From an uncultured Serinicoccus sp. (lineage in GTDB: Bacteria > Actinomycetota > Actinomycetes > Actinomycetales > Dermatophilaceae), in the NCBI RefSeq assembly GCF_947500995.1, contig NZ_CANMUA010000011.1, forward strand, positions 1 through 64,000: a stretch of DNA of 64,000 nt, written 5' to 3'. Made by a program: the position numbers and the translations under genes. Position 1 is the stretch's first letter. Every line of letters starts with the position of its first letter. Below the pieces are notes generated by a model, which was given only the letters and a program-made list of their open reading frames with translations, searched no databases and was not told the origin of the DNA. This document shows positions 1 to 64,000 of this stretch, piece by piece.

Positions 1-1094
1 CCGACGGCGTCAACGGTGATCTGGTCGGCGCGCATGCGACAAACCCGGGCCAGGGGTTGGGCGTAGAGCAGGACGAACAGGCCGGCGACGCGGGCGTAGA
101 GGCGGATCGTGTCGTCGTGCAGGAGCAGCTGGACGTGCGACCACCTGTCCTCGTCGGAGAGGGTGACGGCGGGCTGCGTGGTGGGGCGGGTGGCCACGGA
201 CAGATCCCCTCCGAGGCCGGTGCGGGCACACCAGGCCAGGAACGGTCGCAGCGCGAGGGCGCGGGCGCGGTGCTGCTGCGCGTACCGGTCCAGGTCGTCC
301 TGGTCGATGTCGGTCAGGTCGGTGCCGTCCTTGGTGAGCCAGTCCATGAAGCGGGCGGTGACGACGATGGTGGCCCGCGCGGCGGAGATCGCGCCGTGGG
401 TGAGGGTCCCGTGCTGCTCCTGGCGGCGCAGCCTGCTCAGCACCTGCCAGCGGGCGAACCGGGCCAGGACCTCGGACTGCCCGGCCGGCAGGGTGCCCAG
501 CAGCTCCGCCAGCCACGGGCTGACCCGCTCGAGCTCGGCGTGGAAGGGCGGCAGGACCCCCAGGGCGGTGAGCAGGTCGCGCAGGTAGCTGTTCGTCCTG
601 CTCGCGGGCATGGCCTCGAAGGTCGCGTGGGAGATGTCGAGCTCGCCGCGGGCCATCGCGCCCAGGGTGGCCGGGCCGGTGGAGCGGGTGAACCAGTACA
701 GGGTGGACTGGGGTCGTGGGCCCGAGATCAGGGCTTCGTACACCGGCCGCAGTCGCGGGTTGATGCCGCCATCGGGGCCGGACAGCAGCGCGGTGGCCTT
801 CTCCTTCGGGGCGCAGTGCCCGCACAGCCGGCCCCACGGGGAGTCCTCCCGTCCGCAGGCGGTGCAGGCGTAGACGGCCTCGTTGCCGGTGCAGGCCGCG
901 CACGCCGGCCGGCGCCGGTCGTCGTAGAAGGCCAGCACCCTGATGTTCGCGCAACCGGGGCAGGGCTGGGCTGTCCGGGCGAAGCGCAGGGTGCAGCGCT
1001 GGCAGACCGCCTTCTCCAGGACGACCCGGGTGCATCGGTCGTGGCGCCCGCAGTGCGCGCAGTCCTGGCGCGGCAGCTGCGGGCGCGGGCTCAC
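1..1094 (-). CDS. Zinc-ribbon tyrosine recombinase, C-terminus outside window
   Basis: The frame opens with GTG at 1094 and stays open to the window edge (364 codons seen). It overlaps the stop of the XRE gene (GTGA, 1091-1094), so it is the third gene of a coupled trio. The first ~100 residues carry seven CxxC-type pairs, including CAHC, CQRC, CPGC, CAAC, CTAC and CGHC, which suggests several zinc ribbons. A helical SAM-like segment follows, then the start of an integrase catalytic domain with LLYAQPLARVCRM near residues 340-355. The catalytic His-Arg-Tyr residues would lie beyond the edge. Role: probable DNA strand-exchange partner of the 371-aa recombinase. The fold is clear; the substrate is unknown. 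Confidence 0.7.
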   Translation of the reverse strand, partial: MSPRPQLPRQDCAHCGRHDRCTRVVLEKAVCQRCTLRFARTAQPCPGCANIRVLAFYDDRRRPACAACTGNEAVYACTACGREDSPWGRLCGHCAPKEKATALLSGPDGGINPRLRPVYEALISGPRPQSTLYWFTRSTGPATLGAMARGELDISHATFEAMPASRTNSYLRDLLTALGVLPPFHAELERVSPWLAELLGTLPAGQSEVLARFARWQVLSRLRRQEQHGTLTHGAISAARATIVVTARFMDWLTKDGTDLTDIDQDDLDRYAQQHRARALALRPFLAWCARTGLGGDLSVATRPTTQPAVTLSDEDRWSHVQLLLHDDTIRLYARVAGLFVLLYAQPLARVCRMRADQITVDAV

Positions 1095-1426
1095 CGGTCC
1101 TCGGGCGGGCGGCGGACCCGGGCCCGGATCGGACGCAGGTCACCGATGCCCGGTCCGCCCTCCCCGGTACCGGTCTTGGAGGCTTGCTCCTGCACGACGG
1201 TAGGGACCAGCAGGTCGTTCGGTTCGCAGTCCAGGATGTCGCACAGGGCCGCCAGGACCTCCATGTTCAGCCGTTGCGGGGTCCGGGCCACCAGCCGGTA
1301 GACGTGCTCACGGGACAGGTGGACCCCGCGCTCGGCCAGCAGCGGGACGAGCTCGGAGGTCTGGTACATGCCGTGGGTGGCCATCACCTGGCGCAGGTTC
1401 CACCCCATCACGGTGCGGACGGTCAT
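1091..1426 (-). CDS. XRE-family helix-turn-helix protein of a recombinase trio
   Basis: 111 aa. Residues ~5-70 form a Cro/C1-type HTH related to YozG/HipB-like regulators (segments ELVPLLAERGVHLSREHVYR and LAALCDILDCEPNDLL). The C-terminal ~40 residues are charged and probably disordered. The start ATG overlaps the stop of the upstream recombinase (ATGA, 1423-1426), and its own stop overlaps the GTG of the next recombinase, so all three proteins are translationally coupled. Small XRE proteins between two tyrosine recombinases are common in actinobacterial mobile elements, where they probably act as directionality factor or repressor. That role is inferred from position. Confidence 0.8.
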   Translation of the reverse strand: MTVRTVMGWNLRQVMATHGMYQTSELVPLLAERGVHLSREHVYRLVARTPQRLNMEVLAALCDILDCEPNDLLVPTVVQEQASKTGTGEGGPGIGDLRPIRARVRRPPEDR

Positions 1427-2538
1427 CCCTGGTCCTCCTCATCGGTGGGTGCGTAGACGCGCTCCAGCGCGGCCTTGAGCGTCTTGTCCTTGAAGTCGTT
1501 GCTGACCGAGGCGTAGATCGCGGTGGTCGAGGCGTAGGCGTGCCCGACCTGCTCCTGGACGAACCGTTCGGGATAGCCGAACTCGACCAGGTGAGTCACG
1601 TAGGAGTGGCGCAGGCAGTGCAGCGACAGCACCGGGTCCAGGCCCGCCTGGTTGCGGACCGCCGCGAAGCGGGCGTCGAAGTGGCGCAGCGAGACCCGCG
1701 AGAGCCGCTCGGTCACCCACAGGGCCGGGTGGCCAGGCACGCCGAACAGCGGCCTTGCCTGCTCGACCCACTGGCGCATCCCCTCGATGGCCCAGTCGAA
1801 CTCCGGCACCGCCAGGACCGTGCGGCGGCGCGGGGTTCCACCGCGGACAGCCTTGCCGTAGCGGACGTGGACCGAGCCGTAGGTGCCCCACCGGGTCACG
1901 TGCGGGTTGGGTCGCAGGTCGGCCACGTCCAGTCGGCACAGCTCGTTGCGGCGCAGGCCGAACGCGTAGGCGGTCTTGAAGACCTGCGCGTCACGCAGCG
2001 CGCTCAACGCTCCCTTGCGGCCCGAGGACGCGGCGCGTTCGACCTGGGCGTCCAGGTGGTCGAAGAGATCCTGCAGCTCGGCGTACGTCAACGGTCGCCG
2101 TGCCGGACGGCCCTCGTACTCGTTCAGATGTGCCACCGTGTTCCACTCGTGGCACACCTGTGAGGGCACCGAGCCGAACCGGTCGCGACACTGCCGGGGC
2201 CACTCGTACCGCGCGTCGGTGAGGTAATCGCAGAACATCCGCAGTCCCAGGTGGTACCCGCGGATCGTCGAGGGTGACCGCCGACCGTCCCCGCTGGCCA
2301 GGGAGACGGTGAAGTCCTCCACGTCCCCAGGACCCCAGGACCACGGGTAGGACTCGGCGAACTCGGTGAACCGACGGACCAACCGGACCCGGTCGCTGAT
2401 GGTCTTCTCGCCCAGCAGCCGGGACCGCTGCTGACGACCCCAGCCGGTCAGCATCGCCTCGAAGACGGCGCTCTCCTCGTTCAGATGAGCCACCCCGGCG
2501 ACCAGGACCAGCCCCGCCGAGCCCGGTATGCCGACCAT
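1423..2538 (-). CDS. Tyrosine site-specific recombinase (trio, first gene)
   Basis: 371 aa as drawn. A SAM-like core-binding domain lies at about 40-130 and a catalytic domain at about 150-360. Catalytic residues are visible: Arg in GLRRNELCRL (~194), HCLRHSYVTHL (~306-316), His in GHAYASTTAIY (~331) and the Tyr nucleophile at ~341. The ATG at 2538 gives an unusual hydrophobic leader; GTG at 2493, beginning VAHLNEESAVFEAML, may be the true start. It is the first gene of a three-gene coupled operon with the XRE protein and the zinc-ribbon recombinase. It probably mobilises its own element rather than the tRNA-Lys island, which has its own integrase at 24846. Confidence 0.9.
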   Translation of the reverse strand: MVGIPGSAGLVLVAGVAHLNEESAVFEAMLTGWGRQQRSRLLGEKTISDRVRLVRRFTEFAESYPWSWGPGDVEDFTVSLASGDGRRSPSTIRGYHLGLRMFCDYLTDARYEWPRQCRDRFGSVPSQVCHEWNTVAHLNEYEGRPARRPLTYAELQDLFDHLDAQVERAASSGRKGALSALRDAQVFKTAYAFGLRRNELCRLDVADLRPNPHVTRWGTYGSVHVRYGKAVRGGTPRRRTVLAVPEFDWAIEGMRQWVEQARPLFGVPGHPALWVTERLSRVSLRHFDARFAAVRNQAGLDPVLSLHCLRHSYVTHLVEFGYPERFVQEQVGHAYASTTAIYASVSNDFKDKTLKAALERVYAPTDEEDQG

Positions 2539-2562
2539 CAGGACCGCCGATCCGTCGTTGCC

Positions 2563-2684
2563 TCAGAAGTCATAGTGTTGCTTCTGACGTTACACCTAGT
2601 TAGGCGTCCCTGGTCAACGGGCCCGCGGGGGCCGTCGAAGTCCCTACTAATCCGCAGACCACCCAACGGGTGTGACTTCTGACG
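2563..2684. repeat. CTTCTGA repeats upstream of the recombinase trio
   Basis: TCAGAAGTC at 2563-2571 is a perfect inverted copy of GACTTCTGA at 2674-2682. CTTCTGACG occurs directly at 2581-2589 and 2676-2684. TCAGAAG (2563-2569) and CTTCTGA (2581-2587) also form a 7-bp dyad with an 11-bp spacer just upstream of the recombinase start. The copies lie in the non-coding stretch 2539-2860, which otherwise holds no gene I can support. They could be recombinase binding sites, element ends, or an operator for the XRE protein; the sequence alone does not decide. Confidence 0.5.
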
Positions 2685-2860
2685 CGATAATGCTCGCTTC
2701 CCCCGGGAATGCCAGAGGTGTGTGGGACATGAGCGGTGCGGTTATGGCCGGGCTTAGCGTGGTTCTCGGTCATGCTCAGGGTGCGTTCCGCTCGGGCTTG
2801 GTGTCGGAGTCGGTGCGGGTGAGGCTCGGAGCTGCTGGTCTGAGGGTGATTGGTCGGGTG

Positions 2861-2895
2861 TGAGTCCCTGGGTAGTGGTGGTCCGCTTTAGGTGG
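2861..2895 (+). promoter_or_regulatory. Island motif copy 1 (TGAGTCCC-N15-CGCTTTAGG)
   Basis: TGAGTCCC at 2861-2868, exactly 15 bp, then CGCTTTAGGTGG from 2884. It ends about 40 bp before the start codon of the gene at 2936, as a -35/-10 promoter pair would. It is one of five copies with identical spacing on the same strand of the island. Confidence 0.65.
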
Positions 2896-2935
2896 TGTCC
2901 GGAGGATCTTTGGAGATCGAGGAAGGCGCATTGTT

Positions 2936-3325
2936 ATGCAGAAGCAGACGGTGAGGCAACTGGCGCGGGCGCGGGCTCGGGAGGCTCGGTCGAAGGTGGT
3001 CCAGGAACAGGCCAAGCGGGAGCGGCGGCTGGCGAAATGGGGTGAGGCGGTGGCCGTGGCCCTGGCTGAGCGGGACGCGGTGGTCAGCGACTGCGAGCAG
3101 CGAGCAGGGCGGGCGCTGCGATCGTTGATCGAGGAGGAGGGGCTGAGCACGCAGGAGGCGTTGGTCTGGTGCGGGGGTGGCACGCTGGCGGGACGGGAGG
3201 TCTACCGGCTCATTCGGGGCGTCGCCGACCAGGACGAGGGCGGCACCAGCGGCGAGGACCGGGGTGAGGAGTCACGCGAGGGTGCACCGGCCTCGGCGGG
3301 GCCGGCTGAGAGCATGTCGAGGTGA
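2936..3325 (+). CDS. Small charged coiled-coil protein of the island
   Basis: 129 aa. Start ATG is preceded by GAGGAAGG about 10 bp upstream. Residues ~5-65 are a long Arg/Ala/Glu-rich helix (LARARAREARSKVVQEQAKR), followed by a short segment ending VWCGGGTLAGREVYRLIRG that resembles a helix-turn-helix, then a disordered acidic tail. It resembles a family of short proteins often seen near actinobacterial integrases, whose function I do not know. It follows motif copy 1 directly, which links it to the genes at 18-25 kb although the defence operon lies between. Confidence 0.7.
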   Translation: MQKQTVRQLARARAREARSKVVQEQAKRERRLAKWGEAVAVALAERDAVVSDCEQRAGRALRSLIEEEGLSTQEALVWCGGGTLAGREVYRLIRGVADQDEGGTSGEDRGEESREGAPASAGPAESMSR

Positions 3326-3460
3326 GGGTGGCGGTTGTCGGAGACCGTGCCTGCGCTAACTCCTCCCACTCGGCATCGGGCGCGCGCACGCTGGCGATGG
3401 CCAGGGTTGCGGGTCGACCTCGTAGAGGTTGCCGGAGTCGATCAGCTCCAGCCGGCGCCG

Positions 3461-3481
3461 CTAAGCCTCGATCCACCGATG
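3461..3481. repeat. IS left end: target duplication CTAAG and inverted repeat
   Basis: CTAAG (3461-3465) is followed by CCTCGATCCACCGATG (3466-3481), which matches the inverted right end at 15 of 16 bases. IS1380-family ends typically begin with CCT, as here. Confidence 0.85.
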
Positions 3482-5143
3482 AACTGGTGAGACTGGCTGC
3501 GTAGACGGCCCGGAGGACGACGGAGGCTTTGGTGTCGGTGAGGGCAGGTGGGAGCTGCCGGTCTGCTCGGCTTTTCCACTGGGGTTCCTGCTGGTAGGGA
3601 CTGAGGGCTGGTGCTCAGGTCGGTGCGGGCGCCGGGTTGGGCAGGAGGGCGGCGTAGAGCGCCGTCCACGCGTCCTGCCATGGCCAGTCGCGGGGCAAGT
3701 GCAGGTGCAGTCGTCGGGCGGAGGAGGCGATGCGGGCGGGCAGGTTGATCAGCTTGCGCCGGATCGTCGGGGTCGTGGCCCTGGCCAGCTGGGTGCTGCC
3801 GGTGAGGGTGGCCGCGGCGCGGGTGAGGTTGAAGGCCATGGTCGCGGCGATGAGCCAGATGGCGTTGGCGGTGAACGTGCCCGAGGGCAGGTGCGCCAGG
3901 GCGGAGGCTTTCAGGTCGGCGTGCACGTTCTCGATGATCGCGTGACCCCGGTGGACCTGGTCGGCGGCCACGGTGCCTCGTTCGGTGACCGGGGTGGTGG
4001 TGAAGAAGGCGTGGAAGCGGAAGGTGTCGAACAGGGAAGCCTGCCCGTCCTTGGCCTTGTGGTTCAGGTCGGGGATGCGGCGCACCACCAGCCGGCCGGT
4101 GACCTGCTGGGCCTTCTTGGCCGAGGTGAACGCGGTGTAGGGCACCTCGGCGACTTCTGCCCGGGAGACCCAGGTCTTGGTGGTCTCGTCGTAGATCGCG
4201 TCGGTGTACCTGATCGTGGTCCAGGCGTCGTCGTCGATGCTGGCGATGGCACGTTTGACCGCGGGGTCCAGCCGGACGGTGATCGAGACCTGCGCCCCGG
4301 CCTTGATGGCGGCGCCCACCAAGGTGGCGGAGTAGAACGCGGAGTCGGCCCGCAGCAGCACGGGTCGTGCGGCCAGGTGGCTGCGCCGGACCAGCGCCAG
4401 GGCGTCGGTCGCGAGCCGGACCGCTCCGCGGGAGGAGCCGACGCAGCCCTTGCGCAGGCGTTGGGCGGCGATGACCGGGGCGGCTTGGTCGGTGGTCACG
4501 GTGGCCAGCAGCGCGTTCAGGCCTCGGACCCCGGTGTACCCGAACCCGGCGCCCTGCTTGGCGTAGCCGTGGACCTCCACGATGGTGTCGTCCATATCGA
4601 GCAGTACCGTCCCGGTGTCGCCGGCCTTGCCGAGCAACCCGCTCTGTTCGGCCATGGCCAGGGTGAAGCGGGAGGCGACCGCGTCGCCCTGGCGGACGTG
4701 TCCGAAGGTGAAGGCGCGCAGGAACGAACCGAGCGTGGAGGGAGCGTAGGGCCGGTCGAAGACCTTGCCCATCGCGCCGTGGCGCAACAGCCCCAAGTCC
4801 TCGATACTGTCCGCGCCGGCGGCCATCCCGGCCACCAGGGCGGCCAGTTTCGCCCCGGCGTTGGCGCCCTTGTCGGTCGGCAGACTCAGGTGCTCATCAC
4901 CCAGGGCGCGCAGACCGGCTTCTTCGGCCAGCGCCATGACCGGGACCAGCCCAGCGGCCGACACCAGGTTGGGGTCATCGAACGTCGCGGAGGCCACGGG
5001 CAGGGTATGAGAGAGTTGCATCTACGAGATGCCCTTCCGGGTTGGGTGATATGTGCTCTAGACAAGTCGTATCTTCCCAAGTCAGAGGGGCATTCTCACT
5101 TCCCCACGCCGTCTTTAGCCCTCACCCCATCGGTGGATCCAGG
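3466..5143. mobile_element. IS1380-family insertion sequence, complete
   Basis: A 1678-bp element bounded by 16-bp inverted repeats (15/16 identical) and flanked by the direct repeat CTAAG; the family is known for 4-5-bp duplications. It carries one transposase gene on the minus strand. It sits at the very 3' end of the methyltransferase gene: joining the two flanks through a single CTAAG gives a methyltransferase end ...QAGLLSGAGWS-stop, whereas the present end ...QAGLLSLDPPMG uses IS sequence. The intact ends, intact transposase and matching duplications point to a fairly recent insertion. Confidence 0.9.
3615..5021 (-). CDS. IS1380-family transposase
   Basis: 468 aa, full length for the family. 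The DDE residues can be placed at LLDMDDTIVEVHGYAKQG (first Asp, ~147), LLRADSAFY (second Asp, ~225) and HAIIENVHADLKAS (Glu, ~370). The frame shows no stops or frameshifts, so it looks active. The start ATG lies about 120 bp inside the right inverted repeat. Confidence 0.93.
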   Translation of the reverse strand: MQLSHTLPVASATFDDPNLVSAAGLVPVMALAEEAGLRALGDEHLSLPTDKGANAGAKLAALVAGMAAGADSIEDLGLLRHGAMGKVFDRPYAPSTLGSFLRAFTFGHVRQGDAVASRFTLAMAEQSGLLGKAGDTGTVLLDMDDTIVEVHGYAKQGAGFGYTGVRGLNALLATVTTDQAAPVIAAQRLRKGCVGSSRGAVRLATDALALVRRSHLAARPVLLRADSAFYSATLVGAAIKAGAQVSITVRLDPAVKRAIASIDDDAWTTIRYTDAIYDETTKTWVSRAEVAEVPYTAFTSAKKAQQVTGRLVVRRIPDLNHKAKDGQASLFDTFRFHAFFTTTPVTERGTVAADQVHRGHAIIENVHADLKASALAHLPSGTFTANAIWLIAATMAFNLTRAAATLTGSTQLARATTPTIRRKLINLPARIASSARRLHLHLPRDWPWQDAWTALYAALLPNPAPAPT

Positions 5144-7278
5144 CTAAGAAGCCCTGCCTGCCACGCAGCAGGTCCGAGATTCGGGCTCGCGCTTACATAC
5201 TGGTTGTGCAGCGTGGCGATTGCCTGAGTTGCTACCTCGTCCACGTTCGCGGTGACGACGTCGTCCAGCTGTGCTCCGGTGGACGCCAGGTAGGCCAGCA
5301 GAGAGCCGCGCACGACGGACCTGACATCTCCTGCACCGACGTCGACTCCAGCCCCGCGGAGCCCCGACAGCTCCCTCAGGGCTGTCGCGAGCGCCTCTTC
5401 AAGGGACCCGTTTGGATTGGTCGCGCCGTCAACGACACGGCGGCAGACAACGACGCTATCCAGGTTCGACGGCTCGCGAGACCCCGCCTTGACGATGCTC
5501 GTCGTCATCTCGCCCTTGACGGGCTGGACGGCCGTCACAACGAGGCCCGAGCGGCGCAGCGACTCGACGACCTGCACCCACCCGCTAATCCGAGCTTGGT
5601 GAAATGTAAAGGCCAGCAGCCCGCCCGGCTTCAGCACTCTTGCGCACTCCGTCCAGACGGCTTCGATCGCTTTGCCGAACTCGTCAGGATCCGCGTTCTG
5701 GACTTCGCCCGCCCGCCGTGTAGTCGTGCTTTGGTCGTACCCGGCGTACGGGTGGATGGCCTGGAGCCAGGCGTGGAAGAAGTCGGCGAGCTCCGCATAG
5801 TGGACGTTGTCCATGTATGGCGGGTCGGTGACGATCAGATCGACCGACCCGTCGGGAAGGTCGGTGTCCGCCGAATTCTTGGTCCCGACATACGCGGTCT
5901 GTCCCGTGGTAGAGACGAACGCTTCCCAAGAGTCGACGATGGTTGCCGACAGAGGCTTCGACAGCCCGGTGACACGGCTAATTCCCACTCCGTCGACCAC
6001 CAGGTCGGCGGGCTTCGTCTTATACTCGTGTGCCCGCTCCAGTCTGCTCTTGTAGAGCGTCGAGAACGCTCCGGACGACTGCGACGTCCCCCACGGGTGA
6101 GCCTCGAGCGGCGTACGCTCCGGCTTAAGGATGTGGTGGCTGAACATGTGCCGGACTGCCCCGGTGCCCTCGCCCTTGAACGACGTGAAAAGGTTGTTAA
6201 ACTCGAGGGTTCCTGAAAACAGGGCACTGAGCGCCTCGCGCTCCGCCGGCGGGCCAGGCAGGTCCCGGATCGCAGTGGCGATCAGGGAAAGCGAAACGAG
6301 TTGACGCGCATTGAAGAAGTCGCGCCATTGGCGGAAGTTCCACTTCAGCGCCTGGTCGGTGTTGTTGCCGCGTGCGAGCTCGCCGCGCGGCAGCACCGCA
6401 CTATCAGGAAGATCCTCTAACAGGTCGACGCACTCGGCATACAGCGCGCGGTCCCAGTCGGTGATCGCCTCGTAGACCTTCGAGCCGTCCGGGTTCGCGA
6501 TCATCTTGGCGTACATCTCGTATTCGGGTCGCGCTTCATCTAGAGCCGACATCGTCTTGAAGCTGTGGCCCCGCGGGCAGTTGGCCACCTGCCCGCGGGC
6601 GGCACCGGCTGGAGTGACCGTGTGCCCGTTCGCGCACGTTTCTATGTCGAAGTCGTACCGGCTCTCCTTCACGGCCAGGCACTGCGGGCAAACGATCTGT
6701 GCCTTGGGTACCCGCTTCGGGTAGGCGTTCTTTGAGAAGACGGGCGAGTCGAACAGGCGCACGGGCTCGGAGCAGTGGGGGCACGCGACCGTCGCGACCC
6801 AGAAGTAGTACAGGACAGTGCGCCCGTCCTCCGTCCGGTGAAGTCGATCCACGTCCTCGCGGCAACTGTTCTCGACGGCTCTATACGCAGCGGTCAGGTC
6901 CCGCAGATTCCAGGGCTGCATGGCCTGACGCTGGACCAGCGTCGCCACGGGGTTGATGTCGAAACAGACGGGTCGGCCACCGAGCTTCAGCACCTCGACG
7001 CCGGTGACCCCGGAGCCGGAGAAGGGGTCGAGCACCACCACGCCGGTTAGGTCGAGACGCGACATGTACGCCTCCATTGCGTCGGCGTCCTCCGCGGTCA
7101 CTGCAGAGGTGATGATCCCGCGAAAGACGGTGCCGAGTCGTTTGGCCCACCATTTGTGGGTGCTCGTCGCTGGCCGATGGACCTCCTTGCGCCACGACTC
7201 CTTCGTGCCGACCGCGCTGAGCATTGCGGCGGGAAAGGCCGATTCCAGACTGGATGGCGCCGGTACGATAGACGTCAT
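5122..7278 (-). CDS. DNA amino-methyltransferase (DPPY type) of the defence operon
   Basis: 718 aa. SAM-binding motif I DPFSGSGVTGVEVLKLGG is at ~81-98 and catalytic motif IV VTDPPYMDNVHYAELADFF at ~480-498, so it should methylate an exocyclic amine (N6-adenine or N4-cytosine). Between them is a zinc-ribbon insertion with CPHC and CPQC pairs (~160-205). The N-terminus, with STHKWWAKRLGTVF, resembles DUF1156-type methyltransferases. The start overlaps the nuclease stop (ATGA, 7275-7278). The last six residues and the stop codon come from the IS; the predicted earlier end was five residues (GAGWS) after ...QAGLLS, so activity is probably kept. It occupies the place where class 2 DISARM normally has the 5-cytosine methyltransferase DrmMII. 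Partnership with the nuclease and drm genes is inferred from the operon. Confidence 0.85.
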   Translation of the reverse strand: MTSIVPAPSSLESAFPAAMLSAVGTKESWRKEVHRPATSTHKWWAKRLGTVFRGIITSAVTAEDADAMEAYMSRLDLTGVVVLDPFSGSGVTGVEVLKLGGRPVCFDINPVATLVQRQAMQPWNLRDLTAAYRAVENSCREDVDRLHRTEDGRTVLYYFWVATVACPHCSEPVRLFDSPVFSKNAYPKRVPKAQIVCPQCLAVKESRYDFDIETCANGHTVTPAGAARGQVANCPRGHSFKTMSALDEARPEYEMYAKMIANPDGSKVYEAITDWDRALYAECVDLLEDLPDSAVLPRGELARGNNTDQALKWNFRQWRDFFNARQLVSLSLIATAIRDLPGPPAEREALSALFSGTLEFNNLFTSFKGEGTGAVRHMFSHHILKPERTPLEAHPWGTSQSSGAFSTLYKSRLERAHEYKTKPADLVVDGVGISRVTGLSKPLSATIVDSWEAFVSTTGQTAYVGTKNSADTDLPDGSVDLIVTDPPYMDNVHYAELADFFHAWLQAIHPYAGYDQSTTTRRAGEVQNADPDEFGKAIEAVWTECARVLKPGGLLAFTFHQARISGWVQVVESLRRSGLVVTAVQPVKGEMTTSIVKAGSREPSNLDSVVVCRRVVDGATNPNGSLEEALATALRELSGLRGAGVDVGAGDVRSVVRGSLLAYLASTGAQLDDVVTANVDEVATQAIATLHNQYVSASPNLGPAAWQAGLLSLDPPMG
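5128..5148. repeat. IS right end: inverted repeat and target duplication CTAAG
   Basis: CATCGGTGGATCCAGG (5128-5143) is the inverted partner of 3466-3481, followed by CTAAG (5144-5148) identical to 3461-3465. The reverse strand of this end encodes the new C-terminus of the methyltransferase. Confidence 0.85.
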
Positions 7279-8066
7279 GACCGACGCTCGTTCATGGATA
7301 CCGTCTTGGAGTCGCCCGTCCCGCGCGACCGGTATGCCCGGAACTTGTGGACCGTCCCGGCATTGGGGTTCGGTTCCTTGTGCGTCAGCATCTCGTTCGT
7401 CTGTAGGTTGAACTCGTAGGAGACGAGCACTTCATCGACCTCTACCCGGTTGAGCTCGCCTACTTGGACGAGGCGGTCTGACTGGATCACGTGGTCGGCC
7501 GGGACGACAAGCGTGGCGAGCCCAGCAGTACCCGAAGCCAGTGCGAATGGGGTCGGCACGACATACATCTTGCGATCGCGGACCAGGATGTCGCCGTACG
7601 AGCCGAAGCCGCGGAACGACTTGTTCTTGTGAACGTACTGAGTGTTGGCGTTGAGGAAGCTCCCGTGGCAGATCACGAGGTCGACGACCGGGTATTCGTA
7701 GACGTCGCGCTGAGATTTCGGGTAACGGCCGAAGACGTAGAACACCTCACGTCCGCCGTGGTTGCCTGTGGGTACCTGGGAGTTAGAGTCGTAGTCGGCC
7801 TCGCGACCGGGGAACTCGAGGCCCTTGACCTCGTAACCCTCGGGATGGTTGATCAGTCGGAAGTCCGGGTAAGTGTTGCGTCCAGGATCGTCGTAGTTCA
7901 GCGCGCAGGCTTCGATGCGGGCCTGGACCCAGTTCTGAAAGTGATACTCCTTGTCGCTAGCCGAGACGCGTTTGATCAGGTCGCCGTCTGCTCGCGCACG
8001 CTCACACTCCAGGAACACCTGCTCGATTGCACCCACTGTCCACCCTTTGCTAATACGATCCGTCAC
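7275..8066 (-). CDS. Candidate PD-(D/E)xK restriction endonuclease
   Basis: 263 aa from GTG at 8066. Residues ~64-82 read YPDFRLINHPEGYEVKGLEF, the PD...(D/E)xK signature of many restriction nucleases: Asp at ~66, then Glu and Lys in EVK at ~77-79. An upstream Glu/His segment (KEYHFQNWVQARIEA) could complete the metal site. I cannot name the subfamily. It overlaps the methyltransferase start by 4 bp, so the two are co-translated, as expected of a restriction-modification pair. It follows drmC by 374 bp on the same strand. It could be a separate RM module or an added effector of the DISARM-like operon. The nuclease assignment rests on the motif alone. Confidence 0.6.
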   Translation of the reverse strand: MTDRISKGWTVGAIEQVFLECERARADGDLIKRVSASDKEYHFQNWVQARIEACALNYDDPGRNTYPDFRLINHPEGYEVKGLEFPGREADYDSNSQVPTGNHGGREVFYVFGRYPKSQRDVYEYPVVDLVICHGSFLNANTQYVHKNKSFRGFGSYGDILVRDRKMYVVPTPFALASGTAGLATLVVPADHVIQSDRLVQVGELNRVEVDEVLVSYEFNLQTNEMLTHKEPNPNAGTVHKFRAYRSRGTGDSKTVSMNERRS

Positions 8067-8440
8067 AGGCTCGTCAAGGAGCGCCCGCTGGGTGTCAGGG
8101 TATCGAGGTCCTGCGACAGGGGAGAGAACCAGGTCGGCGCGGCGGGCCGCGGACTGGTGATCGGCCGGGGGTGCCTTTGAGCACCCTGGCTGCTGGTTGG
8201 TCTCAGCGTGTCGAGCCGGACCAGCACCTCCTCGGATCGGTCAACGGCGCGGCGCGGACCGCCTGTGAGCAAATGAGGGTGCACCGCGACCCACCCTGTA
8301 GCCCCGCTGGGCCAACGCTCCGGCTGGTCCTACCTCACTTCGCTGATCGGGCTGCGGGGCTCAGCGGCCGCTGGGTCGTTCTCGTGGACGCCGGAGCGGA
8401 CCGGCGGGTGCCGCCATGGGCGCCCTAATCCCAGTTCCTC
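8067..8440. other. Gap between drmC and the nuclease gene
   Basis: 374 bp with no gene I can support. GGGTGC (8169-8174), a CTTTGA loop and GCACCC (8181-8186) form a 6-bp stem without a T-run. It may contain a promoter for the nuclease-methyltransferase pair, which would let the pair be expressed separately from the drm genes. Confidence 0.4.
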
Positions 8441-9223
8441 CTACACCGGGTCAGCGTCGAACATGCCGGCCTGCTCGAGTTGCCGTAGTAGGTCAAGCAG
8501 CGACGCGGCTTGGGTGGGCGCGAGCGCCACCCCCATCTCCAGGTGTTCGCTCAGTCCCAACGAAGTCAGGTTCGCGGTGCCGAAGTAGCCGGTGGCTCCG
8601 TCGGCGACGACAAACTTGGCATGCATCAGGCTGGGCAGGCCCGCGCTCCACCAGCGCGCGCTGACCGACCCATGTGCGCGTGCCTCCTTCAGCATCTCTT
8701 CGATGACGTCACGGTGTCCTGACTCGCTGCGATGGAGGTAGAAGGTGACTGGCACCTGGCGGATGTGGAGTGCTGGCAGCACCACTGGCTTGAGGAGATC
8801 CCACCCCCCTGCGTTCCAGAACGGCCCGCCGATGTGCAGGGTTCGGTCGGCGCGAGCGATGACGTCGTTGACTAGCAGGTCGAGACGTTGGCGGGGTTGC
8901 ACGAGATGTTCCACGCTTCGGGGAACGGTGAAGACCAACTCGCGGTCGGGTGCGGGTGCTCGCTTTGGATGCGGCGCGGCGTCGAGGACGTCGATCAGGA
9001 TCACGAGCTTGGCGGCCCGGACCCGGTTTCCCGTGCCGTCGGTGCGGAGGAGTCCCGCGTCGAGCGCCGCGGTGGTGAGGACCAGCGCCGGATCTCCCCG
9101 GACCCCAAGAGCAGTCAGGCAGCCCTGTCCCTGCGCGCCAAGGGTCTCAGCCCACGTCATCGCCTCGAGTGGGCTGCCGGCCATCTGCTGGAGCATGACG
9201 GCAAGGTCGACAAGCTCACGCAC
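8441..9223 (-). CDS. drmC: DrmC-like phospholipase D-family protein
   Basis: About 260 aa from GTG at 9223, which overlaps the drmB stop by 8 bp; an upstream ATG at 9277 would overlap drmB by 62 bp and add a residue stretch that does not look like protein. One HKD motif is visible near residue 199: HAKFVVADGATGYFGTANLT, followed by the expected Glu in SEHLEMGV. A single HKD implies a dimeric Nuc-type PLD fold. DISARM drmC encodes such a protein and was reported dispensable for phage defence in the Bacillus system. The assignment combines family and position after drmB. Confidence 0.8.
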   Translation of the reverse strand: MRELVDLAVMLQQMAGSPLEAMTWAETLGAQGQGCLTALGVRGDPALVLTTAALDAGLLRTDGTGNRVRAAKLVILIDVLDAAPHPKRAPAPDRELVFTVPRSVEHLVQPRQRLDLLVNDVIARADRTLHIGGPFWNAGGWDLLKPVVLPALHIRQVPVTFYLHRSESGHRDVIEEMLKEARAHGSVSARWWSAGLPSLMHAKFVVADGATGYFGTANLTSLGLSEHLEMGVALAPTQAASLLDLLRQLEQAGMFDADPV

Positions 9224-11036
9224 GTGCCGCCCCGGACCTCGATGTCTCCAGCACCCCGCAGTAGCGCAGGTAGTCATAGACGATCGCCCGGCTCAGGTCA
9301 TCGTTGAAGTGTTCGCACCCGAAGGTGAGGTACACGCACCGTTCGCAGGCCCGCATCTCCTGCTGGTAGCAGATCGGGTCGTTCTCGCACTGGATGCTGC
9401 GGTCGACCACGCCGCGGAGCCAGCTGAGTGCCCGATTGTTCAGCAGCGTCCACAGAGAGCCGAGAGTGAAGTCCTTGAGGGTGTTCGCATACACGGCGAA
9501 GGTCAGGGTCTCTGGAACCAGCCACTCGGCAAGGCTTGACTCCGAGAACCCGACCTGGCCGTCATCGAGCCCGCGCAGGAGAAGGTGGCTGAGGGTGTGC
9601 ACAAGCGTCTTAACGGTCTGCGCCGGCACTGGGTGCGCCTCTTCATTCGCGAAGATCTCGAGGAGCATCCGGCGCGCGCGGTCCTCGTCGCCCGGGACGG
9701 CGTCGGTCTCACCGCGCCCGTGCAGAAAGGTCAGCACCTCCTGAGCTGAGAGCGTGATCAGCAGCGCTTCGGTGCGGCTGCTGAGCGCGTAAACGGGGTA
9801 CTTGCCGTCATGCTGCTTGCCGTGTCGGAAGCCGCGGATCGCTGCCTCGTCGGGGCCGTGCTTCTCGCGGGTGTATCCGAAGGCGACCTTGGCCACCGGG
9901 AAGTCCCACGTGACAGCGACCTCACAAATGCCCATTGCAGTGGCGAGCGCGTCGGCGGAGCCCAGCGCAGCGGCCCGTACAGCGTCGTGGGCCGAATCCG
10001 CCTGGGCCTTTTGGTGGGCGAGAGTCACGCGTGGCACCTCGGTGGTGTCGTACACCGCCGCACGCTCGTAGAAGGGGCGCCGCTCCGCTACGACGTCGAG
10101 CACCTGGGGTGACAGGTCTCCGAGGGCGGCCACACCGCTCTCCACCGGGCCGTTCTTAACCCGGAGGGTCTTGATGTCGGACTCCTCCAGCCCCATTGCC
10201 CGGTAGGCGCGCTCCTTGATGGCCCATTCCTCGGCGCTCATCCGCTTGCCGTCGAGTCCCGTATCGACCTCACGCATGCCGTCCTGCAGCGTCGGGATCA
10301 GGTCGAGGAAGTGTGCGACCGCGACCTGGCTGCGTGCCGGGTGCCGTTGGTAGGTCTGGAACACCGACGAGTCGATGTTTATCAGGTCCACGTAGTGCGC
10401 GCGGTAGGGGCGGGAGTCGTCGAGGGTATGTGCTCGCATGCGCACCACACCATCGCGTCCGGCCCAGCTCCCGCAGTTGCACGGGGACATGTTGGTCCGG
10501 GAGACGACTCCGCCGTTGCAGCCAGGCCCGTGGCAGCGCCAGGTGGCGGTTAGGAAGCTTCCCGTGTTGTCGAAGAACAGGTCGTCGTATCCGTGGGTGC
10601 TGCACTTCGGTACGTGGATAGCGCCGATCTGCCCGCAGTTGTGGGCGTTGTAGAAGCGGAGCTGCTGCATTTGACCGCCGCAGTAACGGCAGCGGGGGGA
10701 TTTGGCGAGGTCTCCGGCGGTTCTGAAGCTGCGGACGCGGGCGCAGCTGCGCCGGCTGCACTCCAAGACGAGTGGGAACAGCTCCCAGCGGACTTGGTCG
10801 GGTCGCACGATGCGGTACTCCCGGGTCACGCCATCGCGGGGGAGTGGCAGCTCGTGCCGGTTCTCCTCCGACCACTGTTCGAGGTAGGTCGCGATGGCGT
10901 CGTAGATGACTGCTTCGTTGAGTCCGGTGAGTCTGTCGCCGTCAACGGTGACGACGCGGCCGTAAACGCGGTCCTCGTGTCGGAACACCGAACCGGGCAG
11001 GTAGCCCCACAGGATCTGGCTCTTGCTGCGCAGCAT
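9216..11036 (-). CDS. drmB: DISARM protein DrmB (DUF1998)
   Basis: 606 aa. Start ATG shares one base with the drmA stop (TGATG at 11036). The N-terminal half carries cysteine clusters (ECSRRSCARV, RCRYCGG, HNCGQIG, RCHGPGC, CNCGSW) that suggest zinc ribbons. The C-terminal ~200 residues fit DUF1998, with VKTLVHTLSHLLLRGL and the terminal cluster CENDPICYQQ...CERCVYLTFGCEHF. In DISARM, DrmB forms a complex with the helicase DrmA that takes up unmodified phage DNA. Its place between drmA and drmC supports the call. Confidence 0.9.
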   Translation of the reverse strand: MLRSKSQILWGYLPGSVFRHEDRVYGRVVTVDGDRLTGLNEAVIYDAIATYLEQWSEENRHELPLPRDGVTREYRIVRPDQVRWELFPLVLECSRRSCARVRSFRTAGDLAKSPRCRYCGGQMQQLRFYNAHNCGQIGAIHVPKCSTHGYDDLFFDNTGSFLTATWRCHGPGCNGGVVSRTNMSPCNCGSWAGRDGVVRMRAHTLDDSRPYRAHYVDLINIDSSVFQTYQRHPARSQVAVAHFLDLIPTLQDGMREVDTGLDGKRMSAEEWAIKERAYRAMGLEESDIKTLRVKNGPVESGVAALGDLSPQVLDVVAERRPFYERAAVYDTTEVPRVTLAHQKAQADSAHDAVRAAALGSADALATAMGICEVAVTWDFPVAKVAFGYTREKHGPDEAAIRGFRHGKQHDGKYPVYALSSRTEALLITLSAQEVLTFLHGRGETDAVPGDEDRARRMLLEIFANEEAHPVPAQTVKTLVHTLSHLLLRGLDDGQVGFSESSLAEWLVPETLTFAVYANTLKDFTLGSLWTLLNNRALSWLRGVVDRSIQCENDPICYQQEMRACERCVYLTFGCEHFNDDLSRAIVYDYLRYCGVLETSRSGAARA

Positions 11037-14000
11037 CAGCGCGACTCCTTCGTGAGGTCCGGGCGTGGGGCAGCGCTGTTTGTGGAGCCGGGCGGCGAAG
11101 GATGCGCACGCTCCTCTTCGTCGACGAGCTGGCCGGTTAGTCGTAGGAATGCCTCGCGGCTGTGAATCCAGGTGGCGAACTCGCCAGGCTCGTCGATGTC
11201 GCGGAAGTTCGCCAGCGGCTGGTTGTGGAATAGTGCTGTCGTCAGCTTCTCGCGTGCGGGGATGCTAAGGGCCTTAGATTCGGTGTCGTCCCACCGTGCC
11301 AGCGCGCGCGTGGCCAGCTCGGCCTCCATGCCGGCGTCGTTGACTCCCGTGACCGGGGTGGCGTAGCACCGCTGGAGTCGGTCGCGCAGCCGCTGGTCGA
11401 TCGCGCCTCGGTTGGTGTTCCACCAGCGTTGGAAGTGCTTGGCTTGGCGGACGCCCTCCACCGGAGCGTGGAGGCCGTCCTCGCGGGCGAGGTCGTGCAG
11501 CAGTGCCAACGCGATGCCGGGCAGCGTGCGGTCCGCGACGAAGAACGCGTACTTGTTCACCGGCACCGGTGTGACCATCTGGTCGAGGAAGGTGTGGTAG
11601 CTCGGGAAGTTGCTGAACAGGGACCGTTCCCGGCGCGAGAACGTGTCGTAGACGGTGACGACCAGCCCCGCGTGGGTGCGTCCCGACCTGGCGGTTACCT
11701 GGATGTAGTCCGCGGCTGTGGTGGGCATGCCGGCCATCACCAGCATGTTCAGCCTGTCCAGGTCGACGCCGTGGCTTACCACGGAGGTGCCGACCAGCGC
11801 CCGGAGCCTGGACCCACGGTCAGTACTGAGCGTGTCGTCCTGGACGCGGCCGATGGCCGCCGCCAGTTCGGGGATCGGAACCTGGCCAGTGAGCACGACT
11901 TGGTCCAACGGTCCGTGCCCCTCGTTGTCAAGGGCGTCGGAAAGCAGCCCCAGCTCCTCGTCGAGTTTAGCTCCGTGCGCCTTGCTGTTCACGTATCCAA
12001 GAGCGACTTCGTAGTTGAACAGCAGGTCTGCGACGTCTTCCCTGCTGGGCGGCTGCTCCCAGAGACCCGGGGCGATGCCGAGGTCGCCGAGAGGGTCGGC
12101 AGAGTCCTCGAGTTCGGTGATCGCTCGAAGCAGCTCCGCATGGATGATGGCCGCGACGTCGTCCTTCCGCCGGTAGTGGGGCAGGACCCCGACGAACGTG
12201 CGCCGCACGTCAGGTGTGGTCTGGATGTAGAAGCTGCGGCTCCGTTCGAAGCCGCGCGAGGGGAACGCTCGGGGGATGCGTCCGTAGACCTGGCGCAGCT
12301 GGTCCTCGAACTGTTCGATGGTGGCGCTGGCCGCCAGCACCTTCGACGGGAGGCCCGACGGGCCGCCGCGCTGCAGCTCGGCGATGAGGCCCTCGTAGTG
12401 GCCGCTGAAGGCGCCAAGCTCTTCCTTGAGCAGATGCATCTCGTCTTGGACCGTCAGGGCAGGCACCGGATCCTTGACAGGGGGAACCGCCAGGTAGTGG
12501 GTTCCCCGCTTCGGGGGTGGGCACTGCTCCGGCCCCACCGCGCAGGTGCCGGCCGTGGGGACGCTGAAGTACCCGTGCTCCGAGCACCGAAAGCGGGGGC
12601 CACGGCTGAACGCGGTGAACTCGGGGAACCAGCTGTAGCCGGTCAGCTTGTCCACCGTGGAGATCACGATGCTCGGCAACGCGCGGTAGACCTCCTCGTC
12701 GGTGATGTGCAGTGGCAGGTCGCGGCCGCAGCCGCTGGCCCGGCACCGGTGCACCACCCGCACTCCGGGCTCGTCGTAGTCGAGTTCGACCTGCTCCTGG
12801 CCGCAGTACGGGCACTTGGTGACGATGCGGTCGTCCTCGTGGGTTGTGGCGAACTCGCCTGCGCGGGCCAGCCGCACCTCTGGTTCACGGCCGCGCCACC
12901 ACGCCGACGGGTAATCTCCCAGCCGGTTCGGGGTTCCGCCGCTGCCGACCAGGTAGCCCAGCGCGAAGGGGTCAGCGTCCGGGTCCGCGATGTGCTTCTC
13001 GCCTCGCAGGTCCTCAGCCACGACGAGCACGCGCAGCATCCGGAACACCTGCTGGACCGAAAGCATCCGCAGAGGGAAGCGAAGCCAAGTGGTGACTCCG
13101 GCGTTCTTGCCGCGGAGCCGGTCGTAGAACAAGGCGGTGACAATGAGCCCGAGGTACGCCTCGGTCTTGCCACCGCCTGCCGGGAACCAGAGGACGTCGA
13201 CATGGTCGAGTTCGCGCCGGTACTCGGGGTCGTCCTTCTCCCTGGCGACGAGCGCGGGGAGGTGGGTGACGATGTAGACCAGCTGGAACAGCCGCCAGGT
13301 GGAGAACGGTTTCCCCGCGTTGGCGCGCGCGAAGGTTTCGTTCGCCAGCTGAAATGCCTGGGCGAGTCGGGGGTCCTCGCGTAGCGCTCGTCGACCGAGC
13401 TTGAATCGGCGGAACTCGTCGCAGAACTGGGCGAGGTCTCGAGCGGCTTCGGCGTGGTGGGGCTGCCCCACCGCGGCGGCGACGAATCGCTCGAACTCGC
13501 CTTCGTAGTCCTCCATCGCCACCTGGATGCTGGACAGGATGGCGCTGGGGTCTGCGGCCAGCTGGTCCCATCGAGGAGCGGCGACATGGTCGTCGCGTGG
13601 CTCGATGACGGACTGAATGTGAGTGGGCAGGGTCTCGGTCCGCACGCCGTCGTTCGGCGTAGCGACCGCGACGCAGCCGGTACCGTGCCCGATCACGTCG
13701 GCTAGGTCAGCGAGTTGGTAGTCGTCGGGTGCCAGATCGAACCGTTGGGGCAGGATCGGAGTGGCCGCCGTGGGGTGGACCGTGAACTGGCAGTCGTAGG
13801 CCGTCAGGTCTTGCTGTTGCCGACCCTCGATGCGTGTCATGTTGCGCAGTGCCACGGTGACGAGGTACTCGTCGGCGCCCAAAGGTTGCGCAAACGCGGT
13901 GAGCTCCAGGTCGAGGTAGGAAGTCGGCTTCCAGTCCCTATCGAGGACCTCCTCGATGGCCGCCTGGAAGGCCGCTTCGTCAGCGAGTGCGGTGCGCGGG

Positions 14001-14815
14001 AGCTCGTTGCGCTTCGTACGAAGCGGCCGCATCGCGAGGGGGCTGGCGTAGTGCGAATCGACGACCTCGCGCACCAACTGGTCCATCTGGCTCTCCAACT
14101 CCACGACCGCACCGTCGAGGGGGACCTGGATTCGGGCCGAGGGAACCTTGACGTCCTGGCGGCGCCAGGCACCCAGAAGACGGGTCTTTCGTTCACGCTT
14201 CGGACGCTTGGTGGCGGGGGCGGCTCCGTCTTCACCGCCGGTCGGCTCGGTTGATGGTGGGTCGCCGCTCGGCGGGTCTGCGGCTGAGGTCGCTGCCTCC
14301 GATGACGTGTTGGAGCCCGAAATTGCGGTGTCGACCCCGGTGTCGGTCGTGGCGTCAGGTCCAGCCGTGAGGTCGGTCTCGGCGGCACCGAGGTAGGTGC
14401 GCTGCTCGTCTAGGGTGGCGATTTCCTCGAGGTACAGGGCGAAGGCCAGGTCGATGTCGAGCTCGATGGCCTCTCTTCCCGCCGCGCGCACCCGGAAGTT
14501 GAGTCCGAGTGCGGGGACGTCGCCGGTCTGGGCCGCGTCCTGTTCGGCGGTTTCACCGCCGCTCTCGGGGCCAGCCTCTTCCGCCGCGGTGTCTCCATTC
14601 TTCGCGACCGGCGGGGGCTGAACCCAGATGGGCTCCAGCACTCCGAGCAGTACGTTCGCGCGCGGCTCCCACGGCGGGCTGTGCCGGATGTCGGTGCGGT
14701 CGGCTAGTCGTAGGGCCAGCCGATCGATGAGCCAGTCGACGACACCCGCCTCGCGGCGGTTGCTAATGGACGCGTTCATGGGGGCGGACGGTGCGCGTCG
14801 TGCGGCTCCAAGCAA
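11036..14815 (-). CDS. drmA: DISARM helicase DrmA
   Basis: About 1259 aa from TTG at 14815. Superfamily 2 motifs appear in order: Walker A FPAGGGKTEAYLG (~541), DExH in TVQDEMHLLKEELG (~788), SAT in LAASATIEQF (~830), GTSVVSHGVDLDRLN (~1010) and QVTARSGRTHAG (~1038). Between I and II lies a zinc ribbon (CPYCGQEQ, CRASGCGRDL). A Pro/Ser/Glu-rich, probably disordered insert occupies ~130-220. The start choice rests on GAGGAGAT seven bases upstream and a 20-bp gap after drmE; ATG at 14779 is the alternative, and longer starts would overlap drmE. DrmA is the DNA-translocating core of DISARM. Confidence 0.9.
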   Translation of the reverse strand: MLGAARRAPSAPMNASISNRREAGVVDWLIDRLALRLADRTDIRHSPPWEPRANVLLGVLEPIWVQPPPVAKNGDTAAEEAGPESGGETAEQDAAQTGDVPALGLNFRVRAAGREAIELDIDLAFALYLEEIATLDEQRTYLGAAETDLTAGPDATTDTGVDTAISGSNTSSEAATSAADPPSGDPPSTEPTGGEDGAAPATKRPKRERKTRLLGAWRRQDVKVPSARIQVPLDGAVVELESQMDQLVREVVDSHYASPLAMRPLRTKRNELPRTALADEAAFQAAIEEVLDRDWKPTSYLDLELTAFAQPLGADEYLVTVALRNMTRIEGRQQQDLTAYDCQFTVHPTAATPILPQRFDLAPDDYQLADLADVIGHGTGCVAVATPNDGVRTETLPTHIQSVIEPRDDHVAAPRWDQLAADPSAILSSIQVAMEDYEGEFERFVAAAVGQPHHAEAARDLAQFCDEFRRFKLGRRALREDPRLAQAFQLANETFARANAGKPFSTWRLFQLVYIVTHLPALVAREKDDPEYRRELDHVDVLWFPAGGGKTEAYLGLIVTALFYDRLRGKNAGVTTWLRFPLRMLSVQQVFRMLRVLVVAEDLRGEKHIADPDADPFALGYLVGSGGTPNRLGDYPSAWWRGREPEVRLARAGEFATTHEDDRIVTKCPYCGQEQVELDYDEPGVRVVHRCRASGCGRDLPLHITDEEVYRALPSIVISTVDKLTGYSWFPEFTAFSRGPRFRCSEHGYFSVPTAGTCAVGPEQCPPPKRGTHYLAVPPVKDPVPALTVQDEMHLLKEELGAFSGHYEGLIAELQRGGPSGLPSKVLAASATIEQFEDQLRQVYGRIPRAFPSRGFERSRSFYIQTTPDVRRTFVGVLPHYRRKDDVAAIIHAELLRAITELEDSADPLGDLGIAPGLWEQPPSREDVADLLFNYEVALGYVNSKAHGAKLDEELGLLSDALDNEGHGPLDQVVLTGQVPIPELAAAIGRVQDDTLSTDRGSRLRALVGTSVVSHGVDLDRLNMLVMAGMPTTAADYIQVTARSGRTHAGLVVTVYDTFSRRERSLFSNFPSYHTFLDQMVTPVPVNKYAFFVADRTLPGIALALLHDLAREDGLHAPVEGVRQAKHFQRWWNTNRGAIDQRLRDRLQRCYATPVTGVNDAGMEAELATRALARWDDTESKALSIPAREKLTTALFHNQPLANFRDIDEPGEFATWIHSREAFLRLTGQLVDEEERAHPSPPGSTNSAAPRPDLTKESR

Positions 14816-14820
14816 CGAAG

Positions 14821-14828
14821 ATCTCCTC
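14821..14828 (-). promoter_or_regulatory. Ribosome binding site that sets the drmA start
   Basis: GAGGAGAT on the minus strand, seven bases before TTG at 14815. No comparable site precedes the ATG at 14779 or the longer in-frame starts that run into drmE. Confidence 0.6.
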
Positions 14829-14835
14829 AGGTTGT

Positions 14836-17268
14836 TCAGCACTCGATGGGGAGCAGCTTGCGCAGTTGGCTGGCCGGCACGCTGCGTGGTCCGCCGACGG
14901 AACGGATCTGGCGCAGCTCGAACTCCTCGAGCACCTCTGCAGGGTCGATGCCACCACACAGCTGCGACAATTTCCGCAGGTTCTCGCCAGATCGGCCGGT
15001 TGCCACCTCCGCGATGGCCCCGGAGAGGACGCGACCGAGGTCACGGTGCAGTCGGCGCAGCTCTGTCGCGATGACGCCGATGCGTTCCCAGGTGCGGTCC
15101 AGGGTGAGGTCGTCACGTTTCGTCAGCCACGCGACGCGTCGGATGTCGTAGACGTCGTCCGGTGCGATCACCCGCCCCTCGGCCCAATTCTTGCAGGTCT
15201 GTGCGGCTTGGACTTCGCTGCCCCGGGTGCGGAGTGCTCGGGCGACGGCCTCCCACGATCCGCACTGGTCGTAGAGCGCCCAGGTCGCCTTGCGGAACCG
15301 CTGCAGCACCATGGTCACGGCGGCCACGTCCGCGTCGCGGTGCGCGGCTTGGAGCAGTCGGCCGTACAGCTCCTCACGTGTCTCCCCGCGTGGGATGAGC
15401 AGTGTCGTTCCCGCGGTCAGCCCGGACACGGGGGCCGAGCTGTACCTGCTACCGACCAGGACCTCGGCGGTGCCGTCGGCCGGAAGCCAGTACTGGGTGT
15501 CCCCTGGTTCCAAGGTGAGTGGCCTGGCGAGCGCCGAGCGCGCCCCGGCGGGCGTCCGGGCATCGGTGCCAGGGTCCTCCTCGCCCCGGTCGACCTTGTC
15601 GAGGGCGGAGGTGAAGGCCGCGAACATGCGCTCCAGGTCGAACGCGGGCAGCGGCGTCACCTCGTCGTCCTCGCCACGGTTATCGACTGTGACGGGCCCG
15701 TAGACGGTCCGCGGTCCCGGTACATGGGGGCTGGGTGGGCAGTCGAGATTCAGCTCCGCGGCCGCCTCCTTGAGTGTCGCCTGCCACTCGGTGTCGAGGC
15801 CGAGCAGCACCCGGTCGGCCCAGTGCTTTTCGTCTGGGTCGACCACGAGCACGTGCTCTGTACCTTCCCCGCCGAGCAGACAGGCGCGCCGCCACGGTGG
15901 GGGAACTCCGAGATGGATCTCGACGGTGGGCTGCACCGCCCATGGCAACCGCTCGCTGTACGAGGCCACCCTCAACGTCGGAGCGTGAGTGTCGCTGCTC
16001 AGGAGCGACTCCAGTCCCGGCTCGACCTCGAGAAGGTCATGGGTGAGCGCCCGGGCAGCGGATCTGGTCTGTGTTCTCACGACCAGCAGGCGACCGGGTC
16101 GGTGCGCCCGCGCCCAGGCAAGCACCGCGCGGAGCATCTCGAACCGGGGGTTGTACTCCTCCAGCAAGTCAGCGAACCCGAGCACGTCGCGCCGCAGGTC
16201 CGGCCACAGTGTCTCTCTGAACCCGCTCCACTCCTTGGGGAGGTCGCCGTCCCGGCGGTCCTGGAGGGTTCGTCGCAGGGTCGTGGTGCTGACCCCGCGA
16301 AGCTCTTGGGCGGCATGAAGATCTGCGGTGGCAAGGCTGCTCCAAGTGCCTGTGAGGACATTCACCAGTTGCACCGCTTCGGCGACCCGGGGTGGGAACG
16401 GGAGGTGGGTGCGTCGCGCGGCGGCGATGCCGCTCAGGCAGCGGCGCCGCAGCCGGGTGAGCGCCGGTGCCAGGTATTCCGCAAGCGCGACGGGGCGGCG
16501 AGGTATGCACAGCAGAGCGTTCGTCGAGAGCGGGCCACCGTCTGGTGGGCGGCCGAGCTCCTGACCAACGTCGTGTCGCAGCCCTGGGGTCCAGCCCCAG
16601 CGTAGCCATCGATCGGGATTGTCTAGGGCCGCCGGCCAGGGTTCGCCGATCGTGCTGAGCACCAGGACGCGACGGGCATGGTGCTGAGCGGCCCAGGTGA
16701 GTGCGGCGTCGAGGGTGTCGGGATTACGGAAGCTGGTGCGATCTATGATGACCAGCCCGGGGCGGACCTGGGGAAGCGTTGGCCAGCCGAGCGAGGTGTT
16801 GAGGTAGAGCAGTCCGTCACCCCAAGCGCGGGCGGGGCTGATCGTGCCGCGAAGATCAGTCACCGTGCCGTCGGCACGGACGCGTTGGGCTCGCAGAGCT
16901 GTTGACAGGTTCTCCGCCCCGATCTTCAGGCGTCGAAGCCGGTCGGTGAGGTTCACGTTCAGTCCCACGACCAATAGTGGCCCGTCGAACCCCTGGCCGT
17001 GGAACTGGCCGCGTAGCCGCGCTCCCAGGCGGTTGAGCTGCAGCAGCGCACCAAGCGCCACGGCAACGTCGTGACGTCCCTGCGGCAGCGCCAGGACAAC
17101 GTCTCGCTCGGTCTGCGCCAGGACGTAGCGGATCAGGTTCAGCGTCGCTTCATCGAGGGGACCGAGGTCTACCGATGCGCCACCGTCAGTAAACCGGAGG
17201 CGTCGTAGGCGCTCCAACAGGTCCGCGGGGTCAGGGACCGCGGGCACCAGAGCGTCCAGATATGGCAC
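14836..17268 (-). CDS. drmE: DISARM class 2 protein DrmE
   Basis: 810 aa from GTG at 17268, with AGGGGG five bases upstream. It starts with a helicase-like alpha/beta region without a proper Walker A (RDVVLALPQGRHDVAVALGA, ~55-75; LVIIDRTS, ~170), and a second Rossmann-like part (GRLLVVRTQTRSAARAL, ~400). The C-terminal ~200 residues are helical with a W..G repeat pattern (AQTCKNWAEGRVIAPDDVYD). Size and position just before drmA fit DrmE, the marker of class 2 DISARM, whose biochemical role is not settled. The call depends heavily on synteny; a profile search would confirm it. Confidence 0.75.
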   Translation of the reverse strand: MPYLDALVPAVPDPADLLERLRRLRFTDGGASVDLGPLDEATLNLIRYVLAQTERDVVLALPQGRHDVAVALGALLQLNRLGARLRGQFHGQGFDGPLLVVGLNVNLTDRLRRLKIGAENLSTALRAQRVRADGTVTDLRGTISPARAWGDGLLYLNTSLGWPTLPQVRPGLVIIDRTSFRNPDTLDAALTWAAQHHARRVLVLSTIGEPWPAALDNPDRWLRWGWTPGLRHDVGQELGRPPDGGPLSTNALLCIPRRPVALAEYLAPALTRLRRRCLSGIAAARRTHLPFPPRVAEAVQLVNVLTGTWSSLATADLHAAQELRGVSTTTLRRTLQDRRDGDLPKEWSGFRETLWPDLRRDVLGFADLLEEYNPRFEMLRAVLAWARAHRPGRLLVVRTQTRSAARALTHDLLEVEPGLESLLSSDTHAPTLRVASYSERLPWAVQPTVEIHLGVPPPWRRACLLGGEGTEHVLVVDPDEKHWADRVLLGLDTEWQATLKEAAAELNLDCPPSPHVPGPRTVYGPVTVDNRGEDDEVTPLPAFDLERMFAAFTSALDKVDRGEEDPGTDARTPAGARSALARPLTLEPGDTQYWLPADGTAEVLVGSRYSSAPVSGLTAGTTLLIPRGETREELYGRLLQAAHRDADVAAVTMVLQRFRKATWALYDQCGSWEAVARALRTRGSEVQAAQTCKNWAEGRVIAPDDVYDIRRVAWLTKRDDLTLDRTWERIGVIATELRRLHRDLGRVLSGAIAEVATGRSGENLRKLSQLCGGIDPAEVLEEFELRQIRSVGGPRSVPASQLRKLLPIEC

Positions 17269-17304
17269 CTGAGCCCCCTGTCGCCGTCGATTCCACGTGT
17301 TGGT

Positions 17305-17316
17305 TCACAATAGTGA
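17305..17316. promoter_or_regulatory. Small dyad upstream of drmE
   Basis: TCACAATAGTGA is a 4+4+4 dyad about 37 bp before the drmE start codon, in a comparatively AT-rich patch. It could be part of the defence promoter or an operator. The evidence is weak. Confidence 0.3.
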
Positions 17317-17444
17317 CGGTCCCCGACACTCCGGCGACATCAGGGTGGTTCCCTCGGCGAAAGCCTTGAGTGCGGCGTGCCACCAGAGGGCTCGAGCTGC
17401 GGATGCCCACGGTTGTCCACGGCGGACTGCCAGCAGTCCCCTGC

Positions 17445-17720
17445 TAGACTCGGCAAGCCCGCTGGTCTTGCGACGTTGAATGGAACCTGCCGCGCGCCGC
17501 CGACGCACCTAGTACGCACCCATTCCAAGACCATGGTGGTCTGGCGCTGCCCTGACTGCGGCCATGAGTGGCGGAGTCGGATCGCCACTCGGGTGGCGAA
17601 ACATACCGGCTGTCCCAGCTGCACCGCCGCCGCGCGCCGGGTCCGCCGTCGCGGTCGACGCAGTAACCCGCGACCAAGTTGGCGCAGCAGCCGGGGCCAC
17701 AGGATGGCAGGTAGCACAAG
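17445..17720 (+). pseudogene. Remnant of a DUF4379-like zinc-ribbon protein
   Basis: One frame reads HSKTMVVWRCPDCGHEWRSR and then HTGCPSC, the CxxC...CxxC treble-clef ribbon pattern of DUF4379 proteins. The EWN segment that usually comes just upstream appears in a different frame (CDVEWNLPRAADAP), so a frameshift separates them. No good start or matching downstream repeats are present. I read it as a decayed fragment, or a short ribbon domain left by recombination at the edge of the defence operon. Confidence 0.4.
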
Positions 17721-17913
17721 CGTTCGATACCTTGAAGTCATGGCGGGTGGCATGTACGGGCGGCGCGGTTCAGGGGTTCCCCTGCGAGACCGCGGATCCG
17801 ACATACCCCCGTCCCACGCTGCTCTGTCGCTCCCCTCCGTCCCGCCGGCGCGTTCACGGACACGGCATGCGTGGGCACGTCTGCGGCCGGGTGCTGCGGA
17901 GGTCGAAGCACTG

Positions 17914-18030
17914 GTGATCAGCTGGCAGAACACCCATGAGGGGTGGGCGGCCTGGGTGGTGTGTGCGGTCGAGGAGGACCAGGTGGTGACTGTGCGTCTG
18001 CCTGCTTCGCAGCTGCGTCCGGCCATCTGA
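17914..18030 (+). CDS. Possible 38-aa island protein
   Basis: GTG at 17914 with GGAGGT about 10 bases upstream. The product has ISWQNTHEGWAAWVV and ends VTVRLPASQLRPAI. Short proteins with a W-W-V-V core and an LPA..LRP end occur in actinobacterial mobile elements, which is the main support. The frame is open further upstream into the zinc-ribbon remnant, so it may instead be the tail of a longer broken gene. Confidence 0.35.
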   Translation: MISWQNTHEGWAAWVVCAVEEDQVVTVRLPASQLRPAI

Positions 18031-18050
18031 GGGAACGCCTCTGCTTCGAG

Positions 18051-18085
18051 TGAGTCCCTGAGCCCGCCTGCGCCGCTTGAGGGGG
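18051..18085 (+). promoter_or_regulatory. Island motif copy 2
   Basis: TGAGTCCC at 18051-18058, 15 bp, then CGCTTGAGGGGG from 18074. It ends 48 bp before the start codon at 18133, which has its own AGGAGG site. Confidence 0.65.
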
Positions 18086-18132
18086 TAGGGAGTCTGGCCC
18101 GTTGCCGGACGCCCCTGATCCAGGAGGTGGCC

Positions 18133-18304
18133 ATGATCTGCGAGCCGTGCCGGCCTGTTCATTCGCCGGGCGGACTGCGTCGACTCCAAGGCCGGGCGGG
18201 AATACCCCTGGCGGCACTGCGTCTGCCAGCACCGCCGCCGCCTCCAGGTGGGCGTCCGCGACGTGGTCGAGGACGAGCCGGAGGGAGCGTCCGCGGATGA
18301 GTGA
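18133..18304 (+). pseudogene. Frameshifted small Cys/His-rich island gene
   Basis: A strong AGGAGG site leads to ATG at 18133, which encodes MICEP and then loses the plausible frame. One frame over, from 18146, the sequence reads RAGLFIRRADC, then YPWRHCVCQHRRR, and ends VEDEPEGASADE with a stop at 18302-18304 overlapping the next start. Joined, the two halves give a ~57-aa MIC..C...C...CxCxH protein like small zinc-binding island proteins. A +1 shift (or a 2-base loss) at about 18144-18152 explains the break; a sequencing error is the alternative. Confidence 0.5.
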
Positions 18305-18646
18305 GGGTCAGAATCTCAGGCTCGGTCAGGATGACCGGGCCGAAGGGTGGGGTCGGTCCTTGCATGCCCTGGCCGAGTCCCGACGCGTCCTGGTAGGGGC
18401 GCGTGAAGGGGTCCAGGCGATGCAGGACGAGCTCGCTCGCGCGTCCCGGCTGCTGGAGGACGTCGACTGGGCGCAGCGCGGCGGCCAGTGGCCCCCGGCC
18501 CAGGACCGGCGGGCCTTGCTGCGCGCCTTCGCCGACCAGTGCGAGACCGCGGCCGCCCAAGGCGAGGACACACAGAAACGGCTAGCTTCCGCGCAACGGT
18601 TTCTCACCGCAGGGCGACAGGGGGCCGAGGCGATCGACCCAAGGAC

Positions 18647-19268
18647 CGAGCAGGAGCAGGAGGACCCTCGGCGCAGCCAGCCTGCCGTGTAGAGTCCCGG
18701 CTCGACACGGCCGTCGGGTGTGGAGCCCGGCTCCACCGGGGTGTCCGGGTCCGCGGCGAAGCCGATGGCGGTCACGAGGTCGTCGGCCGGGAGGACCACC
18801 TCGCCGTCCGGACCCTCGAAGACGACCGCCTCGAGGCTCTCGGTACCCTGGATGTCGAGGGGGGACAGTCCGAACCACCACTCGATGCGGACACGCTCCT
18901 GCCGCGGGTGCACATCGGCGAGGGAGCGGACGGCCTCGACGCGAGCATCCTTGCCGTCCGCAGGGAGCGCTTCGACACCGTGCACGATGTGTCGCACACC
19001 CCGCAGGGTCGCCAGCTCCCGCACCATCACGGGGTCGAACCTGGCCGAGGCGGGGTCACTGCGACCTACCAGGTGCAGCGTGCGGACGCTGCCGCACAGT
19101 CGCTCCCGGGCCTCGTCGGCCACGTCGCTGTCCTCGAGGTCGTCGGGGTGCCGAGCCAGCATGCGTGCGACATCCATGGCCACGTTGCCGTGGCCCACGA
19201 CCACCACGGTGGGGCCGAGACGGGGGGCCTCGTCGTCGGCACCTCGCCGTCGCCGTACGTCGAGCAGG
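18647..19268. repeat. 8-bp direct repeats CGAGCAGG flanking the insert
   Basis: CGAGCAGG at 18647-18654 and 19261-19268. The repeats could be a target duplication or the trace of microhomology-mediated capture; the insert ends are not inverted repeats of each other. Confidence 0.7.
18665..19260 (-). pseudogene. Internal fragment of a ferredoxin-NADP reductase gene (FprA/adrenodoxin reductase type)
   Basis: The minus strand encodes the NADP-binding middle of an FprA-like flavoprotein: VVVVGHGNVAMDVARMLARH (the GxGxxA loop), LVGRSDPASARFDPVMVREL, IEWWFGLSPLDIQG, DDLVTAIGFAADPDTPVEP and EPGLYTAGWLRRG. It lacks the N-terminal FAD-binding third, and stops where PSGTIGTN-type residues would follow. 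So about 190 residues of a normally ~450-residue enzyme are present, without start or end. It lies antisense inside the island gene and is not expected to make protein. Confidence 0.8.
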
Positions 19269-19622
19269 CGCGTCTCCGGCATGTCGCGACGGGCCTGCAC
19301 AGGTCGCTGGAGGAGGCACGGGTTGAGCTGGAACGCACCCAGGCTGCACTACTCCGGTCAGCTGCCGCAGCGCGTGAATCCGCCCCGACCAGCGGGGCGG
19401 TCGAGACCGTTCACACCGACCTGCTGAACCGCACGCTGCGCGCGGCGTCCACGGAAGGACACCGAGTTGATGACGTGGTCTCCCGGGTCTCGAGCCAGAC
19501 CCAGCACCGTCTGGGGGCGATAGATCCCGTGGGACAGGCAGCACGCGAACGGATAAGGGCCCACCGGGACCTGCCGGGTGGTGGAGCCGGCCCACCCGCG
19601 CCAGGGGTCGATCGGTGAGAGG

Positions 19623-19657
19623 TGAGACCCAGGGGCCTCCTCGGCCGCTTTGGTAAG
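19623..19657 (+). promoter_or_regulatory. Island motif copy 3 (variant)
   Basis: TGAGACCC at 19623-19630, 15 bp, then CGCTTTGGTAAG from 19646. It ends 48 bp before the start codon at 19705. Confidence 0.6.
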
Positions 19658-19704
19658 TAGGCGGGTTCACGTAAGAGCCCGGCGCGAGAGAAGGGACAAC
19701 TGCC

Positions 19705-19860
19705 ATGACACAACCGAGCACCTATGGGCTCGTCACCGCCGCCGAGGAGCTGCGCGAGGCCCAGGCGGCCACCGACAGGGTCGGCGACCTGCTGGACCAG
19801 GCCACCGCGCAGCTCGATGACCTCTTGGCCGACCCGGAGGTGACCGGTTCCCATGAGTGA
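19705..19860 (+). CDS. 51-aa island protein
   Basis: ATG at 19705 with GAGAAGGGA about 9 bp upstream. The product is one amphipathic acidic helix (ELREAQAATDRVGDLLDQAT) with a short tail. The stop overlaps the start of the next gene by 8 bp, so they are co-translated. It holds the same position before a helical gene as the broken ORF at 18133, but shares no clear sequence with it. Function unknown. Confidence 0.65.
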   Translation: MTQPSTYGLVTAAEELREAQAATDRVGDLLDQATAQLDDLLADPEVTGSHE

Positions 19861-20557
19861 GATCACCACAGACACCAGGAGTGACCTCGCCGACACCCGC
19901 TGGATCCTGGCTGAGACCCACTGTGCCCTGCAGGATGCCCGCCAGCAGCATTTGCAGATGGGCAAGAGCATGAATGATGCACGGTCCTGGCTGTCCCTGG
20001 TCGAGGGGGTCCAGCAGGACCGGGTCAAGAGCATGGACCGTGAGAGCCAGGGTGAGGCACTTCGCTCGTTCGCGGGCGCCTGCGAGGAGGCCGGCGAGGC
20101 CGGCCTGGGTGTGGACCGTCGGATCTCACGCGCGGTGGCCAACCTGAAGGCCGCGGTGGTGATGGTCGACGGTCTGCACCAGGGAAACACCCGCGAGCAG
20201 ATCGATACTGGCCGGCTGCGTCGCCAGCTCATCTCGCTGCAGGAAGACCTGGAGACGACCCGACCGGTGATCCAGCGCGCCAGCGAACGGCTGGGGGCCG
20301 AAGCAGACCGCGCCCGCCAGTCTCTGCCGCGCCCCGGCCGGGACCGGACCGGGCCCGATCCCACCTTGGTCTCCGGTTCTCTCCTGGCCGCCTACTCAGA
20401 CGGTCGGTACGTCGACCAGGAGCTCGACCGCGCGCAGGGCGTGGCCATCCAGGCGTCGCGGGACGTCGACGTCATTGCGCAGGCAGCCCGGGAACGGATG
20501 CGCACCCACCGAGAACTCTCCCGCGAGTCCACCCCCGGGCCATCGATGCAGCGATGA
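19853..20557 (+). CDS. Helical island protein, intact paralogue of the split gene
   Basis: 234 aa, almost entirely helical with likely coiled-coil parts (LRRQLISLQEDLETTRPVIQ). No signal peptide, membrane segment or catalytic motif is visible. It matches the split gene at 18297-19618 over both halves, so the two are tandem duplicates. It begins within the 51-aa gene and its stop overlaps the next start (ATGA, 20554-20557). I do not recognise the family; the context only says it is an island operon gene under motif copy 3. Confidence 0.75.
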   Translation: MSEITTDTRSDLADTRWILAETHCALQDARQQHLQMGKSMNDARSWLSLVEGVQQDRVKSMDRESQGEALRSFAGACEEAGEAGLGVDRRISRAVANLKAAVVMVDGLHQGNTREQIDTGRLRRQLISLQEDLETTRPVIQRASERLGAEADRARQSLPRPGRDRTGPDPTLVSGSLLAAYSDGRYVDQELDRAQGVAIQASRDVDVIAQAARERMRTHRELSRESTPGPSMQR

Positions 20558-21141
20558 CCGGCATGCCCCTCGTAGCCTCCCCGATTGCAGGGTCTCCACC
20601 TGACGGCCTGGTTGAACGACTGGAGGAGCGACTGAACGGTCTGCACGTTGCGGTGTCGACCTGCCAGGACGAGCTGGAACGCTGGGGAGCGCATGCCGTG
20701 CGGGAGCAGGTGGCCGCCCAGGTGGTCGTCGACCAGGCCGGCCTGTTGCGGCACCAGGTGCGCGACGCAGCCTCGGACGCCGCCTGGCTGCTGGCCCGGG
20801 TGCGCAATCTCGAACGGCGTCCCGGGGTCGCGCGGATCGCCATCTCTCCGGTGACGCTGGCCGTGGCAACAGCGGCGTCCTCGCTGCACGCGACGGTTCA
20901 TGCGATGAGCCCGGCGTCCTCAGGCCTGTGCCGCGGTGAGCAGTTTATGGCGACGGTGGACACCTCCCTGGGCGCGTCACGTCGCTTCCTGCGCGTCGCC
21001 TGCAGCGCCCTCCTGGACGCGACACGACTCCTGCGCACCACCCAGCCAGGGGAGGGCGGTCCCGCTTCGACCGGTGACCACCGACCACACCTGCGCCTGG
21101 TGCCTGACACCGGCGCAAGCATCGAAGGAGATCCACGATGA
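20554..21141 (+). CDS. Helical island protein of unknown function
   Basis: 195 aa, helical. The segment LNGLHVAVSTCQDELERWGA is followed by a long helix (QVVVDQAGLLRHQVRDAASD) and a hydrophobic part around TLAVATAASSLHATVHAM that is too polar to be a certain membrane span. The start is coupled to the upstream gene and the stop to the next (ATGA at 21138-21141). No known domain recognised. Confidence 0.7.
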   Translation: MTGMPLVASPIAGSPPDGLVERLEERLNGLHVAVSTCQDELERWGAHAVREQVAAQVVVDQAGLLRHQVRDAASDAAWLLARVRNLERRPGVARIAISPVTLAVATAASSLHATVHAMSPASSGLCRGEQFMATVDTSLGASRRFLRVACSALLDATRLLRTTQPGEGGPASTGDHRPHLRLVPDTGASIEGDPR

Positions 21142-21364
21142 AGACTCCCTCGACGGACCACCGCTCGGCTCACGCCGCAAGAGCCGCGCTGGAGGCCCAG
21201 CGTGCCGCGCGGATGCAGGACACCGCACGCGCCGAGACCTCGAGAACGCCCGGCGGCTCCAGGAGGCGCAGGCGCGCCAGAAACAGGAAGAGCTGGTCAG
21301 GGGGAGCGCCGGCCGAGAACGGCGTGACGCAGGGAACAACACTCTCAGCGGCCCGTCGTACTGA
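21138..21364 (+). pseudogene. Frameshifted short coiled-coil gene at the operon end
   Basis: GAAGGAG seven bases upstream and the coupled ATG at 21138 start a charged helix (AALEAQRAARMQDTARAE). From about 21240 the helical pattern continues in another frame (DLENARRLQEAQARQKQEEL) and ends ...NNTLSGPSY-stop at 21362-21364. The original frame runs on antisense through the next gene with non-protein-like composition. A one-base deletion (or two-base insertion) near 21230-21240 explains this. The combined product would be ~75 aa. Function unknown. Confidence 0.5.
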
Positions 21365-22274
21365 GCACGGCACTCGTCACCGGCGGACCGTCCCCGACGA
21401 CCGGGGGCCCGGGCTGCAGCTGCGGATGCCGCAGCCGCACCGCGCGGTCCCGGGTGTTGTCGTCGGTGAAGGTCGCCGTCAGCAGGTCGGCGTAGACCCC
21501 GGCCAGGTCAGCCTGCAGGAGGTAGTGGTCACCGACCTGGGCGCGGGCGCGGTCCCAGGACCGGATGGACCACCAGGTGGCGAGCACCACAGCCATGACG
21601 ACGGTCGAGACGTACATGGCAGGGTCCTCGGTGGCTCCCAGCCAGATCCCCACGCCGGCGTTGATGACCAGGCACGCCAGCATCACCCGGTGGCTCAGGA
21701 AGGCCGCAGCGACGCCCCACATGATGGCGATCCAGGTGATCCAGACCGTCCACGGGGCCAGCAGGACCATGATGGCTGGGTCGTGACGGGTCAGCCCGGA
21801 GCGCATCACCCCGACCTCGTGCGTGATGACCGCCGCCGCCTGTTGTGGTCGCAGCTGCCCTGACCAGAGCGCGTCGATCAAACCCCTGCTCACCACCACG
21901 GTGCGCCGACCGAGCGCGGTGACGCCCACCTGCTGGCCCGGACCGACCAGCAGCTCGAGCCGCTGCGGGGGGATGCCGTGTCGCAGCAGGATCTGGGCCA
22001 CCGGCGCCAACGTGTGCCGCTGGTGGAGCCGGGGTGCGCGTGCGCGCAGGACGAGGCGGGCCAGCCATCTCTCGCCGGGCCCGGTGTCGGCGGCCGCGGC
22101 CACCAGGAGCAGGACCACCAGCGTCAGGGCCGCGGGACCGTACCGCCCCAGCTGGCGGACGGAGTCGTACCAGCCCAGCGCCAGCTCACCGACGACCAAC
22201 CACATCGGGGCACTCATGAGCATCGGCACGACCAGTGCGCGCGCCCGTGCCCGCCGCGCTCTGCCCAGTGTCAT
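21345..22274 (-). CDS. M48-like membrane metallopeptidase homologue with degraded zinc site
   Basis: 309 aa from ATG at 22274 with GGAGG seven bases upstream. Two hydrophobic segments lie near the N-terminus (~15-35, ~50-68) and two more around 165-215. Between them is the M48 pattern GLIDALWSGQLRPQQAAAVI followed by THEVGVMRSG, where HExxH is expected. The second His is replaced by Val, so zinc binding is doubtful. It faces the helical operon and overlaps its frameshifted last gene by 20 bp. It may be a pseudo-peptidase or M56/BlaR-like sensor relative. The resemblance to M48 is clear; activity is not. Confidence 0.65.
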   Translation of the reverse strand: MTLGRARRARARALVVPMLMSAPMWLVVGELALGWYDSVRQLGRYGPAALTLVVLLLVAAAADTGPGERWLARLVLRARAPRLHQRHTLAPVAQILLRHGIPPQRLELLVGPGQQVGVTALGRRTVVVSRGLIDALWSGQLRPQQAAAVITHEVGVMRSGLTRHDPAIMVLLAPWTVWITWIAIMWGVAAAFLSHRVMLACLVINAGVGIWLGATEDPAMYVSTVVMAVVLATWWSIRSWDRARAQVGDHYLLQADLAGVYADLLTATFTDDNTRDRAVRLRHPQLQPGPPVVGDGPPVTSAVLSTTGR

Positions 22275-22330
22275 CGCGCCACCTCCCAAGTGACCCACTG
22301 CCGCTTTACCGCCAGCTGATTTCGAATCGG

Positions 22331-22365
22331 TGAGTCCCAGGCCTTTGGTCCCCCGCTTTAGGGGG
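22331..22365 (+). promoter_or_regulatory. Island motif copy 4
   Basis: TGAGTCCC at 22331-22338, 15 bp, then CGCTTTAGGGGG from 22354. The next well-supported start (22538, with AAGGAG) lies 172 bp further on, a longer leader than at the other copies. An in-frame ATG at 22367 directly follows the motif but has no binding site. Confidence 0.65.
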
Positions 22366-22537
22366 CATGAACAGCAGCCTGCACGTCGACACCGACAAGC
22401 CGCAGGACTTGTCCACAGGCCGGCCCTTCCGGCCTCTCCTCCCCAGATGGGGCAGTACTGGGCTCGACCCCGTCCCTGAACGCGTAGCCATGAACCGGAC
22501 GCCGTCCGGAACGGTACAACCGAAGGAGATCGACCAC

Positions 22538-22879
22538 ATGAGCGACACGACACCCGACGCCGCCCGGGTCCTGGTGCACATGCACCAGCTGCTGTGGCAG
22601 GCAGGCACCGAGGCCGATCGGCGGGCCCACCAGAGCCGCGACCTGGACACGGTGGCGCTGGCGAACAACCTGACGTATGCCCGGGACCAGGTGTTCCACC
22701 TGGTCCCGGAGTCTTACCGAGATGCGCTCCTGGACCGGCCAGGCGCCGCCGGAGCCGATCCCGTCGAACTGGCCCGTCGTGCCGAGGAGCTGAGCCGGAC
22801 AGCACCGGTCCACCACTTTCCCCCCGGCATCGTGTCGGTCGTCGACCTCCTCATCGAGACGGTGGGGGAGTTCTCATGA
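22538..22879 (+). CDS. Small helical island protein
   Basis: 113 aa. AAGGAG lies about nine bases before ATG 22538. Mostly helical (TPDAARVLVHMHQLLWQAGT; LARRAEELSRTAPVHHFPPG), no membrane segment or catalytic motif. The stop overlaps the start of the 489-aa gene (ATGA, 22876-22879), so the two are made together. Function unknown. Confidence 0.7.
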   Translation: MSDTTPDAARVLVHMHQLLWQAGTEADRRAHQSRDLDTVALANNLTYARDQVFHLVPESYRDALLDRPGAAGADPVELARRAEELSRTAPVHHFPPGIVSVVDLLIETVGEFS

Positions 22880-24345
22880 ACCGGCGACGCCAGCCCACGA
22901 TCTACCCGCCCAGCGCCGGAGAGCTGATGGACCGCGCCAACGTCCTGGCCCGCGACCTGCTGTACGAGGCACCCCACCGTGACGGTCGCGCGATGCTCCG
23001 GGCCTGGGGCGAGGTCGTCGAAGGGGCCAGCGAGCTGTGGCACCAGCTCCCGCAACGCTCGGACCTGCCCGGCAGCGGCAGGCAGGTCATCGACCAGCTC
23101 GAGCGATCGGCCAGAACGCTGCACCGCTCGGCCGGTGGTGGGATCGACGTCGACCCCACCCTGCAGGAGATCGGCCAGATGTTCACCGAGGCTGCATGCC
23201 TGATCACCTGCAGCGGCGTCACCGAGCGCCGCGAGCCGAACCGGTGGACCGATGCCCAGCTGCGCGACTCCTTCGCCGCGCGCGTCAACATCATGCACAC
23301 CCTCTACGTCGCTTCCCACGCCGTCTCCGTAGCCCTTGCCAAGACCGCGGCGGAGGAGAAGGGCGACCCCCGTCTGCGGGTGCACCGGGTCACCGCTGAG
23401 GAACTACGCCACCAGGTCCTCAGCATCGAACAGATCACCCACTCCTACATCAACGGCCACTACCCGCAGGCGTTTCACGGAAGGCACCGCGAGCCGCCGG
23501 ACGACACCAGGATCCCCGGCGCCATCGCCAGCTGGGACGTCCAGGCCCAACGTGCGCTGACCCGAGAACCGACGACCCACGCGCTGACGCGGGTGGCTGG
23601 GGCAGCGTTCAGCGCATCTGTGCACGTGCACGCGCTGTGGCGGGCAGTCGTCCAGACCGGCCACGTAGCCCCCCGGACGTTCGACAACGAGATCAGTCCC
23701 GCGCTGGAAACCATGATCGAGAAGTGGGGCGAGGCACATACGTACTTCCAGCAGCTCACCCACCCGCACGACTCGAGCCCTCTCGCGCTGAGCAAGGCAG
23801 GGTGGGAACTGGTGGACGCCATGCGAGAGGTCACCGCGACTAGGCGCATGCCCGCCTCGGTCGAGGACATCCGGGAACGTGTGGACGGTGAATCTCTGGT
23901 GAGATCGCTGCACCGGTTCCACGCCACCATGGCCGGTGTGGCAGGGGTTTTTCACGAGGCCGCGCGCAAGGCGCCCCTGCTGGTCGACGCCAGGGCGGCC
24001 AACGACATCGCACGAACGGCCTCCGAGGACAACGGTAGAGGGGTCCCACCGCCACAAGAGGCAACCGTTGCCCCGCGCGACGTCCTCCACAAACGAGCCA
24101 TCCCGATCCCAGAAGGCATTCGGGGCCCTGCCGAGGAAGCCGGCGGCCAGGCAGCCCTGGCGACGCGAGTAGCGCTGCGCTCCACCCTGGCAGCCAGCGA
24201 CGGCAAGCTGGTTGCCATGAGCATCCCCTCCAGCTGGACGCGCGCGGTCGGGACCGCCGGCCGGCTGTCCAGCAGCCAGAGGCATGAACGCCTCGAGGCG
24301 GCCGGAGGCACGGTGCATGCCATCAACAGTCAGGTGACCCGGTGA
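22876..24345 (+). CDS. 489-aa all-helical island protein of unknown function
   Basis: ATG at 22876 is coupled to the stop of the 113-aa gene. The protein is soluble and helical throughout, with no P-loop, nuclease or membrane motifs that I can see. Segments such as TDAQLRDSFAARVNIMHTLY and ATRVALRSTLAASDGKLVAM recall helical bundles. It is the largest cargo gene of the rightward part of the island and, with 22538, forms a two-gene operon under motif copy 4. The pairing could be structural, toxin/immunity or defence-related; nothing in the sequence decides. Confidence 0.75.
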   Translation: MNRRRQPTIYPPSAGELMDRANVLARDLLYEAPHRDGRAMLRAWGEVVEGASELWHQLPQRSDLPGSGRQVIDQLERSARTLHRSAGGGIDVDPTLQEIGQMFTEAACLITCSGVTERREPNRWTDAQLRDSFAARVNIMHTLYVASHAVSVALAKTAAEEKGDPRLRVHRVTAEELRHQVLSIEQITHSYINGHYPQAFHGRHREPPDDTRIPGAIASWDVQAQRALTREPTTHALTRVAGAAFSASVHVHALWRAVVQTGHVAPRTFDNEISPALETMIEKWGEAHTYFQQLTHPHDSSPLALSKAGWELVDAMREVTATRRMPASVEDIRERVDGESLVRSLHRFHATMAGVAGVFHEAARKAPLLVDARAANDIARTASEDNGRGVPPPQEATVAPRDVLHKRAIPIPEGIRGPAEEAGGQAALATRVALRSTLAASDGKLVAMSIPSSWTRAVGTAGRLSSSQRHERLEAAGGTVHAINSQVTR

Positions 24346-24496
24346 CGGATGAGGGTACATGAAGGCGGTGCCCCGACCTGTGGACAGCCGGCCCAAGCAG
24401 TGCCGGGACAGTCGATGATCAGTCAGGTGTATCTGTCCCCCCTTCCCGCGGCAGGACGACGGTGGGTAGCCCAAGCAGAACCGATTTGTCACCACC

Positions 24497-24531
24497 TGAG
24501 TCCCAGGCGCTGGTTCATCCGCTTTAGGGGG
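24497..24531 (+). promoter_or_regulatory. Island motif copy 5, upstream of the excisionase
   Basis: TGAGTCCC at 24497-24504, 15 bp, then CGCTTTAGGGGG from 24520. It ends about 43 bp before the excisionase start, so excision and cargo genes may share one control. Confidence 0.65.
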
Positions 24532-24574
24532 TAGGAGGCACAAGACGTGTCTGCCGGAGAGCACGAGGGAAGTG

Positions 24575-24862
24575 ATGACTGTGACTATTCAGCAGAGGTC
24601 GTGGTGGAACCCGCGGGGCCTTGCTGGCGCGCAACGGAACGGCGTAGCAGGGGCGGAGGAAGGACTGATCGCACCCGCGGAGATGATGTTTCTCACTGTC
24701 CAAGAGGTTGCCGACCTGCTTCGCGTCAGCCCCGGGACGGTCAGGGCGTGGGCAGCCAAGGGCGAGGGGCCGCCCTCGATCCGCTTCGGCAAGCAGATCC
24801 GGTACCGGCCTGAGAAGGTCGAGGAGTGGGTGCAGGAGCAGGAGCGTGCCCGTCGTGCTTGA
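24575..24862 (+). CDS. Excisionase (MerR/AlpA-like winged helix-turn-helix)
   Basis: 95 aa. Residues ~38-85 are a standard excisionase-type DNA-binding domain: FLTVQEVADLLRVSPGTVRA and IRFGKQIRYRPEKVEEWV. The ATG at 24575 follows GAGG by about six bases; a GTG directly before it is the alternative. The gene overlaps the integrase by 17 bp. It should bend the attachment site and direct the integrase to excision, and may also regulate the pair. Confidence 0.85.
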   Translation: MTVTIQQRSWWNPRGLAGAQRNGVAGAEEGLIAPAEMMFLTVQEVADLLRVSPGTVRAWAAKGEGPPSIRFGKQIRYRPEKVEEWVQEQERARRA

Positions 24863-25994
24863 CCGGCGAACCTCTCCACGCACTGGTCAGGTCACGTGGA
24901 GGGTTCGGTGGTGGGAGTCGACGCCCGGTGGAGGCCGAAAACAGCGGAGCCGATCGTTCAAGAGCCGTGCGGCGGCGCTGGAGTTCCAGCACCAACGTGA
25001 ACGAAAGCTGCGCCTGGGCGTCGAACACTCAGCCGGTCGCGTGCCGGTGTCCGAGGTCGCTGAGCGCTTTCTCTCTGGGCTTGTGGGCACCGTGGAATCC
25101 CGCACCGTGCAGGGGTATGCCCAGCACTGGCGCACTCACCTTGCCCCCGCGTTCGGCGCACGACCTCTCGAGCAGGTCACGTCTCCCATGGTCCAGGACT
25201 TCGTGTCGGCGCTGGCGCGCGAGCGGTCGCCAGCTACGACGAGACATGCGCACAGGGTGCTCAGCCTGATCTTGGATCAGGCGGTCGCCGAGCGGCGAAT
25301 CGCTGTGAACCCTGCGCACGGCGTGCGCCTGCCCAGCCTGCCTCAGTCACGCGGAGACCATGTGCTCACCGTCAACCAGGTCGAAGAGCTGGCCGGTGCT
25401 GTGCTGCACCACGGAACCCTCGTCCGCCTCGCCGCGTACTGCGGACTGCGATGGGGTGAGGTCGCTGCGCTCCAGGTCGGTGACGTGGACCTCAGCTCAC
25501 GTCGGCTTAGGGTCCAACGCGCCCAGGTTGAGGTCTCGGGGCGCGTTGAGGTCAAGCCGCCCAAGTCTCGGTATGGGCGCCGGCGCGTCCCGATCCCATT
25601 GCGCCTGCTTGACGACATGCGCGACGTGGTCGCAGGTCGTGCCGCAAGCGAACTGCTGTTCACCTCACCCGATGGTGGCCGGCTGCGGGCGTCCAACTGG
25701 AAGCGGTGGGTCGCGTGGTCGCAGGCCGTTGAGTCGGTCGGTGTGGACATCCGGTTTCACGACCTCCGGCACACTTGCGCAAGCCTCCTGATCCAGGCCG
25801 GCGCGACACCGGTGGAGGTGCAGCGCATCCTGGGGCACAGCACGCCGGCGACGACGCTCAACCTCTATACCCATCTCCTGCCGGACGCCCTCGACGGCGC
25901 GGCCGCACGGCTCGATGATTACCTGGGTGCGGAAGCTGTGGTGGCCAAGCTGGTGGCCAAGCCCCCGACTACGTTGCAAGACGGAGCACCATGA
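24846..25994 (+). CDS. int: Tyrosine integrase of the tRNA-Lys island
   Basis: 382 aa from GTG 24846, preceded by AGGAGC. An N-terminal arm-binding part (~1-50) is followed by a SAM-like core-binding domain (~60-140) and a catalytic domain (~165-365). Catalytic residues: Arg in GLRWGEVAAL (~200), Lys in the KPPKSRYGRRRVP loop, HDLRHTCASLL (~303-313), His in GHSTPATTLNLYTHL and Tyr ~339. The short acidic end is followed within 40 bp by tRNA-Lys, its likely target. It catalyses integration and, with the excisionase, excision. Confidence 0.93.
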   Translation: MPVVLDRRTSPRTGQVTWRVRWWESTPGGGRKQRSRSFKSRAAALEFQHQRERKLRLGVEHSAGRVPVSEVAERFLSGLVGTVESRTVQGYAQHWRTHLAPAFGARPLEQVTSPMVQDFVSALARERSPATTRHAHRVLSLILDQAVAERRIAVNPAHGVRLPSLPQSRGDHVLTVNQVEELAGAVLHHGTLVRLAAYCGLRWGEVAALQVGDVDLSSRRLRVQRAQVEVSGRVEVKPPKSRYGRRRVPIPLRLLDDMRDVVAGRAASELLFTSPDGGRLRASNWKRWVAWSQAVESVGVDIRFHDLRHTCASLLIQAGATPVEVQRILGHSTPATTLNLYTHLLPDALDGAAARLDDYLGAEAVVAKLVAKPPTTLQDGAP

Positions 25995-26034
25995 AAACCG
26001 GGTTGTGGCGCTGTGACCAGCAGTTATGCGGGAG

Positions 26035-26107
26035 TGGGCCCCGTGGGACTCGAACCCACAACCTACGGATTAAAAGTCCGCAGCTCTGCCAATTGAGCTA
26101 GAGGCCC
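26035..26107 (-). tRNA. tRNA-Lys (anticodon TTT)
   Basis: Reading the minus strand gives GGGCCTC/GGGGCCC acceptor arms, a D-arm, anticodon TTT within GGACTTTTAATCC, and the T-loop GGTTCGAGTCC. 73 nt, no encoded CCA. Its 3' end faces the integrase and is the probable attachment core. Confidence 0.95.
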
Positions 26108-26189
26108 GCAGCCGGTGAGAGGACCGGCCGCGACGTCCCAGGCTAGCCCCCGCTGCCTGCCTCCGGGGCCGGCCGCCCCGACGGGCGGC

Positions 26190-26795
26190 TCACCACAGCT
26201 TGTGCCACCACTTCGGCTCCTTCTCGCCAGGGTCGAGCGAGATGATCTCCACGCTGCTGAAGGCGCCGCTGTGGGCGATGGTGAGCCGCCAGCGACCGGG
26301 GTCCGAGACCCCCTCGTAGTCGCCGCTGAGGCTGCTGAACAGCGCGCTCCCACCCTGCACGTCGACCCCCACCCCCCGCGGGACGATGACCTTGCAGCTG
26401 GAGAAGATGTCGTTGAGGCGCAGCTCCACGACGCCCGAGGTGACCACCGCCTCGCGCAGGTCCAGCACCGTCTCCGAGAAGCCGCCGGACACGGTGAGGA
26501 CCTCGGGGACCTGCCAGCGCCCGATGCGGTGGGTCGAGCTGAAGAAGCTCGTGATGCGAGCCGGGGCGGGGGCCGGCGGGTCGGCAGGACGCCGTGCCAG
26601 CCCGGCCTGCTCGGAGGGGACGCCCGGTCGCCAGTCGGGGGAGTCCTCGGCGGCCGGTCCGCCGACGATCGTCACCGGGCGGTCGACGTCGTCCCCGGTG
26701 CCCGTGACGGGCGGCCCCGGCAGGGGCGGCACCCGCTCGTCACCCTCGGTGTGGTGCGGGTCCCTGGCCCCTCGCCCGTCTGCTCCGTCCGTCAT
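26190..26795 (-). CDS. LiaF-like cell-envelope stress domain protein
   Basis: 201 aa. The N-terminal ~85 residues are Pro/Gly/Asp-rich and disordered. Residues ~90-200 form the C-terminal LiaF-like beta domain (RIGRWQVPEVLTVSGGFSET, then LNDIFSSCKVIVPRGVGVDV), seen in envelope stress sensors where it senses or mimics membrane damage. No transmembrane segment is present, unlike full LiaF, so it is probably cytoplasmic. First chromosomal gene after the tRNA. Confidence 0.75.
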   Translation of the reverse strand: MTDGADGRGARDPHHTEGDERVPPLPGPPVTGTGDDVDRPVTIVGGPAAEDSPDWRPGVPSEQAGLARRPADPPAPAPARITSFFSSTHRIGRWQVPEVLTVSGGFSETVLDLREAVVTSGVVELRLNDIFSSCKVIVPRGVGVDVQGGSALFSSLSGDYEGVSDPGRWRLTIAHSGAFSSVEIISLDPGEKEPKWWHKLW

Positions 26796-26817
26796 GCCCC
26801 CACCGTAACCGGCCCGC

Positions 26818-28041
26818 TCAGCGCCGATGCGGCAGCCGGACGTCGGTCCAGACCAGGCGGTGGTCGCTGGTGGGGAACGGGAAGGTGCCGACGAGGTCGT
26901 AGAGCGGGTCGTCGCTGGTCGGCCAGAAGACGCCGGCGTCCCGCACCGGGAGGGACCTGCTGGGCAGGACGTAGTCGACGCGCAGGTTGCCCGGCTCGGG
27001 GTCGTCGTTGAAGTCGGCGGTGTCGTAGGCAGGGTCGCCGACGTGGGAGTCGTTGGCCCCGCCCTGCACCTCGGCCGCCTCGACCGCGCCCTCGCTGTCG
27101 GGCACCACCTGGGCCCCCACGCGAGGGTGGTCGAGCAGCTGGTTGATGGCGCCGTCGCGGGAGTCGCCGTCGACGGGGTCGGCGTTGTAGTCGCCGGCGA
27201 TGACGAAGCGCGCACCCGGACGCAGGCCGCCGGTGCGACCGCGGTCGTCGTAGATGTAGCGCGAGTGCTGCGGGCCCGCGACGTAGTCGGCCCAGAAGCG
27301 GATCTCGTCGTGGTTGCGGCGTCCGTTGCGGTCCTCCGGGCCGTCGAACGTCGGGGGAGTGGGGTGCGCCGCGAGCAGGTGGACCGTCCTGCCACCGACC
27401 CGGATCGGCACGTCCCAGTGCGACTTGCTCGACAGCCGCAGCGGCCGACGCTCCTGCGCGTCGTAGAACCCGCTCGGGATGAGGTTGCCCGGCATGTCGG
27501 TCCAGCGGAAGCGCTGGAAGGTGCGGACGGCGTGCGTCTCGATCGGGAAGCGGGAGTAGACGACCATGCCGTACTGGCCGGGGAACTCACCGAAGCCGTA
27601 GGCGTCGTCCGGCCCACCGAGCTCGCCGTCGTCGTTGAGGTCGAACCCGCTGGGGACCCCGGTGTTGGACGGGGCGACGTAGGCGTAGGGGTAGTCGATC
27701 GGGTCCGCGCCGTCCTGGCCGACCGCGAGGTAGTTGTCGCGGAAGAGGTCGACGTTGTCCCGGTCGTAGTCGAACTCGTTGACGAGCACCACGTCCGGGG
27801 CGGCGCGCTGGATCGTCTCGGCCACGTTGCGGGCCTGCTGGTCCTCCCCGGTGGAGAGGTCGGCGGTGAGCTGGCCCTCGCTCGCGCGGTTGAGGGAGGC
27901 GTTGAAGGTGGCGAAGCGCACGTCGAGCTCGACCGGGCGGTCCGGGCCGCGGGACGGCGCCGCGACCGCGGGGGTCGTCAGGGCGGCACCGACCAGGGCC
28001 GCCACCACCAGGGTGGAGAGGGAGCCCGTGCGCGTCGTCAT
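26818..28041 (-). CDS. Secreted endonuclease/exonuclease/phosphatase-family protein
   Basis: 407 aa. The signal peptide, with hydrophobic core LVVAALVGAALTTPAVAA, should be cleaved near residue 28. The mature part has the EEP fold: VRFATFNASLNR, PDVVLVNEFDYD (metal Glu), FVIAGDYNADPVDGD (catalytic Asp-Asn) and TSDHRLVWTDVRL (terminal Asp-His). It should be a secreted phosphoesterase; whether it cleaves DNA, sugar phosphates or lipids is unknown. ATG at 28041 diverges from the permease. Confidence 0.85.
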   Translation of the reverse strand: MTTRTGSLSTLVVAALVGAALTTPAVAAPSRGPDRPVELDVRFATFNASLNRASEGQLTADLSTGEDQQARNVAETIQRAAPDVVLVNEFDYDRDNVDLFRDNYLAVGQDGADPIDYPYAYVAPSNTGVPSGFDLNDDGELGGPDDAYGFGEFPGQYGMVVYSRFPIETHAVRTFQRFRWTDMPGNLIPSGFYDAQERRPLRLSSKSHWDVPIRVGGRTVHLLAAHPTPPTFDGPEDRNGRRNHDEIRFWADYVAGPQHSRYIYDDRGRTGGLRPGARFVIAGDYNADPVDGDSRDGAINQLLDHPRVGAQVVPDSEGAVEAAEVQGGANDSHVGDPAYDTADFNDDPEPGNLRVDYVLPSRSLPVRDAGVFWPTSDDPLYDLVGTFPFPTSDHRLVWTDVRLPHRR

Positions 28042-28104
28042 ACCTCTTACGGTAGGGGGTGGCACCGACACACCGCCAGCCCGTCGCTGTGGGACAGTAG
28101 GCGC

Positions 28105-29592
28105 ATGAGCCAGACCTCCCCGGCCGCGGCGCCGCGGCTCAGCGAGACAGAGCGGCGCCTGGTCGAGACCAACGGCATCGAGATCATCGCCGAGGCCGAG
28201 CGGACGGCCAGCCCGCACGACCTCTTCTGGCCCTGGTTCGCCGCCAACATCTCGGTCTTCGGGATCAGCTACGCGAGCTACGTCTTCGGCTTCGGGATCA
28301 GCTTCGCCCAGGCCGTCCTCGTCACGGTGCTGGGGGTCGTCGCCTCCTTCCTGGCCTGCGGCATCATCGCCATCGCCGGCAAGCGCGGGTCGGCACCCAC
28401 CATGGTCCTCTCGCGGGCCGCCTTCGGGGTCAACGGGCAGAAGGTGCCCGGGGTCTTCTCCTGGCTGATCTCGATGGGCTGGGAGACGTTCCTGGCCATC
28501 ATGGCCGTGCTGGCGACCGCCACCGTGTTCACCCAGCTGGGGTGGGGAGGGGGCGCCCTCACCTCGGTGCTCGCGTGCGCGGTGATCGCCGCGCTCATCG
28601 TCGGTGCCTCCGTCGCGGGCTACCACACGATCATGCGGATGCAGTCGGTCCTGACCTGGCTGACCGGCGCCGCCACCATCGCCTACATCCTCATGACGCT
28701 GGACCGCATCGACCTCGCCGCCGTCACCTCGCGCGAGGCCGGCCCGGTCGAGGCGGTCATCGGGGCCCTGGTGCTGCTCATGACGGGGTTCGGGCTGGGG
28801 TGGATCAACATCGCCGCCGACTGGTCGCGCTACCAGCGTCGGGACGCCAGCGGTGGCGCCATCGTGCTGTGGAACACCCTCGGTGGTGCCCTGGCGCCGA
28901 CCCTGCTCGTCCTCTACGGCCTGCTGCTCATCGGGTCGCAGCCCGAGCTCGAGGAGGGCATCGTCAACGACCCGATCGGCACCCTCGCGACGATCCTGCC
29001 GATCTGGTTCCTCGTGCCGTTCCTGCTGGCCGCCGTCCTCGCCCTCGTCAGCGGGGCGGTCCTCGGCATCTACTCCTCCGGGCTGACGCTGCTCTCCCTG
29101 GGCATCGACATCCCCCGTCCCGCCGCCGCACTCATCGACGGCACCATCCTCACGCTGGGCACCATCTGGGTCGTCTTCTTCGCGCAGAGCTTCCTCGCGC
29201 CCTTCCAGAGCTTCCTCATCACCCTGGGCGTGCCGATCGCCGCCTGGGCCGGGATCCTCATGGCCGACGTCGCGCTGCGGCGCCGGGACTACGACGAGCA
29301 GGCGCTGTTCAATCCCCGCGGTCGCTACGGCGACTGGAACTGGACCGCCGTCGGCATCATGGTCCTCGCCGCCGTCGTGGGCTGGGGGCTGGTCATCAAC
29401 ACCTTCGCCGACGCCGCCGCGTGGAACAACTGGCAGGGCTACCTGCTCGGTCCGCTCGGCCTGGGCGGCAAGGAGGGCACCTGGGCGTGGGCCAACCTCG
29501 GCGTGCTCGTGGCGCTCGCCATCGGGTTCGTCGGCTGGCTGGTCCTCGGCCGCGCCATCGTGCGCCGCCAGGAGTCCGAGGAGCGGGTATGA
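28105..29592 (+). CDS. NCS1-family cytosine/purine-type permease
   Basis: 495 aa, about twelve membrane spans. NCS1 features include the N-terminal LFWPWFAANISVFG and the conserved GWINIAADWSRYQRRDASGG around residue 235. It imports a nucleobase, hydantoin or related solute by ion symport; the substrate cannot be read from sequence. The stop overlaps the start of the cysteine hydrolase (ATGA), so uptake and hydrolysis of one compound are probably linked. Confidence 0.88.
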   Translation: MSQTSPAAAPRLSETERRLVETNGIEIIAEAERTASPHDLFWPWFAANISVFGISYASYVFGFGISFAQAVLVTVLGVVASFLACGIIAIAGKRGSAPTMVLSRAAFGVNGQKVPGVFSWLISMGWETFLAIMAVLATATVFTQLGWGGGALTSVLACAVIAALIVGASVAGYHTIMRMQSVLTWLTGAATIAYILMTLDRIDLAAVTSREAGPVEAVIGALVLLMTGFGLGWINIAADWSRYQRRDASGGAIVLWNTLGGALAPTLLVLYGLLLIGSQPELEEGIVNDPIGTLATILPIWFLVPFLLAAVLALVSGAVLGIYSSGLTLLSLGIDIPRPAAALIDGTILTLGTIWVVFFAQSFLAPFQSFLITLGVPIAAWAGILMADVALRRRDYDEQALFNPRGRYGDWNWTAVGIMVLAAVVGWGLVINTFADAAAWNNWQGYLLGPLGLGGKEGTWAWANLGVLVALAIGFVGWLVLGRAIVRRQESEERV

Positions 29593-30116
29593 CGTCGCAG
29601 CCCTGGTTGGTCGTGGTCGACGCCCAGCGGATCTTCGCCGACCCGTCCTCGGAGTGGTGTGCCCCGCGGTTCGCCGAGACGCTCGCGCCGATCCGCTCAC
29701 TGGTGGACGAGCACGCCGACCGGGTGGTCCAGACCCGCTGGGTGCCTCCGCACGTCCGGCACGGCTCCTGGGTCGCCTACCTCGAGCGCTTCCCCTTCGC
29801 CGACCGTGAGCAGCACGACCCCGTCTTCGACCTGGTCGAGGAGATCGCCGAGCTGCGGCTGCCGCACACCGTCACCGAGCCGACCTTCGGCAAGTGGGGC
29901 GAGCGGCTGCACGACGTCGTCGGCGCCGACGCGCACCTCGTGCTGGCCGGTGTCGCCACCGACTGCTGCGTGCTCTCGACCGCCCTGGCCGCCGCCGACG
30001 CCGGCTGCACCGTCGAGGTGGCGGCGAGCGCCTGTGCCGGGTCCAGCGACGAGGCGCACGAGCGGGCGCTCGCGGCGATGGAGCTCTACGCCCCGCAGGT
30101 CACCATCCGCCGCTGA
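29589..30116 (+). CDS. Isochorismatase-like cysteine hydrolase
   Basis: 175 aa, full length. The Asp-Lys-Cys triad is visible: VVVDAQRIF (Asp ~10), FGKWGERL (Lys ~98) and VATDCCVLSTALAAADAG (Cys ~121). The family includes nicotinamidases, ureidoacrylate and N-carbamoyl hydrolases. Its coupling to an NCS1 permease suggests an amide or ureide derived from a nucleobase, by inference. The last 17 bp overlap the convergent membrane-protein gene. Confidence 0.88.
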   Translation: MTSQPWLVVVDAQRIFADPSSEWCAPRFAETLAPIRSLVDEHADRVVQTRWVPPHVRHGSWVAYLERFPFADREQHDPVFDLVEEIAELRLPHTVTEPTFGKWGERLHDVVGADAHLVLAGVATDCCVLSTALAAADAGCTVEVAASACAGSSDEAHERALAAMELYAPQVTIRR

Positions 30117-30717
30117 CCCGAGGTGCCGGCAGCTGCCGGTGCAGGGCCAGGGCGCGCAGCGCCGAGGCCGCGCCGACCAGCGCGAGCACGACGAGGGCCG
30201 GGGTCCGCAGGTCGTCCACCTCCTGGAGGGGTACGCCACGCGCGAGGCGGACCACCTGCCAGGCCGTGACGAGACCGGCCAGGGTCAGCAGCGCCCGCAG
30301 CGTCGTCGCCACGGTCAGCCAGATCCACCGGAGCGGGCCGAGCAGCCACCCCCGACGCAGGTGGAGGGCCACCCGCCGACGGACCACGGCGACCGCCCAC
30401 GCCAGCAGCCAGAGCGGGGTGAGCACCCCGATCCCCAGCAGCCCCGCCGCCCACCACCGCCGCGCCGCGGCATCGACCCAGTCCTGCGGCAGCCGGTCGA
30501 CGATGCCCTCGGACCAGGCCGGCACGGCCGCGACCACGTCGTCGAGGGCGACGACGGACCCCACGGCCAGGAGGGCCGGCAGCAGCCACAGCAGACCGCA
30601 GCCGGAGCGCTCCGCACGCTCCCTGGTGGCGGCGTCCTCCGCGGCCTCCCGCTGCTGCCGCAGGTACTCGTAGTGGGCCCGGTCGGTGTGGAAGAACTCG
30701 GTCTCGTCCGGCGGCAT
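30100..30717 (-). CDS. Membrane protein of unknown function
   Basis: 205 aa. A charged N-terminus (~1-38) is followed by four or five hydrophobic segments (LLWLLPALLAVGSVVAL, LGIGVLTPLWLLAWAVAVV, LRALLTLAGLVTAWQVV, TPALVVLALVGAASAL). No known domain recognised. It converges on the cysteine hydrolase. Confidence 0.65.
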   Translation of the reverse strand: MPPDETEFFHTDRAHYEYLRQQREAAEDAATRERAERSGCGLLWLLPALLAVGSVVALDDVVAAVPAWSEGIVDRLPQDWVDAAARRWWAAGLLGIGVLTPLWLLAWAVAVVRRRVALHLRRGWLLGPLRWIWLTVATTLRALLTLAGLVTAWQVVRLARGVPLQEVDDLRTPALVVLALVGAASALRALALHRQLPAPRVSGGW

Positions 30718-30757
30718 GCCTCAGGCTAGTAGCCGCTGGACGACCACGTCCACGGTC

Positions 30758-31195
30758 TCAGTGCCGCGTGCCCAGCACCGCCAGGGTGGCCAGCCCGTAG
30801 GCTTCCTCGGCGTCCCGGTGGGCGAAGGTCGTGGGCGAGCCCTCGACCAGCGCGACCACGGCATACTCGATCCCCCCGTGGTCGTCGTTGCCCTCGTCGT
30901 CGCTGCGGCGCAGCCCCAGCCCGACGAAGTCGTGACCCAGCACCGCCCGCAGCTGGTCCTCCCGGGGGAGCCAGGTGGTGTCGTCCAGCGCCACCGAGTC
31001 CAGGGCCCACTCGGCGACCCCGTTGAAGCCGATCACCGAGCCGCCCACGAACTCGTGCACCTCCACGGTCATGTCGGCGAGGTAGAAGACGTCGTGCGTC
31101 ATCCCGGAGCGGTCCACGACGAAGCGGTCCCCGGCGAGGGGCGACCAGATGAGGCCGGCCTCGTGCAGCCGGCGGGCGAGATCGACGCTGAGCAT
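30758..31195 (-). CDS. Conserved actinobacterial protein, unknown function
   Basis: 145 aa from ATG 31195. It reads MLSVDLARRLHEAGLIWSPL, then VIGFNGVAEWALDSV and TWLPREDQLRAVLG. Similar short proteins occur across Actinomycetota and are sometimes labelled pilus assembly protein CpaE, a label nothing here supports (no P-loop). Soluble. Divergent from the helicase gene, 70 bp apart. Confidence 0.7.
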   Translation of the reverse strand: MLSVDLARRLHEAGLIWSPLAGDRFVVDRSGMTHDVFYLADMTVEVHEFVGGSVIGFNGVAEWALDSVALDDTTWLPREDQLRAVLGHDFVGLGLRRSDDEGNDDHGGIEYAVVALVEGSPTTFAHRDAEEAYGLATLAVLGTRH

Positions 31196-31265
31196 CTGCC
31201 CATCGTGCCCCACGCCACCGGGGCGACGCGCGGCGAGGCGGGCCCTCGGGCGCCCATCACCGACA

Positions 31266-33899
31266 ATGGAGGAGATGGCCACCGACCAGACCCTGACCGA
31301 CCGGCTCCCGTCCACGGGAGAGGGTGGCGGCACCCCCGACGCCGACACGATCTTCGACACCTTCGCCGCCTGGGCGGCCGACCGCGGCACGACGCTCTAC
31401 CCCCACCAGGAGGAGGCGCTGCTGCACCTGCTCGAGGGCAGCAACGTCGTCCTCGCCACACCGACCGGCAGCGGCAAGTCGCTCGTCGCGACGGCGGCCT
31501 GCTTCCTCGCGCTGGCCCGCGACGAGGTCGCCTTCCTCACCGCGCCGATCAAGGCCCTGGTCAGCGAGAAGTTCTTCGACGCCTGCCGGACCTTCGGCGC
31601 GGAGAACGTCGGCATGCTCACCGGCGACGCAGCCGTCAACGCCGACGCCCCGATCGTCGTCTGCACCGCCGAGGTGCTGGCCAACATCGCCCTGCGCGAG
31701 GGGGAGGGCGCCGACATCGGGGTCGTCGTCATGGACGAGTTCCACTACTACGGCGACGGCCAGCGCGGCTGGGCCTGGCAGGTGCCGCTGCTCACGCTGC
31801 CGCAGGCGCAGTTCGTCCTCATGTCGGCCACGTTGGGCGACACGAGCCGGTTCAGCGAGGACCTCACCCGGCGCACCGGACGGCATACCGCCCTCGTCGC
31901 CGGCGCCGAGCGGCCGGTCCCGCTGCACTTCGCGGAGTCCCTCGCCATGACCCCGCTGCCGGACACGATCACCGAGCTGCTGGAGGAGCGCCAGGCGCCG
32001 ATCTACGTCGTCCACTTCACCCAGCGGGAGGCGTTGGAGCGCGCGCAGTCGCTGCTGTCGGTGCCCAAGCTCGTCGACGCGGCCGAGAAGGAGGCGATCC
32101 GCACCCGGATCGGCGCGTTCCGGTTCACCGCGGGCTTCGGACGCACCCTGTCCCAGCTCGTCCGGCACGGCATCGGGGTGCACCACGCCGGGATGCTGCC
32201 GCGCTACCGCCGGCTCGTGGAGCAGCTCGCCCAGGACGGGCTGCTCAAGGTCATCTGCGGCACCGACACCCTCGGGGTCGGCATCAACGTGCCCATCCGC
32301 ACCGTCCTCTTCACCGGGCTCGCCAAGTTCGACGGCTCCCGGCAGCGGGTCCTGCGTGTCCGGGAGTTCCACCAGATCGCCGGTCGAGCCGGGCGCCCCG
32401 GTTTCGACACCTCGGGGTATGTCGTGGTGCAGGCCCCCGAGCACACGATCGAGAACGCGCGCGCGCTGACCAAGGCCGGGGACGACCCGAAGAAGCAGAG
32501 ACGCGTGCAGCGCAAGAAGCCGCCCGAGGGCTTCGTCTCCTGGAGCGAGCAGACCTACGCCAAGCTCGTCGGCGCCGAGCCGGAGTCGTTGCAGTCGAAA
32601 CTGAGGGTCGACCACGCGGTCATCCTCAACACGGTCGCCCGCCGCGGAGACCCGGTCACCCACCTGACCCGGCTCCTGCGGGACAACCACGAGACCCCGG
32701 CGGCACAGAACCGGCTGGCCCGGCAGGCGGTGAGCCTGGGACGCTCCCTGCTGGACACGGAGGTGCTGGTGCGCCTGGACCCCCCGGGCGACGGGGGCCG
32801 CACCATCGACCTCGGGCCGGGCGTGGCGGAGAACTTCGCCCTCAACCAGCCGCTCGCGCCGTTCGCGCTGGCCGCGCTGGACCTCTTCGACCCGGAGGCC
32901 CCCACCTACCCGCTCGACGTGGTCTCGGTCGTCGAGGCGGTGCTCGACGACCCCATGCCCGTCCTGCTCGCCCAGCGCTACCGGGCCCGCGGGGAGGCGG
33001 TGGCGCGGATGAAGGCCGACGGGGTGGACTACGACGAGCGGATGGCCCAGCTGGAGGAGGTCAGCTGGCCGCAGCCGCTGGCCGAGCTGCTGCAGGCCAC
33101 GCTGTCGACCTACCGACAGTCCCACCCCTGGGTGCGCGAGGACGCGCTGTCGCCCAAGGCGGTGGTCCGGGACATGTGGGAGCGGGCGATGAGCTTCACC
33201 GAGTTCGTCGGCTACTACCAGCTCGCCCGCTCCGAGGGCGTGGTGCTGCGCTACCTGACCGATGCCTACCGCACGCTGCGCCAGACGGTCCCGGAGTCGG
33301 CCTACACCGAGCAGCTGCACGACCTCGTCCACTGGCTCGGTGAGACGATCCGGCAGACCGACTCCTCGCTGCTGGAGGAGTGGGAGGCGCTGACCGACCC
33401 GGACCGGGTCGCGGAGGCGGCCCGGCAGGCCGCCGCCGGGGCGCCGCCGCCCCCGGCGCGGCCCATCACCGGCAACGAGCGCGCCTTCCGGGTCATGGTG
33501 CGCAACGCCATGTGGCGTCGGGTGGAGCTGGTCGCCGACGACGCCTGGGAGGCGCTGGGCGACCTCGAGGCCCAGGTGGCGGCCCTGCCCGAGCCGGCGA
33601 TCGAGCCGCTCCTCACGCGGCAGGACTGGGACGAAGGGGTCGGGGCGTTCTACGACGAGCACGACCAGGTGGTCCTCGACGCCGACGCCCGCGGCCCCCA
33701 GCACCTGCGGGTCGAGCCGGTGCCACCGGCCCAGGCGCGGATCGGCGACGGCACCGCCCAGCGGGTCTGGCGGGTGACCCAGACCGTCACCGACCCCGAC
33801 GGCGACCTGGACTGGGTGATCGAGGCCGAGTGCGACCTGGACGCCAGCGATGCCGTCGGCGAGCCGGTCCTGCTGGCGACGAGCTTCCGCCGGCTCTGA
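31266..33899 (+). CDS. DEAD/DEAH-box helicase with DUF3516 C-terminus
   Basis: 877 aa. Motif I ATPTGSGKSLVATAACF is at ~65, motif II VVMDEFHYY (DEFH) at ~160, SATLGDTSRF at ~190 and motif VI QIAGRAGRPGFDTSGY at ~375. The Ski2/Mtr4-like core is followed by a ~450-residue DUF3516 region. ATG 31266 and ATG 31275 are both possible starts. Family members are widespread in Actinomycetota; an RNA helicase role in RNA turnover is inferred from Ski2 kinship. Confidence 0.88.
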   Translation: MEEMATDQTLTDRLPSTGEGGGTPDADTIFDTFAAWAADRGTTLYPHQEEALLHLLEGSNVVLATPTGSGKSLVATAACFLALARDEVAFLTAPIKALVSEKFFDACRTFGAENVGMLTGDAAVNADAPIVVCTAEVLANIALREGEGADIGVVVMDEFHYYGDGQRGWAWQVPLLTLPQAQFVLMSATLGDTSRFSEDLTRRTGRHTALVAGAERPVPLHFAESLAMTPLPDTITELLEERQAPIYVVHFTQREALERAQSLLSVPKLVDAAEKEAIRTRIGAFRFTAGFGRTLSQLVRHGIGVHHAGMLPRYRRLVEQLAQDGLLKVICGTDTLGVGINVPIRTVLFTGLAKFDGSRQRVLRVREFHQIAGRAGRPGFDTSGYVVVQAPEHTIENARALTKAGDDPKKQRRVQRKKPPEGFVSWSEQTYAKLVGAEPESLQSKLRVDHAVILNTVARRGDPVTHLTRLLRDNHETPAAQNRLARQAVSLGRSLLDTEVLVRLDPPGDGGRTIDLGPGVAENFALNQPLAPFALAALDLFDPEAPTYPLDVVSVVEAVLDDPMPVLLAQRYRARGEAVARMKADGVDYDERMAQLEEVSWPQPLAELLQATLSTYRQSHPWVREDALSPKAVVRDMWERAMSFTEFVGYYQLARSEGVVLRYLTDAYRTLRQTVPESAYTEQLHDLVHWLGETIRQTDSSLLEEWEALTDPDRVAEAARQAAAGAPPPPARPITGNERAFRVMVRNAMWRRVELVADDAWEALGDLEAQVAALPEPAIEPLLTRQDWDEGVGAFYDEHDQVVLDADARGPQHLRVEPVPPAQARIGDGTAQRVWRVTQTVTDPDGDLDWVIEAECDLDASDAVGEPVLLATSFRRL

Positions 33900-33941
33900 G
33901 GAGCGCGCCGAACTCGCCGGCGTCGCCCGCGCCGCGGGAGG

Positions 33942-34009
33942 CGGCTCAACGTGACGGGCGGCTCAACGTGACGGGTCGCGCAACCCGACGGATGGCTCAG
34001 TGCGACGGC
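33942..34009. repeat. Four 17-bp tandem repeats
   Basis: Two identical 17-bp units (33942-33958, 33959-33975; core GGCTCAACGTGACGGG) are followed by two degenerate ones (33976-33992, 33993-34009). The last unit overlaps the 3' end of the AHSA1 gene. No secondary function is evident. Confidence 0.7.
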
Positions 34010-34443
34010 CGGCCGACCGTCGCCGCCAGGGCGGTGAGCGCACCGATCCAGCCGTCGCGCATGGAGGTGTCCGCGTCGGCCTGGGCGATCTCGTGGGTCA
34101 GCACGACGAGGGTGCCGTGCGAGTGCCCGGTGAGCGTGATCGTCACCAGGTCGTCCTCGGCCTGACCCTCCCCGGTCTCCCACCGCCACGCCAGCTGGAC
34201 CAGCGAGGGCGGCTCCAGCCGGGTGAAGTGCCCCGCGGCACCGAGCGAGGCGACCTGCGAGCTGACCGCGAAGCGACCGCCCTCGGTCGCGTCCACGGTG
34301 TGCCGGGTGTCCGGCAGACCGGGCCACCACCAGGTGGCGAGGACCTGCGGGTCCGTCCACGCGGCATACAGGGTCTGCGGGTCGGCGTCGACGTCCTGCG
34401 CGACGACGATCCTGGGGCCGGGGTAGCTGCGCGGCTGCGTCAT
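33997..34443 (-). CDS. SRPBCC (AHSA1-type) protein
   Basis: 148 aa, full length for AHSA1 proteins. The START-like fold is indicated by IVVAQDVDADPQTLYAAWTD, ATWWWPGLPDTRHTVDATEG and the C-terminal MRDGWIGALTALA helix. Such proteins bind hydrophobic ligands or act as Hsp90 cochaperone relatives; the bacterial ones are mostly uncharacterised. The ATG overlaps the stop of the hydrolase gene (34440-34443), so they form an operon. Confidence 0.8.
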   Translation of the reverse strand: MTQPRSYPGPRIVVAQDVDADPQTLYAAWTDPQVLATWWWPGLPDTRHTVDATEGGRFAVSSQVASLGAAGHFTRLEPPSLVQLAWRWETGEGQAEDDLVTITLTGHSHGTLVVLTHEIAQADADTSMRDGWIGALTALAATVGRPSH

Positions 34444-35924
34444 CGGTCGTCTCCTCGGTCACCGGTCAGGTCCTGGTCGGTGCCGGGCTCCGGCTCCAGG
34501 CCCAGGACGGCCCGGATCGTCGGCACGCACTCCACCGTAGTGGCCCGGCGCCGGCCGTCACCCGGCAGCGGGTCCCAGTAGCGCAGGTGGTCGTGCAGCG
34601 GCAGCAGGCGGTGCCACCAGGGGTGGTGCCGACCCGTGTGGTGCACCGCCACGTCGCGGATGCCGGTGCCCAGGACCCCGCGCAGCGGCCCGCCCACCGG
34701 GTCGCCGAACGCGAGCCACCGCGCCGGGAAGTAGAGGTTGGTCCACCGGGTCGGCCCGAAGGGGGCGCCGTGGTTGCCGACGAGGACCGTCCGCTCGAGG
34801 TCGCCCCGACGCAGCACCGCGGGGTAGAAGGACGCCGAGCGCTCGTCGGCGTCCGCGGACGGGGCCAGCGAGGGCATCGGCGGGCACATGGGCAGCTCGA
34901 GGTCGTCCTGCCGGCGCTGCAGCGAGGAGGCCCGGGTGTCGAGCAGGAGGCGGCCGTGCGCCAGCGGCGACCCCAGGGTGAGGAAGTCGGTGACGAGCCA
35001 GGGCACGCCGCGCTCCCGGCACTCCCGCCAGAGCCGGCGCTGCACGTGCTGGAACACCTCGACCTCCCCGGCCTCCAGGCCCAGCGGGTCGCTGTAGTCG
35101 TGCACCAGGCGCTCGGCCTCCGGCTGCGGGCCGGCCTTCTCGAAGGTGGGGTGACGTGCCTCGTCCCAGAAGAGCCGCAGGATGTCGTAGCCGATGACCG
35201 AGCCGAGGGAGTGGCCCACCACGGCGATCTCGTCGTAGACGCCGGAGGTGTGCAGCCGCCGCATGAGCTCCAGCCCCTCGGTGCGGATGTCGGTGCGGGC
35301 GGCGACCCCCGACGGGTCGGGCGTGAGGTAGCGCTCGGCGTCCGCCAGGCGCCGGGTGAGCAACGGACGCACCGCCGCCTGCGCCCCGGCCAGCCCGGCG
35401 GCCACCCAGAAGGGCGGCTGGGTGAGCCAGGCCCGCACCCCCTCGCGGGAGACCATGACGACGGCGATGAGCGCCGCCACCGCGACCGTGAGCAGCAGCC
35501 CGAGGGTCAGCACGTTGAGAGCGGGGGCGGCGGGGCCGCCGGCCCACCCGGACCGTCGGCGCAGCAGCCGGCCCAGCCAGGCCAGGACCTGAGGCGCGCT
35601 CGACGTCGGCGCGTGGTGGGCCCAGTAGAGCTCGTAGAGGTCGGTCGGGGCGCGGCGGGAGGAGCGCCCGTAGAGGGCCATGCGGCGCAGCTCGAGGTTG
35701 TCGCTGAGCCGGTCCGGCTTGCTCCAGGCCGCGCGGCCCACGCCCAGACCGTCGAGGAAACCCCGCAGGGTGCCCGTCGGCTCCTGCTCGCCGATCCCGT
35801 GGATGAGGACGACCGCGCGGCGGACCCTCCCGTCGCCCTCCCCGGCGACCGGCCGGGTGGGCTCCCCGAGCCGGGCGTCGGCGGCGAGCGGGTCACCGGA
35901 GCGTGTCCCCCACCTCGTCGTCAT
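34440..35924 (-). CDS. Alpha/beta hydrolase with membrane segments
   Basis: 494 aa from ATG 35924. The N-terminal part has AVVLIHGIGEQEPTG (oxyanion region, ~38-52). Two hydrophobic segments lie near 140-190. The nucleophile elbow VVGHSLGSVIGYDILRLFW is at ~245-263, and TLGSPLAHGRLLL follows. It belongs to the serine hydrolase superfamily; substrate unknown. First gene of an operon with the AHSA1 protein. Confidence 0.78.
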   Translation of the reverse strand: MTTRWGTRSGDPLAADARLGEPTRPVAGEGDGRVRRAVVLIHGIGEQEPTGTLRGFLDGLGVGRAAWSKPDRLSDNLELRRMALYGRSSRRAPTDLYELYWAHHAPTSSAPQVLAWLGRLLRRRSGWAGGPAAPALNVLTLGLLLTVAVAALIAVVMVSREGVRAWLTQPPFWVAAGLAGAQAAVRPLLTRRLADAERYLTPDPSGVAARTDIRTEGLELMRRLHTSGVYDEIAVVGHSLGSVIGYDILRLFWDEARHPTFEKAGPQPEAERLVHDYSDPLGLEAGEVEVFQHVQRRLWRECRERGVPWLVTDFLTLGSPLAHGRLLLDTRASSLQRRQDDLELPMCPPMPSLAPSADADERSASFYPAVLRRGDLERTVLVGNHGAPFGPTRWTNLYFPARWLAFGDPVGGPLRGVLGTGIRDVAVHHTGRHHPWWHRLLPLHDHLRYWDPLPGDGRRRATTVECVPTIRAVLGLEPEPGTDQDLTGDRGDDR

Positions 35925-35970
35925 CCGGGCACTCTCGCAGCGGGGTACGACAGACCCGGGCCGCCGCAGG

Positions 35971-36747
35971 TCAGGCCTCGTCCAGGACACCGCCGAGGTA
36001 GTCCAGCAGCGGGGCGCGCACCGGCATGAGGTAGGCGTGGTGGCCGCGGTCGCGGGCGAAGTCGACGACGCGCCGGGCGAAGTCGCGCTGCCAGCCGATC
36101 GAGGTGTCGAAGCCACGGGGGAAGACCACCCGGTTGCGGCGGCGCCAGTAGCCCATCGCCCCGTCCGTCGTCACCGACGTCGCGCCCCACCACACGGGCA
36201 GGTCGGAGGGAAGGACCGAGGCCCACGCCGCCATGAGGTGCACGTCGAAGAACGGCTGGGTGAAGATGCCGCTGGCGCCGGCCGCGAGCTTGCGGTCGAG
36301 GTAGCGCATCTCGGTGGTCATCGCCTGCCGGTAGGGGTCCAGGCCGGCGTAGATCGTCACCCCGGGCAGCTCGCTGCGCAGCCGCCGGATGACGTCGACG
36401 GCGTCCACCGGGTAGGTCGCGGAGTGGAAGTAGTCGGCGTCGTCGCCGGACACCACGAGCAGCTCACCGGTGCGCCGCGCCTCCTGCGCCATGGGGAGCT
36501 CGGCGTCGGGGTCCACGTCCGCGGCCCGGATGTGCGGGATCGTCCGGTATGCCGTGCCGTCGCCCCGGGTGGTCGACTCCCGGGCGACCTGGGTTGCCGC
36601 CCAGCTGCGCAGGTCGAACTTCACCAGGTCGGGGATGTTGACCGTGTCCACGGTCGTGAGGTGCTCACGGACCTGCAGCATCTCGCCGCGGACCGACTCG
36701 GCGCTGCGCGGGACGAGCTCGACGGAGATGCGGGACGTGGTGGACAT
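35971..36747 (-). CDS. MetF-like methylenetetrahydrofolate reductase homologue, short
   Basis: 258 aa, shorter than standard MetF (~290-310). MTHFR barrel signatures: RISVELVPRSAESV (beta-1), TVDTVNIPDLVKFD, TYPVDAVDVIRRLRSELPG, GLDPYRQAMTTEMRYLDRKL and AGASGIFTQPFFDV. It probably handles a folate C1 unit or a related flavin reaction. metH lies 4 kb away, which fits methionine synthesis, but the divergence from housekeeping MetF means it could be a paralogue with another substrate. Confidence 0.7.
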   Translation of the reverse strand: MSTTSRISVELVPRSAESVRGEMLQVREHLTTVDTVNIPDLVKFDLRSWAATQVARESTTRGDGTAYRTIPHIRAADVDPDAELPMAQEARRTGELLVVSGDDADYFHSATYPVDAVDVIRRLRSELPGVTIYAGLDPYRQAMTTEMRYLDRKLAAGASGIFTQPFFDVHLMAAWASVLPSDLPVWWGATSVTTDGAMGYWRRRNRVVFPRGFDTSIGWQRDFARRVVDFARDRGHHAYLMPVRAPLLDYLGGVLDEA

Positions 36748-36823
36748 GGTGGCCCAGTCTTCCAAGCGGTCGTGCGGGTCGGGAAATCGCCGCCGACGCC
36801 GCACCACCTACGGCGGCCGGGGA

Positions 36824-37093
36824 TCAGCTCCGCAGGATGTCCAGCACCTCGTCGATCTTGGTCTCGACCCCGGTCAGCCGTGTCTCCACGGCATCCATGG
36901 TGGTCTCGACCCCGGTCAGGCGTGTCTGCACGGCATCCATCTTGGTACCGAGGTCGGCGATGTCGGTCCCGAGCTCGTCGAGGCGGTGGGTGTGCCGCTT
37001 CTGCGTGCCCTGGATGTCGAAGAGCATGGTGTAGATCTCGGAGACGTCGTTGTCGAGCTGGCGCACCTTGCGTTCGATGTTCATCGCCGTCAT
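36824..37093 (-). CDS. Short coiled-coil protein with an internal 14-residue repeat
   Basis: 89 aa. An N-terminal helix (IERKVRQLDNDVSEIYTMLF) leads to a C-terminal heptad region with two copies of MDAVxTRLTGVET. At DNA level these are two 42-bp tandem units (36861-36902, 36903-36944) that differ at few positions. It probably forms a parallel coiled coil. Function unknown. ATG at 37093; an internal ATG at 37084 is possible. Confidence 0.7.
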   Translation of the reverse strand: MTAMNIERKVRQLDNDVSEIYTMLFDIQGTQKRHTHRLDELGTDIADLGTKMDAVQTRLTGVETTMDAVETRLTGVETKIDEVLDILRS

Positions 37094-37168
37094 GACCGCC
37101 ACCCTACGCCGTGCCGCGAGGCGCGGACAGGCTGAGCATCCATCTGTGGACGACGCCTTCTCGACAGA

Positions 37169-37206
37169 CCGAGGGCCCCGCGGCAGGTGCGCCGCGGGGC
37201 CCTCGG
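37169..37206 (-). terminator. Strong hairpin downstream of proX
   Basis: CCGAGGGCCCCGCGGC pairs perfectly with GCCGCGGGGCCCTCGG around a six-base loop, 16 bp after the proX stop. No T-run follows, as is common for actinobacterial terminators. Confidence 0.8.
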
Positions 37207-37221
37207 ATCGTGCGGTGGGGC

Positions 37222-38163
37222 TCAGCCCTCTTCGGTGACCATGGTGTCGAAGGCGTCGGGGTACTCCTCCAGGAAGGCGTCGATGGCCTCGGTCTCCTGG
37301 CCCTCGCCGTACTCGTTGACGACCATGTCCTCGAGCGCGCCGTACTCCTCGTCGTCCAGCTGGATGCCGGCGATGAGCTCGGCGGCCTCCGGGAACTCCT
37401 CGGCGAAGCCCTGCGTGCCGAGGAAGTGCAGCGCCTCGGCCTCGCCGAGCGCCCCCTCCGGGTCCTCGAGGGTCTTGATGTCGAAGGCGCTGTTGGCCCA
37501 GAAGGGCTGCCACAGCGTGACGACGATGTCCTCCTCGGCGTCGATGGCGCTCTCCAGCTCGGTGAGCATGGCGGAGGTCGAGGAGGTGACCAGCTCGTAG
37601 TCGCCCTCCAGCTCGTAGGTCGGCATGACCGAGTCCTGCGTGGCGGCGGTGAGACCCGCGCCCGGCTCGATCCCGATGATCTGCCCGTTGAACATGTCGG
37701 CATTGCCGGTGAGCTCGGAGATGGACTCGATCTCGGTGTAGGTCGGCACCGCGAAGGTCAGCTTCGCGTTGTCGTAGTAGGCGCCGAGGTCCTCGATGCG
37801 GTCGCCGTACTCCTCCATGTACTGGGCGTGGGTCACCTCGGGCCACGCCGAGGGGTACATGTCGACGTCGCCCTCGGCCAGCCCGGTGTAGAGCAGGGCG
37901 GCCTCGGTGAGCTCCTCCATCTCGACCTCGTAGCCGAGCTTGGTGAGCTGGTCCTCCAGGAGGTAGGCGGTGGACAGCCCGTCCGTCCAGGACGGGATGA
38001 AGCCCATGGTGATGGTGCCCTCGGCACCACCGGCCGCCGGCTCACCCGAGTCACCGTCACCGGTGTCGCCGCCGGAGTCCCCACCGCCGCAGGCGGCGAG
38101 GGTCAGGCTGGTGGCCAGGGCGGCCCCGGCCAGGGTCATCGTGCGGTTGCGTCGAAGCATCAT
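37222..38163 (-). CDS. proX: Glycine betaine/proline-binding lipoprotein ProX/OpuAC
   Basis: 313 aa. A lipoprotein signal with lipobox LTLAAC is followed by a Gly/Asp/Ser-rich linker, and then an OpuAC-type binding domain (TMGFIPSWTDGLSTAYLLED; YPSAWPEVTHAQYMEEYGD). Tryptophans for a quaternary-amine cage are plausible at SWTDG, AWPEV and LWQPFW. It delivers the compatible solute to the ProW/ProV transporter encoded just upstream in the operon. Confidence 0.9.
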   Translation of the reverse strand: MMLRRNRTMTLAGAALATSLTLAACGGGDSGGDTGDGDSGEPAAGGAEGTITMGFIPSWTDGLSTAYLLEDQLTKLGYEVEMEELTEAALLYTGLAEGDVDMYPSAWPEVTHAQYMEEYGDRIEDLGAYYDNAKLTFAVPTYTEIESISELTGNADMFNGQIIGIEPGAGLTAATQDSVMPTYELEGDYELVTSSTSAMLTELESAIDAEEDIVVTLWQPFWANSAFDIKTLEDPEGALGEAEALHFLGTQGFAEEFPEAAELIAGIQLDDEEYGALEDMVVNEYGEGQETEAIDAFLEEYPDAFDTMVTEEG

Positions 38164-38227
38164 TTCTGGTGGTTTCCCTTCGTATGGTGCGAGCGCCCGT
38201 CAGGCGCTCCGTTCGGTTCGGTCGATG

Positions 38228-39217
38228 TCACGGCCCGACCTGAGCGAGTCCGCGACCCTTGTCGGCGCCGCCCTCGACCCGCTCGTCGGCCTCGTCCTGC
38301 GCCGTGTCGCTGTCCGAGGCGTCGCCGCCGCCGTTGGACCGGCGGCGGAGCATGCTCAGCCCCGAGTGCGGGTAGTCGCCGGGTCGGCCCAGCGCGGCGG
38401 TCACCCGGTCGAGGTAGATGGCGATGATGACCACGGACAGGCCCGCCTCGATGCCCTGCGGCCCGTTGAGCGTCGAGATGGAGGCCACGACCTCCTTGCC
38501 CAGCCCGTCGGCTCCGGCGATGCCGGCGATGACGGCCATGGACAGCGACAGCATGATGACCTGGTTGACGCCGGCCATGATGGTCGGCGTGGCCAGGGGA
38601 AGCTGGATCCCGCGCAGGATCTGGCCCGGGGTGGCGCCGAAGGCCTGGCCCGCCTCGACGGTCTCCGAGTCCACCCCGCGGATGCCGAGCTCGGTGAGCC
38701 GGACCCCCGGAGGGAGGGCGAAGATGACCGTGGCGAAGATGCCGGGCACCACGCCGATGCCGAAGAACACCACGGCCGGGATGAGGTAGACGAAGGCCGG
38801 CATCGTCTGCATGAAGTCCAGCACCGGCCGGACGACGGCGCTGACCTGGTCGTTGCGCGCGGCGAGGATGCCGATCGGGACGGCGATGAGGATCGCCACC
38901 AACGTGGCGATGAGGACAAGCGCGAGGGTCTGCATCGCGGTCACCCACTGGTCCATCGCGATGACGAGCAGGAAGGTGATGACCGTGCCGAGGGCCAGCT
39001 CCCACGAACGGACCAGCATCCCGAGCAGGGCGAACACCACGACCAGGATCAGGGCCGGCACGGTCACCAGGGCGTCGGTCAGCGTGGTGACCAGGAAGTC
39101 CAGGACGGTCGACACGAAGTCGAGCAGCCACTCGAAGTTGTCGTTGATCCACTCGAGCACACTGTCCCCCCACTCGCCGACGGGGATCCGGGGGACGATC
39201 GAGTCGTTCTCGTTCAT
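38228..39217 (-). CDS. proW: Glycine betaine/proline ABC permease ProW
   Basis: 329 aa. About six membrane spans; the coupling-helix region reads EAGQAFGATPGQILRGIQLP (EAA motif) and the pore segment QVIMLSLSMAVIAGIAGADG. The last ~50 residues are a charged, disordered tail. Coupled to proV by an ATGA overlap at 39214-39217 and followed by proX after 64 bp. Osmoprotectant import. Confidence 0.92.
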   Translation of the reverse strand: MNENDSIVPRIPVGEWGDSVLEWINDNFEWLLDFVSTVLDFLVTTLTDALVTVPALILVVVFALLGMLVRSWELALGTVITFLLVIAMDQWVTAMQTLALVLIATLVAILIAVPIGILAARNDQVSAVVRPVLDFMQTMPAFVYLIPAVVFFGIGVVPGIFATVIFALPPGVRLTELGIRGVDSETVEAGQAFGATPGQILRGIQLPLATPTIMAGVNQVIMLSLSMAVIAGIAGADGLGKEVVASISTLNGPQGIEAGLSVVIIAIYLDRVTAALGRPGDYPHSGLSMLRRRSNGGGDASDSDTAQDEADERVEGGADKGRGLAQVGP

Positions 39218-40461
39218 GCGACACCTCCGGTCGGCTGCAGCTGGGCGTCGGGGGTCGTGGCCGGCTGGCCGCCGTCCTCGTCCGCCGCGGGCGGGCTGGA
39301 GCGCAGCGCGGCGAGCAGGGTGACGCGAGGGATGACGCCCGCGACCTTGTCCTGCTCGTCCAGCACGATCAGGAGGGCGTGCTCGGTGGCGTGCCCGAAG
39401 AGGTCGACCAGGTGGTCCCCGGCACGGACGACGCCGACCTGCTCGGCAGGCACCACCCGCAACTCCCCGCCGTCCCGGACGGCGGTCGCCACGTCGCGTT
39501 CGCGGACGAGGCCCGCCAGCGTGCGGTCCCGGCGGACCACGGGAAGGATCGTGGTCTGGTGCTCGCGCATGAGCTTGTGCGCGGTCTGCGGACCCTGCTC
39601 GGTCCCGAGGACGGCCACCGGCGGCTCCATGATGTTGGCGGCCGTGAGCACCCGGGTGCGGTCGACGTCCTGGACGAACTCCGCGACGTAGTTGTTCACC
39701 GGGTTGTTGAGGATCTCCTCGGCGCTGCCGATCTGCTCGATGCGTCCGTCACGCATCATCGCGATCCGGTCGCCGAGACGCATGGCCTCGTTGAGGTCGT
39801 GGGTGATGAACAGGATCGTCTTGCCCAGCTCGTGCTGCAGCTCGATGAGCTGGTCCTGCATGTCCCGCCGGATGAGCGGGTCCAGGGCGCTGAAGGCCTC
39901 GTCCATGAGCATGATGTCGGTGCCGGAGGCCAGCGCCCGGGCCAGCCCGACGCGCTGGCGCATCCCGCCGGAGAGCTCGCCGGGCAGCGACCCGCCCCAG
40001 CCGCCGAGGCCGACCATGTCCAGCGCCCGGTCGGCCTTCTTCTCGCGCTCGGACCGGCTGACCCCGCTGATCTCCAGGGCGTAGGCGGCGTTCTCCCCGA
40101 CCGTGCGGTGGGGCAGCAGCGCGAAGTGCTGGAAGACCATGCTGACCTTGTCGCGGCGGACCCGGCGCAGCTTCTCGCCGGTGAGCCGGGTGATGTCGTC
40201 GCCGTCGATCGACACCGTGCCAGCGGTCGGCTCGAGCAGCCCGTTGACCATGCGGATGAGGGTGGACTTGCCCGAGCCGGACAGGCCCATGACGACGAAG
40301 ATCTCCCCCTCCTTGACGTCGAAGGAGGCGTCGATGACGGCAGGGGTCAACCCCTGCTGACGCAGGTCGGCGCGGGTGGCGCCGCTCTCGAGGGCGTCGA
40401 CGCCGCGTTGCGGGCGGCGGCCGAAGACCTTGTAGAGCTTCTCGGCGGAGATGGAGGCCAC
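39214..40461 (-). CDS. proV: Glycine betaine/proline ABC ATPase ProV with CBS domains
   Basis: 415 aa from GTG 40461, with AGGAG five bases upstream (40467-40471). Walker A GLSGSGKSTLIRMVNG (~57), signature LSGGMRQRVGLARALA (~162), Walker B IMLMDEAFSALDP (~186) and H-loop FITHDLNEA. The C-terminal ~120 residues form paired CBS domains (ANIMEPPVAVLGTEQG; GVIPRVTLLAAL), which in this family sense ionic strength or nucleotides and gate transport. First gene of proVWX. Confidence 0.93.
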   Translation of the reverse strand: MASISAEKLYKVFGRRPQRGVDALESGATRADLRQQGLTPAVIDASFDVKEGEIFVVMGLSGSGKSTLIRMVNGLLEPTAGTVSIDGDDITRLTGEKLRRVRRDKVSMVFQHFALLPHRTVGENAAYALEISGVSRSEREKKADRALDMVGLGGWGGSLPGELSGGMRQRVGLARALASGTDIMLMDEAFSALDPLIRRDMQDQLIELQHELGKTILFITHDLNEAMRLGDRIAMMRDGRIEQIGSAEEILNNPVNNYVAEFVQDVDRTRVLTAANIMEPPVAVLGTEQGPQTAHKLMREHQTTILPVVRRDRTLAGLVRERDVATAVRDGGELRVVPAEQVGVVRAGDHLVDLFGHATEHALLIVLDEQDKVAGVIPRVTLLAALRSSPPAADEDGGQPATTPDAQLQPTGGVA

Positions 40462-40647
40462 GGGACTCCTGTGATCGGGGGCACACGGGTCCCAAGAAAG
40501 TAGCAACGTCAGATCCTCCACCGCAGGTCCAGAGGGGGTTCAGCGCCGCTTCGTGACAGGAACGTTACGTAGACAACGGTCAGGTCACGATGCGCGCGGA
40601 GCGGGAATGAGGTACAAGGCGCCGCCGTGAACAGCCTGTCCGACCGC

Positions 40648-44364
<3,717 letters not shown>

Positions 44365-44474
44365 CCTGAAGATTCTACGGTCGGGCCCTCCGGCTCACCC
44401 ATTCCCGGCGTACGGACCCCCGCTCGCCGACGGCGACCACCCGGCGCCGCAGGACGTGCGGGCCGACCGACGAC

Positions 44475-44495
44475 GCACCGCATACCGTGCGGTGC
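44475..44495. promoter_or_regulatory. Dyad between divergent metH and treY
   Basis: GCACCGCA and TGCGGTGC form a perfect 8-bp dyad around TACCG in the 178-bp gap shared by both promoters. It may be an operator or simply a hairpin in a leader. Confidence 0.4.
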
Positions 44496-44542
44496 CCGCA
44501 CGAGCGGTCACCCGCGCGGCCGGGTGAGACACTGAGGACGTC

Positions 44543-47056
44543 ATGACAGCTTCCACGTCGCGTCCCCTGACCGCCACCTACCGCCTCCAGCTGCACGCCG
44601 GCTTCACCTGCGCCGACGCCCGGCAGGTGCTGCCCTACCTGCACGCGCTGGGGGTCAGCCACGTCTACCTCTCCCCGGTGCTCACGGCCGTCCCGGGCTC
44701 CGAGCACGGGTATGACGTGCTGGACCACACCGAGGTCAACCCCGAGATCGGTGGTCGGCCCGGTCTCGAGGCGCTCGCCGACGCCGCGCACGACCTGGGC
44801 CTGGGGGTGGTCGTGGACGTCGTCCCCAACCACATGGCGCTCGTCGCCCCGCTGTGGCGCAACCTTCCGGTCTGGGAGGTGCTGCGCGACGGGCCGACCG
44901 CCGCGCGGGCCGCCTGGTTCGACGTCGACTGGGACCACCTCGGTGGCCGGTTCGGCCTTCCCGTCCTCGGCGAGGACCTCGACGCGGTGCTCGCCCGCGG
45001 CGAGATCACCCTGGACACCGGTCGTGACGACGAGGGCCCGGCCGCCGGCCAGCCGGTCGCCCGCTACTTCGAGCACGTGCTGCCGCTCGCGCCGGGCACC
45101 GAGCAGCTGGCGCACGAGCACCCCGAGGGCCCGGGCTCCGCAGCCGCGGTGCGCTCCGTGCTGGACGCCCAGCGCTGGCTGCTCTCGTCCTGGCTCGACG
45201 CCGCCGACGTGCTGAACTACCGCCGCTTCTTCGAGGTCGACGGGCTCATCGGCGTCCGGGTCGAGCAGCCCGACGTCTTCGCCGACACCCACGAGCTGCT
45301 CCTCGACCTGCACCGCCGCGGCGTCGTCGACGGCTTCCGCATCGACCACCCGGACGGGCTGGCCGACCCCACGTCATACCTGCGGATGCTCAACGACGCC
45401 GTCCAGGAGGGCACGCCGATCTGGGTCGAGAAGATCCTCGAGGGGGACGAGCGGCTGCCGGAGGTGTGGGCCTGCGCGGGCACGACCGGCTACGACGCCA
45501 ACGCGGCGCTGTCCGCCGCCCTCGTCGACCCCACGACCACCGACGTCGTCAGCGCCACGTGGGCGCAGACCGGGGGTGAGCCCGACCTGCACGTGGAGGT
45601 CGAGCGCTGCAAGCGGCTCGCTGCCACCGAGCTGCTGCGCCCCGAGGTCGCCCGGCTCATGCGGCGGGCGGTGCAGGCACTGCCGCGGCACGACGAGGAC
45701 CGGCTGCGCGACGCGCTGGTCGAGCTGCTGGTCTCGGTGCACGTCTACCGCGCCTACGTCCGGCCCGGGGCCGCCCCGACCGAGGCCGACGAGGCGCTGG
45801 TCCAGCCCCTGCTGGACGGTCAGGAGCGCGCCCGCGCGGCCCGGCCCGAGCTAAGCGCGGAGATCGACGCGCTCACCGACGTCCTCGCCGACCCGCAGGG
45901 GTGCGCCACCGACCCCGCGGCCGCGGCCGACCTGTGCGTGCGCTTCCAGCAGACCACCGGCCCGGTCATGGCCAAGGGCATCGAGGACACCGCGTTCTAC
46001 CGCTGGCACCGCCTCGTCGCGCTCAACGAGGTGGGCGCCGACCCGGCCGTCGGTCTCGACCCCGCGCACGGCGTGGCCACCCTGCACGCCTGGGCCCGCC
46101 ACCAGGCCGGGCACTGGCCCGCCGGCATGACCACCCTGTCCACCCACGACACCAAGCGCAGCGAGGACGTCCGCGCCCGGATCCTGGCCGTCTCCGGCGA
46201 CGGCGAGTCGTGGCAGGCCGTCTCCCGGCTCGCGCTCGAGGCCGCGGCCCGCCACGGGGTGGACGGGGAGACCGCACACCTGATCTGGCAGACCCTGGTG
46301 GGGGCCGGCCGGGTCGACACCGAGCGGCTGGACGCCTACCTCACCAAGGCGGTGCGCGAGGCCAAGGTGCGCTCGACGTGGACCGAGCCGGACGAGGACT
46401 ACGAGGGCCGGGTGCTCGCGCTCGCCCACGAGATGCTCGGCGAGGGGGAGGGCGAGGGCAAGGGCGAGGTCTCCGAGGCGATCGCGGCCGCCGTCCGCGA
46501 CAACGCGCCGACGATCCGCACCCTGACGCTGGCGCAGAAGATCCTGCAGCTCACCCTCCCCGGGATCCCGGACACCTACCAGGGCTCCGGCGTGGTGGAC
46601 CTGTCCCTCGTCGACCCCGACAACCGACGGCCGGTCGACTACGACGAGCGCATCGACCGGCTGCAGCGCCTGGACGCCACGGGGTGGACGGGCGACCTGT
46701 CCGACGAGGTGCTCTGGGTGACCTCGCGGGTGCTGCGCCTGCGGTCCTGGCTCCCGCAGGCCTACGGCCCCGGGGCCGACTACGCCCCCGTCGACGCGGG
46801 CGAGCACGTGCTCGGCTTCCTGCGTGGCGGGGTGGCGGCGACCCTCACCATCCGGGCGCCCCGCGCGCTGGGTGCGGCCGGCGGTCTCGGGGGACAGCGC
46901 ATACCCCTGCCGCCAGACCTCTGGGTCGACGCGCTCACCGGCGCGGAGCACCCGGTCGGCGAGGACGCGGACGGCCCGCTCGCGGCCGACGTCTTCGCCC
47001 AGGGCCCGGTCGCGCTGCTGGTGCGGGCCGCCGACCTGCGGGAGGGTGGCCGATGA
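44543..47056 (+). CDS. treY: Maltooligosyltrehalose synthase TreY
   Basis: 837 aa, family GH13_26. Seen: TYRLQLHAGFTCADARQVLP, VVDVVPNHMALV, DGFRIDHPDGLADP (nucleophile Asp region) and TLSTHDTKRSEDVRAR. It turns the reducing-end alpha-1,4 bond of a malto-oligosaccharide into alpha-1,1, giving maltooligosyltrehalose. Coupled to treZ by an ATGA overlap. Confidence 0.94.
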   Translation: MTASTSRPLTATYRLQLHAGFTCADARQVLPYLHALGVSHVYLSPVLTAVPGSEHGYDVLDHTEVNPEIGGRPGLEALADAAHDLGLGVVVDVVPNHMALVAPLWRNLPVWEVLRDGPTAARAAWFDVDWDHLGGRFGLPVLGEDLDAVLARGEITLDTGRDDEGPAAGQPVARYFEHVLPLAPGTEQLAHEHPEGPGSAAAVRSVLDAQRWLLSSWLDAADVLNYRRFFEVDGLIGVRVEQPDVFADTHELLLDLHRRGVVDGFRIDHPDGLADPTSYLRMLNDAVQEGTPIWVEKILEGDERLPEVWACAGTTGYDANAALSAALVDPTTTDVVSATWAQTGGEPDLHVEVERCKRLAATELLRPEVARLMRRAVQALPRHDEDRLRDALVELLVSVHVYRAYVRPGAAPTEADEALVQPLLDGQERARAARPELSAEIDALTDVLADPQGCATDPAAAADLCVRFQQTTGPVMAKGIEDTAFYRWHRLVALNEVGADPAVGLDPAHGVATLHAWARHQAGHWPAGMTTLSTHDTKRSEDVRARILAVSGDGESWQAVSRLALEAAARHGVDGETAHLIWQTLVGAGRVDTERLDAYLTKAVREAKVRSTWTEPDEDYEGRVLALAHEMLGEGEGEGKGEVSEAIAAAVRDNAPTIRTLTLAQKILQLTLPGIPDTYQGSGVVDLSLVDPDNRRPVDYDERIDRLQRLDATGWTGDLSDEVLWVTSRVLRLRSWLPQAYGPGADYAPVDAGEHVLGFLRGGVAATLTIRAPRALGAAGGLGGQRIPLPPDLWVDALTGAEHPVGEDADGPLAADVFAQGPVALLVRAADLREGGR

Positions 47057-48930
47057 GCGCGGAGCAGGTGCGCCTGTGGGCGCCCGACGCCGAGCAGGTC
47101 GAGCTGGTGCTCGGTGCCGACGGGGGCACGCGGGTGCCCATGGCGGCGTCCGGGTCGAGTGGTGGTGCCGGCACCGCGTCGGGAGACGGCTGGTGGTCGG
47201 TCACCGCCGACGTCGCCGCGCACGGTGGGCGCTACGCCTTCGCCGTCGACGACGGCGACCCGGTGCCCGACCCCCGCTCCCGGCACCAGCCGGACGGGGT
47301 CCACGCCGCCAGCGCGCTCGTCGACACCGGCGCCTTCCCCTGGACCGACCAGGGCTGGGGCGGGGTGCCCATGGAGCGCGCGGCCGTCTACGAGCTGCAC
47401 GTGGGGACCTTCACCGAGGCGGGCACCTTCGACGCCGCCGCCGAGCGGCTCGGCCACCTCGTCGAGCTGGGGGTGAGCGTCGTGGAGCTCATGCCCGTGG
47501 CCGCCTTCCCCGGTCGGCACGGGTGGGGCTACGACGGCGTCGCGCTGTATGCCGTGCACGACGCCTACGGCGGGCCGCAGGGGCTGGCCCGTTTCGTCGA
47601 CGCCGCCCACGCCGCCGGGCTCGCCGTGTGGCTGGACGTCGTCTACAACCACCTGGGCCCCAGCGGCAACTACCTGCGGCAGACCGGGCCCTACTTCACC
47701 GACCGGCACCACACCCCCTGGGGCGAGGCGGTCAACCTCGACGGGCCGGGCAGCGACGGGGTCAGGGCCTACCTGCTGGACAACGCCCGGATGTGGCTGG
47801 AGGACTACCACCTCGACGGGCTCCGGCTCGACGCCGTGCACGCGCTGCACGACGAGCGGGCCGTGCACCTCCTGGAGGAGCTCGCCGAGCTGGCCGACGC
47901 CCTCACCGCGCGCACCGGGGTGCCGCGCTCGCTGGTCGCCGAGTCCGACCGCAACGACCCCGCGACCGTCTCGCGACGCGGGCCGGGTGGTGCCGGAGGT
48001 CTCGGGCTGCACGGGCAGTGGGCCGACGACGTGCACCACGCGCTGCACGTCCTCCTCTCGGGGGAGTCCCAGGGCTACTACGGCGACTTCGCCGACCCGG
48101 GGGCCGTCCCCCAGGTGCTGGGTCGCACGCCCTTCTTCCACGACGGCACCCTCTCGACCTTCCGGGGGCGGGTGCACGGGCGCCCGGTCGACCTCGAGGT
48201 CACCGAACCCTGGCGCTTCGTCGCCTCGCTGCAGACCCACGACCAGGTCGGCAACCGGGCGGTCGGGGACCGGCTGCACCACGGCATACCGGCCGGTCGG
48301 CACGCGGTCGGGGCGGCACTGCTGCTCACCGCGCCCTGGACGCCGATGCTCTTCATGGGCGAGGAGTGGGGCGCCTCGACGCCGTGGCAGTACTTCACCG
48401 ACCACGAGGAGGAGTGGCTCGCGCAGTCGATCCGGGAGGGCCGGCAGGCGGAGTTCGCCGAGCACGGCTGGGCCGGGGAGGTGCCCGACCCGCAGGACAC
48501 CGGGACGGTGGCGGCCTCGACCCTGCGCTGGTCCGAGGTGGGTGAGGGGGAGCACGCCGAGGTGCTGGCGTTCTACCGCGCCCTGCTGCACTGGCGGCGG
48601 GACACCGCGCCGCAGGTGCGCGGGACCGTCGGCGAGGTGGCCCGGCAGCCGGACGGCACCGGTGGGGAGGTCCTCACGGTCGTGCGTCCCGGGGTCGCGG
48701 TCGTGGCCCGGCTGGGCGGTGAGGGCGAGATCCCCGTGCCGCTGCCGGCCGGTGACGACGGCGCACCGGTGAGGGCCGACCTCGTCGCGGCCTTCCCGGC
48801 CGAGGTCGGCGAACGGCTGCGGGGGGTCGTGGGCGGCCCGGACGGTGGTCGGGGCGGCACGCAGGACGACGAGGAGGCTGCCGGAGAGCTCCGGCTCGGC
48901 CCGGACAGCGTGGTGGTGGTGCGGCGATGA
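47053..48930 (+). CDS. treZ: Maltooligosyltrehalose trehalohydrolase TreZ
   Basis: 625 aa, family GH13_10, somewhat longer than usual because of Gly/Asp-rich loops (a ~25-residue one near 35-60 and another near 590). An N-terminal CBM48-like domain (VRLWAPDAEQVELVL) precedes the barrel with LDVVYNHLGPSGNY, DGLRLDAVHALHD (nucleophile), SLVAESDRND (acid) and ASLQTHDQVGNRAVG. It releases trehalose from the TreY product. treX is not in the window. Confidence 0.94.
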   Translation: MSAEQVRLWAPDAEQVELVLGADGGTRVPMAASGSSGGAGTASGDGWWSVTADVAAHGGRYAFAVDDGDPVPDPRSRHQPDGVHAASALVDTGAFPWTDQGWGGVPMERAAVYELHVGTFTEAGTFDAAAERLGHLVELGVSVVELMPVAAFPGRHGWGYDGVALYAVHDAYGGPQGLARFVDAAHAAGLAVWLDVVYNHLGPSGNYLRQTGPYFTDRHHTPWGEAVNLDGPGSDGVRAYLLDNARMWLEDYHLDGLRLDAVHALHDERAVHLLEELAELADALTARTGVPRSLVAESDRNDPATVSRRGPGGAGGLGLHGQWADDVHHALHVLLSGESQGYYGDFADPGAVPQVLGRTPFFHDGTLSTFRGRVHGRPVDLEVTEPWRFVASLQTHDQVGNRAVGDRLHHGIPAGRHAVGAALLLTAPWTPMLFMGEEWGASTPWQYFTDHEEEWLAQSIREGRQAEFAEHGWAGEVPDPQDTGTVAASTLRWSEVGEGEHAEVLAFYRALLHWRRDTAPQVRGTVGEVARQPDGTGGEVLTVVRPGVAVVARLGGEGEIPVPLPAGDDGAPVRADLVAAFPAEVGERLRGVVGGPDGGRGGTQDDEEAAGELRLGPDSVVVVRR

Positions 48931-49556
48931 GCGAGGACGCGCCGCGTCGCCGGTTCCACCGGCCCACGCTGCGGCCGCCGGACCGGCTCGAGGACGCCTC
49001 CGAGCAGGTCGACCCGCTCGAGGTCGCCGAGGCGGCCCACCGCAGCGCCGAGCTGGTGGTCGGCCGGGGCCGCGCCGAGTCGGCCCGGGACAGCGAGCTG
49101 ACCTCCCGACTGGTGGGGCTGGTCGGTGAGGTGGGGCTGGCCACGGTCGCCCAGCTGTGGTCGGACCGGCCGGCCCGCAGCCTGCCCGGGGCCCTGTGGC
49201 GGATCTACCTGCTGCACGAGTGGGTGCTGCGCCAGCCCGAGGAGGTCGGGCGCCGGTTCGTCGCCGGGTCCGGGCACACGGAGGTCTACCACGCGATCGC
49301 CGGGGTCGCCGAGCCCCCCGACCCGGACGCGCTGCGCCGCCTCACCGAGCAGATCCTCGGGGGCGTCTTCACCGGCGACCTCGCGATCGCCCTCGAGCGC
49401 GCCAGCGCCTTCTGCCACGTCATGGCGGTGGGGCTCGCCGACCCGGGGGACGACGGCATACCGTCCGAGCAGGTGACCCGGGCCGCGCGCCTGCGCGACA
49501 CCGCCGACGACCTCGCCGCCTGCGCCGGCCTCTGGCGCCTGGGCGACCTGCACTGA
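48927..49556 (+). CDS. Unknown protein co-translated with treZ
   Basis: 209 aa. The start overlaps the treZ stop (ATGA). Helical and soluble: SARDSELTSRLVGLVGEVGL, GALWRIYLLHEWVLRQPEEV, LAIALERASAFCHVMAVGL. I do not recognise the family. Tight coupling to treYZ suggests an actinobacteria-specific accessory of trehalose or glycogen metabolism, or simple hitch-hiking. Confidence 0.7.
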   Translation: MSEDAPRRRFHRPTLRPPDRLEDASEQVDPLEVAEAAHRSAELVVGRGRAESARDSELTSRLVGLVGEVGLATVAQLWSDRPARSLPGALWRIYLLHEWVLRQPEEVGRRFVAGSGHTEVYHAIAGVAEPPDPDALRRLTEQILGGVFTGDLAIALERASAFCHVMAVGLADPGDDGIPSEQVTRAARLRDTADDLAACAGLWRLGDLH

Positions 49557-49945
49557 CCGCGAGGATTCCGCGCGCAGTCCCCGGCCCGCAAGGGCGCGAC
49601 TGCACCGGGTATGTCGTGGAATCGCCCCGGGCGGCGACCTATCCGCTGCAGTCGCGCACCACCGGACGCGGGATCGGGCACGAGACGTCGTGACGAACCC
49701 GAGGGGCGTCCTCCGCACCTCCCGGTGCAGGTTTGGGGGAACCTCGGGCAGAGGCGTACCGTGGTCTGCGCGTGCCGGGCCGCGGCAGCCCCGGGCTCCA
49801 ACACACGCCGCTTCGAGCGGCCACGCGCCGAGAGGCGCTCCCGGCCCGGCACGCACACTCTCCCCCTCCGGCCCCCCGGTCAGCTCCGCCGTCTGCCGCG
49901 AGCCCGGCGTCCCGCTACCGCGAGGGCCGGCGGGTCGGGGGCGGC
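49557..49945. other. Intergenic gap between convergent operons, with inverted repeats
   Basis: 389 bp with no supported gene. GCGCGACTGCA (49594-49604) and TGCAGTCGCGC (49647-49657) are a perfect 11-bp inverted pair. GATTCC...CAGTC at the left recurs inverted around 49600-49622. This looks like a small repetitive palindromic element, and one of the two operons may terminate here. Confidence 0.4.
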
Positions 49946-50896
49946 TCAGCGGGGCCGGTACCTCGTCGCCGCGAGGACCTGGGCCGCCGTCCCGGAGCCG
50001 GTCATGGTGCAGGCCAGGACCTCGCCCTTGTCCATCGTCACTTCCGTGAGGCGCCGCAGGGCGCGCACCTCGGACCGCTCCATGCCCGCGGCGGTCCGCT
50101 CGAGCAGCGCGCGCACGAGGTCGGGAAGCAGCGGACCGTGGGTGCACAGCGCGGTCGAGACGCCCCCCTCGAACACCCTCCCCAGGTGCTTGCCCAGCTT
50201 GCGGGGGTCGCTCTCGAAGCCCTCCTCCGACAGCCCCTTCCTCGTCGTGACGCCCAGCCCGGCCGACCGCGCGAACGGCGCGAGGGTGTCGGTGCAGCGC
50301 ACCGAGGGGCTGCTGAGCAGCCGCTCCGGACCGTATGCCGTCAGCAGGTCCGCGAGCCGGTGCGCCGAGCGGCGCCGCCCGGGTCCGGTGAGGGGCCGCA
50401 GCGGGTCCGGGCCGGACCAGTCGCCCCGGGCGACGGCCATGGCGTGGCGCACCACGAGGAAGGTCCACGTCGGGAGCCGCTGCGACTCGTGCAGGTCGAC
50501 CACGGCCGCCAGCTGCTCCCGGTCCCGGTCGTAGCTCAGGCGGCGACCGGCCAGCGCCGGCGAGAGCCAGCGCACCTCGTCGACCTCGTGCTCCAGGGCC
50601 CCCTTCCCGCCGACGACCTCGCCCACCCAGTAGTGCACGAGCTTGTCGGAGCCACCGGACAACCGGTAGCGCGAGACCGGCAGCGGGGCCCCCAGCCGCA
50701 CCCGCAGCCCGGTCTCCTCCCACGTCTCGCGCACGGCCGCGACCGGGTAGTCCTCCCCGCGCTCCAGCTTGCCCTTGGGCCAGGACCAGTCGTCGTAGCG
50801 CGGCCGGTGCACGAGGGCGACCTGCAGCCCTCCCTTGCGGACACGCACCGGCAGCACCCCGCCGGCGCGCACGACCGGCGGACCGGCGCCGCTCAT
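49946..50896 (-). CDS. Nudix hydrolase fused to a histidine phosphatase (MutT1-like)
   Basis: 316 aa from ATG 50896. The Nudix box is complete: GKLERGEDYPVAAVRE and WEETGL (~45-67). After ~150 comes a histidine phosphatase domain with LVVRHAMAVARGD (RHG-like) and ALCTHGPLLPDLV (second His). The same order is found in mycobacterial MutT1, which hydrolyses 8-oxo-dGTP/GTP and diadenosine polyphosphates. The start overlaps the mshD stop (50893-50896). Confidence 0.87.
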   Translation of the reverse strand: MSGAGPPVVRAGGVLPVRVRKGGLQVALVHRPRYDDWSWPKGKLERGEDYPVAAVRETWEETGLRVRLGAPLPVSRYRLSGGSDKLVHYWVGEVVGGKGALEHEVDEVRWLSPALAGRRLSYDRDREQLAAVVDLHESQRLPTWTFLVVRHAMAVARGDWSGPDPLRPLTGPGRRRSAHRLADLLTAYGPERLLSSPSVRCTDTLAPFARSAGLGVTTRKGLSEEGFESDPRKLGKHLGRVFEGGVSTALCTHGPLLPDLVRALLERTAAGMERSEVRALRRLTEVTMDKGEVLACTMTGSGTAAQVLAATRYRPR

Positions 50897-51864
50897 GCCT
50901 CCGCGTCCCCCGCGGCATACATGACGTCGACCGCGGAGCGCTCGAAGCCGAGGCGCTGGTAGGTCGCGATCGCCGGTGCGTTGTCCCCGTCGACGTAGAG
51001 CGTGGCCTCCTGCACGCCGCAGGCGCGCAGGTGCTGCAGCCCCAGCAGCGTCACCGCGGTCCCGAGCCCCCGGCCCTGGTAGTCGGGGTCCACCCCGACG
51101 ACGTAGACCTCGCCCGTCTCGGGGTGGTCGGTCTCGACCTTGGTCCAGTGGAAGGCCGCCATCCGGGCGCGGCCGTCGGGGTCGACCTCGGTGGTGTCCT
51201 CCACGACGAGGAAGCCCGAGGGGTCGAACCACGGCTCGTGCTGGCGGTCCTGCAGGTCCGCCAGGGTCGTGCGGCCCTGCTCGGCGTGGTCGGCGAAGGC
51301 TCGCGCGTTGATCGCGAGCCAGGCCTCGTCGTCGGCGCCGACCCGGTAGGCCCGCACGGCGAAGCCCTCGGGCAGCTCCACGTGATCGGGCAGGTCGGCC
51401 CACTCGCCGGCCAGCGGCCGGGCCATCTGCCAGAGCTCGCGGACGACCCGCAGCCCGCGGGAGGCGTAGAGCGTGCGCGCGTCCTGCAGGTCCCCGTGGC
51501 TCCACAGCCGCACCTGCGGCCAGCGCCGCAGCACGTGGTCTAGGAGGGCCCCGCCGACGCCGCGGCGTCGGTGCTCGGGGTCGACGACGAGCTCGGCGGA
51601 CGGTGCCTCCGGGTCGCTGGTGTCGACGTGGCCGTAGCCGACGACCGGCCCCTGCGCGCCGTCCCGCACCACGAGGTGCACCCCCGTCTCGTGGCTGGCG
51701 CTGCTCTCCGGCAGCCGGCGTGCCTGCAGCACGGTCTGCTCGGACAGCGGTCTGACGCCGTCGTGGCCCGAGGCCCGCACGGCCAGGGCCAGCACGTCGC
51801 CCGACACGCGGCCGGGCAGTGCGGGGAGCTCGTCGATGTCGGGCTGGGGGCGATCTCCAGGCAT
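50893..51864 (-). CDS. mshD: Mycothiol synthase MshD
   Basis: 323 aa with two GNAT domains. The first has SAELVVDPEHRRRGVGGALL (~90-110), the second VYVVGVDPDYQGRGLGTAVT (~255-275), with FYxNFG-like YVDGDNAPAIATYQRLGFE at the end. It acetylates the cysteine amine in the last step of mycothiol synthesis. mshA is 7.5 kb away. Coupled to the Nudix/phosphatase gene. Confidence 0.9.
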   Translation of the reverse strand: MPGDRPQPDIDELPALPGRVSGDVLALAVRASGHDGVRPLSEQTVLQARRLPESSASHETGVHLVVRDGAQGPVVGYGHVDTSDPEAPSAELVVDPEHRRRGVGGALLDHVLRRWPQVRLWSHGDLQDARTLYASRGLRVVRELWQMARPLAGEWADLPDHVELPEGFAVRAYRVGADDEAWLAINARAFADHAEQGRTTLADLQDRQHEPWFDPSGFLVVEDTTEVDPDGRARMAAFHWTKVETDHPETGEVYVVGVDPDYQGRGLGTAVTLLGLQHLRACGVQEATLYVDGDNAPAIATYQRLGFERSAVDVMYAAGDAEA

Positions 51865-51886
51865 GGGGGTCAGTCTGGCACGCAGA

Positions 51887-52615
51887 TCAGCGCTCGGTGG
51901 TGCGCGCCCCGGTGAAGCGGTAGCCGACGCCGCGGATGGTCCCGATGAGCGACTCCCGCTCCGGCCCGAGCTTGGCCCGCAGGCGGCGGATGTGGACGTC
52001 CACGGTCCGCGTGCCGCCGTAGTAGTCCCCGCCCCAGACCTGCTGGAGCAGGATGTCGCGGGTGACCACCCGGCCCGGGTGCTGCACGAGGTAGCGCAGC
52101 AGCTCGAACTCCTTGAACGTCAGGTCCAGCGCCCGGCCCCCGGCCCGCACCGTCCAGCTCGCCTCGTCCACGACGACGTCCGCGACCCGGATGGTCTCCG
52201 GCTCCTCCGCGCCCCCCGCCCCGTTGACCGGGTCGGGCGCCGGACCGGCGTCGCGCGGCCCGCGGCCCAGGGCCAGCCGCAGCCGCGCGGACAGCTCGGC
52301 CGGGCTCGCGGTGGCGATGACCAGGTCGTCCATCGGCCACTGGTCGTCGAGGACCGCGAGGGCGCCCTCGCCGACGACGGCGAGCACCGGCACCCCCAGA
52401 CCCAGGGCGGACAGCGAGCGCAGCACCCCGCGGGCCTGCACCAGGTCGGCGGTCGCGTCCACGAGCACGAGGTCCGGGTCGCCCCGGCTGACGAGGGTGC
52501 CGACGTCCATCCCCAGGACCGAGACCCGGTGCGGCAGCAGGGCCAGACCGGGCAGCACGAGCGCCGCCGAGGTGTCCTCGGCGGGGCGCGGGGTGAGCAG
52601 GACCAGGTCGGCCAC
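51887..52615 (-). CDS. GlnR-like orphan OmpR-family regulator
   Basis: 242 aa from GTG 52615. The N-terminal ~110 residues resemble an atypical receiver (LALLPHRVSVLGMDVGTLV; DPDLVLVDATADLVQARGVL; GVPVLAVVGEGALAVL) as in actinobacterial GlnR, lacking the usual acidic pocket. The C-terminal winged helix is standard (DLTFKEFELLRYLVQHPGRV; RTVDVHIRRLRAKLGPERES). GlnR controls nitrogen genes; no kinase is adjacent, fitting an orphan regulator. Target genes cannot be read here. Confidence 0.78.
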   Translation of the reverse strand: MADLVLLTPRPAEDTSAALVLPGLALLPHRVSVLGMDVGTLVSRGDPDLVLVDATADLVQARGVLRSLSALGLGVPVLAVVGEGALAVLDDQWPMDDLVIATASPAELSARLRLALGRGPRDAGPAPDPVNGAGGAEEPETIRVADVVVDEASWTVRAGGRALDLTFKEFELLRYLVQHPGRVVTRDILLQQVWGGDYYGGTRTVDVHIRRLRAKLGPERESLIGTIRGVGYRFTGARTTER

Positions 52616-52680
52616 GGACCCAGGATAAGGAGTCACCCCGCCTGCGGGCTCCACCAGGACGGGTGCGGCAAGATGGAGGT

Positions 52681-53484
52681 ATGCCGTACCCCACCTCGAG
52701 CGCGCGGGTCGCCGATGCCCCCACGCCAGCACTGGTGGGGGCGCTGGCGGTGGTGGTGTGCGCCGTGGCGGGCCTGCTGGCCGTGTCGGCGGTCGCCGCG
52801 CCCTGGCTGCTGTCGGTGACCCTCGCGGCGTGCGCCGTGGTGGTCGCCTGGGGCTGGTCGGGCACCCTCGGGCTGCCCTCGCCGCGGGGCACCGCCGCGG
52901 TGCTCCTCATCGGAGGGCTCGCGCTGGTGGTCTCGGTGGGGGTCCGCCAGGAGGAGCCCTGGCTGGAATGGGTCCCGGCGGCCCTGGCGCTGGCGATGAT
53001 CACCGCCTTCCTGCACCAGATCCTGCGTCGGGACGGCCGGCCCCGGGTGGTGCAGTCGGTCAGCGCCGTGGTGCTCGGGCTGGCCCTGGTGGCATGCGGG
53101 ATCCTCATGGTCCCCGCGAGCCACACGGCGGGGGGCATCGGGCTCCTGCTGGGGGCCCTGGCCGCGTCCGCGGCCTCGTCGGTGACGGACCTGGCGGTCC
53201 GCTGGCGGGCGCTGGCCGGGTGGCTGCTGGCGCTGGCCATGGCCGGGGGTGCTGCCGCCTCGCTCGGCGTCGCGCTCTCGCTCGGGGCGCCGTGGGAGAC
53301 CTGGGTGCTGCTCGGGGTGGCGGCCGGGGCGGTGAGCCACGCCCTGCGGGCCGTGCTGGTGGGGCTGCCCACGCTGGTGCACTCACGCCCCCGCCTGGTG
53401 ACGGGCGTCCTGTCGGTGCTCGTCGTGGGCGTCACGCCCTACCTCGTGGGCCTGGCGTTCCTGCCCTCGTCCTTCCCCGGCTGA
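52681..53484 (+). CDS. Polytopic membrane protein, unknown function
   Basis: 267 aa, about eight membrane segments (ALAVVVCAVAGLLAVSAVAA; AAVLLIGGLALVVSVGV; GIGLLLGALAASAASSV). The GGAGGT just before ATG 52681 is too close for ideal spacing, so GTG 52663 is an alternative start. Similar permease-like proteins are found beside this GlnR-like gene in related actinomycetes as far as I recall; no substrate is known. Confidence 0.7.
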   Translation: MPYPTSSARVADAPTPALVGALAVVVCAVAGLLAVSAVAAPWLLSVTLAACAVVVAWGWSGTLGLPSPRGTAAVLLIGGLALVVSVGVRQEEPWLEWVPAALALAMITAFLHQILRRDGRPRVVQSVSAVVLGLALVACGILMVPASHTAGGIGLLLGALAASAASSVTDLAVRWRALAGWLLALAMAGGAAASLGVALSLGAPWETWVLLGVAAGAVSHALRAVLVGLPTLVHSRPRLVTGVLSVLVVGVTPYLVGLAFLPSSFPG

Positions 53485-53490
53485 GCGTCC

Positions 53491-53985
53491 TCAGACCCGC
53501 CGGAGCTCGGCGGACATGTAGGACTGCATCTCGTGCCCGTGCGCGGCCATGTCCATGACCCACATGAGGTTGCTGTTGACGTAGCCGTAGAGCCGCTGCG
53601 CCGCGGCATACTCCGGGGAGCTGGGGCTGCGCACGATGCTGTCGGTGGCGACCTCGACCTTGGCCTGGCCGGTCTTGCCGTAGTACATCTCGACGACGCC
53701 GGTCGGGTGGGCGAGGAGCAGCTCGACGTCGCCGTCCGGCTGCGGTCGCCAGTAGCCGCTCTCGACGGCGAAGATCTCCTCCTTCTCGCCCTGCTCGTCG
53801 AGCAGCCAGGTCCGGGAGGTCCAGTGCAGGAACGGGCGACCGTCGTGGGTCACCTCGACCTCCTGGCCGAAGTTGCGGGACGTCATCGTCGGGTAGCCGA
53901 CGACCCCCGCCCCGGCCCAGGTGCCGAGCAGCCAGGCGAGGGGGGCGTTGTCCGGGTGCATGGTCGGGTCGAGTTCGATGGGCAC
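53491..53985 (-). CDS. Nitrobindin-like heme-binding protein
   Basis: 164 aa, full length. The lipocalin-like barrel starts APLAWLLGTWAGAGVVGYPT with the GxWxGxG motif, followed by the GQEVEVTHDGRPFLHWTSRT strand pair. The family binds heme through a C-terminal His and isomerises peroxynitrite; His in MAAHGHEMQSYMSAEL is the candidate. The expected role is defence against nitrogen oxides. Confidence 0.85.
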   Translation of the reverse strand: MPIELDPTMHPDNAPLAWLLGTWAGAGVVGYPTMTSRNFGQEVEVTHDGRPFLHWTSRTWLLDEQGEKEEIFAVESGYWRPQPDGDVELLLAHPTGVVEMYYGKTGQAKVEVATDSIVRSPSSPEYAAAQRLYGYVNSNLMWVMDMAAHGHEMQSYMSAELRRV

Positions 53986-54001
53986 CCCACCATGGTAGGG
54001 A

Positions 54002-55231
54002 CTAGCCGCCGAAGCCCGAGCGCGGGGACACCGGGTCGGTGTAGTCCTCCATGGTGTCGTTCTTCAGGTGCTCGGAGAGGACCTGCATCTGCTCGTCGGC
54101 CATGACGACGATGGAGCCGGCCACCGGGTGGTCGGCGATGCCGCTCCACGGCGCGGTCTCGAAGTGGATGTCGTCGCCGCGCACGCCGCGCATGGCGAAC
54201 CCCAGGTCGCGCATGTCGCCCACCTGCAGGTCCGCGTCCACCGTGAGGTTCGTCGTCGCCGCGTCGACGAACCGGGAGAGCCGGGCCGGGTTGGTCAGCG
54301 TCTCCCGGGAGAGCGCCTCGGTCATGATCCCCTGGATGAAGGCCTGCTGACGCTGCCCGCGGGAGATGTCGCCCTGGGACAGGGCATACCGCTCCCGGAC
54401 GAACTCCAGCCCGGTCGCGCCGTCCATGTGCATGACGCCCTCGGGGAAGCCGGGGGAGGCCTCGGCGACGTTGACGTCGACCCCGCCGATGGCGTCGGTC
54501 ATCGCGCGGAAGCTCTCGAAGTTGACGATGACGACGTGGTCGATCGGCACGTCGATGAGCGGCTGCAGGGTCTGGACGAGCAGCGGGGCCCCGCCGTAGG
54601 AGTAGGCCGCGTTGATCTTGGAGGAGCCACCGGTGCCGGCGATCGGCACGAAGAGGTCGCGCGGGAAGTGGATGAGGTCGACCCGGTCGCGCTCGTCGTT
54701 GACGTGCATGAGCACGATGACGTCCGAGCGGCCGCGCTCCACGGACAGGTCGCGGCTGTCCGAGCCGATGATGAGGAAGTTCATGGCCTCCCCGGCCTCC
54801 GCGGGCCGCTCGGGGCTGGTGGCGACGAACTCGCTGGTCGGCACCTCGATCTCCTCGCCGTCCTCGCCCACGATGGGGGCGGCGGCGTCCTCCTCGGACT
54901 GCTCCTCGCCGGTCCCGCCGTCCGGTCCGACCGTCCCGTCCAGGTCGACCGACCCGTCGTCCTCGGCCTCGGCCTCGTCCTCACCGGGCCGGGTGGAGCC
55001 GAACCGGTCCGGGGAGATGGTCACGACCGAGTTGTCGTCGGCGTTGAGGTCCTCCCGCTCGATGTTGCCCTCGACGGTCCGCTGGAGGAAGAACGCGTAG
55101 CCGCCCAGGGCGAGGACCCCCACGAGCGCCAGCAGGCCCACCCCGACGACGAGGGCACGCACCGGGTGGCGTGATCCGCGGTCGCGGGTGGGCTGGTCCT
55201 CGCGGTGGCGGGAGGTGTCGTGAGCCGGCAT
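54002..55231 (-). CDS. LytR-CpsA-Psr (LCP) family cell-wall ligase
   Basis: 409 aa. Cytoplasmic tail 1-24, membrane anchor ~25-47 (ALVVGVGLLALVGVLALGG), an acidic linker ~75-140, then the LCP domain: MNFLIIGSDSRDL, GRSDVIVLMHVNDERDRVDL (Arg/Asp pair), PRDLFVPIAGTGGSSKINAA and LEFVRERYALSQGDISRGQR. It should transfer lipid-linked glycopolymers to peptidoglycan. Monocistronic, divergent from ygfZ. Confidence 0.92.
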   Translation of the reverse strand: MPAHDTSRHREDQPTRDRGSRHPVRALVVGVGLLALVGVLALGGYAFFLQRTVEGNIEREDLNADDNSVVTISPDRFGSTRPGEDEAEAEDDGSVDLDGTVGPDGGTGEEQSEEDAAAPIVGEDGEEIEVPTSEFVATSPERPAEAGEAMNFLIIGSDSRDLSVERGRSDVIVLMHVNDERDRVDLIHFPRDLFVPIAGTGGSSKINAAYSYGGAPLLVQTLQPLIDVPIDHVVIVNFESFRAMTDAIGGVDVNVAEASPGFPEGVMHMDGATGLEFVRERYALSQGDISRGQRQQAFIQGIMTEALSRETLTNPARLSRFVDAATTNLTVDADLQVGDMRDLGFAMRGVRGDDIHFETAPWSGIADHPVAGSIVVMADEQMQVLSEHLKNDTMEDYTDPVSPRSGFGG

Positions 55232-55327
55232 GGGCCGGATTGTATGCCTGCAGCCTGCATGTTCTCCGTGACGACGGGCGCGTACCGTGGTGGTGGTGAC
55301 CGGCCCGGACGTCAGGAGGAGGAGACG

Positions 55328-56344
55328 ATGAGCGTGCTGCTGGAGCGGCAGGGGGCCGTGGACGGCACCGGGGTCGACGCGGGGGTGGCCGCGCACTACG
55401 GCAACCCGCACCGTGAGCAACGGCTGCTCGCCGAGGGGCTGGCCGTCGTCGACCTCTCCCACCGCGGCGTGGTCACGGTCACCGGTGCGGACCGGTTGAG
55501 CTGGCTGCACTCGCTGACGACCCAGCAGCTGGTCGACCTGCCCGCCCGGCGCTCGGCCGAGACGCTCGTCCTCTCGCCCAAGGGGCACGTCGAGCACGCG
55601 CTGCACGTCGTCGACGACGGCACGACCACGTGGATCACCACCGAGCCGGGCGCGGCCGCGGCGGTGGCGGGCTGGCTGGACTCGATGCGGTTCATGCTGC
55701 GGGTGGAGGTCGCCGACGTCAGCGCGGCGTACGCCGTGCTCGGCGAGCCGGTCGCCCGCGAGTCGGTCGACGGCGAGCCGGTCGCCTGGGTGGACCCGTG
55801 GCCGGGGCCGGTCGGCGACACGTTCTGCTACGGCCCCGAGGGGGAGGAGCACCCGGGCCACGGCCGCGCCTGGCGCGAGCTCCTCGTGCCCCGCTCCGAG
55901 CTCGCGGCGGCGGTGGGCGACCGGCCGCTCGCCGGCACCTGGGCGGCGGAGGCGCTGCGGGTCGCCGCCTGGCGGCCCCGGGCCGGCGTGGACACCGACC
56001 ACCGCACCATCCCGCACGAGCTGGACTGGCTGCGCACGGCCGTCCACCTGCACAAGGGCTGCTACCGGGGCCAGGAGACGGTCGCCCGGGTGAAGAACCT
56101 CGGACGCCCGCCCCGGCGGGTCGTCTTCCTGCACCTCGACGGCTCGGGGCACGTCATCCCCGAGGCGGGGACCGAGCTGACGCCGCTGGAGGGGGGTCGT
56201 GCGGTCGGCCGGCTCACCACGGTGGCGCGGCACGCCGAGGACGGACCGATCGCGCTGGCGCTGGTCAAGCGCAACCTCGACCCCGGTATGACGCTGCTCG
56301 CCGACGGCGCGTCCGCCGCGCAGACGGTGGTCGTCGCCGGCTGA
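55328..56344 (+). CDS. ygfZ: Folate-binding Fe-S cluster protein YgfZ
   Basis: 338 aa. GcvT-like fold with the diagnostic KGCYRGQETVARVKNLGRPP (~240-259). AGGAGG lies just before ATG 55328. YgfZ supports maintenance of Fe-S enzymes using tetrahydrofolate. Note RLSWLHSLTTQQLVDLPA in the N-terminal half, typical of actinobacterial members. Confidence 0.9.
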   Translation: MSVLLERQGAVDGTGVDAGVAAHYGNPHREQRLLAEGLAVVDLSHRGVVTVTGADRLSWLHSLTTQQLVDLPARRSAETLVLSPKGHVEHALHVVDDGTTTWITTEPGAAAAVAGWLDSMRFMLRVEVADVSAAYAVLGEPVARESVDGEPVAWVDPWPGPVGDTFCYGPEGEEHPGHGRAWRELLVPRSELAAAVGDRPLAGTWAAEALRVAAWRPRAGVDTDHRTIPHELDWLRTAVHLHKGCYRGQETVARVKNLGRPPRRVVFLHLDGSGHVIPEAGTELTPLEGGRAVGRLTTVARHAEDGPIALALVKRNLDPGMTLLADGASAAQTVVVAG

Positions 56345-56408
56345 GCGAGGGCATACCCGGGCCTCCCGGGGTGCCGGGGCTCCGGGGACGGCTGGCAGGA
56401 TCGGGCGC

Positions 56409-57422
56409 ATGGCAGCCCACCCCCCGCAGACCTCCGACTCACCCCTGGCGTCCGCGCCGGTCGTCGCCGAGGTGGTGCGCAACGGCTTCGTCGAGTCCGT
56501 GCACCACGGCGTCGTCGCGCTGACCGGCCCGGACGGCTCGCCGGAGCTCGCCCTCGGGCCCGTCGACGCGCCGATCCTGCCGCGGTCCTCGCTCAAGCCC
56601 CTGCAGGCGGTCGCCATGCTGCGCGCGGGCGCCGTGCTGGAGGGGGAGCTGCTCGCGCTCGCCTGCGCCAGCCACTCGGGGGAGGAGCGACACCTCGAGG
56701 GGGCCCGGCGGATCCTCGCCTCCGTGGGTCTGGACGAGTCGGCGCTGCGCAACACGCCCGAGCTGCCGTTCGACGAGGACGAGCGGCGGCGCTGGGTGCG
56801 GGAGGGGAGTCCCGCGACCTCGCTGGCGCAGAACTGCTCGGGCAAGCACAGCGGCATGCTGGCGGCCTGCGTGGCGGCGGGCTGGGACACCGGCAGCTAC
56901 CTCGACCCCGAGCACCCGCTGCAGCGGCTCGTCGTCGAGGTGGTGGAGGAGCTCACCGGCGAGCCCGTCGCGGTCTCGACGGTGGACGGGTGCGGGGCGC
57001 CCGCGCTCGGCGTGTCCTCCACCGGGCTGGCCCGGGCCTTCGGGCGGATCGCCGCGGCGGACGCCTCGACCGAGGAGGGGCGGGTCGCGGAGGCGATCCG
57101 GCGCCACCCGGAGTTCCTCGGCGGCACCGGTCGCGACGTGACCGAGCTCATCGCGGCGGTGCCCGGCCTCATCGCCAAGGACGGCGCGGAGTCGGTCTAC
57201 GCCGTGGGGCTGGCGGACGGTCGCGGCCTGTCCGTCAAGATCACCGACGGCGGGGAGCGGGCTCGGGTGGTCGTCGCGACCGCCGCCCTGCGCCGGGCGG
57301 GGGCGCACGAGCTGGGTCCTGAGGCGGCGGACGTGATGGACGCCCTCGACGCGCGGGCGGTGGTGCGCGGGCACGGAGAGCGGGTCGGCGCGGTGCGCGC
57401 CGTGCTGCCCGAGGCGCGCTGA
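56409..57422 (+). CDS. L-asparaginase II family protein
   Basis: 337 aa, full length. Features of the thermolabile rhizobial-type asparaginase family: [38 protein letters not shown] (Ser-Ser-Lys), [36 protein letters not shown] and [14 protein letters not shown]. It should hydrolyse asparagine in the cytoplasm (no signal peptide). 64 bp downstream of ygfZ. Confidence 0.9.
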
Positions 57423-57471
57423 TGCGGGCACGGGCGGTGTCCCCCGGGCACGGCCGGCCGGGGGCGGGCTA

Positions 57472-57897
57472 GTGCGGGCGGTGCTGCAGCGGGTCACCCG
57501 GGCTGCGGTGAGGGTCGAGGGCGAGGTGGTCGGGGAGATCACCCGTCCGGGTCTCGTGGCGCTGGTGGCCGCCACCCACGACGACGGCCCGGCCGACGTG
57601 GCGACGATGGCGCGCAAGATCGCCGAGCTGCGGATCCTGCGCGAGGAGCGGTCGGTGCTCGAGACCGGGGCGCCGGTGCTGGTGGTCAGCCAGTTCACCC
57701 TCTACGGCAGCACCCGCAAGGGCCGACGTCCCTCCTGGGGCGACGCGGCGCCGGGGGCGGTGGCCGAGCCCCTGGTCGAGGCCGTCGTGGCGGCGCTGCG
57801 GGAACGGGGCGTCGAGGTCGCCACCGGCCGCTTCGGCGCGATGATGGAGGTCGAGCTCGTCAACGACGGCCCGTTCACCCTGCTCGTCGACACCTGA
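57472..57897 (+). CDS. dtd: D-aminoacyl-tRNA deacylase Dtd
   Basis: 141 aa from GTG 57472, full length. Family motifs: [40 protein letters not shown] (the SQFTL site) and [14 protein letters not shown], where the Gly-cisPro pair of NxGP is kept. It removes D-amino acids or glycine from tRNA. Confidence 0.95.
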
Positions 57898-57928
57898 CCG
57901 CTCGAGCCAGGGCCCGTCACCGTCACCA

Positions 57929-58010
57929 CCGCACAGGACGCGTGCTCAGGCCGCACCGGACGCGTGCTCAGACCGCACCGGACGCGTGCTCAGACCGCAC
58001 CGGGCATACC
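57929..58010. repeat. 22-bp tandem repeat array A
   Basis: Three full 22-bp units (57929-57950, 57951-57972, 57973-57994) and a partial fourth. The shared core is CACCGGACGCGTGC (first unit has one change). It lies between dtd and the DUF2516 gene. Confidence 0.8.
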
Positions 58011-58026
58011 CCCGACCCGGGGGGGG

Positions 58027-58356
58027 TCACCAGGGGCCGTAGGGACCCATGTGGCTGGACGCCCCGCCGTGCCCCTGGACCGACTTCACGGCCGGGCGGA
58101 CGTCCGCGAGGTAGACCGCGGCGGCGACCACGGCGATGACGTTGAAGATCGAGAACGGGCTGAACATGAAGATGAAGCCGATGAGCGCCGCGCCGCCGGT
58201 GAGGAGCAGCCAGAACTGCTTGGTCCGCTTGCCCGCGGCGGCGAACGCGTCGGCCCGGGTGCGGGCGCAGTCGATGAGCGCCCACAGCATCATCCCGAAG
58301 ACCGCGACGCCCACGACGACCTGCAGCAGGTTCTGTGCCTCGTAGATGGCTGGCAT
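58027..58356 (-). CDS. DUF2516 membrane protein
   Basis: 109 aa. Three membrane segments: LLQVVVGVAVFGMMLWALID, FWLLLTGGAALIGFIFMF and IFNVIAVVAAAVYLADV, with CARTRADAFAAAGKRTKQF in the first loop, as in actinobacterial DUF2516. Function unknown. Flanked on both sides by related 22-bp repeat arrays. Confidence 0.85.
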   Translation of the reverse strand: MPAIYEAQNLLQVVVGVAVFGMMLWALIDCARTRADAFAAAGKRTKQFWLLLTGGAALIGFIFMFSPFSIFNVIAVVAAAVYLADVRPAVKSVQGHGGASSHMGPYGPW

Positions 58357-58404
58357 GCAACCACCCTACGCCGCCTGGCTGGACGCAGCCTGTCGGCGGC
58401 GGGC

Positions 58405-58485
58405 GACGTCCGGTGTATGCCTGGCACGCGTCCGGTGTATGCCTGGCACGCGTCCGGTGTATGCCTACCGCGCGTCCGGTGCGGG
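58405..58485. repeat. 22-bp tandem repeat array B, inverted relative to array A
   Basis: Units at 58405-58426, 58427-58448 and 58449-58470 with a partial fourth. On the opposite strand the units contain CACCGGACGCGTGC, the same 14-bp core as array A, with a different 8-bp remainder (CAGGCATA against TCAGACCG). The array runs into the last codons of the methyltransferase-like gene. Confidence 0.8.
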
Positions 58486-59331
58486 GGTGGAGGTCGTCGA
58501 GGTGGGGGCGACGGCGGGCCAGGCGACGGTGAGCTCACCGAGGCGCCACCGGGCGACGCCGCCGCTCACCGGCCAGCCGTCCCCGCGCAGGGCGCGGGCG
58601 GTGGCCACGAACCGCTGGCGGGCGCCGTAGCTCGCCATCGGCGCCGACCTCGCCCATGCGGACTCCAGCGCCCCGAGGAAGGCGTGCACGGGCTCGCCCG
58701 GGACGTTGCGGTGGATGAGCACCTTGGGCAGCCGCTCGGCGACGACCGAGGGCGACTCCAGCCCCGCCAGACGCAGCGACAGGGTGAGGGACAGCGGCTC
58801 CGGCCCCCCGTCCGGACCACGACGGACGTCCACCCAGCTCGCCAGCCGGCCCAGCTCGTCGCAGGTGCCCTCCACGAGCGCGCCACCCGGGGCCAGCCTC
58901 TGCGTCACCCGGGTCCAGGCCGGCGCCACCTCGTCCTCGGCATACTGGCGCAGCACGTTGAACGCCCGCACCACCGTCGGTCGCGCGTCCGCCCCCAGCG
59001 CCCCCGGCAGCGGCACCTCGAAGCCGCCGAGCGCGAAGTCCACCCCAGGCGGGTCCGCCAGCGGGCGACCCCGCTCGACCCGTACGGGGTCGATCTCCAC
59101 CCCGACCAGCCGGACGTCCTGGCGCACCCGGCGCAGCCGGTCGGCCAGCTCCAGCACGGTGACCGGCGAGGCGCCGAAGCCCAGGTCGACCACCACGGGC
59201 GGCTCCGGCGCCGCCCGCAGGAGGCCGCCCAGCGCGTACCCCATCCAGCGGTCCACCTTGCGCAGCCGGTTGGGGTTGGTGGTGCCGCGGGTGATAGCGC
59301 CGACGGGTCGGCGGACGGGGCGGGCGGGCAC
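58465..59331 (-). CDS. SAM-dependent methyltransferase-like protein
   Basis: 288 aa from GTG 59331. Rossmann motif I PPVVVDLGFGASPVTVLEL (~45-63), acidic loop LVGVEIDPVRVERGRPL, and VVRAFNVLRQYAEDEVAPAW. It is a class I methyltransferase fold; substrate unknown. The C-terminal residues APDAR and stop are encoded by repeat array B. Divergent from mshA, 47 bp apart. Confidence 0.75.
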   Translation of the reverse strand: MPARPVRRPVGAITRGTTNPNRLRKVDRWMGYALGGLLRAAPEPPVVVDLGFGASPVTVLELADRLRRVRQDVRLVGVEIDPVRVERGRPLADPPGVDFALGGFEVPLPGALGADARPTVVRAFNVLRQYAEDEVAPAWTRVTQRLAPGGALVEGTCDELGRLASWVDVRRGPDGGPEPLSLTLSLRLAGLESPSVVAERLPKVLIHRNVPGEPVHAFLGALESAWARSAPMASYGARQRFVATARALRGDGWPVSGGVARWRLGELTVAWPAVAPTSTTSTPAPDAR

Positions 59332-59378
59332 CGACCCAGACTAGGTCGACCCCCGGCGCCGCGTGCCACACTGCTGGC

Positions 59379-60674
59379 GTGACGACGACCGCCGCCGACC
59401 CGCCGGTCCGCCGGGTCGCGATGGTCTCGCTGCACACCTCACCGCTGCAGCGGCCGGGCACCGGGGACGCGGGCGGTCTCAACGTCTACGTCGTGGAGAC
59501 GGCGACCCGGCTCGCGCGTCGTGGCGTCGAGGTCGACATCTTCACCCGCGCGGGCTCCGACGGGTCCGGGAGCGTCGAGCTCGAGCCGGGCCTCGACGTG
59601 ACGGTGCACCACGTCCCGGCCGGGCCGCGCGAGGGGGTGCCCAAGGACGAGCTCCCGGGTCACCTCTGCGCCTTCGCCGACGACCTGTCGCGGCACGTCG
59701 CCGGCCTCGCCGAGGGGCACTACGACGTCATCCACGCCCACTACTGGCTGTCCGGCCAGGCCGGCGGCCTCACCGCCCGACGCTTCGACGTGCCGCTGGT
59801 GCAGACCATGCACACCATGGCCCGGGTCAAGAACGCCGCGCTCGCGGCGGGCGACACCCCCGAGCCGCAGACGCGGGTCGCGGGCGAGCAGGAGCTCGTC
59901 GACCGGGCTGACGCGCTGGTCGCCAACACCCCGTCCGAGGCCCGCGACCTCGTGCAGCTCTACTCCGCCGACCCCGCACGCGTGCACGTCGTCCCGCCCG
60001 GGGTCGCCCTGGAGACCTTCCGGCCCGGGGACCGCGCCGCCGACCGCCGCGCCCTCGGGCTGGCGCCGCAGGACCGGGTGCTGCTCTTCGTCGGCCGCAT
60101 CCAGCCGCTCAAGGCCCCCGACGTGCTGGTGCGCGCGGCCGCCGAGCTGGTCCGGCGTGACCCCGCGCTGCGCGACCGGCTGGTCGTCTCGGTGCTGGGC
60201 GGGCTCTCGGGCTCCGGCACGGCCACCCCGGGGGCGCTGCAGCAGCTGGCCGCCGCCGAGGGCGTCGAGGGGTTGGTGCACGTCGCCCCGCCGGTGACCC
60301 GTGCGGAGCTGGCGCGCCGCATGCGGGCCGCCGACCTCGTGGTCGTGCCGTCCCACAACGAGTCCTTCGGGCTGGTCGCCATCGAGGCCCTGGCCTGCGG
60401 CACCCCGGTCCTGGCCGCGCGCGTCGGCGGGCTGCCGCTCGCGGTGGGGGAGGCCGGCGTCCTGGTCGACGGGCACGACCCGGGCACGTGGGCGGACGCC
60501 CTGCAGCACGCGCTGCGGCGTCTCGAGGACGCGCAGGAGCGGGCGGCGTGGTCGGCGCAGGGCGTGGCGCACGCGCAGGGCTACTCGTGGGAGCGCACGG
60601 TGGACGCCCTGCTGTCGGCCTATGCTGCCGCGAAGGACCAGCACGCACGTCGGCGAGGAGGCCCGCATGGATGA
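59379..60674 (+). CDS. mshA: D-inositol-3-phosphate glycosyltransferase MshA
   Basis: 431 aa from GTG 59379, GT4 family. Seen: GDAGGLNVYVVETATRLARR (phosphate and inositol binding), VIHAHYWLSGQAGGL, TMHTMARVKNAALAAGDTPE, VGRIQPLKAPDVLVRAA and the EX7E motif SHNESFGLVAIEALACG. It joins GlcNAc to inositol-3-phosphate, the first step of mycothiol synthesis. The stop lies inside the next gene. Confidence 0.95.
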   Translation: MTTTAADPPVRRVAMVSLHTSPLQRPGTGDAGGLNVYVVETATRLARRGVEVDIFTRAGSDGSGSVELEPGLDVTVHHVPAGPREGVPKDELPGHLCAFADDLSRHVAGLAEGHYDVIHAHYWLSGQAGGLTARRFDVPLVQTMHTMARVKNAALAAGDTPEPQTRVAGEQELVDRADALVANTPSEARDLVQLYSADPARVHVVPPGVALETFRPGDRAADRRALGLAPQDRVLLFVGRIQPLKAPDVLVRAAAELVRRDPALRDRLVVSVLGGLSGSGTATPGALQQLAAAEGVEGLVHVAPPVTRAELARRMRAADLVVVPSHNESFGLVAIEALACGTPVLAARVGGLPLAVGEAGVLVDGHDPGTWADALQHALRRLEDAQERAAWSAQGVAHAQGYSWERTVDALLSAYAAAKDQHARRRGGPHG

Positions 60675-61185
60675 GTCCGCGCAGACCCGGCTCCGCGAGC
60701 AGCTCGACGCCCTCGGGGTCGCCTGGGAGGTCGGCACCCGTCCGGGGGAGACCGCGGTCGCCCTGCCGGGGGAGCGCAAGCTGCGGACCGTCCTGTCCCT
60801 CGTCGTGGGGGAGCGCGCGCTGGAGCTGCGCGCCTTCGTCATCCGCAACCCGGACGAGAACCACGAGGCGTTCTACCGCTACCTCCTGCGACGGGCGCTG
60901 CGGCTGCCCGGCGTGGGGTATGCCGTGGACGCCAGTGGCGACGTCTACCTCACCGGACGCGTCCCGCTGGCCGGGCTCGTGGACGAGTCGGTGCTCGACG
61001 AGATGCTCGGCGCGGTGCTGGCGGCCTGCGACGAGCCCTTCAACGAGCTGCTGCGACTGGGTTTCTGGACCTCGATCCGGCGCGAGTGGGCCTGGCGGGT
61101 GGACCGCGGCGAGTCCACCGCCAACCTCGAGGCCTTCCGGGCCGAGCTCGAGTCCTCGACCGAGGGCCCGGTCGGTCGGCCCTGA
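60667..61185 (+). CDS. YbjN-domain protein
   Basis: 172 aa. YbjN/type III chaperone-like fold: [40 protein letters not shown] and [20 protein letters not shown]. It overlaps mshA by 8 bp and precedes gpmA by 17 bp, an order common in actinomycetes. Function unclear; related proteins act as small chaperones or adaptors. Confidence 0.85.
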
Positions 61186-61202
61186 TCGGTAGGGTGGGCC
61201 GC

Positions 61203-61958
61203 ATGAGCGAGGCCGCATACACCCTGATCCTGCTGCGCCACGGCGAGAGCCGGTGGAACGAGAAGAACCTCTTCACCGGGTGGGTCGACGTCGACCTCAC
61301 GCCGACCGGCCACGAGGAGGCGCGCCGGGCCGGCGAGCTGCTGCTGGAGGAGGACCTGCTGCCGGACGTCCTGCACACCTCCCTGCTGCGTCGCGCGATC
61401 ACCACCGCCAACACCGCGCTGGACGTCGCCGACCGCCACTGGATCCCCGTGCACCGGCACTGGCGGCTCAACGAGCGCCACTACGGGGCGCTGCAGGGCC
61501 TGGACAAGGCGCAGACGCGGGAGAAGTACGGCGAGGAGCAGTTCATGGCCTGGCGTCGTGGCTTCGACACCCCGCCCCCGCCCATCGAGGACGACGCCGA
61601 GTTCTCCCAGGCCGGCGACCCCCGCTACGCCGACCTCGGCGAGGACCTGCCGCGCACCGAGTGCCTCAAGGACGTCGTCGCCCGGATGCTGCCCTACTGG
61701 GACGACGCGATCGTCCCCGACCTGCGCGAGGGGCAAACGGTGCTGGTCGCCGCCCACGGCAACAGCCTGCGGGCCCTGGTCAAGCACCTCGACGGCATCA
61801 GCGACGAGGACATCGCGGGGCTCAACATCCCCACCGGCATCCCGCTGCTCTACGAGCTCGACGCCGACCTCGCGCCGACCACCCCGGGCGGGCGCTACCT
61901 CGACCCGGCGGCCGCCGCCGACGCGATCCAGGCCGTCGCCGACCAGGGCAAGAAGTAG
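61203..61958 (+). CDS. gpmA: 2,3-bisphosphoglycerate-dependent phosphoglycerate mutase
   Basis: 251 aa, full length. [20 protein letters not shown] (phosphohistidine ~16), [19 protein letters not shown], and [20 protein letters not shown] (second His). Glycolytic interconversion of 3- and 2-phosphoglycerate. It converges on regX3-senX3, a classic actinobacterial neighbourhood. Confidence 0.96.
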
Positions 61959-61962
61959 ACCT

Positions 61963-61983
61963 CCGGGGGGCTGCGCCCCCCGG
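61963..61983. terminator. Hairpin between gpmA and regX3
   Basis: CCGGGGGG pairs with CCCCCCGG around CTGCG, five bases after the gpmA stop. It could serve both convergent genes. Confidence 0.7.
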
Positions 61984-62018
61984 ACTCCCCCCGCCCGCGC
62001 CCGGCTGGAGCGGTCGAG

Positions 62019-62702
62019 TCAGCTGGTCTCGAACTTGTAGCCCAGCCCGCGGACCGTGACGATGTGCTGCGGGTGCGACGGGTCGGGCTCGATCTTGGCG
62101 CGCAGCCGCTTGACGTGCACATCCAGGGTCTTGGTGTCGCCGACGTAGTCGCTGCCCCAGACCCGGTCGATGAGCTGGCCCCGGGTGAGCACCCGCCCGG
62201 CGTTGCGCAGCAGCATCTCGAGCAGCTCGAACTCCTTGAGCGGCAGCGACACGGACTTCCCGTCCACGGACACCGTGTGCCGCTCCACGTCCATGCGGAC
62301 CGGCCCGGACTCGACGGTGGACGGCATGAGCTCCTCGGGCTCGCTCTGCCGGCGCAGCACCGCCTTGATCCGGGCGAGCAGCTCGCGGCCGGAGTAGGGC
62401 TTGGTGACGTAGTCGTCGGCGCCCAGCTCCAGGCCGACCACCTTGTCGACCTCGGAGTCCTTGGCGGTGAGCATGATGACCGGCACGCTCGAGCGCTGGC
62501 GGAGGGCCCGGATGACGTCGACGCCGGACATGCCCGGCAGCATGAGGTCCAGGAGGACGAGGTCGGCGCCGTTGCGCTCGAACTCGGACAGCCCGTCCGT
62601 CCCCGTCTCGGTGACGGTGACGTCATACCCCTCCTTCTGGAGCAGGTAGGCCAACGGGTCGGAGAAGGACTCCTCGTCCTCCACCACCAGGATCTGGGTC
62701 AT
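62019..62702 (-). CDS. regX3: Response regulator RegX3
   Basis: 227 aa, OmpR class. Receiver: ILVVEDEESFSDPLAYLLQK, phospho-Asp in VLLDLMLPGMSG (~52), Lys in YVTKPYSGRELL (~101). DNA-binding winged helix: SLPLKEFELLEMLLRNAGRV and DTKTLDVHVKRLRAKIEPD. It activates phosphate-starvation genes in mycobacteria and streptomycetes (PhoP there). Start overlaps the senX3 stop (62699-62702). Confidence 0.94.
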   Translation of the reverse strand: MTQILVVEDEESFSDPLAYLLQKEGYDVTVTETGTDGLSEFERNGADLVLLDLMLPGMSGVDVIRALRQRSSVPVIMLTAKDSEVDKVVGLELGADDYVTKPYSGRELLARIKAVLRRQSEPEELMPSTVESGPVRMDVERHTVSVDGKSVSLPLKEFELLEMLLRNAGRVLTRGQLIDRVWGSDYVGDTKTLDVHVKRLRAKIEPDPSHPQHIVTVRGLGYKFETS

Positions 62703-63961
62703 CGGGTCACCTTTCCTCGGTCAGGTCGGTCCGCCTTCGAGGCGGGTGTCGGGGCGTCGCCGTGGGCGGGGTCGAACACCTGGACGGGGCGCCCCTGCTG
62801 GTACGGCGCGGGGGTGCCGACGGCGCGCGTCTCACCGACGGCGGCGGGGAAGCGCAGGGTGAAGGTCGAGCCCTGCCCCTCCTCGCTCCAGACCGAGACG
62901 CTGCCGCCGTGCCCGGCCATGATGTGCTTGACGATGGACAGGCCCAGCCCGGTGCCGCCGGTGCGGCGCGACCGCGCCGGGTCGACGCGGTAGAAGCGCT
63001 CGAAGATGCGCTCCTGGTCCTGCGCGGAGATGCCGCGGCCCTGGTCGGACACCGAGACCTCGACCAGGTCGTCGATTCGCCGGGTGACCACCCCGACGCG
63101 GGTCTTGTCGTCGGAGTAGGCGATCGCGTTGGTGACGAGGTTGCGGATGGCGGTCGTCACGAGGTCGTGGTCGCCATAGATGCGCAGGTTCTCCGGTCGG
63201 CCCGCGGGGGCCGCCACCACCGTGCGCGCCCCGGCCACGACCCGGGCCTGGTCCACCGCCTCCTCGGCGCAGGCCGCGACGTCCACGACGACCATGTCGG
63301 CCAGCAGGTCACCGGCCTGGAGCCGGGACAGGTCGACGATCTCGGCCACCAGGCGGGTGAGCCGCTCGCTCTCGACCTTCATCCGGCCCGCGAAGCGGCT
63401 CACGGCGTCCGGGTCGTCCGCGGCCCCGGCGATCGCCTCGGCGAGCAGGGCCAGCCCCCCGACCGGCGTCTTGAGCTCGTGGCTGACGTTGACCACGAAG
63501 TCGCGGCGCACCTCCTCCACCCGCCGGGCCTGCGTGCGGTCGTCGACGAGGATGAGCGCCAGGCCGTCGCCGAACGGGGCCACCCGCACGGCCAGCAGCA
63601 CCCTGCCGGAGGACAGCGGGCCCCGGACGTACTCCAGCTCGTCCTCGGTGACCTGGCCGTGCGTGAGCACCTCGGCGACGAGCTCGCGCAGCCGGGTGTT
63701 GACGAGGTCGTTCCCCCGGACCAGCCCGAAGGCCAGGGCGGCCCCCGTGGCGACGTGCACCTGCGCCGAGCGGTCGGCGACGATGGCGCCCGAGCGCAGC
63801 ACCGACAGCACCTGCGTGGCGCCCTCGGGCACGACCCCGACCGGCGGGGCGCCCTCGGGGTCGCCGGCGGGGCGCCCGGCGGATCGCACGAGCGACCACA
63901 CCAGCGCTGCCAGCAGCAGCCCCACGAGGAGCCCCAGGAGCCCGGCGGTAAGGGGGTTCAC
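62699..63961 (-). CDS. senX3: Sensor histidine kinase SenX3
   Basis: 420 aa from GTG 63961. One N-terminal membrane segment (LLGLLVGLLLAALVWSLV), a PAS-like region (~50-145), H-box FVVNVSHELKTPVGGLALLA (His ~160), N-box AIRNLVTNAIAYSDDK, G1 VSDQGRGISAQDQERIF and G2 RTGGTGLGLSIVKHIMAGHG. Partner of RegX3 in phosphate sensing. The C-terminal ~45 residues are a disordered tail. Confidence 0.93.
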   Translation of the reverse strand: MNPLTAGLLGLLVGLLLAALVWSLVRSAGRPAGDPEGAPPVGVVPEGATQVLSVLRSGAIVADRSAQVHVATGAALAFGLVRGNDLVNTRLRELVAEVLTHGQVTEDELEYVRGPLSSGRVLLAVRVAPFGDGLALILVDDRTQARRVEEVRRDFVVNVSHELKTPVGGLALLAEAIAGAADDPDAVSRFAGRMKVESERLTRLVAEIVDLSRLQAGDLLADMVVVDVAACAEEAVDQARVVAGARTVVAAPAGRPENLRIYGDHDLVTTAIRNLVTNAIAYSDDKTRVGVVTRRIDDLVEVSVSDQGRGISAQDQERIFERFYRVDPARSRRTGGTGLGLSIVKHIMAGHGGSVSVWSEEGQGSTFTLRFPAAVGETRAVGTPAPYQQGRPVQVFDPAHGDAPTPASKADRPDRGKVTR

Positions 63962-64000
63962 GATGACCAGCCTAGGGTCTGCTGCTGACCACCTCGTGCA

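Follow-up and report, generated by a model that had tools for sequence, protein, structure and literature searches.

Insertion of endogenous DNA at healed chromosome breaks has previously been described in the laboratory. In Streptomyces ambofaciens, five insertions of endogenous DNA, ranging from 30 bp to 18.8 kb, were reported at the sites where I-SceI breaks had healed, and microhomologies of 1-6 nt were present in half of the scars at the central site (PMC5869714, accessible text). In a more general report, small variable segments in bacterial genomes were attributed largely to illegitimate recombination, and dedicated end joining was called almost absent from prokaryotes apart from a few species (PMC2884548, accessible text).

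Here, we analysed a stretch of 64,000 nucleotides (the window) from an uncultured Serinicoccus sp., in which an island gene is interrupted by DNA of a flavoprotein gene lying in antisense orientation. As far as the accessible part of PMC5869714 goes, this case resembles the S. ambofaciens scars in that the organism is an actinobacterium with end-joining genes, the inserted DNA is found in the same genome and the overlaps at the joints, here within what chance gives, are short or absent. It differs from them in being natural rather than induced by I-SceI, in consisting of two permuted pieces of one gene and in showing no loss of target DNA. Like the segments discussed in the accessible text of PMC2884548, it is a short block by which related genomes differ, with no known mobile element involved; it differs in that the genome encodes Ku and LigD domains and that the donor was traced within it. 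The capture is ordinary in kind and cleanly documented, with a laboratory precedent in S. ambofaciens. A first-pass annotation, made from the window alone, had called such captures into an actinobacterial island unusual, which is too strong given the endogenous insertions at break scars published for S. ambofaciens (PMC5869714, accessible text). Natural captures resolved to the base, for which both the donor and empty sites are available, are useful: they suggest that events of the type induced in S. ambofaciens also scar natural genomes and can disrupt genes carried by mobile defence islands.

Empty sites and the boundaries of the inserted DNA

To define the insert we compared the window with related genomes lacking it. 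The search for empty sites covered 58 genomes, including the window's own genome (G000), and the gene was found without the insert in two congeneric genomes, G002 (locus L026) and G003 (locus L027). It has 240 codons in both, and both read GGAGGACCAGGCGCG across the insertion site. The coordinates of the insert derived from these two sites, together with those of the host gene and the donor, are given in Table 1; a 1-bp ambiguity applies to the edges of the insert (18666-19264 or 18667-19265). Compared with the two empty sites, nothing of the target was lost and 0-1 bp was duplicated. A target-site duplication of the transposase type is absent.

Table 1. Features of the interrupted island gene, the insert and its donor (window coordinates unless a contig of the same genome is named)
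Feature	Position	Strand	Description
Interrupted island gene, first part	18297..18692	+	Corresponds to the N-terminal part of the intact G002 protein (240 residues)
Left CGAGCAGG	18647..18654	+	Ordinary host bases; the left junction lies 11-12 bp further downstream and is not marked by this copy
Piece 1	18665..19234	-	570 bp, corresponding to donor codons 483-672, G000:C2:329818-330387
Inserted DNA	18666..19264	- (donor coding strand)	599 bp relative to the G002 and G003 empty sites
Piece 2	19235..19266	-	32 bp, corresponding to G000:C2:330838-330869 (same donor gene, flavodoxin part)
Right CGAGCAGG	19261..19268	+	Donor CGAGCA followed by host GG; junction coincidence
Interrupted island gene, second part	19265..19618	+	Residues 124-240 and stop; 93% identity to G002 residues 121-240
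Donor open reading frame	G000:C2:328372-331137 (L002 62-2830)		922 residues; P450, Pyr_redox_2 and flavodoxin matches

These boundaries differ from those first proposed (18655-19260, 606 bp), which had been placed at two copies of the direct repeat CGAGCAGG and read as a duplication of 8 bp or as microhomology of that length. In the part compared, a single CGAGCAGG is present at each empty site, upstream of the junction, which rules out both readings. The second copy in the window exists because the 32-bp donor stretch ends in CGAGCA and the next host bases are GG. In the whole window CGAGCAGG occurs 33 times, compared with a mean of 7 in dinucleotide shuffles, an excess perhaps due to codon usage. 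The case carries a warning: direct repeats recognised in one sequence may be a coincidence, and here comparison with empty sites shifted both junctions and abolished the supposed duplication.

The same comparison bears on the proposal that removal of the insert and one repeat would restore a gene of 235 codons matching the intact 234-codon paralogue at 19853. The arithmetic of the frame restoration holds, although the deletion assumed was the wrong one. The intact gene has 240 codons, and at approximately 29% identity between the paralogue and the uninterrupted G002 protein the agreement in length is a coincidence.

Two pieces of one donor gene

The presence of an uninterrupted gene in two congeners and of a full-length flavoprotein gene elsewhere in the same genome (G000:C2) bore out the earlier view that flavoprotein-gene DNA had been captured into the island gene. 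The donor, on another contig, encodes a single-chain fusion of a P450, an FprA-like reductase and a flavodoxin (flavodoxin match at residues 774-908). The earlier assignment of the insert to an FprA-type reductase gene is corrected by this, the enzyme not being a stand-alone reductase.

The insert is not a single fragment from the middle third of a gene, as had been proposed, but is composed of two stretches of the donor whose order is permuted; the second lies in the flavodoxin part. Piece 1 is identical to the donor at 565 of 570 positions (99.1%, five mismatches; E = 1.1e-295), and piece 2 at 32 of 32 (100%; E = 1.1e-8; within donor codons 823-833). Judged by these comparisons, a chance origin of both matches is excluded. 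The two pieces belong to a single donor gene, share their orientation and fall within about 1.05 kb of it; along the insert, donor positions descend through piece 1 and then jump back up to piece 2. The overlaps at the junctions are 2 bp (CC) between piece 1 and the host on the left, 0 bp between the pieces, and 2 bp (CA) between piece 2 and the host on the right. Random joins give an overlap of 2 or more in about 21% of cases, and the observed values, no more than expected by chance, are uninformative.

Comparison of window positions 8000-27000 with the own genome (best 40 of 586 candidates scored) returned the window itself, the two donor stretches, six matches around a tRNA-Lys gene and two weak short ones; no other capture was seen among them, though small pieces could escape such a search. 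With the same proviso for small pieces, none was seen for positions 1-8000 (best 40 of 398 candidates scored), where the matches were copies of the left end of the island on contigs C14 and C19 together with short weak ones.

A nearly full-length donor fusion occurs in two of the 31 genomes of the genus, namely the own genome and G022; G002 and G003 are therefore without it. In GTDB genome contigs the fusion was found at 21 loci, and its named relatives belong to Leucobacter, Agrococcus, Microbacterium, Arthrobacter and Labedella. The fusion resembles a self-contained redox chain and would merit biochemistry.

Source and age of the captured DNA

From the alignments, the insert duplicates DNA present at another place in the same cell or a closely related allele of another strain; the capture is real and probably recent. 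The differences between insert and resident donor were examined for hints of its source. All five lie at third codon positions (chance (1/3)^5 = 0.004) and four of the five are synonymous, against 27% expected of random changes; as a yardstick, 69 of the 127 differences between the donor and its G022 counterpart are at third positions. At donor codon 547 the insert has R and the resident gene S, and K or R is found in 22 of 22 orthologues. Parsimony assigned two differences to the resident branch, two to the insert branch and left one ambiguous, a weak polarisation that uses G022 as its one outgroup (77% identical over the stretch). The third-position pattern hints at differing functional alleles rather than at decay of a dead fragment. 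The confinement of all five differences to third positions, together with the conserved residue type kept by the insert, hints at capture from a functional allele.

It is possible, with somewhat less than an even likelihood, that the source of the insert was not the resident copy but another strain of the species, whose DNA could have arrived, for instance, when the island was transferred; either joining mechanism considered below could then have operated. Besides the synonymous third-position differences and the conserved residue type at codon 547, the mobility of the island is in line with such a source. The island in G000 is 91-95% identical to that in G002 or G003, compared with 79% and 80% at the one chromosomal locus compared, around Ku. 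Because island identity exceeds that at the Ku locus, these values suggest that the island has passed from lineage to lineage and that the insertion is later than the separation of the islands. On the other hand, a source in another strain is argued from just five differences, polarised by that single outgroup, and change in the resident gene after capture accounts for at least two of them.

Mechanism of capture

The simplest account, which we consider likely, is that two endogenous fragments of the donor gene were captured when a double-strand break was healed by illegitimate end joining. The break would have fallen between codons 123 and 124 of the host gene, and two fragments of the P450-reductase-flavodoxin gene would have been built in as its ends were joined; these fragments may have been debris that was ligated in, or copies made with a single switch backwards on the template. 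Evidence for end-joining capture comes from the empty sites, the two-piece permuted origin, the intact target (the overlaps of 0-2 bp being uninformative) and the genes for Ku, ligase and LigD. The last of these, comprising Ku, an open reading frame with ATP-dependent ligase domains and a LigD primase-polymerase, are located together on contig C1 near 640 kb. We infer that joining took the Ku/LigD route; nothing ties Ku to the event directly. LigD polymerases are known for short fill-in and not for the copying of hundreds of bases, so that the 570-bp piece fits fragment ligation or template switching at least as well. A feature of the insert also counts against end joining: according to the accessible text of PMC10932983, end-joining scars mostly lose a few bases, whereas zero target bases were lost here.

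The main rival to end joining is replicative template switching, which seems unlikely. A stalled fork or break end would have used the donor gene as template for 570 bp, switched back on it by about 1 kb, read a further 32 bp and then resumed on the target, with no need to ligate loose fragments. The common gene, orientation and neighbourhood of the two pieces would be expected of such a process, as would the short overlaps. However, if one degraded molecule supplied two fragments for ligation, these would share their orientation half the time; sequence alone thus gives template switching no preference and does not discriminate between the two mechanisms, and the target without loss speaks against template switching. 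Improbable, in our judgement, is a combined reading in which the insert is the footprint of template switching on one chromosomal template, with microhomology unneeded, during repair or transfer of the island, and has at the same time preserved the functional allele of another strain. If true, such inserts would record both break repair and allele history in actinobacteria carrying Ku and LigD.

An assembly artefact, with donor reads misjoined into the island contig, is very improbable. The assembly is a draft of 45 contigs; however, the insert differs at five sites from the sole other long copy found in the genome, which excludes reads of that copy, and three separate joins would be required.

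That a transposon or other mobile element brought the gene fragment is barely credible, even though the island has integrases and a DDE transposase lies about 14 kb away. The whole of the insert consists of donor gene sequence, the duplication amounts to at most 1 bp and there is no inverted repeat at both junctions, the nearest pair being of 10 nt (9/10 complementary) with its left arm 31 bp inside the insert. A transposon or insertion sequence was rejected on these grounds, and the earlier interpretation, a chromosomal gene fragment captured with no transposon involved, is supported. Capture of cDNA driven by an encoded enzyme of the PF00078 family was also rejected, with zero matches to the reverse transcriptase model RVT_1 in the own assembly.

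Equally hard to credit is the idea that the insert has been kept because read-through of the host gene on the plus strand would make antisense RNA against the mRNA of the P450 fusion: the near-perfect complementarity of about 570 nt and the orientation would suit it, while translation stops early in the insert, the insert was seen in one genome only, and a scan of both strands of 17900-19800 gave no sigma-70-type promoter pattern (a weak test for such an organism). The strand previously named for detection of antisense RNA, the minus strand, was the wrong one: it is the donor coding strand in the insert, so minus-strand RNA would be sense, and read-through from the host gene on the plus strand antisense, to the donor mRNA.

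State of the interrupted gene

The open reading frame of the first part now has 131 residues, consisting of 123 native codons (18297-18665) and eight derived from the insert, followed by TAG at 18690-18692. The second part is out of frame with the first in the present sequence, and both halves remain open. On its own branch the broken gene has accumulated 6 nonsynonymous and 17 synonymous substitutions (G003 branch, 9 and 17; G002 branch, 6 and 4). With both halves open and this ratio of substitutions, no long decay is visible, and most of the branch may predate the insert.

The intact protein (G002 orthologue) was modelled as four long helices at residues 3-60, 71-111, 118-161 and 174-224 (mean pLDDT 85.7), and the break falls six residues into the predicted third helix. 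According to this model the 131-residue stub would retain helices 1 and 2 and the start of helix 3, and loss of function is likely. For the intact orthologue, Pfam gave a single match below the cut-off, and neither PHROGs nor plasmid sequences gave any. A structure search with its model returned zero matches at E <= 0.001; designed helical bundles lead the listing and say nothing on function, and rows for pore-forming toxins were at the level expected by chance for long helices and are not a lead. The paralogue at 19853 had no match in Pfam, PADLOC or PHROGs and no close relative in viral_contigs. Members of this family (window 18297-20557 and related loci) have approximately 234-245 residues and four predicted helices, and paralogues adjoin each other on these islands.

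Distribution of the gene and organization of the island

With the intact protein as query (E <= 0.001), matches to the host gene were obtained in nine of the 186 genomes of the family surveyed, own genome included. It is a single open frame in G002 (100% identity), G003 (93%), G019 (59%) and G028 (53%), the last two matching from residue 11 on. It is split by the insert in G000, is decayed and contains stops in G015, and gave distant or partial matches in G030, G081 and G206.

An integrase gene (25188-25994) adjoins the tRNA-Lys gene (26034-26107), which probably served the island as an attachment site; in the sequence compared, the tRNA-Lys end had no convincing second copy. At the left, stretches of window 512-2737 have 94% identical copies on contigs C14 and C19 of the own genome, suggesting a second related element. 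A DISARM-like cassette occupies window 5122-17268, with genes for a methylase, DrmC, DrmB and DrmA (PADLOC) and for a protein with a C-terminal DrmE match in Pfam, for which PADLOC gave no match. This cassette adjoins a backbone module (17738-24242) that is common to G002 and, partly, G003. In G003, a type I restriction R subunit is encoded beside the backbone module, which suggests that the defence cargo of these islands is interchangeable.
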